Positions 1 through 24,558 of a stretch of DNA of 24,558 nucleotides are shown here, in pieces; positions within the stretch are counted from its first letter, which is position 1; each line of letters begins with the position of its first letter. The DNA is taken from IMG/VR virus record IMGVR_UViG_3300021961_000610, positions 1 through 24,558 of that record; one strand, written 5' to 3'. The position numbers were made by a program, and so were the translations under genes. The notes below the pieces were generated by a model. It was given only the letters and a program-made list of their open reading frames with translations. It was not told where the DNA came from and searched no databases. This DNA comes from a virus.

Positions 1-335
1 GAGGTAACCTAATTGCCATGATATGTTATGATGCCCAATCAGCAAATCAGAATAATTTATACTCCTCTACAACTGTTACTAACGGACAGTATTATCACGT
101 AGTGGCTACTTTTGATAGTGGCTATAATTGGAAAATCTACATAAACGGAGTTTTAGAAAATGAAACCACATTAACCGGTAAACCGTATCAAAACTCATCT
201 TCTATCTCTATAGGAAGAGGAGACAGTAGAACTATGAACGGCGAGCTTCCTATTGCAAAAATATACAACCGAACGCTCACAGCCTCAGAGGTCAAATCAA
301 ACTATAACGCCATCAAAGGCAGATTTAATATTTAG
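1..335 (+). CDS. LamG-like virion/tail-fibre protein, C-terminal part (5' end outside window)
   Basis: The reading frame is already open at base 3, so this is the C-terminal end (about 110 residues) of a gene starting before the window; an internal Met at base 18 is unlikely to be the true start. The visible part looks like the second half of a LamG/concanavalin A-like jelly roll: a GQYYHVVATFD strand, then IYINGVL, then SISIGRG, and a closing segment GELPIAKIYNRTLTASEV, the typical end of phage and bacterial LamG domains. The ending GRFNI matches the ending GRFNM of the next gene, so the two are paralogues. Family knowledge: such domains bind glycans or act as folding modules in fibres. Inference: a surface-binding virion protein. 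Six bases separate its stop from the next ATG. Confidence 0.8.
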   Translation, partial: GNLIAMICYDAQSANQNNLYSSTTVTNGQYYHVVATFDSGYNWKIYINGVLENETTLTGKPYQNSSSISIGRGDSRTMNGELPIAKIYNRTLTASEVKSNYNAIKGRFNI

Positions 336-341
336 TAAGTT

Positions 342-1547
342 ATGGCAGTAAGACACGGATACGGAAAGGTAGCAGGAGCAGATGCATTAACATTTGCATA
401 CGATACTGGGGATATTAGGAATAGTTACAAGGGGGAACCTACCACTAATTTAATTCCATCTGGAGTTGCGTTTTGCCATTCCACAGGACAAGGAGCCGCA
501 GCAACAGTAGAAGATGCACCAGAGAAAGGACCAGGATGGAAAAAAGTTACCATCACAGCTAGAGGTACTAACTTTAGAATTATACAGTGGACATACCTAT
601 CTATGACAGCAAATACTCTATACTGTCATTCTATTGTGTTTGATTGGGGTAATATGAGAGGTAAAAACTACTTTATTTACTTTGATGGCGACGGTACAGG
701 CACCAGAGCATACTACAGACCTGGAGATTACGTAAACACAGGAGGAACTAATATAGATTCATCTATGCCAGATGGTAAGTTTGCAGGAACTATAACTCAT
801 ACCGGTAACCATGCTCATGCATTCTTTATTGGTAATTACACACTTAATCAAAGCGGACTAAACGACTACTTCTACTATAAAGAGTATCAAGCAGAAGTTA
901 ATTCACATCCAACTCAATACACAGGAGGAACACGATCAGCCACACAAGCTTTATTAGATCTGACAGGAAATAGTGAAATTACATTAAATAGTGTGTCGTT
1001 TGATTCAAACGCACAAATGTTATTTGATGGCACAGACGATTCTATAGGTTACGCATATGTAGGTATTTCAAATTATTCACAACCATTTACTATGGAATGT
1101 GTATTCATAGTAGATCCTGCAGCAACTTGGGATAACGGGTATAGAAGTAATATATTTGGTATTGCGGGATCTTATGCTGGTATGTACGGACTTAATAAGC
1201 ACAGTGGTGATAGTGTAGGATTGTATGTAAGAGACGCATCTGGAGGCGGCGCTGCCGACGTAGGCGGTTTATCTAAAGGAGTGTATTACCACTTAGTTGG
1301 AACTTGGGATGGAACTGATGATATACGTATATATTTAAACGGTAGCCTACGTAATACAGCTACATCCGCAAAAAGCGGCGCTCCTGATACTACTTCTATC
1401 TGGCTTGGAGGAACACGAGCATACTCAGGAACAAGCGGACAAGTGTACCACGGTGAAATACCTGTTGCAAAATACTATAACCGAGCACTTACGGCCATAG
1501 AGGTAAGAAACAACTTTAATTTATACAAAGGCCGATTTAACATGTAA
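342..1547 (+). CDS. LamG-domain virion protein (probable tail fibre/adhesin)
   Basis: A 401-residue protein with a C-terminal LamG/concanavalin A-like domain at about residues 215-401. The recognisable pieces are QMLFDGTDDSI, PFTMECVFIVDP, GVYYHLVGTWDGTDDIRIYLNGSL and the closing GEIPVAKYYNRALTAIEV. The N-terminal 200 residues are rich in Gly, Tyr and Thr and look like a second beta-sandwich or carbohydrate-binding module, but I do not recognise a family. It is paralogous to the truncated gene before it: both end in KGRFN(I/M) after an aligned closing strand. The start at 342 (MAVRHGYGKV) is chosen because it follows the previous stop by six bases; there is no Shine-Dalgarno sequence. Inference: a host-surface-binding structural protein. 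An enzymatic role is not supported by any motif I can see. Confidence 0.8.
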   Translation: MAVRHGYGKVAGADALTFAYDTGDIRNSYKGEPTTNLIPSGVAFCHSTGQGAAATVEDAPEKGPGWKKVTITARGTNFRIIQWTYLSMTANTLYCHSIVFDWGNMRGKNYFIYFDGDGTGTRAYYRPGDYVNTGGTNIDSSMPDGKFAGTITHTGNHAHAFFIGNYTLNQSGLNDYFYYKEYQAEVNSHPTQYTGGTRSATQALLDLTGNSEITLNSVSFDSNAQMLFDGTDDSIGYAYVGISNYSQPFTMECVFIVDPAATWDNGYRSNIFGIAGSYAGMYGLNKHSGDSVGLYVRDASGGGAADVGGLSKGVYYHLVGTWDGTDDIRIYLNGSLRNTATSAKSGAPDTTSIWLGGTRAYSGTSGQVYHGEIPVAKYYNRALTAIEVRNNFNLYKGRFNM

Positions 1548-1549
1548 TC

Positions 1550-1559
1550 TATTTATATA
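1550..1559 (+). promoter_or_regulatory. Candidate late promoter motif TATTTATATA
   Basis: CTATTTATATAA lies between the stop at 1547 and the ATG at 1568. The same octamer recurs before several other structural genes in the window, always in this orientation. It is a candidate phage late promoter element, or another regulatory signal; its function is inferred from position only. Confidence 0.5.
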
Positions 1560-1567
1560 AAAAAGCT

Positions 1568-1909
1568 ATGAGCAGATTTCCTAACAGACGCTGGTTAGTT
1601 ATCCCAGCCACAGAAGTAGAGAACGTAGACTTTAATCAAGTTCTAGAATCTTCAGCAGATACTTTAAGATACTCTATAGACGGAAATGAAACTTTCGTTA
1701 AGTATGAAGTATCAGTATTAGAAGAGCCTTATTCATATACCTATACTGATCTTGAAACTAACGAAGAAGTAACTACTACGGTAGAAGCCGGAGTGTACGG
1801 AAGACCTTCTATCTATTCAGAAGCTTATACAGAATATAACCACGAAGAGATTCTTGCTTTACTTGCTACCGAAGCTTGGACAGGACCAATGGATCCAGAT
1901 TTAGAATAA
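1568..1909 (+). CDS. Hypothetical protein in tail-fibre region
   Basis: A 113-residue acidic protein that I do not recognise. It begins MSRFPNRRWLVIPATEVENV. A central stretch around residues 38-75 has alternating hydrophobic and polar residues (ETFVKYEVSVLEE, then SYTYTDLETNEEVTTTVEAG), as expected for beta strands. It has no signal peptide, membrane segment or cysteine. It sits between two lectin-fold genes, five bases before the next start, and has its own copy of the TATTTATA motif 18 bases upstream. Inference: a late-expressed virion accessory protein, perhaps linked to fibre attachment or assembly. No catalytic motif is visible. Confidence 0.75.
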   Translation: MSRFPNRRWLVIPATEVENVDFNQVLESSADTLRYSIDGNETFVKYEVSVLEEPYSYTYTDLETNEEVTTTVEAGVYGRPSIYSEAYTEYNHEEILALLATEAWTGPMDPDLE

Positions 1910-1913
1910 GATT

Positions 1914-3017
1914 ATGGCAGTACCAGGTTCAGGAGAGATATCATTAGGTAAGATTAGACAAGAGTTACAGGCAGCTAACTATACTAGCGGTCCGTATACT
2001 GCTGCTTCTACGTCTTTAGATTTAGCCGAGAACGGTACATACGCTACTATCAATACATGCTCTCCTTATTATCCGCTATCAGCCAATCCAGCTAATATGT
2101 CTGAGTGGTATGGATATGATCATGATGCACCGTGTCCATTTGCAACCGCTTCTTTCTATTTTGATGGAGGTGACGATGCAACCGATAAGCTTCAGACTAG
2201 AGACACCTTACAAGGGGATCCTTACAGTGACTTACAAGCAGATATTCAAGATAAATTTGTAATCTCAATGTGGGTAGCTCCTTGGAATATAGATTCGGCA
2301 GCCGCTGGTCACGCTGGATACCAAAGACTACATGGATTCTGGCGGATAAAAGATGATACAAACGGCTATATAGTATCTATAGGGTATGTACCTAATTACA
2401 GTTTCGGTAATGACAATTATATAGAATTTGTAATTTCAGCAGGAAGTGGGTCTACTAATCAAAGAAGTTGGACCGTCGCCTTAGATGATAACGGAGATAA
2501 TTACGGAGCAACCGGAATAAGTTCCAATGACGTGTGGAACTGGGATAACCCAGGACAATCTAATGCCAATAGGTTTGTACACCTGGTATTTCAATATGAC
2601 AGTACCCAATCAGCTAATGCTGATAAATTTAAAGTATATTGGAACGGAACCGCGTTAAAGAACATGAGCTATAACGCTACTGGAAACGGAGGACCATCCG
2701 GTATAGCTTATAACGGAGATCAGTATATGGTACTAGGTCAGCATCACTATGGCGGACTCACCAACGGTGCTCCCGGTATATGGTATGGATGGATAGGATG
2801 GTTCAGCTATAAAAATGGGTTTGCAGCATCATCTACAAATATTGCAACCCTGTACAACTCCGGTTCTCCGCCCGATCCTGATGATATAACACAGATAGGT
2901 CCAGATATGATACATTATCGATTTGGAAGTAATGCAAGTAGTCAAAATGATTATAATGGTTTTAACATAATACTAGATGTAACAACTGCGGACTGGGATA
3001 ATAATGTTTACCCATAA
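1914..3017 (+). CDS. Tail-fibre-like protein with LamG-type domain
   Basis: A 367-residue protein. The N-terminus VPGSGEISLGKIRQELQ resembles the short opening motif (roughly SG-ISL-I--E) found at the start of many phage tail-fibre and baseplate-attached proteins of T4-like marine phages; this is recalled family knowledge, not a search. From about residue 88 it looks like a concanavalin A-like/LamG domain: SFYFDGGDDATDKLQT, FVISMWVAPWN, FVHLVFQYDS, FKVYWNGTAL, and a late GPGIWYGWIGWFSYK strand. The end (PDDITQIGPDMIHYRFG) is typical of LamG proteins that describe total length or extent. Inference: an adhesin at the tail or baseplate. Its last 14 bases contain an ATG that could be read as the start of the next gene, though a later start is more likely. 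Confidence 0.78.
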   Translation: MAVPGSGEISLGKIRQELQAANYTSGPYTAASTSLDLAENGTYATINTCSPYYPLSANPANMSEWYGYDHDAPCPFATASFYFDGGDDATDKLQTRDTLQGDPYSDLQADIQDKFVISMWVAPWNIDSAAAGHAGYQRLHGFWRIKDDTNGYIVSIGYVPNYSFGNDNYIEFVISAGSGSTNQRSWTVALDDNGDNYGATGISSNDVWNWDNPGQSNANRFVHLVFQYDSTQSANADKFKVYWNGTALKNMSYNATGNGGPSGIAYNGDQYMVLGQHHYGGLTNGAPGIWYGWIGWFSYKNGFAASSTNIATLYNSGSPPDPDDITQIGPDMIHYRFGSNASSQNDYNGFNIILDVTTADWDNNVYP

Positions 3018-3033
3018 TTATAATAAAGAGACT

Positions 3034-3198
3034 ATGGAAGACAAAGGATTAGGAGATACTATCGCAAGAGCCACTCATGCTACCGGTCTAGATCGTTTTG
3101 CACAAAAGATCGCTGAAGCAAGAGGAAAGTCCGATTGCGGATGCAAGAAAAGACAAGAATATATCAACCAATTGATTCCATATAAAAAGAAAGACTAA
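3034..3198 (+). CDS. Small Cys-motif protein (DCGCKKRQE)
   Basis: A 54-residue protein if started at the ATG at 3034 (MEDKGLGDTIARATHATGL). An in-frame ATG at 3004 would add ten residues and overlap the preceding gene by 14 bases. I prefer 3034 because the added residues look unlike the rest and the preferred N-terminus begins a compact helix. The protein is basic and ends in a cysteine cluster, DCGCKKRQEYINQLIPY. I recall short phage proteins with this layout (GDT-, -ATG-, DCGC-KR---LN-LFP) in phages of Bacteroidota, but their function is unknown to me. The two closely spaced cysteines could bind metal or form a dimer site, which is inference. Its stop overlaps the next ATG by one base (TAATG). 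Confidence 0.7.
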   Translation: MEDKGLGDTIARATHATGLDRFAQKIAEARGKSDCGCKKRQEYINQLIPYKKKD

Positions 3199-3428
3199 TG
3201 GCAACAAAATACAGAGTTTACAAACAGCTCATCCCTGTACCTTTAAACACAGACGATCCTACATGGGCAAAACGCCAGATCTGGGTACAGAAACTTAACT
3301 CAGAAGACACTATTGATGAGTTTGATACCTTAGCAGAAGCTCAAGCTAAAAGAGATGAATTGACAGCTGCTGACGAGACTGGAAGAATCTACAAGGTAGA
3401 AGAAGTTGAAGTAGAAGTTGGAGAATAA
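3198..3428 (+). CDS. Hypothetical small acidic protein
   Basis: A 76-residue protein that I do not recognise. It begins MATKYRVYKQLIPVP and ends in a run of Glu-Val repeats (VEEVEVEVGE). The middle, DTIDEFDTLAEAQAKRDEL, looks like a strand followed by an amphipathic helix, similar to small phage proteins that restate a parameter field, but nothing assigns a function. It overlaps the stop of the upstream small gene by one base, so translation is probably coupled. A candidate late promoter follows it, which ends this small unit. Confidence 0.7.
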   Translation: MATKYRVYKQLIPVPLNTDDPTWAKRQIWVQKLNSEDTIDEFDTLAEAQAKRDELTAADETGRIYKVEEVEVEVGE

Positions 3429-3442
3429 ATCTTTTCTTCCTA

Positions 3443-3452
3443 TATTTATATA
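3443..3452 (+). promoter_or_regulatory. Candidate late promoter motif TATTTATATA
   Basis: The sequence TATATTTATATATAAC lies in the 55-base gap before the ATG at 3484, 41 bases upstream. It is an exact copy of the octamer found before the sheath, tube and other structural genes. Function is inferred from recurrence and position. Confidence 0.5.
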
Positions 3453-3483
3453 TAACTAACCGGTTAAATTAAAATAACGTTAC

Positions 3484-3771
3484 ATGGAAAACCAAAAGTT
3501 GACTCAAGAAGAGTTACAGCAGATCGCTGACCTTCAAAACAAAAATCGTGCTGTCGTAAGCGAGTTCGGCGAAATCGAGCTTATCAAGCTTAGTATCGAA
3601 GCACGTGTTGAAAATGCTAAGAAATTCTTAGCTGAACTTCGCGAAGCCGAGCAGACGTTCGGTAAAGAGCTTTCTGAAAAGTACGGTGATGGAACTGTAG
3701 ACTTACAATCTGGTGAGTTTGTTCCTGCTCCTGCTCAAGAGGAAGCTACTGAAGAGCCAGCTGCAGAATAA
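3484..3771 (+). CDS. Hypothetical coiled-coil protein
   Basis: A 95-residue acidic protein. Residues about 5-67 are predicted by eye to be helical and coiled-coil-like (LTQEELQQIADLQNKNRAVV, then ELIKLSIEARVENAKKFLAEL). The tail (about residues 80-95) is low complexity, Ala/Pro/Glu-rich (PAPAQEEATEEPAAE). The codon mix shifts here towards CGT/CGC for Arg and TTC for Phe, compared with the AGA-rich fibre genes upstream, which may mark higher expression. It has its own upstream motif and is followed by a strong terminator, so it looks like a single-gene transcription unit. Similar small helical proteins occur near the structural genes of marine T4-like phages, but I cannot name a function. Confidence 0.78.
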   Translation: MENQKLTQEELQQIADLQNKNRAVVSEFGEIELIKLSIEARVENAKKFLAELREAEQTFGKELSEKYGDGTVDLQSGEFVPAPAQEEATEEPAAE

Positions 3772-3798
3772 GCGCACAACGCACTCCAGGGAAGATTA

Positions 3799-3820
3799 AG
3801 AGGGTTTCGGCCCTCTTTTT
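3799..3820 (+). terminator. Rho-independent terminator
   Basis: The stem AGAGGG (3799-3804) pairs with CCCTCT (3811-3816) around the loop TTTCGG, followed by a T run to 3820. It lies 27 bases after the stop at 3771. The next candidate promoter motif starts at once after the T run. Confidence 0.88.
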
Positions 3821-3821
3821 C

Positions 3822-3831
3822 TATTTATATA
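3822..3831 (+). promoter_or_regulatory. Candidate late promoter motif TATTTATATA
   Basis: CTATTTATATAAAAA directly abuts the T run of the terminator ending at 3820 and lies 26 bases before the ATG at 3848. The placement between a terminator and a gene start is what a promoter would show. Confidence 0.6.
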
Positions 3832-3847
3832 AAAATCTCACATACAC

Positions 3848-4804
3848 ATGGCTTTAGAAGATAAAAAATCGTTATTACAGCCTAGCTCTGTACAATCCCA
3901 GCAGTATAGATTACAATACTCTGGTCTACAGGATAGAGCTAACGAAGCTGTTAAGTATACCGCTCCTGCTGCTAATACTCCTAGAGTATCTCAGTTTGTA
4001 GGCACAGTACCATCTGTAGCATTAGCAGCACCAACACCTCAACCTGTTGGATCTTCTACTATAGCTAAGAACTATCGAGCATCAGCTGCAGTATTAGACG
4101 GAGATACGTATCTTACTGCTTCTATTGGAAGTGATGTAGATCTTAATACGGTAACCAGCGGTTCATTAAGCTTAGTGTTTATGATTAAGCCGGATACAGT
4201 ACCTACAGCACAGAAGCAGTACCTATTCCATGCTTATACCGGATCATTTGCCAGCCACTCTTTAGAAGTAACATTAAATGGGTATAATCTAGAGATTAGA
4301 GGCACAAACGACGGTAAGTACTCAAGATACTACGCAACTATCCCTGCAACAGCCTGGGGTACTCAAGAAAACGGGTATACTATTGTTGAGATCGGTAAAA
4401 ATGCTCAAACAGCTGACAGACCATCAGTACCGTTAGGCTTTGCAAGATATTACGCTAAGGTAGGTAATACTTCTTATAGCTTAATCGCAAGAGGTAACGG
4501 AATAGTTACTTCTCATGACCTATCCCTAATAGACCACCTAAGCATCGGCGGTACAGCTGCAGTTGCTAACTCTAACTTCTCAGGATCGATTGCATTTGCA
4601 ATGATTAAAGGAGACACTCGCTTAACAGCCGACCAATACATCGATCTAAAAGACGGAAAGAAGTTAGTAGGTTCAATTATTCCACAAGTAAGAGCTTATA
4701 CTTTCGATAGTAACGGAGCTGTAGAAGATCCAGGTACATTAGCTGATGTTAACGTAACTTTAGGAGTAACTGGAAGCTATTCCATAACTACAGGATACTA
4801 TTAA
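3848..4804 (+). CDS. Virion protein with concanavalin A-like (LamG-type) domain
   Basis: A 318-residue protein. Residues 1-80 are Ala/Gln/Ser-rich and probably extended, serving as a linker or attachment segment. Residues about 83-275 look like a lectin-type beta sandwich: SAAVLDGDTYLTASIGSDVD, SLSLVFMIKPD, KQYLFHAYTG, HSLEVTLNGYNLEIRG, HLSIGGTAAVANSNFSGSIAF and a closing MIKGDTRLTADQYIDL, matching the usual end of LamG-like phage domains. No catalytic motif is seen. It is preceded by a terminator and a candidate late promoter, and the next gene (sheath) has its own promoter motif, so it may be a monocistronic late gene. Possible roles are a fibre, a baseplate-exposed adhesin or a capsid/tail decoration; the domain call is by pattern only. 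Confidence 0.72.
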   Translation: MALEDKKSLLQPSSVQSQQYRLQYSGLQDRANEAVKYTAPAANTPRVSQFVGTVPSVALAAPTPQPVGSSTIAKNYRASAAVLDGDTYLTASIGSDVDLNTVTSGSLSLVFMIKPDTVPTAQKQYLFHAYTGSFASHSLEVTLNGYNLEIRGTNDGKYSRYYATIPATAWGTQENGYTIVEIGKNAQTADRPSVPLGFARYYAKVGNTSYSLIARGNGIVTSHDLSLIDHLSIGGTAAVANSNFSGSIAFAMIKGDTRLTADQYIDLKDGKKLVGSIIPQVRAYTFDSNGAVEDPGTLADVNVTLGVTGSYSITTGYY

Positions 4805-4826
4805 TTGTTTTTGCGCTTCATTAACA

Positions 4827-4836
4827 TATTTATATA
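4827..4836 (+). promoter_or_regulatory. Candidate late promoter motif TATTTATATA
   Basis: CATATTTATATAAAG lies 35 bases before the tail sheath ATG at 4862. The sheath is one of the most abundant late proteins in any contractile-tail phage, which fits a strong late promoter here. Confidence 0.6.
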
Positions 4837-4861
4837 AAGAATAATATAACCCTTCATAAAG

Positions 4862-6595
4862 ATGGCAGAAAGAATTTTATCACCAGGTGTATTTTCAAGA
4901 GAAAATGACCTATCTTTCATCACCCCAGCTGCTGGCGAGATCTCTACGGCTTTAGTAGGACCTACAACTAAAGGTCCTGTTAATATTCCTACTGTAGTTA
5001 GATCTTTAGGCGAGTACCTAAATGTATTTGGCGGCACTTTCAAATCAGGTAGTGACTACTACAACCACTTTACTACAATCGCAGCTGAAAAGTACTTCGA
5101 ACAAGGAGGTTCTTCTCTCTTAGTTACTAGAGTATCTGATGATACTTTCTCTAGTGCTACTGCTACAGTATATAGTGCTTCTGCTGCATGGTTTACCTTA
5201 AAGACTCTAAGTCAAGGTGAGATCATGAACAACAGCGGTAGTGGTACATTAGCAGGAGCTGACAATGCTCTTGTTTCCGGTTCAGCCGATAACGTAAGAT
5301 GGGAAATTACTAACGTAGATGCAGCACAGGGTACTGTTTCTCTTGTTATCAGAAGAGGTGACGACAACGAAAAGAACAAAATCGTTCTAGAGTCTTATTC
5401 TAACCTTTCTTTAGATCCTAAATCTGCTAACTACATCGCCAAAGTAATCGGTGATCAGTATAAGACAGTTAGCGGTGTTGATGGAGCTGTAACAGTAAAC
5501 GGTGAGTATGCAAACTCTTCTAAATTCGTTTATGTAGATGCAGTAACATTCAAAACCCCGGACTACTTCGACAATACTGGAGCTGCTAAAGGAGCTTACT
5601 CTGCTTCATTTGAAGCGTTTGTAATCGGTAGCGGATCTGCTCACGGTACATTCGGTTCAGCAGAAGGAGTTTTATTCCAAGCCGGAGTTGCTGCAACATT
5701 TAATCAGAACATTGCTAGCGCAACAGACTCACAAGGTATCGATCCTTCTACTGCTTACGCTACAGCATTACTATCTCTTGCTAACAAAGACGAATATAAA
5801 TTTAACGTACTATTAACACCAGGTCTTACAAAAGATCTTAACTCTTCAGTAGTATCAAGCTTTATCAGCTTAGTAGAAGGAAGAGGAGATGCAATCTACG
5901 TTGTAGATGCTTATAAGTACGGAGGTTCAGTAGCCAATGCAGTATCTAGTGCTGCTGGTATGAATAGCTCTTATGCAGCTGCTTACTGGCCATGGGTTAA
6001 AGTATCTGACAACCAGTTAGGAAAGAATACATGGGCTCCAGCTTCTGCAGTAATCGGAGGTGTTTATGCCTTCACTGATAGAGTAGGTGCTGAATGGTTC
6101 GCTCCTGCAGGTCTATTAAGAGGTGGTATTCCAGGTGTAGTAACAGCTGAAAGAAAGCTTTCTCAATCAGACAGAGACACATTATACGGAGGTAAAGTTA
6201 ACCCACTTGCTACCTTCCCAGGTTCAGGTGTTGTAGCTTACGGTCAGAAGACATTACAGACTAAAGCTTCTGCATTAGACAGAGTAAACGTTCGTAGACT
6301 TCTTATCAACCTTAAGAACTTCATCGGTGATCAAGCTAACAACTTAGTATTCGAGCAGAACACAATCGCTACTCGTAACAGATTCTTAGCCGCCACTAAC
6401 CCATATCTTGAAACTGTAGTACAGCGTCAAGGACTTTACGCTTACAGAGTTGTAATGGATGACACCAACAACACTGCTGACGTTATCGATAGAAACCAAT
6501 TAGTAGGTCAGATCTTTATCCAACCAACTAAGACTGCGGAATTCATCGTACTTGACTTCGTTGTTCAGCCAACAGGTGCAACATTTGGAGCGTAA
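4862..6595 (+). CDS. Tail sheath protein (T4 gp18-like)
   Basis: The contractile outer tube of the tail; many copies polymerise around the inner tube and shorten on infection. The 577 residues are somewhat shorter than T4 gp18 (659). The N-terminus MAERILSPGVFSRENDLSFI and the following STALVGPTTKGPVNIPTVV are the classic sheath opening (SPGV...E.D, then GP...GP...). The C-terminal domain at about residues 465-577 is also typical: ASALDRVNVRRLLINLKNFI, FEQNTIATRNRF, LETVVQRQGLYAYRVVMDDT and FIQPTKTAEFIVLDFVVQP. The middle (about 90-300) is the variable, probably surface-exposed part. It is followed directly by the tube gene, as in T4. It lacks a Shine-Dalgarno sequence. Confidence 0.97.
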   Translation: MAERILSPGVFSRENDLSFITPAAGEISTALVGPTTKGPVNIPTVVRSLGEYLNVFGGTFKSGSDYYNHFTTIAAEKYFEQGGSSLLVTRVSDDTFSSATATVYSASAAWFTLKTLSQGEIMNNSGSGTLAGADNALVSGSADNVRWEITNVDAAQGTVSLVIRRGDDNEKNKIVLESYSNLSLDPKSANYIAKVIGDQYKTVSGVDGAVTVNGEYANSSKFVYVDAVTFKTPDYFDNTGAAKGAYSASFEAFVIGSGSAHGTFGSAEGVLFQAGVAATFNQNIASATDSQGIDPSTAYATALLSLANKDEYKFNVLLTPGLTKDLNSSVVSSFISLVEGRGDAIYVVDAYKYGGSVANAVSSAAGMNSSYAAAYWPWVKVSDNQLGKNTWAPASAVIGGVYAFTDRVGAEWFAPAGLLRGGIPGVVTAERKLSQSDRDTLYGGKVNPLATFPGSGVVAYGQKTLQTKASALDRVNVRRLLINLKNFIGDQANNLVFEQNTIATRNRFLAATNPYLETVVQRQGLYAYRVVMDDTNNTADVIDRNQLVGQIFIQPTKTAEFIVLDFVVQPTGATFGA

Positions 6596-6596
6596 C

Positions 6597-6604
6597 TATT
6601 TATA
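6597..6604 (+). promoter_or_regulatory. Candidate late promoter motif TATTTATA
   Basis: CTATTTATAATAAAG begins three bases after the sheath stop codon and lies 28 bases before the tube ATG at 6625. It would give the tube gene its own transcript. Confidence 0.55.
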
Positions 6605-6624
6605 ATAAAGTAAACTAAAGTAAC

Positions 6625-7110
6625 ATGCCAGTACTAGATCCAAACGAAATCATGTTTACCGCCTTCGAACCGAAGGTAACGAACAGATTTATCATGTACA
6701 TCGATGGAATTCCATCATATATGGTTAAGAGCGTAACTTCACCTTCTTTTACTGACGGTGTTATCAAGCTTGACCACATCAACACTTACAGAAAGATCCG
6801 CGGTAAGAGAGAATGGCAGAACATGACTCTCTCATTATACGATCCAATCACACCTTCTGGTGCACAGGCTGTAATGGAGTGGGCTCGTTTAGGATATGAA
6901 TCAGTAACTGGTAGAGCTGGATACTCTGACTTCTACAAGAAAGACGTAACTTTAAATATGCTAGGTCCTGTTGGAGATATCGTAGGAGAATGGATCGTTA
7001 AAGGTGCATTCGTACAATCTTCTAACTTCGGTACTTACAACTGGTCTACAGATGAAGCCATCTCAGTTGAACTAGTATTATCAATGGACTACTGTGTATT
7101 AAACTTCTAA
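6625..7110 (+). CDS. Tail tube protein (T4 gp19-like)
   Basis: The inner tail tube subunit, stacked in hexameric rings inside the sheath. Its 161 residues are almost the same length as T4 gp19 (163). Telling segments are the opening PNEIMFTAFEPKVTNRFIMY, the IPSYMVKSVTSPSF strand, the region IRGKREWQNMTLSLYDPITP and the ending ISVELVLSMDYCVLNF. These match the gp19 pattern of an N-terminal 'F-P---NRF---I-GI--Y-V' and a C-terminal beta strand with D(Y/F)C. Placement right after the sheath supports the call. It is followed by a strong terminator. Confidence 0.95.
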   Translation: MPVLDPNEIMFTAFEPKVTNRFIMYIDGIPSYMVKSVTSPSFTDGVIKLDHINTYRKIRGKREWQNMTLSLYDPITPSGAQAVMEWARLGYESVTGRAGYSDFYKKDVTLNMLGPVGDIVGEWIVKGAFVQSSNFGTYNWSTDEAISVELVLSMDYCVLNF

Positions 7111-7136
7111 TACCCCGCCTTGTCAACAAAGGAAAG

Positions 7137-7161
7137 CCCGGTCTTTATGGCCGGGTTTTTT
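7137..7161 (+). terminator. Rho-independent terminator
   Basis: CCCGGTC (7137-7143) pairs with GGCCGGG (7149-7155, one G-T wobble) around the loop TTTAT, followed by six Ts. It ends the sheath/tube unit 26 bases after the tube stop. Confidence 0.88.
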
Positions 7162-7170
7162 ATTTTCATA

Positions 7171-7180
7171 TATTTATATA
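7171..7180 (+). promoter_or_regulatory. Candidate late promoter motif TATTTATATA
   Basis: CATATATTTATATATAAAG begins about ten bases after the terminator T run and lies 27 bases before the ATG at 7198. This is the same terminator-then-motif arrangement as at 3799-3831. Confidence 0.6.
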
Positions 7181-7197
7181 TAAAGTAATACAGTTAT

Positions 7198-7938
7198 ATG
7201 GAATCAAAATTTAAGTTACCTACTGAAACGGTTGAGCTACCGTCAAAAGGCTTACTCTACCCAGAAGGGCACCCTTTATCCGCCGGTACAATTGAGATGA
7301 AATACATGACCGCACGGGAAGAAGACATCTTAACCAATCAGAATTATATTAGACAAGGCACTGTCATTGATAAGCTATTACAGTCTTTAATTGTAACAGA
7401 AGTACCTTATGACGAGATCTTGATTGGAGATAAGAATGCTATTATGGTAGCAGCTAGAATCTTATCTTACGGTAAAGACTATGATTTTGATCTAGGAAAC
7501 GGTAAGCAGACTATTGACCTTACAACCTTCAATAATAAAGAGATTCAAGAAGACTTATATAAGAGAGGTCAAAATGAATTCGAGTTCACTCTACCTCATA
7601 CAGACAATACTGTAACCTTTAAGCTTTTAACTCACGGTGATGAAACTAAGATCGAACAAGAGATTAAAGGCCTTCAGAAGATCAATAAAGATAATATTGC
7701 CGAAGCTACTACTCGATTGAAATATATTATCACATCTATCAACGGATCAAGAGAAAAGAAGGATGTTAGAGAGTTTGTTGACTACGGACTATTAGCTCGT
7801 GATGCTAGAGCATTAAGAGAATACTACACTAAAGTATCTCCAGATCTAGATATGACTTATACCTACACAGACTTAGACGGTGCAGAGAGGGAGGCTGCCC
7901 TTCCAATTACTGTTAGCTTTTTTTGGCCTGACGCCTGA
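7198..7938 (+). CDS. gp26-like baseplate/tail assembly protein, short (unshifted) product
   Basis: A 246-residue protein. The opening TVELPSKGLLYPEGHPLSAG and the following EMKYMTAREEDILTN are the hallmark of the T4 gp26-like baseplate family (recalled Pfam name T4_baseplate). A middle segment resembles a folded beta domain (FEFTLPHTDNTVTFKLLTHG), followed by helices. The zero-frame product ends SFFWPDA just after a run of seven Ts (7918-7924). A second open frame continues for 91 codons beyond that run with no ATG start of its own near the junction. Its position immediately before the tape measure is the position of the lambda G and GT tail chaperones. I therefore infer a short form (246 residues) and a frameshifted long form of about 333 residues. 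In T4, gp26 is linked to baseplate hub assembly. Confidence 0.85.
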   Translation: MESKFKLPTETVELPSKGLLYPEGHPLSAGTIEMKYMTAREEDILTNQNYIRQGTVIDKLLQSLIVTEVPYDEILIGDKNAIMVAARILSYGKDYDFDLGNGKQTIDLTTFNNKEIQEDLYKRGQNEFEFTLPHTDNTVTFKLLTHGDETKIEQEIKGLQKINKDNIAEATTRLKYIITSINGSREKKDVREFVDYGLLARDARALREYYTKVSPDLDMTYTYTDLDGAEREAALPITVSFFWPDA

Positions 7939-8200
7939 GTATAGAACTCTACTGTATCAACAGATACACGACATAGTCTTTCACGGTAAAGGAGGGTATG
8001 ATTGGCAGACGGTCTACAATATGCCAATATGGCTACGTAGATTCACCTTTCAATCAATCAGAGACTTCTACGAGAAAGAAGCAGAAGCACAAAAAGAAGC
8101 TATGGATAAAGCAACCGGAGTACAGCAAGCAGCACCAAGCAATACTGTACAGATTCCGGATGCAGTAAAAAAAGCGACATACACTACTAAAAAACAGTAG
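7880..8200 (+). CDS. Downstream frame of the gp26-like gene, probably expressed by programmed frameshift (gp51/GT-like)
   Basis: This frame opens at 7877 after a TAG at 7874-7876 and runs to 8200. The only start-like codon upstream of the overlap is GTG at 7880; the first ATG is about 48 codons in, inside what looks like a folded domain, so independent initiation is unlikely. The part after the T run begins GLTPEYRTLLYQQIHDIVFH and continues to GYDWQTVYNMPIWLRRF, then a charged helix and a low-complexity Lys/Thr tail. The VYNMPIWLRRF segment resembles small T4-like proteins (gp51-type hub assembly factors) and the T-domains of tail chaperones; this is pattern recall and moderately sure. If translated as a fusion it adds 91 residues to residues 1-242 of the upstream product. 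The tape measure starts 30 bases later. Confidence 0.7.
   Translation: MQRGRLPFQLLLAFFGLTPEYRTLLYQQIHDIVFHGKGGYDWQTVYNMPIWLRRFTFQSIRDFYEKEAEAQKEAMDKATGVQQAAPSNTVQIPDAVKKATYTTKKQ
7918..7924 (+). promoter_or_regulatory. Slippery T7 run, candidate +1 or -2 ribosomal frameshift site
   Basis: Zero-frame codons read AGC TTT TTT TGG. A P-site Phe tRNA on 7921-7923 can re-pair perfectly on TTT after slipping +1 (7922-7924) or -2 (7919-7921), and either move enters the frame that stays open to 8200. A -1 slip would not reach that frame. The zero-frame stop is 12 bases beyond the run (TGA at 7936). A homopolymer length error in the assembly is the main alternative. Confidence 0.6.
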
Positions 8201-8205
8201 TAATC

Positions 8206-8213
8206 TATTTATT
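8206..8213 (+). promoter_or_regulatory. Candidate late promoter motif, variant TATTTATT
   Basis: CTATTTATTAGTATAG starts five bases after the stop at 8200 and lies 24 bases before the tape measure ATG. It differs from the other copies by one base at the last position. Confidence 0.45.
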
Positions 8214-8229
8214 AGTATAGCACTACTGT

Positions 8230-10518
8230 ATGGCAGAAGATAATTTAAACTTAGAAGGTAATATTGAGAGAGCCGAGGAACTGAAAATGTCCTTTGGCTC
8301 TATTAATAATGCTGTTAATGAACTTAACAAAGCATTAAGACGTACCGGTGAAGATACTGCTGAAGTAAGTAGAGTGTTTGCTCAACTAAAAACCTCTGCA
8401 GATAACGTTGCTAAAGTACAACGAAGTATTCAAGAGAGTTCTGCTGGTACTGCGAATGCTATTAAGGAACAAAAAGCTAACCAGGATAAAGCTACTCAGT
8501 TAGCAAAACAAGCTGGTGAGTTTTATACTCAAGCTCAGACAGCAACCGGTAAAACAAAAGATAATCTTCTACAGCAATCAGAAAACCTCTATAGAGCTTC
8601 AGGAGAAGCTAAAGTACTTTCTGAATTATACAAAGAAATTGCAATACAGGCAGCTAAACTAGACTCCTCTACAAAGTTCTTTAGAACAGCAAGCACATTT
8701 ATATCCAGTATACCTGGATTTAAAGCATTCGCTGAACCTTTCCAACAAGCAGAAAAAGCAGCCAGAGAAGCTGTAGCTAAGACAGGTAGTACTATATCAG
8801 GCTTTGGAGCAGGTTTAAAAGCCCTAGGTAAAGGTTTATTCGATATGCTATCTCTTCCTGCTTTAATTGCAGGTACATTACAGCTTTCAAAGAATACTAA
8901 GGACTTAAGTACTAACTTGGGTATTAGCATGAGTGCTGCAAGAGATATTGAAAGAAGTTTCGATAGGTTCGCACTAAGTACAGAAGATAGCAGAGTAACT
9001 ACTCAGAAACTATTACAGGCACAGAATACATTATCCGGTCAATTAGGTTTAGCAGTACAGTTTAGTGGGGAGACTCTACAGAACTTTATCATGCTTACCG
9101 AGTATATGGGAGTAAGCACAGAAGCTGCTGCTAAACTCACCATGCTTTCGGAAGGTCTTGGAGCTAACTCTAGAGATTTTACAAACAATATAGCAGAATC
9201 TGTAACACAAGCAGGTCTTGCTCTAGGAGTAAACATTCCGCTGAAAGACGCTTACGAAACTATTGGTAAGATGTCTTCAACTACGCTAGTTAATCTACAG
9301 AGAAACCCAGAAGCATTAGCTAGAGCAGTAGCAGAAGCAAAAGCATTAGGAGCTACCTTTGAACAGTTAAGCAGTGTTTCAAGTAGCTTACTTAATTTTG
9401 AGACCTCTATCGAGAATGAGCTTCAAGCTGAACTTCTAGTAGGACGTCAGCTTAATCTAGAAAAAGCTAGAGCAGCAGCACTGACTGGTGATCAAGCAAG
9501 CTTAGCAAAAGAACTGAGAACTCAGATCGGCTCGATTAACGAGTTCGAAAAGATGAACGTAATTCAAAGAGAATCTCTAGCACAGGCCTTTGGATTAAAC
9601 GTTGAGCAGTTGAGTGAGATGCTTCTAAAGCAAGAAGCATTAAATGCTAATGCTAAATCTGCCAGAGACCTAACAACAGAGCAGATCAGTCAAGCTAGAG
9701 CGTTGGCTAAAGAGAAGAACATAGGCTTTGGAGATGCACTATCTCAGATTCAAGAAGAAAGAGATGCTGCTAAAGCTTTTGAAGATGCATCTAAAAAACT
9801 ACTAGGTACATTCCAGAGATTATTTATCGAGCTATCTCCTGTACTGGAAAAAATTGCTAATATTGCTGGTGATCTAGCTGCTAATCCATTCTTCAAAGGC
9901 CTTACTCTTGTAGGAGCTGGAACAATGGCTTTATCCTCTATTGCTAAATCTCTAAACCTTATACCTCAAAAGGTGTTTGTTGTAAATCAGAGCCCGATGG
10001 GAGGTGCCGGAGGCGGCCAAGGAGGGTTAGGAGGCATGATGAGAACCTTACCAGGCGGTAGCCGATACGCAGCAGCTATGAGAATGAATCAAGCTGGTAA
10101 ATTCGGTATGAGTAGAGCTATGGGAATGAAAGGTGTAGGTCTAGGAGCAATAGCAGGCATTGCAGGAATGGGAGTATCAGCTCTAGCCGATAACTACGAA
10201 GAAGGTAGTGCTGCTAATGTAGGATTAGGTACAGCAGGAGGTGCTCTACAAGGCGCTGGCACAGGTGCGATGATTGGATCTATTATTCCAGGTGTCGGAA
10301 CATTAGCTGGCGCTGGTATTGGAGCTGCAATCGGAGGTCTTACAGCTTATCTTAATAGAAAAGATAGAGAAGAAGAGAAAGAGAAGAATGCTGGAGGAGA
10401 AAAGTACGACAAGATGATTCAACTACTTGAAGAGCAGGCTAAGAAAGACACTAAGATATTTATGGATGCCAATCAGGTTGGTATTTCAATGGCTTTAGGT
10501 AACCCAAGATTAAATTAA
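8230..10518 (+). CDS. Tail tape measure protein (T4 gp29 role)
   Basis: Sets tail length and lies inside the tube until DNA ejection. The 762 residues are longer than T4 gp29 (590). Residues 1-170 are a long helical, coiled-coil-like region rich in Ala, Gln, Lys and Glu (ELNKALRRTGEDTAEVSRVF). Hydrophobic segments follow at about 194-214 (GLKALGKGLFDMLSLPALIA), about 552-575 (FFKGLTLVGAGTMALSSIAK), and two Gly/Ala-rich stretches at about 632-656 and 662-708 (GAMIGSIIPGVGTLAGAGIG), as in other tape measures that insert into the host membrane. The segment ASKKLLGTFQRLFIELSPVL is also typical. It has no peptidase or lysozyme domain that I can see. It follows the frameshifted chaperone-like gene, the usual gene order for tape measures. 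Confidence 0.9.
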   Translation: MAEDNLNLEGNIERAEELKMSFGSINNAVNELNKALRRTGEDTAEVSRVFAQLKTSADNVAKVQRSIQESSAGTANAIKEQKANQDKATQLAKQAGEFYTQAQTATGKTKDNLLQQSENLYRASGEAKVLSELYKEIAIQAAKLDSSTKFFRTASTFISSIPGFKAFAEPFQQAEKAAREAVAKTGSTISGFGAGLKALGKGLFDMLSLPALIAGTLQLSKNTKDLSTNLGISMSAARDIERSFDRFALSTEDSRVTTQKLLQAQNTLSGQLGLAVQFSGETLQNFIMLTEYMGVSTEAAAKLTMLSEGLGANSRDFTNNIAESVTQAGLALGVNIPLKDAYETIGKMSSTTLVNLQRNPEALARAVAEAKALGATFEQLSSVSSSLLNFETSIENELQAELLVGRQLNLEKARAAALTGDQASLAKELRTQIGSINEFEKMNVIQRESLAQAFGLNVEQLSEMLLKQEALNANAKSARDLTTEQISQARALAKEKNIGFGDALSQIQEERDAAKAFEDASKKLLGTFQRLFIELSPVLEKIANIAGDLAANPFFKGLTLVGAGTMALSSIAKSLNLIPQKVFVVNQSPMGGAGGGQGGLGGMMRTLPGGSRYAAAMRMNQAGKFGMSRAMGMKGVGLGAIAGIAGMGVSALADNYEEGSAANVGLGTAGGALQGAGTGAMIGSIIPGVGTLAGAGIGAAIGGLTAYLNRKDREEEKEKNAGGEKYDKMIQLLEEQAKKDTKIFMDANQVGISMALGNPRLN

Positions 10519-10519
10519 G

Positions 10520-11935
10520 ATGCCTTTATTAGATTTAAAAACTAAATTAAAAGATCTAAAGTTCGGTACTTTAGCACCTTATATCCAAAAAGATATAAAC
10601 AATCCGGGTGTACCTTCCTCTAATCAGATTCAAGCCAGAGCCGAAGATCTAGAACGTCTTACTAAAATGCTAGCCGATAGACCGGGAGTAGAATTTGCTA
10701 CTAAACAAGTAGTGCTTGAAGCCAGTAAAGCAGATACTTTAATAGACATCTTTAGTAAGAATACTGTCGTAAACCCGGCCTTAAGAATCGGTAACATACT
10801 TCTACAGATTCCTGTTAATAGAACAGGTACGCATTTCTCTGCATTAGGAGGAGGACCTCTCACTAATTACTATACTAGAAATAATAATGCTGCTAGTGAA
10901 GCACTTGCCGGTAAGACAATACGTATTGAGAAACGTTCTCAATTACGTACTAAAATAAGTGAGTTAGGTAAGCCTGAGAGATTTAACACAGTATTAACTA
11001 GAACTCAAGCTAGTGCTCAAGCTAAAAACAATAAAAAGGTTGTTCTTGGAGTTAAGCCCGACTTAGTAGATACACGGTCAACTGATTCTGTTAACCTACT
11101 AGACGTAGGAGGAACTCTTAAAGACGATTTACTGATGGGAGTAACCTTCAACGTATTTGGAAAAGCAACTACTACGATGAATACCTTTAGAGGCTTTGTT
11201 CAGAACATCTCAGATAACTATACAGGTAACTGGCAATCAGTTAACTACGTAGGTAGAATGGAACAATTCTTTACATATACAGGGTTTACTCGAACGTTTA
11301 ACTTTCAATTAGTTATTCCAATATTTTCTGCTGCCGAGCAACCAAGAGTCTTTAATAAAATTAACTCTCTAGTATCCTATACTGCTCCTACATATGTGGA
11401 TAACTTACCTCAAGGCACTATTGTCTATATGACAATGGGTAACTATCTACGTACTGCCGGAATAATAAACTCAGTATCTATTACTGTCGCCAACGATGTA
11501 CCATGGTCTTACAGTCAGAAGAGTGCATACGGAGATAATAAAGCAAGGCTACTGCCTCAAGTTATTACCGCTAATATCCAATTTACTCCAATCCACAGCA
11601 CAGTACCTCAGCTCTTTACATCCCCATTCAGCAAAGCTACACCAGACGGACAGTACATCAATCAAGGAAGTAAGGTAGTTGACAGAGATTTTGCAAGAGA
11701 AGAGACATTAGCTACTCTAGGAGATATGGAAGCTCTACAGTTAGATGAAATTGATCTTCTTCAAGGCGAATTAGTGCCGTTAATTGATAAATTAACTTCT
11801 GCTATTTCAACTGAAGCAGAAGATTTCGCCGCTCTATTTGCTAACAGGTCAAGCAGATTTGGTGGTTTAACGCCGTCAATTGAAGTAGGAGAAGGATTCT
11901 TTAGTAATATTGAAGATCAAGACACTTACTTATGA
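10520..11935 (+). CDS. Probable baseplate/tail-end structural protein
   Basis: A 471-residue protein starting two bases after the tape measure stop. I do not recognise a named family. It begins MPLLDLKTKLKDLKFGTLAP, then a helical stretch (about 40-85) and a long beta-rich middle with segments such as LLMGVTFNVFGKATTTMNTF and FTYTGFTRTFNFQLVIPIF. The position after the tape measure and before a LysM-like and two hub-like proteins matches the tail-tube initiator or baseplate position (the role of T4 gp48/gp54 or a distal tail protein). This role is inferred from gene order. Its stop overlaps the next start by four bases (ATGA), so the two are probably translated together. Confidence 0.75.
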   Translation: MPLLDLKTKLKDLKFGTLAPYIQKDINNPGVPSSNQIQARAEDLERLTKMLADRPGVEFATKQVVLEASKADTLIDIFSKNTVVNPALRIGNILLQIPVNRTGTHFSALGGGPLTNYYTRNNNAASEALAGKTIRIEKRSQLRTKISELGKPERFNTVLTRTQASAQAKNNKKVVLGVKPDLVDTRSTDSVNLLDVGGTLKDDLLMGVTFNVFGKATTTMNTFRGFVQNISDNYTGNWQSVNYVGRMEQFFTYTGFTRTFNFQLVIPIFSAAEQPRVFNKINSLVSYTAPTYVDNLPQGTIVYMTMGNYLRTAGIINSVSITVANDVPWSYSQKSAYGDNKARLLPQVITANIQFTPIHSTVPQLFTSPFSKATPDGQYINQGSKVVDRDFAREETLATLGDMEALQLDEIDLLQGELVPLIDKLTSAISTEAEDFAALFANRSSRFGGLTPSIEVGEGFFSNIEDQDTYL

Positions 11936-12231
11936 AAAGATACGAAGACATACCGGTACGTAACGTAGGAGATAAGCCTTACAGAGGAGCAACTATCTAT
12001 CCAGAAGTACCAGCTTCAGAGCAAGACTACTATGTAGTTGCCTCTGTAGGCGATAGATTTGATATTTTATCTAAGCAATTTTACGGCGATCAACAGTACT
12101 GGTGGGTAATTGCTTCTGCTAATCCCAAGGTTAGAAGAGATACTATGTACATTGAACCAGGGTTACAGTTGCGTATTCCACCTCTAAGAGCTATATTAAA
12201 CAGTTACGAACAGTTAAATGCTTCTAGATGA
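11932..12231 (+). CDS. LysM-like tail/baseplate protein (gp53- or gpX-like)
   Basis: A 99-residue protein. Residues about 31-83 match a LysM-type fold as found in small tail proteins: YYVVASVGDRFDILSKQFYG, then QQYWWVIASANP and a final GLQLRIPPL. The pattern 'Y-V----D-ld-is---YG---yWW-i---N' is shared by T4 gp53-like wedge proteins and P2 gpX-like proteins. In this setting it is a structural baseplate or hub adaptor rather than a free peptidoglycan binder. Both ends overlap neighbours by four bases (ATGA), which points to translational coupling across three genes. Confidence 0.85.
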   Translation: MKRYEDIPVRNVGDKPYRGATIYPEVPASEQDYYVVASVGDRFDILSKQFYGDQQYWWVIASANPKVRRDTMYIEPGLQLRIPPLRAILNSYEQLNASR

Positions 12232-13466
12232 ATTATCTTGTAGGTACACCTATAGCAGGATCCGTTGCTAAAAGCATCGAAGATCGTCAAAACATCTTTG
12301 AAGCTAACGATGGTTCTTTACGTCAAGCTTATATACAATACCAGTCCCTAGCACCTTGGGTAAGACTAAGCTCAGCCGTTAAAATTAAAGCAGGTACTAA
12401 GACAGCTGAAAAGTTTGGTACCGGTATTGAACTAGCTAAGAATAACGTGCTCTTTACTCTCTTTAATAAAGAGACAGATGGACTTCCAGGCTATGAAAGA
12501 ACACAGCTCGGATACAGACCTGCTCCCGGTATACAGGACATGCAGATTCATTCCCATAATAGATTCGGATCTTTAAGAACAGCTGTAGTAAAGTACCAAT
12601 GCTGGAGTAGAGAGCAACTGGATGTATTAGAACTCCTTTATATGAGACCCGGGTTTAACGTGTTCTTAGAATGGGGATGGTCAGGCTACTTAGCTAACGA
12701 TAACGGCAACTATAACGTTGATACGTTGGTAGAACCTATTGATTTTACAGCCTACAATACCAGAGAAGCTGCACAAGCAGCTATGGTTACCAAACGCAAT
12801 AAGTATACGTACCATTATGATGGTATAGCAGGAATAGTAAAAAACTTTACCTGGTCTTTAAGAAACGACGGCGGTTATGACTGCTCTACATATATCGTAA
12901 CAGCAGGTGATGTAGCAGAGTCCTTAAAAATTAACTTCTATGTCTCTAATGCGGACATTAAAAAAGCAATAACAAAAGCAACTGATGCTGTAGATACCGC
13001 TGCTCTCGCAGTAACTTCTAAAACAGTTACAGTTCAAGGGATAGACAAACCTGTAACACTCACAGACATTCAAGCAAAAGCTAAGATTACCCCGAAATTC
13101 CCCGACGTTAACGAAATACGGTATAAAAGCGCTATCGCACCACCAGACTTTAATAGTGCAGCAGATCCTGAAGCCGGTCAAACATTATCTAAACTTTACG
13201 AAGAATATAAAGCAAGAGTGAATGACGCGTTAAAAGTTACTAGACAGACAAGCATTGTTAAAGACCGGAAAGACAAGGGCCTCTACATAAACCTAAAAGA
13301 AGGTACATTTGGCTTTGAAGGAAGCTACTACCAGCTTAACAATGTCAACGGTCTTATTGATCAAGCAGAAAAGTTCGTACAGGATAATCCTGCAGTTGAA
13401 ATCTTAGTCCGACCAACCCGAATAAATGAAATGGTAGTAATGCGATTTAAAGATTATACAATCTAA
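12228..13466 (+). CDS. Probable baseplate hub/structural protein
   Basis: A 412-residue protein following the LysM-like gene with an ATGA overlap. I recognise no named domain with confidence. Segments that stand out are APGIQDMQIHSHNRFGSLRT (about 95-115), a conserved-looking LLYMRPGFNVFLEWGWSGYL (about 137-156), and GIAGIVKNFTWSLRNDGGYD (about 200-220). The C-terminus ends EILVRPTRINEMVVMRFKDY. The mix of aromatic beta segments and the gene order (tape measure, tail end protein, LysM, this, then the muramidase-like protein) fits a hub or hub-adjacent component analogous in place to T4 gp27 or P2 gpD. That role is inferred. It could also be one half of a hub split over two genes with the next one. 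Confidence 0.72.
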   Translation: MNYLVGTPIAGSVAKSIEDRQNIFEANDGSLRQAYIQYQSLAPWVRLSSAVKIKAGTKTAEKFGTGIELAKNNVLFTLFNKETDGLPGYERTQLGYRPAPGIQDMQIHSHNRFGSLRTAVVKYQCWSREQLDVLELLYMRPGFNVFLEWGWSGYLANDNGNYNVDTLVEPIDFTAYNTREAAQAAMVTKRNKYTYHYDGIAGIVKNFTWSLRNDGGYDCSTYIVTAGDVAESLKINFYVSNADIKKAITKATDAVDTAALAVTSKTVTVQGIDKPVTLTDIQAKAKITPKFPDVNEIRYKSAIAPPDFNSAADPEAGQTLSKLYEEYKARVNDALKVTRQTSIVKDRKDKGLYINLKEGTFGFEGSYYQLNNVNGLIDQAEKFVQDNPAVEILVRPTRINEMVVMRFKDYTI

Positions 13467-13472
13467 TTAGGT

Positions 13473-15371
13473 ATGGCGTTTACTCAAGAATATAAGACAA
13501 AGATCCACGAAGCGCTGCTGGTAAAGGTATGGTCAGAAAATACTACAGCCCCCGACACCGGCTATATAATTCTTCCTGATGATACGCTTGATGATATTAT
13601 TTCATCTAAAGATAAGGAAACAGTAAAGAGCAAACTATACCACCAGACATTCGTATACAAAGCCAGTACTGTTGAGCAGACTCAAAACGGAAACTCTGCT
13701 CAAGATGCTACTCAGGTATTTGTAAAACTTGGATTATTTCTAGCTATACTTAATAAGCAGTTAAAAAAAGCTACCGCTCCTTACATATCTTTTGAAATAG
13801 ACTCAGGGAATAATTTCTACAGAACTATTGATGGACACATCTCTATAGATCCTCAAGTATGCTTACTACCAAGCACACTACAGTCACTATTAGACGGACA
13901 GGAAGGTTTTGATCCTCCTCTTGTCTACGATGTACTACTTAACATTAATGCTATAACTCGTATACTTGATGAACATACCAGCAGAGATGCCTCAGTAGCC
14001 TTATTAGACTTCTTTGAAAGCTTATTTAGTGAAGTTGAAAGAGTAACTGGAGTAATAAATAAATACGAATTACAGTACTACGAAGAGTCTTCAACGTTTA
14101 CGGTTGTAGATCGAAATCATTTAAGCACAGTACCTAAGTCAAAGCTCCCACAAATAAACATTTTCGGTTTAAATAGTATTGTTAAAAACGTAGGACTTGT
14201 AAGTAAGATATCTCCAAGGATTTCGAACATGATAGCCATCTCAGCTCAAGATTCACCGTTCACTACCAATATGGAAGGAACAGGCTTTAATGCCTTAAGT
14301 AAAGATTTAGAACAAAGTATTATTAACACTATAGAAGACGACAGCGGTACTATTGACTCTGTTAAAATTGAAGCTGCTACTACCACATATGAGCAGATGT
14401 TAGAAGCTTTTGAAAAAGATATGATTGTAATCTTCGCTCACGTAAACGCAATCTACGGAGTAGCAAAAGTACTAAACCTAACAGACGCTTACACAGTATC
14501 TAGTTTATACCAAAACTACTGTAATATGGTTATAGGTAAGAAGCAGGATCCTGCATATTCTTTTATTATTCCTTTTGAGCTTAACTTAGCTCTCCATGGA
14601 ATGTCAGGATTTAGAGTACTAGAGAGCTTTAGAATTGATAAAAGAGTGTTACCTAGTACATATGGCGGTACTCGAGGTACAGATATTGCTTTTGTAATCA
14701 CAGGAGTAGAACATCAGGTAAACAGAGGCCAATGGGTAACAAATATAAAAACTCAGATCTATAATGTAAACGACGCAGGCACTATTAACGATGGTAAGAA
14801 TTACCAAAAGTTCTGGAAGCTAGGAGTTGATATTGGAGCTACTGGAGCTTCCTCTAGCCCTGGTTCTGGTGCAGATGTTATTTCAGGAGCCTACTCTACA
14901 TCAACCGATAATAACCCCTACAATATACGTCCGATAGGAACATCAGTTAATTTTAACGGAGTGACCGGACAAAAAGAGGGCTTTAGAGGAAATACTTCGA
15001 TAGGGTACTTCTTAGTCTTTGATACCCTAGATAATGGAGTACGAGCAGGAATGAAGAACCTTCTCAACGGATACTTTAAAGCAAACATAAACACAGTCTC
15101 TAAAATTATTAATAAGTACGCTCCAGCATCAGATGGCAACGATACAGCAAACTATATTGCCAACGTTACATCTCGAATGAAGACAAATTTGAGTGGTACA
15201 TTCTATTCTAATATTACCAAAGATACTGTACTAGCATTTGCAGGCGCTGCAGAAACTAGACCGGATAACATAAAAATGTTTAAAGAACTCAATAAAGCAA
15301 TACTTATATCAGAAGGAGGAAGCTTTGCTACAGCAACAGTAGATTCTTTCCAAATATCTAATTTAGCTTAA
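13473..15371 (+). CDS. Baseplate hub-like protein with C-terminal muramidase-like domain
   Basis: A 632-residue protein. Residues 1-450 are structural in look, with hub-like segments (YDVLLNINAITRIL, FTVVDRNHLSTV, VGLVSKISPRISNMIAISAQ). A Ser/Gly linker at about 454-468 (GATGASSSPGSGAD) leads to a distinct domain at about 479-608. It begins NNPYNIRP, then FNGVTG, GYFLVFDTLDNGVRAGMKNL, then TVSKIINKYAPASDGNDTANYI. This pattern (NNP-NiR, F--G-RA---L, T---II-kyAP---NDT-nYi) belongs to a phage family usually annotated as a virion-associated peptidoglycan-degrading or 'structural' domain. Inference: a hub or needle-associated protein that digests the cell wall during penetration, in the role of the T4 gp5 lysozyme. 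I cannot point to the catalytic residue with certainty. Confidence 0.78.
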   Translation: MAFTQEYKTKIHEALLVKVWSENTTAPDTGYIILPDDTLDDIISSKDKETVKSKLYHQTFVYKASTVEQTQNGNSAQDATQVFVKLGLFLAILNKQLKKATAPYISFEIDSGNNFYRTIDGHISIDPQVCLLPSTLQSLLDGQEGFDPPLVYDVLLNINAITRILDEHTSRDASVALLDFFESLFSEVERVTGVINKYELQYYEESSTFTVVDRNHLSTVPKSKLPQINIFGLNSIVKNVGLVSKISPRISNMIAISAQDSPFTTNMEGTGFNALSKDLEQSIINTIEDDSGTIDSVKIEAATTTYEQMLEAFEKDMIVIFAHVNAIYGVAKVLNLTDAYTVSSLYQNYCNMVIGKKQDPAYSFIIPFELNLALHGMSGFRVLESFRIDKRVLPSTYGGTRGTDIAFVITGVEHQVNRGQWVTNIKTQIYNVNDAGTINDGKNYQKFWKLGVDIGATGASSSPGSGADVISGAYSTSTDNNPYNIRPIGTSVNFNGVTGQKEGFRGNTSIGYFLVFDTLDNGVRAGMKNLLNGYFKANINTVSKIINKYAPASDGNDTANYIANVTSRMKTNLSGTFYSNITKDTVLAFAGAAETRPDNIKMFKELNKAILISEGGSFATATVDSFQISNLA

Positions 15372-15372
15372 T

Positions 15373-15963
15373 ATGTATCTGCCTAAGTTTAAACATACTG
15401 CTGCTCTGTATACTTTTGGAGAAGAATTTACAATTGCTAGTACCGGAGAACTATATACAGGTTTCTACATTAGAACCTCAAAAGGAACATTCTACACAGG
15501 TACTGAGTTTAACAAAAATCAAAGCCAGGAACTTATTAAAACCTCGGCACTCTCTACATCTACCTACCGAAACGTAGGAAGAGAGAAGTACGACGATGCT
15601 GCTAAAGTTACAACCAACCAACTACTGCTTAAAGAAACTCAACCAGTACCTTCCTACACTTATATACCAGACTACGAATTAAAAATTAATCGAAGATTCT
15701 TTGCTAAGAGTAAGATCACCGGAAGTATTATTGAGATAAACAGAGACACGTATAAAGAACTTTACAGTAAGTCTAACAAATACCACCACCCTTCCTATGA
15801 AGTTATACTAATAGACTGGGATTTATCATCTCCAGTTGACGATTCGGTAAATGGTTCGTATATTGTAGAAGGAAGTAAGACTAAGAATAAAAAGCAGGTT
15901 TTGAAATTAGATAAGACCCTCCCTGGGTTACACGATTACCTAACTCAAACCAGCCAGTTATGA
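15373..15963 (+). CDS. Hypothetical protein at the tail/replication junction
   Basis: A 196-residue protein starting two bases after the hub-like gene. I do not recognise it. The N-terminal part, TGELYTGFYIRTSKGTFYTG (about residues 24-43), has the repeated Tyr-Thr-Gly beta pattern of small phage structural proteins. A middle part, RRFFAKSKITGSIIEINRDTYKEL when split in two, looks alpha/beta. The basic C-terminus ends KTLPGLHDYLTQTSQL. It has no cysteine cluster, signal peptide or membrane segment. Tight spacing suggests co-transcription with the baseplate genes, so a virion or assembly role is likelier than a replication role. It is the last of the structural-type genes before the polymerase. 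Confidence 0.72.
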   Translation: MYLPKFKHTAALYTFGEEFTIASTGELYTGFYIRTSKGTFYTGTEFNKNQSQELIKTSALSTSTYRNVGREKYDDAAKVTTNQLLLKETQPVPSYTYIPDYELKINRRFFAKSKITGSIIEINRDTYKELYSKSNKYHHPSYEVILIDWDLSSPVDDSVNGSYIVEGSKTKNKKQVLKLDKTLPGLHDYLTQTSQL

Positions 15964-15973
15964 TAAATGAGTT

Positions 15974-17314
15974 ATGTTTTATATCGTTGAAAGCGACGAA
16001 CAGTTAAATTATCTTTGTGCACTAGGACGAAATGAAGCCTACGTTGAAATTATTTCGGGCAATGACCGTTATCACAGTTTACTTACTGGGACTGTTGCTG
16101 CTTATGTACGCCCTATCGGCCACCGTGAAGGATACATTATTCCAGTAAATCACTCGGAAGGACTTAATGTCTCAAAGGATCGCATACAAGACATCTTAAA
16201 ATGTTACGATACACTGTATACGTTTAACAAGAAAGCGTTCTTATATCATTTCTCTCACGGTAATATCAATGATATAAACCTGATGTACTCTATGAAAGAG
16301 TACGAAAGCTTACAGCTTCCTGACCCTCCTCATACCATTCAATGGTTTTACAATCGATTAAGTGAGAAAGAAGATCTAAATACGATCATTCCACTACCTA
16401 AGCTCTTCGAAAAATGTGAACGTAACTATAGAGCCTTAGAAGAAACTATACAGGAATATAAATTTATGACTGAAGATCCTAGCTGGAAGTTCTACAACGG
16501 ATTAGCCATGGGAGTCTTCTATTTATCAGAACAATCAGGTATAAGAGTAACATATGAAGAGTTTGTTAACAAGTTTACCCCTACAAATCCTCGCTTTAGT
16601 ATTGCGAGCAATGTGGCTTATACTAATTACAATCTCTATAATCCCACTAGTCGCCCTACTAGTGCCTTTAATGCTGTCAACTTCGCTGCAATCCCCAAGA
16701 AAGAAGAATATCGAAAGTGCTTCATACCGCAAGGAGACAAATTTATAGAGTTTGACTTTGATGGCTACCATATTCGCTTGATTGGCGAGGTAGTTGGCTA
16801 TGAGTTCACACCTGAAAGCGTGCATACACAGCTAGGAAGGATGTATTTCAGTAAGAACGAGCTTACAGAAGAGGAATATAAGCAATCCAAGCAAACTACC
16901 TTCCAGATTATGTACGGAGGTGTGCCGGATAAGTATCGACACATCGAATTCTTTGACAAAGTAGCCGTATTCATCAATAAACTATGGAAAGAGTTTACTG
17001 AAACCGGTATTGTACGTGCTCCTATCTCAAATAAGCCATTCTTTTCTAACTTACGCGATATGAATCCACAGAAATTATTTAATTATGTGATTCAATCGTT
17101 GGAGACCTCAAGAAACGTTCTTATATTAAAAGAAGTACTGAGCTACCTCAGAGATAAAAAGTCAAAGGTTACGTTATACACTTATGATGCCATCCTATTT
17201 GACTTCTATTTGGAGGATGGTAAAGAAACCCTAGAAAACTTAAAGAAAATCCTTGATCAGGGAGGAAAGTACCCTGTAAAATACAAACACAGTAATAATC
17301 TAGTTTTAGACTAA
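15974..17314 (+). CDS. Compact family A DNA polymerase with degenerate exonuclease region
   Basis: A probable replicative DNA polymerase of the Pol I type. Motif A is FIEFDFDGYHIRLIGE with catalytic Asp261. Motif B (O-helix) is SKQTTFQIMYGG with Lys306, Phe310, Tyr314 and Gly315. Motif C is YTYDAILFDF with Asp405. The preceding PTSRPTSAFNAVNFAAIP parallels the TGRLSS...NLQNIP segment of Pol I. Differences from E. coli Pol I: the motif A Glu (E710) is His266, the motif C Glu (E883) is Ala406, and the O-helix Arg (R754) is not in place. The N-terminal 130 residues resemble the proofreading domain in layout (AYVRPIGHREGYIIPVNHSE) but lack the D-x-E pair, so proofreading is probably absent. At 446 residues it is shorter than Klenow (about 605). 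T4 itself uses a family B enzyme. It heads the replication cassette. Confidence 0.8.
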   Translation: MFYIVESDEQLNYLCALGRNEAYVEIISGNDRYHSLLTGTVAAYVRPIGHREGYIIPVNHSEGLNVSKDRIQDILKCYDTLYTFNKKAFLYHFSHGNINDINLMYSMKEYESLQLPDPPHTIQWFYNRLSEKEDLNTIIPLPKLFEKCERNYRALEETIQEYKFMTEDPSWKFYNGLAMGVFYLSEQSGIRVTYEEFVNKFTPTNPRFSIASNVAYTNYNLYNPTSRPTSAFNAVNFAAIPKKEEYRKCFIPQGDKFIEFDFDGYHIRLIGEVVGYEFTPESVHTQLGRMYFSKNELTEEEYKQSKQTTFQIMYGGVPDKYRHIEFFDKVAVFINKLWKEFTETGIVRAPISNKPFFSNLRDMNPQKLFNYVIQSLETSRNVLILKEVLSYLRDKKSKVTLYTYDAILFDFYLEDGKETLENLKKILDQGGKYPVKYKHSNNLVLD

Positions 17315-17321
17315 TAAATTC

Positions 17322-17329
17322 TATTTATA
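17322..17329 (+). promoter_or_regulatory. TATTTATA motif directly before a start codon
   Basis: CTATTTATA ends on the base before the ATG at 17330. It is identical to the candidate late promoter octamer, but too close to that start for a normal leader. A transcript from it would be leaderless or would use the in-frame ATG at 17339. It may be chance. Confidence 0.3.
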
Positions 17330-17782
17330 ATGGAAGTAATGGAACCACAATTTGGTTACGACTTTGTCACAGATACGACAACTTGGAACGACGATATGAG
17401 TAATAAACTATTCTGTACATTCACCACAGAAGAGAATATAGATAACTTAGTAGAGACAATCAAAGGTAAGTACGATATAATGTACAATAAGATCTTTGTT
17501 CTCCATGCTAAAAGTAATGACGAGTACGTATGCACGTATAACGTTGACTTTGGGAATGTCGCTAACTTCCTAGATAATACTATTCTTGTACATCGCAAGA
17601 AAGAATCTAATACGCTTTATACAATCAACGCTCTTAATACACTCATTAAGGAGCTCAACGGCGGAGTAGCTGATTCAAGCTACCGGGTAGACTGGAATGA
17701 CTACCGTAATTGTATTCTACTCACTCGAGGAAACGAACTTAAGCGTATCAACACCCGCCTTCATAAAATTATTGAGCTCTAA
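17330..17782 (+). CDS. Hypothetical protein in replication cassette
   Basis: A 150-residue protein that I do not recognise by name. Starts are possible at 17330 (MEVMEPQFGY) or 17339 (MEPQFGY); the second is attractive because the first abuts a TATTTATA motif. The C-terminal half, TLYTINALNTLIKELNGGVA and then YRVDWNDYRNCILLTRG, looks like a well-folded alpha/beta domain, and I recall similar hypothetical proteins near gp32 or polymerase genes in marine T4-like phages. One plausible reading is a small replication or mRNA-binding regulator, but no motif shows it. It sits 15 bases after the polymerase stop and 77 bases before gp32. Confidence 0.75.
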   Translation: MEVMEPQFGYDFVTDTTTWNDDMSNKLFCTFTTEENIDNLVETIKGKYDIMYNKIFVLHAKSNDEYVCTYNVDFGNVANFLDNTILVHRKKESNTLYTINALNTLIKELNGGVADSSYRVDWNDYRNCILLTRGNELKRINTRLHKIIEL

Positions 17783-17791
17783 GTTGGAGCT

Positions 17792-17836
17792 ATGAAAACT
17801 TTTTCGTATATTGTATACGAAAACATATTCTATTAA
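17792..17836 (+). CDS. Possible 14-codon leader ORF upstream of gp32
   Basis: ATG at 17792 opens a short frame encoding MKTFSYIVYENIFY and ending with TAA at 17834-17836. It encloses the whole 10-bp inverted repeat of the gp32 leader, and its stop lies within the first of two direct repeats. The opening MKTF is a common phage protein start. It may be a leader peptide or a chance frame; no independent evidence of translation. Confidence 0.25.
   Translation: MKTFSYIVYENIFY
17801..17823 (+). promoter_or_regulatory. gp32 leader hairpin (perfect 10-bp inverted repeat)
   Basis: TTTTCGTATA (17801-17810) and TATACGAAAA (17814-17823) are exact reverse complements around a three-base loop TTG. The structure sits 36 bases before the gp32 ATG. 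It is followed by a direct repeat rather than a T run, so it is more like an operator or mRNA structure than a terminator. T4 gene 32 mRNA is known to be autoregulated through a structured leader followed by unstructured repeats; the parallel is inferred. Confidence 0.6.
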
Positions 17837-17854
17837 TCAGTTATTTAATCAGTT
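17833..17854 (+). repeat. Direct repeat TTAATCAGTT x2 in gp32 leader
   Basis: TTAATCAGTT occurs at 17833-17842 and 17845-17854, a 12-base period. It lies between the leader hairpin and the gp32 start, and would be unstructured, U-rich RNA. It is a candidate cooperative binding site for gp32 on its own mRNA. Confidence 0.6.
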
Positions 17855-17859
17855 GTAGT

Positions 17860-18672
17860 ATGGATTTATCCGCTATTAAGCAAAAGCTCGCCTCCATGCA
17901 GAGTAATGGACGCGAGGAACGAGAGAAGATCGACTATGAAGCGGTGTTCTGGAAGCCAAGCGTTGGCAAACACCAAATTCGTATCGTACCTTCAGCACTC
18001 AACCCTGAATACCCTTTCAGTGAGTTGTATTTTCACTACGGTATTGGAAAATACCCTATGATCGCTCTAACCAATTTTGGTGAGCAAGATCCTGTTGTTG
18101 ACTTTGTCAATGAGCTTCGTAAGACTTCCGATCGTGACAATTGGTCATTGTCTGGAAAGCTTGCACCTAAGATGCGTGTATTCGCACCTGTAGTAGTTCG
18201 CGGTGAAGAAGATAAAGGAGTACGTTTGTGGGGCTTCGGTAAGCAGGTTTACAACACCTTGCTTCAATTAGCCGCTGACGAGGATGTCGGTGATTTTACT
18301 GACGTAATGAATGGCTTCGATATCGTTGTCGAGATGGTACAGGGCAATCCTTATCCTCAGACTTCGGTTCGTATCAAGCCTAAGCAGTCTACTTTGAGTG
18401 ATAATAATACTCATGTAGATACTTGGTTGAAGACTCAACCAGATCCTTTGAAGTGCTTCACTAAGTACGACTTTAACTTCGTTAAGAAGCAATTAGAGAA
18501 CTGGCTTTCTGGTAATGAAGACGGCGACGACGCTCCTGCACCTGTTGCAGCTGCTCCTGCCGCTGTTCAAGCACCTAAGCAGTCGTTTACTTTGGAGACT
18601 CAAGCTCCTAAGGCAGCCGATACTGTTAGCCAATTCGACGATTTGTTTAAGGACGACGATCTACTCTTCTAA
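17860..18672 (+). CDS. Single-stranded DNA-binding protein (T4 gp32-like)
   Basis: Coats single-stranded DNA at replication forks and recombination intermediates and recruits partners through an acidic tail. The 270 residues are close to T4 gp32 (301). The N-terminal helix (MDLSAIKQKLASMQ) and a linker precede the OB-fold region, whose opening reads VFWKPSVGKHQIRIVPS (about residues 29-45), then YPFSELYFHYGIGKYPMIAL. Later strands are GVRLWGFGKQVYNTL and GFDIVVEMVQGNPYPQTSVR. An Ala/Pro-rich linker (about 223-245) leads to the acidic end FDDLFKDDDLLF. The zinc-binding Cys/His cluster of T4 gp32 is absent: the equivalent stretch reads TNFGEQDPVVDFVNELRK and the only cysteine is Cys199. Its leader has a hairpin and repeats suggesting autoregulation. 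It is followed two bases later by the recombinase gene. Confidence 0.88.
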   Translation: MDLSAIKQKLASMQSNGREEREKIDYEAVFWKPSVGKHQIRIVPSALNPEYPFSELYFHYGIGKYPMIALTNFGEQDPVVDFVNELRKTSDRDNWSLSGKLAPKMRVFAPVVVRGEEDKGVRLWGFGKQVYNTLLQLAADEDVGDFTDVMNGFDIVVEMVQGNPYPQTSVRIKPKQSTLSDNNTHVDTWLKTQPDPLKCFTKYDFNFVKKQLENWLSGNEDGDDAPAPVAAAPAAVQAPKQSFTLETQAPKAADTVSQFDDLFKDDDLLF

Positions 18673-18674
18673 GT

Positions 18675-19766
18675 ATGGCCAAAAGAAAAGGAGTTTCTGA
18701 GAGCGCTCAAGTAGCGATCAAGAAGAGTTTTAGCCTGGATAAATTTAAGAAGAATAAAGGCCTTGCTAACACGAGCATTAAGTTCAAGGAGCAGCGCTGG
18801 ATTCCACTATCCAAAGCCTTCCAGGAGATTACTTCTATCCCAGGTATTCCCGAAGGTCATATTACACTACTACGAGGTCATAGTGACACTGGTAAGACCA
18901 CCGCTTTATTAGAGGCAGCAGTCTCTGCACAGAAGATGGGAATCTTACCGGTGTTCATTATCACCGAGATGAAATGGTCTTGGGAACACGCCCGTGAGAT
19001 GGGTCTAGACTTCCAAGAGGTTGTAGACGAGAGTACAGGTGAGATTGTAGACTACGAAGGTTTCTTTATCTATACAGATAGAGGCCAGATGAATACCATC
19101 GAAGACGTAGCCGCGTTTATCCTCGATCTTATCGACGATCAAAAGAAAGGCGATCTACCTTATAACCTTTGTTTCTTCTGGGATTCTATCGGTTCAGTAC
19201 CATGCGACCTATCAGTACGTTCTAATAAGAACAACAACGAATGGAATGCCGGTGCTATGTCTACACAGTTTGGTAATAACGTGAATCAGAAGATTCTTCT
19301 TTCTCGTAAGGAAGGCTCTCCATACACCAACACGTTAGTATGTATCAATAAGGTATGGACTATGAAGCCTGAATCACCAATGGGTATGGCTAAGTTGCAG
19401 AACAAAGGCGGTATGTCGATGTGGTATGATGCAACGTTAGTAGTAACGTTCGGTAATATTACTAACCCAGGTACCTCTAAGATCAAAGCGATCAAGAGCG
19501 GTCTGCAAGTAGAGTTTGCTAAACGTACTAATATTCAGATTGAGAAGAATCACATCAACGGCATTCAGTCACGAGGTCGCATCGTTATGACTCCTCACGG
19601 ATTCATCTTCGACGATAAGAAGGCAATTGACAAGTATAAGGATGAGCATAAGGATCGCTGGTTAACCCTCTTAGGTACAGTAGACTTTGACCTTATCGAA
19701 GAAGGAAGCATGGAAGAAGATATCCGAGACATCGGAGTAGACTTCGACCTTAATATGGATATGTAA
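18675..19766 (+). CDS. uvsX: RecA-like recombinase (T4 UvsX-like)
   Basis: ATP-dependent strand-exchange protein that forms filaments on single-stranded DNA, loaded onto gp32-coated DNA, for recombination-dependent replication and repair. The 363 residues compare with 391 in T4 UvsX. Walker A is GHSDTGKT at residues 68-75. The Walker B-like strand is LCFFWDSIGS with Asp170. ITEMKWSWEHAREMGLD (about 96-112) holds the acidic residue after the first beta strand. The segment QLNKV-equivalent CINKVWTMKPESPMGM and the Gly-rich loop KGGMSMWYDATLVV match the RecA core around the DNA-binding loops. The C-terminus is acidic (EEGSMEEDIRDIGVDFDLNM). It is tightly packed after gp32 and shares one base with the next start (TAATG). 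Confidence 0.9.
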   Translation: MAKRKGVSESAQVAIKKSFSLDKFKKNKGLANTSIKFKEQRWIPLSKAFQEITSIPGIPEGHITLLRGHSDTGKTTALLEAAVSAQKMGILPVFIITEMKWSWEHAREMGLDFQEVVDESTGEIVDYEGFFIYTDRGQMNTIEDVAAFILDLIDDQKKGDLPYNLCFFWDSIGSVPCDLSVRSNKNNNEWNAGAMSTQFGNNVNQKILLSRKEGSPYTNTLVCINKVWTMKPESPMGMAKLQNKGGMSMWYDATLVVTFGNITNPGTSKIKAIKSGLQVEFAKRTNIQIEKNHINGIQSRGRIVMTPHGFIFDDKKAIDKYKDEHKDRWLTLLGTVDFDLIEEGSMEEDIRDIGVDFDLNMDM

Positions 19767-20788
19767 TGGGCAAATACGACGACTTACTAAATAAAGTACA
19801 GCCGTCGGCACCCCGCAAAGTTAACGATCACATTCTGGTTATAGATGCGTTGAATACGTTCATTCGCAGCTTTACCATGATTAATATGATGAACCCTCAA
19901 GGGGCTCACGTAGGCGGCATGGTCGGATTTTTAAAGTCATTAGGTTTCTTAACCCGTACTTTTAATCCAACCAGAGTAGTGATCGTCTTTGACGGACCAG
20001 GGTCGTCGGCAGCAAGAAAGAATATCAATTCGGATTACAAAGCTAACCGAGATATCACTAGAATCACCAACTGGGAGATCTTTGATAAGAAGGACGACGA
20101 GTACGCTTCTATGTCAGCACAGATTGAACGTCTGGTTGAATACCTTCAGATGCTACCGGTAGATATGATCTCTATGCCTAAAGTAGAGGCTGATGATGTT
20201 ATTGCATATATCGGTCAACAGTTTGGAGAGAATAACAAAGTAACTATCGTATCATCAGATAAGGACTTCCTTCAGATTGTTAATGAAAATGTAGAGGTAT
20301 ACTCTCCTATTAAGAAGAAAGTATACGGACCTGCAGAAGTAAAAGAAGAAGTAGGTGTTCTTGCAGAAAACTATTTAGTAATGAAGTCGCTTTTGGGAGA
20401 TAATTCAGACAACCTCCCAGGCGTTAAGGGCCTCGGACCGAAAGGAATCTTCAAACACTTTCCGGACTTGATTGATAAGCCCGGTACTGATTTGGAATAT
20501 GTTTTTGAGATCTGTGAAGCAGGTGTTGAGAAGAATAAAGTATTTCAGAAGATACTTACAAACTACGACCGAGTGTGGCAGAACCATGATTTAATGAATT
20601 TAATGGAGCCAAGGTTGTCTGATACCCAAAAAGTTCTTATATTGGACTTAATGGATGGATGTCCATCACAGTTAAATGTAATGGCGTTCCTCTTAATGCT
20701 TAAGCAAGATAACATCGAGCACGGCATTACAAAGAACACAGAAAGTTGGCTAGAAAATTTTAGATATTTACTTACAGTTAAAAAATAG
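19766..20788 (+). CDS. 5'-3' exonuclease / flap endonuclease (T4 RNase H-like)
   Basis: Removes RNA primers and flaps from lagging-strand fragments. The 340 residues compare with 305 in T4 RNase H. The metal-binding acidic residues of the PIN/FEN fold are in order: Asp27 (ILVIDALNTF), Asp76 (VVIVFDGPG), Glu141/Asp143/Asp144 (KVEADDVIAYIG), Asp165/Asp167 (IVSSDKDFLQ) and Asp212/Asp215 (LLGDNSDNLPGVKGLGPK). The last is also the helix-three-turn-helix DNA-binding region. The arch-like basic segment around residues 84-105 (RKNINSDYKANRDITR) is present. It overlaps the uvsX stop by one base and is followed six bases later by the helicase, so it is one operon with them. Confidence 0.92.
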   Translation: MGKYDDLLNKVQPSAPRKVNDHILVIDALNTFIRSFTMINMMNPQGAHVGGMVGFLKSLGFLTRTFNPTRVVIVFDGPGSSAARKNINSDYKANRDITRITNWEIFDKKDDEYASMSAQIERLVEYLQMLPVDMISMPKVEADDVIAYIGQQFGENNKVTIVSSDKDFLQIVNENVEVYSPIKKKVYGPAEVKEEVGVLAENYLVMKSLLGDNSDNLPGVKGLGPKGIFKHFPDLIDKPGTDLEYVFEICEAGVEKNKVFQKILTNYDRVWQNHDLMNLMEPRLSDTQKVLILDLMDGCPSQLNVMAFLLMLKQDNIEHGITKNTESWLENFRYLLTVKK

Positions 20789-20793
20789 GTTAC

Positions 20794-22158
20794 ATGACGC
20801 TTACAAAGCTATCGCAGTACGGCAAGCCCTTCCAAGTTAAGGTACTAGGCTCTCTACTCACAGACAAGGCATTTCTACTTAACGTACGTGATACTATTCA
20901 GGAGGACTACTTTGATGCTGATTCACATAAGTGGATCTTAAAGAACATCGTTCAGTACTTTGATAAGTACCACACCGTCATTACGATGGACGTACTTAAG
21001 ATCGAGCTTGTAAAGATCGAGAACGAGGTACTAAAGACTGCAATTAAAGAAGAGCTGCGTAACTCTTACCAAGCTTCCCAGCAAGATCTAGAGTACGTAC
21101 AGGAAGAGTTTACTACCTTCTGTAAGAACCAAAAGCTTAAACAAGCTTTGATGGACTCTGCTGACCTACTGAATGCTGGTGATTACGATTCTATTCGAGG
21201 TATGATCGAAGCAGCTCTAAAAGCCGGTATGGATAAGAATATCGGTCACGAGTACCTTAAAGATATCGAATCACGTTACCGAGAGAATTACCGCCCTACT
21301 ATTCCTACACCCTGGCCGGTACTTAATGAAGGCTTCCAGGGAGGCTTTGGACCTGGTGATCTAGGAATTGTATTCGGTAATCCTGGAGGCGGTAAGTCCT
21401 GGATGATGGTTGCTATTGCAGCTCATGCAGTACAGAAAGGCTTCAATGTTATCTACTATACTCTTGAATTAGGAGAGGATTATGTAGGAAAGCGCTTTGA
21501 CTGCTACTTTACAGGCTACTCTATCGACGAAGTTAATAAGCATCGTGCTAAGGTAGAAGATATTGTAACTAAACTACCCGGTAAATTAATTGTAAAAGAG
21601 TATCCTCCTAAGGCAGCTACTGTAACAACTCTTAAGTCTCACATTCAGAAGTGTGAAGATATGGAGTTTAAGGCTGACCTAGTTATCATCGACTATGTTG
21701 ATTACTTGCGAGGACCTTCAAGGAAATTCGCTGAGCGTAAGGACGAGATTGATGATGTATTCGTAGCTGTGAAAGGATTGGCTAAGGAGCTGAAAATTCC
21801 TATCCTAACACCTTCTCAGGTTAACCGAATGGGTGCTAAAGATCAAGTCATTGAAGGAGATAAAGCAGCAGGTTCGTATGATAAGTTGATGGTAGCAGAC
21901 GTAGCTATCTCTCTTTCACGTCAGAAAGAAGATAAGGTAAACGGTACTGGACGTATTCACATCATGAAGAATCGATATGGAATGGACGGTATGACTTATA
22001 ATGCTAAGGTAGATACCAATAACGGACATATCGAAGTCTCAAATGATATCATGCTTGAGGATATGGCACCGGTTCAACCTACTAATGTAGCTGGAGTTGA
22101 TACTCACGACCGTGCACTTTTAGCAAAAAGATTCTTCGAATTACAGCAAGGAAGCTGA
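20794..22158 (+). CDS. Replicative DNA helicase, DnaB type (T4 gp41-like)
   Basis: Hexameric 5'-3' helicase that unwinds the fork. The 454 residues are close to T4 gp41 (475). The N-terminal helical domain (about 1-150) is like the DnaB N-domain: LTDKAFLLNVRDTIQEDYFD, then SHKWILKNIVQYFDKYHTVI. The RecA-like motor has Walker A GNPGGGKS at residues 195-202, the acidic residue in YYTLELGEDYVGKR, Walker B ADLVIIDYVDYLRG with Asp300, a PSQVNRMG segment (motif H3-like) and an arginine-finger region around GRIHIMKNRYGMDG. No primase domain is fused, so the primase is encoded elsewhere. It ends the cassette; a terminator follows. Confidence 0.92.
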   Translation: MTLTKLSQYGKPFQVKVLGSLLTDKAFLLNVRDTIQEDYFDADSHKWILKNIVQYFDKYHTVITMDVLKIELVKIENEVLKTAIKEELRNSYQASQQDLEYVQEEFTTFCKNQKLKQALMDSADLLNAGDYDSIRGMIEAALKAGMDKNIGHEYLKDIESRYRENYRPTIPTPWPVLNEGFQGGFGPGDLGIVFGNPGGGKSWMMVAIAAHAVQKGFNVIYYTLELGEDYVGKRFDCYFTGYSIDEVNKHRAKVEDIVTKLPGKLIVKEYPPKAATVTTLKSHIQKCEDMEFKADLVIIDYVDYLRGPSRKFAERKDEIDDVFVAVKGLAKELKIPILTPSQVNRMGAKDQVIEGDKAAGSYDKLMVADVAISLSRQKEDKVNGTGRIHIMKNRYGMDGMTYNAKVDTNNGHIEVSNDIMLEDMAPVQPTNVAGVDTHDRALLAKRFFELQQGS

Positions 22159-22167
22159 TGGCGACCG

Positions 22168-22175
22168 TATTTATT
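22168..22175 (+). promoter_or_regulatory. Weak copy of the TATTTATT motif, upstream of a terminator
   Basis: GTATTTATTAAAC lies nine bases after the helicase stop but before the terminator at 22181-22214, so it cannot easily drive nrdB. It is listed for completeness and is probably not a promoter. Confidence 0.2.
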
Positions 22176-22180
22176 AAACA

Positions 22181-22214
22181 CGGCCCGAGAGTATAAAACT
22201 CAAGGGCTGTTTTT
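22181..22214 (+). terminator. Rho-independent terminator after the replication cassette
   Basis: CGGCCC (22181-22186) pairs with GGGCTG (22204-22209, one G-T wobble). An inner GAG/CTC pair (22187-22189 with 22199-22201) extends the stem past a two-base bulge. TTTTT follows at 22210-22214. It separates the helicase from nrdB. Confidence 0.8.
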
Positions 22215-22243
22215 GTCTAACAGTTTATCAAATATATAAAGAT

Positions 22244-23227
22244 ATGAGTATATTACAAGAGCGAGTGGTTTATAAGCCATTTGAGTACCCTAAAGCTCAC
22301 GAGTACTGGTTGAAGCAGCAACAAGCACACTGGTTACACACCGAAGTGCCGATGGCAAACGACATCACAGACTGGAAATCAAATTTAAAGGATCACGAAA
22401 AGAACGTTATAGGGGGTATCTTAAAAGGCTTCGCTCAGACAGAAACAGTAGTAAACGACTACTGGACTGGTCTTGTAACAAAATGGTTCCGTAAGCCTGA
22501 GATTATCATGATGGCTACTACGTTTGGTGCCTTTGAAACTATTCACGCTGAAGCATATTCACTATTGAATGAGCAATTAGGTTTGGATAACTTCGCAGAG
22601 TTCTTAGAGGACGAATCTACTCACGCTAAGATTGAATCTCTTATGAATGTAAGGGACGGTCACAACGGAGAGATCGATTACCATGAGGTTGCTCGTAGCC
22701 TTGCGATTTTTTCGGCGTTTACGGAAGGTGTTAACCTATTCAGTTCCTTTGCTGTCCTCCTTTCATTTAAAATGAGAAACAAGCTGAAGGGCGTAGGTCA
22801 GATCGTAGAATGGTCTGTTAGAGATGAGTCTCTTCACTCCGAAGCAGGCTGCTGGTTATTTAAGCAGTTAATGAAAGAACATCCAGAACTTAAGACTGAT
22901 AAGCTTGTTGCTGATATTGAAGAGGCAGCTAGAATGGCTTTGAAGTTAGAGTTCGATTTCATCGATAAGACCTTTGAGATGGGTGATCTAGAGAACTTAG
23001 GCAAGGAAGAGCTTAAGAATTTTATCAAGCACCGTGTTAATACTAAGATGGGTGACTTAGGCCTTAAGCCTTTGATCCCTTCCTCAGAGATTGACAAGGG
23101 CGCAATCAAGACTATGAAGTGGTTTGATATGGTTATTGCAGGTAAGCAGCATACTGACTTCTTCGCAAACAGAGTAACTAACTATAGTAAAGGTCATATG
23201 GAGTGGGATTCCGCTTCAATCTTCTAA
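22244..23227 (+). CDS. nrdB: Ribonucleotide reductase class I, small (radical) subunit
   Basis: Houses the dimetal site and radical used by NrdA to reduce ribonucleotides; acts in the cytoplasm to supply dNTPs for phage DNA. The 327 residues compare with 376 in E. coli NrdB. Ligands by alignment to E. coli: Glu67 (for Asp84; the spacing from HEK is identical), Glu98 and His101 (ETIHAEAY), Glu161 (TEGVNLF), Glu195 and His198 (RDESLH). The radical Tyr is present as Tyr105, seven residues after Glu98. The C-terminal tail EWDSASIF would dock to NrdA. Glu at the first ligand position is typical of Mn/Fe subclass Ic, which usually lacks the Tyr, so cofactor type is uncertain. The leader has AATATATAAAG just before ATG. 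nrdA follows after 11 bases. Confidence 0.95.
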   Translation: MSILQERVVYKPFEYPKAHEYWLKQQQAHWLHTEVPMANDITDWKSNLKDHEKNVIGGILKGFAQTETVVNDYWTGLVTKWFRKPEIIMMATTFGAFETIHAEAYSLLNEQLGLDNFAEFLEDESTHAKIESLMNVRDGHNGEIDYHEVARSLAIFSAFTEGVNLFSSFAVLLSFKMRNKLKGVGQIVEWSVRDESLHSEAGCWLFKQLMKEHPELKTDKLVADIEEAARMALKLEFDFIDKTFEMGDLENLGKEELKNFIKHRVNTKMGDLGLKPLIPSSEIDKGAIKTMKWFDMVIAGKQHTDFFANRVTNYSKGHMEWDSASIF

Positions 23228-23238
23228 AATAAACTAAA

Positions 23239-24558
23239 ATGAATAACAGTATCTATGTAGATACCTCCTTATGGGAGGCAGGAAAGGATTTTCCTGAATG
23301 GATGAACGAGTTATCCTTGGCAACTATCTCAAAAGGTTATTTGCTTCCAGGAGAAACTCCTAAGAAAGCTTACCAGCGAGTATCCACTGCTGTTGCTAAC
23401 AGGTTAAAGCGACCTGAATTAGCTGCTAAATTTTATAAGTACATGTGGAAAGGCTGGTTAAACTTAGCTTCTCCTGTACTATCCAACACAGGTACTGATA
23501 GAGGTTTACCTATCTCATGCTTTGGCATCGATACGCCTGATAGCATTAGAGGAATAGGTCTAACAAATGCAGAGCTAATGAGACTCTCCTCATTAGGTGG
23601 TGGTGTAGGTATTAGCTTATCTCGTGTTAGAGAAAGAGGAACACCTATCACCGGTAACGGTAACTCAGAAGGCGTAGTACCCTGGGCTAAGATTTACGAT
23701 TCAACTATTATTGCAACCAACCAGGGTGCTGTACGTAGAGGAGCAGCCTCTGTTAACTTAGATATCAATCATGGAGACATTAGAGAATTCCTCCAAATCA
23801 GACGTCCAAAAGGAGACCCAAATAGACAGTGTCTCAACCTACACCAATGCGTTGTCGTGGATGATGAGTTTATGCGCAAGCTTGAACGACGAGATCAAGA
23901 AGCGGTCGAACTCTGGGTTGAGATCCTCAAGTCAAGAGTAGAGACTGGAGAGCCTTACATCATGTTTAAGGATAACGTTAACAACGATAATCCTCAGGCA
24001 TACGTTAAGAACAACTTAGACGTTAGTATGACTAACATCTGTACCGAAATTACTCTGCATACAGACGAAGAGCACTCATTTATCTGTTGCTTATCCTCAG
24101 TCAACTTAGCTAAGTACGACGAATGGAAAGACTCAGACTTAATTGAGACTGCAATTTACTTCCTAGACGGAGTAATGGAAGAGTTCTTATATAAGACTGA
24201 CGGTAAGGATTCATTAGCACGTTCACATCGCTCAGCTAAGAAAGGTCGTGCAATCGGTCTAGGAGTTCTAGGCTGGCATACATTTTTACAACAAAAAGGG
24301 TTACCATTTGTGTCCGTAGCTTCTACTAGCTGGACTAACAAGATCTTTTCACAAATTAGAACACAAGCAGAGGCTGCCTCTAGAAAATTAGCAGAAGAAT
24401 ATGGAGAACCAGAATGGTGTAAAGGCACGGGAATGCGTAACACGCATTTGCTCGCGATTGCCCCGACTGTTAGCAATAGTTCTATTTCCGGAGGTGTATC
24501 TGCTGGTATTGAGCCGTTACCTGCTAACATCTATACGTTCAATAGCGGTAAGGGTACG
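23239..24558 (+). CDS. nrdA: Ribonucleotide reductase class I, large (catalytic) subunit, 3' end outside window
   Basis: Catalytic subunit; 440 codons are visible and the frame is still open at the window end. Start ATG at 23239 gives MNNSIYVDTSLWEAGKDFPE. Conserved pieces in order: NLASPVLSNTGTDRGLPISC with redox Cys94, SLGGGVGISLSRVRERG (substrate/phosphate loop), SMTNICTEITL with active-site Asn266, Cys268 and Glu270, a CC pair at 283-284 of which one is the second redox cysteine, GLGVLGWHTFLQQKGLPF, and GTGMRNTHLLAIAPTVSNSS near the end. No ATP-cone domain precedes the first core motifs, and the spacing from Cys94 to Cys268 is shorter than in E. coli (225 to 439), so this is a compact phage form. 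Allosteric dATP inhibition through an N-terminal cone is therefore not expected. The usual C-terminal cysteine pair lies beyond the window. Confidence 0.95.
   Translation, partial: MNNSIYVDTSLWEAGKDFPEWMNELSLATISKGYLLPGETPKKAYQRVSTAVANRLKRPELAAKFYKYMWKGWLNLASPVLSNTGTDRGLPISCFGIDTPDSIRGIGLTNAELMRLSSLGGGVGISLSRVRERGTPITGNGNSEGVVPWAKIYDSTIIATNQGAVRRGAASVNLDINHGDIREFLQIRRPKGDPNRQCLNLHQCVVVDDEFMRKLERRDQEAVELWVEILKSRVETGEPYIMFKDNVNNDNPQAYVKNNLDVSMTNICTEITLHTDEEHSFICCLSSVNLAKYDEWKDSDLIETAIYFLDGVMEEFLYKTDGKDSLARSHRSAKKGRAIGLGVLGWHTFLQQKGLPFVSVASTSWTNKIFSQIRTQAEAASRKLAEEYGEPEWCKGTGMRNTHLLAIAPTVSNSSISGGVSAGIEPLPANIYTFNSGKGT

Follow-up and report, generated by a model that had tools for sequence, protein, structure and literature searches.

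An oriented octamer that looks like the late-gene switch of many T4-like viruses akin to Flavobacterium phage immuto

Results

The window, that is, the whole 24,558-base stretch of viral DNA analysed here, carries tail sheath, tail tube and baseplate-hub-like genes, then a gene at the position of the tape-measure gene in Flavobacterium phage immuto, the closest cultured relative, and further downstream a gp32-like SSB gene (PF08804, E 1.2e-9; Table 1). The gaps between genes make up 675 of the 24,558 bases, and all seven exact copies of the octamer TATTTATA lie in them on the + strand, with none on the - strand. The preliminary description had listed six of these copies together with the variant TATTTATT at 8206; its account of their positions, common orientation, distance of 18-41 nt from the starts and, for two of them, placement directly after terminators was borne out, but its list of exact copies lacked the seventh, at 17322-17329. 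Where the window has the variant, immuto has the exact octamer. Over the whole window, seven copies are a modest excess (2.86 expected; at least seven in 3 of 100 dinucleotide shuffles). The same description had proposed a both-strand search relative to gene starts, with chance frequency as the outcome that would tell against a signal; the count in the gaps proved far above chance (7 vs a shuffle mean of 0.28 and a maximum of 3 in 2000 shuffles). Scanned for generic sigma-70 promoters, window positions 1-18000 gave a chance-level count (48 found vs 47.8 expected).

Table 1. Octamers with their preceding base, hairpins and a host-like promoter candidate in the window; distances run from octamer start to ATG
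Feature	Position	Strand	Context
cTATTTATA, late-promoter-like octamer	1549..1557	+	18 nt upstream of ATG 1568
aTATTTATA	3442..3450	+	41 nt upstream of ATG 3484; GTTG exactly 26 nt upstream
Terminator-like hairpin + T run	3798..3817	+	next octamer (3822) follows directly
cTATTTATA	3821..3829	+	26 nt upstream of ATG 3848
aTATTTATA	4826..4834	+	35 nt upstream of tail sheath gene 4862-6595
cTATTTATA	6596..6604	+	28 nt upstream of tail tube gene 6625-7110
Terminator-like hairpin	7131..7161	+	next octamer (7171) follows directly
aTATTTATA	7170..7178	+	27 nt upstream of baseplate-hub-like gene 7198-7938
cTATTTATT, variant	8205..8213	+	24 nt upstream of gene 8230-10518 (tape-measure position)
cTATTTATA	17321..17329	+	adjoins ATG 17330 of next ORF; equivalent arrangement in immuto at 1337/1346
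Host-like (early-type) promoter candidate GTTG-N20-TATATTGT	17783..17814	+	upstream of gp32-like SSB gene 17860-18672

Relatives of the window share this pattern. Across 80 IMG/VR loci examined out of 584 found, TATTTATA is the commonest 8-mer of the gaps (304 sense and 7 antisense copies) and is present in every locus. Of the 79 loci where the tail-tube start could be assessed, 72 have an exact copy at most 45 nt from it, and none has the T4 octamer TATAAATA there. Window and immuto, whose sheath and tube proteins are 58% and 71% identical, carry octamers at the same gene boundaries. By strand, the extended pattern counts 0:34 and 15:1 in the near-complete genomes G002 and G003 (overlapping matches counted), and in Mel-JY01 it is without genome-wide orientation (1:3). 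A bacterial genome scan with a sheath profile returned one MAG contig, with 4 sense copies and 1 antisense copy. Three other Bacteroidota phages, taken as controls, have 0, 1 and 0 sense copies upstream of genes, and neither the first 50 kb of Rhodothermus phage RM378 nor the 50 kb examined of the huge phage LR756508 has TATTTATA upstream of genes.

A logo of 253 unique sites from the window and its relatives shows a strong preference at the preceding base (A62/C36/G1/T1), A-rich (AT-rich) DNA 3' of the octamer and no -35 element, with nothing above 0.25 bit between -10 and -45. The base after the octamer is A in 43% and T in 47% of sites; as these are near equal, the half-palindrome is not conserved, and the palindrome TTTATATAAA, earlier attributed to most copies, is exact in 3 of 7 window copies. 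The logo rules out a mirror or palindrome reading. To call the motif a 'mirrored' T4 late promoter, as had been done at the outset, is needless, since TATAAATA and its reverse complement are identical except at the two central bases, TAT and ATA being mutual reverse complements. Judged from the letters, the simpler reading would be that T4 polarity is kept, with AA changed to TT at -10/-9 of TAT-AA-ATA, and that 'mirrored' misleads; A-12 and A-8 would then be retained, and it is adenines at these positions that fill deep pockets of T4 gp55 (PMC7892883).

Immuto has two promoter classes, one host-like and one consisting of TATTTATA without an upstream element. Bacteroidota promoters combine a -33 element with a -7 element (TAnnTTTG) about 20 nt downstream of it. 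This arrangement fits the host-like class, where GTTG lies 26 nt upstream of TATTTA in 18 of 20 sites, whereas the late motif is without the upstream element, GTTG preceding it at 3 of 26 late sites. Of the 26 gap copies of TATTTATA, 16 fall in the virion blocks; of 24 host-like sites, one does (Fisher 1.5e-5). These blocks, as drawn in this analysis, comprise 2153 of the 9916 bases in gaps (binomial 1.3e-5) and leave 10 of the 26 copies outside. The contrast between the classes bears on the best-surviving alternative, namely that TATTTATA is a housekeeping promoter, a variant of the -7 element read by host sigma-A. The two elements have TAnnT in common, the host-like immuto sites share the core TATTTA with TATTTATA, and the window site at 3443, with GTTG 26 nt upstream, possibly overlaps the host-like class. 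Yet the rarity of GTTG at late sites, the flat upstream logo and the control counts from unrelated Bacteroidota phages all speak against it, as do phiST, with an oriented TATCTTTA in place of TATTTATA, and a Microcystis phage, with a similar oriented motif upstream of its tube gene and a host outside the Bacteroidota. We regard this explanation as improbable; the Bacteroidota -7 reading, for which a partial match had been remarked on, is rejected for TATTTATA and fits the second promoter class.

Less probable again is an RNA-level element that would influence processing, stability or translation from the mRNA leader instead of acting as promoter DNA. The motif is AU-rich and always close upstream of a start, but the spacing from octamer start to ATG varies from 8 to >90 nt, the half-palindrome is unconserved, and a terminator directly precedes 52 of the 304 sites (null mean 19.4, maximum 36), where readthrough leader would be scarce. 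A binding site near gene starts for a phage regulator, or for a replication or packaging protein, would suit a short, exact, intergenic motif but is the least probable of the three, given the strict 304:7 orientation to the downstream gene, which is typical of promoters and unusual for binding sites.

If TATTTATA is a late promoter, its likely reader, judging from a structure model, is an unannotated protein of ~232 aa, the immuto gp118 family, encoded by one orthologous gene in three of three near-complete genomes. The gene occurs in 2 of 39 records searched, most of them fragments, and is absent from the window record; LR756508 encodes a 40% homologue. The N-terminal half of the model (residues 1-115) has a sigma-region-2 fold and matches sigma factors, as would befit a member of the gp55/sigma-70 family: T4 gp55 (7d7c_F) at Z 9.5 (126 aligned, rmsd 6.7) and E. 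coli sigmaE at Z 9.2 (91 aligned, rmsd 2.7), though a Z of ~9 for a helical bundle may reflect a common arrangement. Foldseek alone returned no match to the model at E <= 0.001. Sequence comparison, the other arm of the gp55-like sigma search suggested at the outset, gave weak matches: phrog_234 at E 0.008-0.013 per genome in all three near-complete genomes, hmmscan at E 0.5 and 0.056 in two proteins (the third was not among the matches listed), hhalign at a probability of 8%, and Pfam Sigma70_r2 below its cut-off. A PDB sequence search with the family profile produced chance-level matches only, and phrog_12791 had no match in 11 records. The proposed comparison with the T4 contact residues divides: equivalents of F86 and Y97 are invariant, the pocket residue Y97 aligning with an invariant Y (46 of 46), but those of N13, H95 and T99 differ, the -8 pocket residue T99 being replaced by G/Q despite the A-8 kept in the motif. 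Folded alone, the C-terminal domain reaches pLDDT 86, with no clear match among PDB structures (best Z 6.3); it could be sigma-4-like or gp33-like.

The T4 partners of gp55 were sought as well. Gp45 and gp33 (phrog_223, phrog_254) had no match in immuto, G002 and G003, with T4 and syn9 controls positive, and the clamp loader gp44 (phrog_168) matched at no more than chance level in G002 and G003; a strongly diverged clamp, or that of the host, may serve these phages. Phrog_223 was adopted as the gp45 probe, being positive in both T4 and syn9. The Pfam models PF02916/PF00712 were uninformative for gp45, PF02916 because it missed the annotated clamp of syn9.

Discussion

We put at roughly 80% the probability that T4-like phages of the Immutovirus-like clade have (M)TATTTATA, with A-rich DNA after it, as their late promoter, recognised most likely by a gp118-type sigma, and that their early and replication genes are under host-like promoters. 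The motif would act as a -10-type element without a -33/-35 partner, some 20-40 nt upstream of virion genes, and its frequent position just after a terminator suggests that transcription restarts there. A phage-encoded gp55-like sigma, most likely of the immuto gp118 family, would direct host RNA polymerase to it, and early and replication genes would use GTTG-N20-TATATTTA promoters. The initial idea of a late promoter with a diverged gp55-like sigma gains support from orientation, position, conservation in 80 loci, the separate host-like class and the sigma-fold family. The reader is probably a virus-encoded sigma related to that of T4, acting without its usual helper proteins. More tentatively, and with rather more doubt than belief, we suggest that these phages do without sliding clamp, clamp loader and gp33, that a C-terminal domain belonging to the sigma itself and an altered octamer have let gp55-type transcription of late genes persist, and that this transcription is no longer coupled to the clamp, its activator in T4.

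In the literature searched, with most subscription journals outside its scope, TATTTATA combined with late promoter led to cytomegalovirus and vaccinia only, and paired with phage to unrelated topics only; in the same mainly open literature, nothing was found that joins phage, late promoter, sigma factor and Flavobacterium, that names Mel-JY01, or that concerns immuto promoters. If true, our reading would mean that a large and mostly uncultured phage group (>580 contigs for either marker) also uses gp55-type late transcription; it would provide a key to the annotation of late operons in these phages, supply a natural specificity change from AA to TT for mapping base choice by a minimal sigma, and allow a test of clamp dispensability in T4-style late transcription.

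Finally, these features can be set beside known systems. T4 gp55 (7D7C; PMC7892883) resembles the candidate's N-terminal half in its sigma-region-2 fold and in the two invariant residues; the candidate differs in the equivalents of N13, H95 and T99, in an extra C-terminal helical domain of ~95 residues and in that gp45, gp33 and gp44 were not detected alongside it in the genomes searched. The T4 late promoter TATAAATA (octamer in PMC2984593), which spans -13 to -6 according to PMC2988020, is, as TATTTATA would be, an 8-bp, -10-only element of late genes, with no -35 conservation and AT-rich DNA downstream; here TT replaces the central AA, and A or C is favoured one position earlier. The late promoter of cyanophages S-PM2 and Syn9, NATAAATA (PMC2984593), retains the AAATA that is absent here, while its role and anatomy equal those proposed for the motif described above.

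Identity of the virus

The window, which spans an entire IMG/VR virus record of 24558 bases, carries genes matching families of the tail sheath, the tail tube and the baseplate hub, along with those of a gp32-like SSB, a RecA/KaiC-type ATPase and the small chain of ribonucleotide reductase. Among named relatives, four Flavobacterium phage immuto records come closest by sheath comparison (56%), and between sheath and ribonucleotide reductase the immuto genome, whose record begins inside that stretch, has its genes in a similar order. Accordingly, its host would be a member of the Bacteroidota.

An oriented octamer in intergenic gaps

A search of both strands recovered seven copies of the octamer TATTTATA, all on the + strand and in gaps, as the preliminary description had claimed for the six exact copies that it listed; it missed the copy at 17322. 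All 26 ORFs called by script are likewise on the + strand. The comparison with chance that it had proposed, when run on the window, gives a modest excess over the entire length (at least seven copies in 3 of 100 shuffles) and a decisive one within gaps, where the observed number was reached in 0 of 2000 shuffles.

Scanning IMG/VR with the tube protein yielded 584 relatives, the best 80 of which were kept (686,747 bases, 53,818 of them in gaps). In these loci TATTTATA is the commonest gap 8-mer, with 304 sense versus 7 antisense gap copies as against 30 sense and 49 antisense copies inside genes, and a sense gap copy in all 80; many of the loci are closely related, and hence these counts represent non-independent events. 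The exact octamer lies within 45 nt 5' of the tube gene in 72 of 79 testable loci (the remaining locus begins too near the contig end), and six of the seven others have the last-base variant TATTTATT; the T4 late promoter octamer TATAAATA occurs within that distance in 0 of the 79. Window and immuto share an octamer site at five gene boundaries (see table). Where the octamer adjoins an annotated ATG in both phages, either the start codon lies further downstream or the transcript is for later genes.

A logo of 253 unique sites (collapsed from 306) has A (62%) or C (36%) before the octamer, with G and T at 1% each, and two A/T positions followed by an A-rich run on its 3' side; no column from -10 to -45 exceeds 0.25 bit. 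The octamer starts mainly 20-40 nt before the ATG. A second cluster at 92-95 nt, with 27 sites in one bin, may come from a single gene met repeatedly, either because its start was missed or because a small gene lies in between. Of 95 terminator-like sites, 51 have the motif within 40 nt on their 3' side; conversely, such a site precedes 52 of 304 motif sites, versus a mean of 19.4 and a maximum of 36 for random gap positions.

Candidate promoters of two classes in immuto

Immuto also has a host-like class, with a TATTTA core and GTTG upstream: TATTTAG[AG]TA occurs 24 times on the + strand and 0 times on the - strand. Twenty are in gaps, 18 of them with GTTG exactly 26 nt 5', while GTTG lies 18-32 nt 5' of only 3 of 26 TATTTATA gap sites. 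The virion blocks, with borders drawn by us, contain 16 of the 26 late versus 1 of the 24 host-like sites (Fisher 1.5e-5). Antisense TATTTATA amounts to 15 copies, seven in gaps, four of which overlap a sense copy. In the window, a clear site of the host-like class occurs once, 5' of the SSB gene.

Sense TATTTATA upstream of genes numbers 0 in crAss001 (first 50 kb), 1 in Cellulophaga phage phiST (first 50 kb) and 0 in 11b; in 50 kb of T4, with genes on both strands, TATAAATA occurs 9 and TATTTATA 6 times upstream of genes. phiST has an oriented TATCTTTA 5' of genes, resembling the Bacteroidota -7 element.

Sites and genes in the window and in Flavobacterium phage immuto
Feature	Genome	Position	Remark
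Left-end gene	window	342-1547	virion-protein-like C-terminal domain (phrog_8510, E 7.5e-15)
GTTG exactly 26 nt 5' of TATATTTATATA	window	3417-3450	single site fitting host-like and late class alike
Octamer adjoining annotated ATG	window	17322-17330	
Octamer adjoining annotated ATG	immuto (L004)	1337-1346	
TATTTATT	window	22168-22175	between helicase-like gene and GC-rich hairpin, 76 nt 5' of ribonucleotide reductase gene
Virion blocks	immuto	81.5-101 kb; 117.6-160.4 kb	
Shared boundary: sheath gene	both		
Shared boundary: tube gene	both		
Shared boundary: hub gene	both		
Shared boundary: next long gene after hub	both		window copy is TATTTATT
Shared boundary: gene 3' of DNA-polymerase-like gene	both		

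A candidate sigma factor

The T4 gp55 profile phrog_234 matches three of 11 records, the three largest (160-177 kb; E 0.008-0.013), on the same ~232-aa gene in each; we call these near-complete on size, the two from IMG/VR carrying no completeness estimate. The immuto copy, KNV73_gp118, is annotated as hypothetical, and its family has 583 IMG/VR relatives (best 80 kept) and named members in the four immuto records, uncultured phage LR756508 and Microcystis phage Mel-JY01. With a fold predicted from an alignment of 46 of the best 80 relatives (pLDDT 77.8, pTM 0.55), Foldseek alone returned 0 hits at E <= 0.001. At the sequence level, HHalign against nine gp55s gave E 0.0041 at 8% probability. 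A second look at the model with VIA-align listed sigma factors for residues 1-115, T4 gp55 being second (Z 9.5); the rows RPSH, RPSB and RPSD are presumably Bacillus sigma factors. We consider the family a probable, if unproven, sigma factor. A conserved 115-125 aa protein, possibly a co-factor, is encoded directly 3' of it in all three near-complete genomes.

Around the sigma genes, the octamer upstream of genes is sense in 38 and antisense in 3 cases in the 26 closest loci, and 75 versus 27 (one count per upstream stretch) in the remaining 54, where CTATTTAT stands at 91 versus 5. In 50 kb of Mel-JY01, 5 sense and 0 antisense copies of TATTTATA lie upstream of genes, one of them 5' of the tube gene, but across its whole genome the extended pattern shows no orientation bias; LR756508 has the homologue, yet 0 such copies in the 50 kb examined. 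The proposal of a late promoter read by a diverged gp55-like sigma is supported by the oriented gap motif and the probable sigma; promoter activity, timing and the pairing of the two are inferred.

Comparison with T4

Profile searches of immuto, the two IMG/VR genomes and Mel-JY01 did not find the gp45 clamp (phrog_223) or the gp33 co-activator (phrog_254). For the gp44 clamp loader (phrog_168), immuto has no match, the IMG/VR genomes match at chance level (E 0.13; 0.008 and 0.016; 38-61 positions) and Mel-JY01 matches strongly (6e-77). Each of the three profiles was detected in T4 and syn9. Hence, clamp coupling as in T4 is unlikely to apply, barring the use of a diverged or host clamp. The putative promoter probably relies on a diverged sigma of its own and dispenses with the helpers recognised in T4.

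In T4, according to PMC7892883 (section 8), A-12 occupies a deep pocket with Y97, A-9 a shallow one with N13 and H95, and A-8 a deep one with T99. In the same register, TATTTATA retains A-12 and A-8 and lacks A-9 and A-10. The suggested comparison of contact residues, using equivalences from the weak HHalign alignment (probability 8%), finds those of Y97 and F86 invariant across the 46 aligned family members, whereas H95 is replaced by F or Y, N13 by K, Q, S or T, and T99 by G or Q. Cyanophage gp55s also have F at position 95, and thus this position alone does not account for the octamer change. Set beside T4, TATTTATA would be a late promoter of known kind with an altered octamer.

What the first reader, a model, noticed from the sequence alone, without database searches (positions are those of the whole stretch)
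7861..8200. Programmed +1 or -2 frameshift candidate just upstream of the tape measure in a T4-like phage
Seen: the gp26-like frame ends 12 bases after a run of seven Ts, and a second frame with no credible start stays open for 91 codons across the same run. Slipping by +1 or -2 on TTT gives perfect re-pairing and joins the frames; -1 does not. Known: tail chaperone genes (lambda G/GT, with Mu using -2) sit right before the tape measure and are joined by frameshift. T4 has separate gp26 and gp51 and is not described in this way as far as I recall. Inferred: gp26/gp51-type proteins may be the G/GT pair of T4-like phages.
Basis: partly seen in the sequence, partly recalled or inferred. Interest (0 to 1): 0.78.

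Follow-up and report, generated by a model that had tools for sequence, protein, structure and literature searches.

The report
Forward ribosome slip builds tail chaperone
In this T4-like phage and well over a hundred relatives, a conserved run of Ts just before the tail-ruler gene most likely makes some ribosomes slip one base forward and add a tail to a chaperone; the general trick is known for phages, but the forward direction in this T4-like group looks like a new variant.

Summary
In detail: AGC TTT TTT TGG CCT GAC GCC TGA at 7915-7938, and a second frame open for 91 codons (7925-8197) without its own start, between a T4 gp26-like gene and the tape measure gene. It is not a sequencing error: well over 100 related contigs and several isolate genomes (Flavobacterium immuto, Microcystis Mel-JY01, Bacillus SP-15, Rhodothermus RM378) keep the arrangement. 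The second frame is under purifying selection (dN/dS about 0.11; no stops in 3,940 codons).
It is best read as a lambda G/GT-type tail assembly chaperone (TAC-N/TAC-NC) made by +1 frameshifting at UUU_U (CUU_U or UUU_C in relatives). +1 beats -2: outside the window's own subclade the first Phe codon can be TTC, which breaks -2 re-pairing, while the second stays TTT/CTT. A sister clade reaches the homologous extension by -1 at T_TTT_TTC, so direction has switched within one gene family.
The idea that 26/51 are the T4 G/GT pair is prior art: Vladimirov et al. 2022, known here through papers citing it. New here are the direction, the site rule and the sister-clade switch. No frameshift product was shown experimentally, and -2 is not excluded for the window's own subclade.

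The parts
4862..6595 (+). tail sheath protein (gp18-like)
   Evidence: PHROG 23 E 6e-78, Pfam PF04984 E 3.6e-13
6625..7110 (+). tail tube protein (gp19-like)
   Evidence: PHROG 4542 'tail tube protein' E 4.6e-20; PF06841 E 3e-4, below its cut-off
7198..7938 (+). TAC-N: gp26-like short tail assembly chaperone, 246 aa, ending FFWPDA*
   Evidence: PHROG 150 'baseplate hub' E 1.6e-10; AF2 model pLDDT 92.6 matches phage baseplate hub / hub assembly proteins in BFVD, E down to 1e-18; hhalign to T4 gp26 profile 87%, E 4e-6
7918..7924 (+). slippery run TTT TTT T: proposed +1 shift with UUU (7921-7923) in the P site and UGG in the A site, re-pairing on 7922-7924
   Evidence: direct reading; conserved in relatives
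7925..8200 (+). TAC-C: C-terminal extension read only after the shift (91 codons, GLTPEYR...YNMPIWLR...); no start codon of its own
   Evidence: dN/dS 0.11 and no stops across relatives; predicted helices 5-21, 28-32 and 36-68 of the 92-residue model, mean pLDDT 77
7929..7931 (+). stop TGA closing the -1 frame three codons after the run; present in nearly all relatives
   Evidence: m1stop +11 in all but L067
8230..10518 (+). tail tape measure protein (762 aa)
   Evidence: 31% identity over residues 220-578 to the annotated tape measure of Flavobacterium phage immuto; position

Best explanation
The locus is a lambda G/GT-type tail assembly chaperone gene of a T4-like phage. Most ribosomes stop at 7936 and make the short TAC-N (gp26-like, 246 aa). 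A minority, paused with tRNA-Phe on the second UUU (7921-7923) and UGG in the A site, slip +1 onto UUU (7922-7924) and read on from GGC at 7925, making a 333-residue TAC-NC (...VSFFGLTPEYR...). By analogy with lambda, TAC-N coats the tape measure protein encoded next door and the extension recruits tail tube subunits. Shown by sequence: the overlapping conserved frames, the constrained site and the gene order. Inferred: that the shift is +1, its efficiency, and the chaperone function.
For: Both frames conserved in all informative relatives; second frame under purifying selection, starting right at the run; no usable start codon in half the loci. Site rule: every +1 member read has a YTT_Y site (TTT_T, CTT_T, TTT_C). 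[quoted passage not shown] +1 versus -2: of the 120 loci returned for TTC TTT TGG CCT GAC, 52 are gp26 homologues with the motif in place, against 1 of 120 for TTT TTC TGG CCT GAC. So codon 1 may be TTC (which breaks -2 re-pairing) but codon 2 must end in T (needed for +1 re-pairing). GXN1 (TTC TTT CGT) and LR756508 (TTT CTA TTC) also fit +1 only. The base before the run is T in 1 of 74 TTT-TTT sites but in 12 of 34 TTC-TTT sites (Fisher P 2e-6, uncorrected for relatedness), as if T_TTT_TTT, a -1 heptamer, is avoided. A sister clade has T_TTT_TTC with the homologous extension in the -1 frame.
Against: No protein or reporter data. Within the window's own subclade codon 1 is also always TTT (0 TTC of 55, against 27 of 258 at five other conserved Phe columns), so -2 still fits there. 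No conserved stimulator was found: folding z-scores downstream are near control (mean -0.53 against -0.24 and -0.56; -1.17 over 120 nt), no stop codon in the A site, no Shine-Dalgarno run 3 nt upstream. Chaperone function rests on gp26 homology and gene order; the PDB fold search gave nothing significant (HK97 chaperone 2ob9 at E 3.3).
Confidence: 0.82

Rival explanations
1. -2 frameshifting as in phage Mu: tRNA-Phe on UUU (7921-7923) slips back two bases onto 7919-7921 and the extension begins with one extra Phe (VSFFFGLT).
For: Fits the seven-T run and CTT variants; codon 1 is always TTT in the window's subclade; -2 is documented for Mu (PMC5009743).
Against: Relatives with TTC TTT T (52 loci) and TTC TTT C (GXN1) would need Phe-tRNA to pair with UCU; LR756508 would need ACU. 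Codon 2, not codon 1, is the strictly constrained one in the wider family.
Confidence: 0.1
2. Transcriptional slippage: RNA polymerase drops one T (or adds two) in the run, and part of the mRNA encodes the fusion directly.
For: A T run sits exactly at the junction.
Against: Seven Ts is short for this (own knowledge), and many relatives have the run broken: TTTCTTT, TTCTTTT, TTCTTTC. The constraint follows codon position, not run length.
Confidence: 0.03
3. The second frame is an independent gene started internally, for example at the conserved ATG in YNMPIWLR or at GTG 7880.
For: Annotators have called short ORFs there (37 codons in immuto; 40 codons in SP-15); a conserved Met is present in many.
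Against: Conserved residues lie upstream of that Met (GLT, IHEIVFHG); many relatives have YNLP instead of YNMP; 56 of 113 loci have no ATG/GTG/TTG before +20, and in many the +1 frame is closed within 2-8 bases upstream of the run.
Confidence: 0.04
4. Sequencing error or a recent frameshift mutation in one intact gene.
For: Homopolymer.
Against: Same arrangement in well over 100 contigs and in isolate genomes; the 0-frame stop lies 15-30 bases from the slip site in every locus.
Confidence: 0.01

Closest known systems
Tail assembly chaperones of T4-like phages (Vladimirov, Gautam & Davidson 2022, Virology 566:9-15)
   Same: gp26-family TAC-N with a TAC-C extension; the papers that cite it say poly-T -1 signals occur in T4-like TAC-N genes (PMC12846349) and that some T4-like phages carry separate short and long genes (PMC10885494)
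   Different: The window and its clade use the +1 phase at UUU_U. Whether that paper already lists a +1 group could not be checked (not held).
Lambda gpG/gpGT (-1), P2 tail genes (-1), Vandenendeviridae TAC (-1, GTTTTT)
   Same: Same place before the tape measure; short and frameshift-extended forms
   Different: Opposite direction; no X_XXY_YYZ heptamer in the window
Phage Mu tail genes (-2) and archaeal virus HSTV-2 (very likely +1), PMC5009743
   Same: Same target phase (+1 frame)
   Different: Mu slips -2; HSTV-2 was not compared here
Bacterial release factor 2 (CUU_U) and Yersinia yopN (proposed UUU_UGG) +1 sites
   Same: Identical tetranucleotides; the yopN site proposed is UUU-UGG (PMC3789692), as here
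   Different: RF2 has a stop in the A site and an SD-like stimulator; changing the yopN site in Y. pseudotuberculosis did not abolish the hybrid (PMC3789692)
T4 gp26 and gp51
   Same: TAC-N is homologous to gp26; gp51's C-terminus lines up in register with TAC-C (YS...M.P.ER)
   Different: In T4 these are two divergently transcribed genes; the gp51 match is only suggestive (E 0.0065; 1 of 60 column shuffles scored higher)

Membership tests
Frameshifted tail assembly chaperone (lambda G/GT type) | Two overlapping frames between the tail tube and tape measure genes | tested here: met
   same order in L082, L356, L357
Frameshifted tail assembly chaperone (lambda G/GT type) | Second frame protein-coding and lacking its own start | tested here: met
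   dN/dS 0.11, 0 stops in 3,940 codons; starts absent in half the loci
Frameshifted tail assembly chaperone (lambda G/GT type) | Conserved slippery site at the junction | tested here: met
Frameshifted tail assembly chaperone (lambda G/GT type) | Both products made at a set ratio; bind tape measure and tube proteins | not testable with these tools
   needs mass spectrometry and binding assays
Frameshifted tail assembly chaperone (lambda G/GT type) | Fold like a solved TAC (HK97 2ob9) | tested here: inconclusive
   rank 39, E 3.3, TM 0.46 on the target
T4 gp26 (PHROG 150) as TAC-N | Profile and fold match | tested here: met
   E 1.6e-10; hhalign 87%; BFVD hub proteins
T4 gp51 as TAC-NC | C-terminal domain homologous to TAC-C | tested here: inconclusive
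   E 0.15 with A2, 0.0065 with a wider set
Canonical -1 frameshift site | X_XXY_YYZ heptamer and an open -1 frame | tested here: not met
   C before the run; -1 frame stops at 7929
Mu-type -2 frameshift | P-site tRNA can re-pair two bases back in all members | tested here: not met
   TTC TTT variants in relatives; still possible for the window's own subclade
+1 site of UUU_Y / CUU_U type | P-site YUU followed by Y | tested here: met
   rule from PMC5009743
RF2 (prfB) programmed +1 frameshift | Stop codon in the A site and SD-like run 3 nt upstream | tested here: not met
   A-site codon TGG; upstream ACT GTT AGC TTT

The most novel reading that the evidence does not exclude
The T4-like tail chaperone family has switched frameshift direction at least once while keeping the same extension. 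One clade reads TAC-C by +1 at YUU_Y, its sister by -1 at U_UUU_UUC, and T4 itself encodes the two forms as separate genes. The +1 clade also appears to avoid a U before the run so that the -1 option stays closed. If +1 use here is undescribed, this is a natural series for studying how recoding direction is set by one or two bases.
Probability: 0.6. Interest if true: 0.6.

Novelty: new variant of a known kind. Interest (0 to 1): 0.45.

Why it matters
A 2016 review named T4 as the exception to G/GT frameshifting; the 2022 work addressed that. This locus adds a large, mostly uncultured T4-like group where the shift goes forward, with a simple site rule and natural variants that separate +1 from -2. 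It also corrects annotation: in the phage records inspected the extension is missing or called as a short hypothetical protein.

Tried and rejected
TAC-C fold search in BFVD: no significant hit; weak matches include a 71-residue Leptospira phage LE4 protein whose accession follows that of an LE4 protein matched by TAC-N. Downstream RNA stimulator: no signal beyond controls at 70 nt. First argument that 'codon 1 is always TTT, so -2': true only in the window's subclade, overturned for the wider family. T4 gp51 homology of TAC-C: not significant. Vladimirov et al. 2022 is not held, so its exact list of shift types was not checked. The 120 loci per DNA pattern are capped samples, and loci found by pattern are biased at the searched bases; the codon-identity test was therefore repeated on protein-fetched loci only. 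The P values do not correct for relatedness.

Full report
Observation. The gp26-like frame (7198-7938) ends AGC TTT TTT TGG CCT GAC GCC TGA; the T run is 7918-7924. The frame one base ahead runs from GGC 7925 to 8197 and is followed at 8230 by the tape measure gene. The -1 frame closes at TGA 7929. Upstream lie the sheath and tube genes. The record is a 24,558-base virus record of IMG/VR type.

What the proteins are. The first frame matches PHROG 150 'baseplate hub' (E 1.6e-10), the T4 gp26 family. A model built from 77 relatives (pLDDT 92.6) matches phage baseplate hub and T4-like 'baseplate hub assembly' proteins in BFVD (E down to 1e-18), and hhalign against a T4 gp26 profile gives 87%, E 4e-6. 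The second frame has no library match above noise. Its model is helical (5-21, 28-32, 36-68; pLDDT 77).

Conservation. A protein search in IMG/VR gave at least 598 relatives and the best 80 were read. All keep a (T/C)TT T site in the same frame near the end of gp26, and wherever the contig is long enough the +1 frame stays open. With pattern-found loci added, the set holds 118 loci, 108 distinct contexts. After the 0-frame stop, the +1 frame has no stop in 3,940 codons, pooled dN/dS 0.11 and third-position excess, against ratios of 1.2 and 1.5 in the other frames. Because the synonymous rate is near saturation, the ratio is approximate. Half the loci (56 of 113) offer no ATG/GTG/TTG in this frame before 20 bases past the site. 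The conserved start of the extension (GLT) sits directly at the run.

Which slip. In the 0 frame the two Phe codons are T1-T3 and T4-T6. +1 re-pairing needs T5-T7; -2 re-pairing needs T2-T4. Both T3 and T6 are synonymous positions. A collection search for TTC TTT TGG CCT GAC returned 120 loci, 52 of them gp26 homologues with the motif in place. The mirror search, TTT TTC TGG CCT GAC, gave one (L371), and that one still has TTT_T at codon 1. So T6 is needed and T3 is not, as +1 predicts. Other natural variants fit: CTT TGG (L046, L066, L077, immuto), TTT TTC and TTT TAT after the first Phe (L062, L065, L071), TTT CAC (SP-15), TTC TTT CGT (GXN1), TTT CTA (LR756508) and TTT TTT TGG in RM378. In LIS04 (TTT TTT AGT) the perfect +1 site is the first TTT. 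[quoted passage not shown] One caution: in the window's own subclade codon 1 is TTT in all 55 relatives, against about 10% TTC at other conserved Phe columns. There the extra constraint could mean two chances to slip +1, or -2.

Direction switch. A sister group of gp26 genes (L294-L349 and LR756511) ends AAT TTT TTC TTC CC, a T_TTT_TTC heptamer, with the homologous extension in the -1 frame. XacN1 also reads -1, at GCT TTT TTT. In the +1 set the base before the run is T in 1 of 74 sites with TTT TTT but in 12 of 34 with TTC TTT (P 2e-6), and Asn there is AAC in 54 of 56 cases against 33% elsewhere in the gene. This looks like avoidance of the -1 heptamer.

Known context. A 2016 review describes G/GT frameshifting as widely conserved in long-tailed phages 'except T4', with -1, -2 or +1 used in different phages (PMC5009743). 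Vladimirov et al. 2022 then identified the T4-like tail chaperones; later papers cite it for poly-T -1 signals in T4-like TAC-N genes (PMC12846349) and for T4-like phages that carry separate short and long genes (PMC10885494). My recollection of its abstract, which assigns genes 26 and 51 of T4 to the two forms and keeps frameshifting for other T4-like groups, is memory only. In T4 the two genes are divergent. My own test of gp51's C-terminus against the extension is in register but weak (E 0.0065, 1 of 60 column shuffles higher).

Verdict. A real, conserved, almost certainly programmed frameshift of the tail assembly chaperone type. +1 is favoured over -2 at roughly eight to one (my judgement). 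The kind is known; the direction in this T4-like group and the switch between sister clades are the new part, subject to the one paper that could not be read.

Noticed in passing
window 7909-7911 (ACT here); codon three before the first slip Phe in relatives: Where this codon is Gly it is GGG in 55 of 67 genes, against 11% GGG among Gly codons elsewhere in these genes. Possible stimulator, unexplained; absent in the window itself.
   Followed up: partly
L371:3514-3560: The only locus with TTC at the second Phe codon has a partial tandem duplication in the +1 frame (SGLTYEFFGLTFEY).
   Followed up: partly
L082:6741-7004, L356:2226-2445, L357:2211-2442, L358 after 2232: The extension is unannotated or called as a short hypothetical ORF in the immuto, SP-15, LIS04 and GXN1 records.
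   Followed up: yes
L086, L146, L117 and similar gp26 genes: Distant relatives keep two CxxC pairs (zinc-ribbon-like) in TAC-N that the window protein has lost.
   Followed up: no
window 3-1547: Adjacent ORFs end in similar motifs (AKIYNRTLTASEVKSNYNAIKGRFNI and AKYYNRALTAIEVRNNFNLYKGRFNM), suggestive of lectin-like tail fibre proteins.
   Followed up: no
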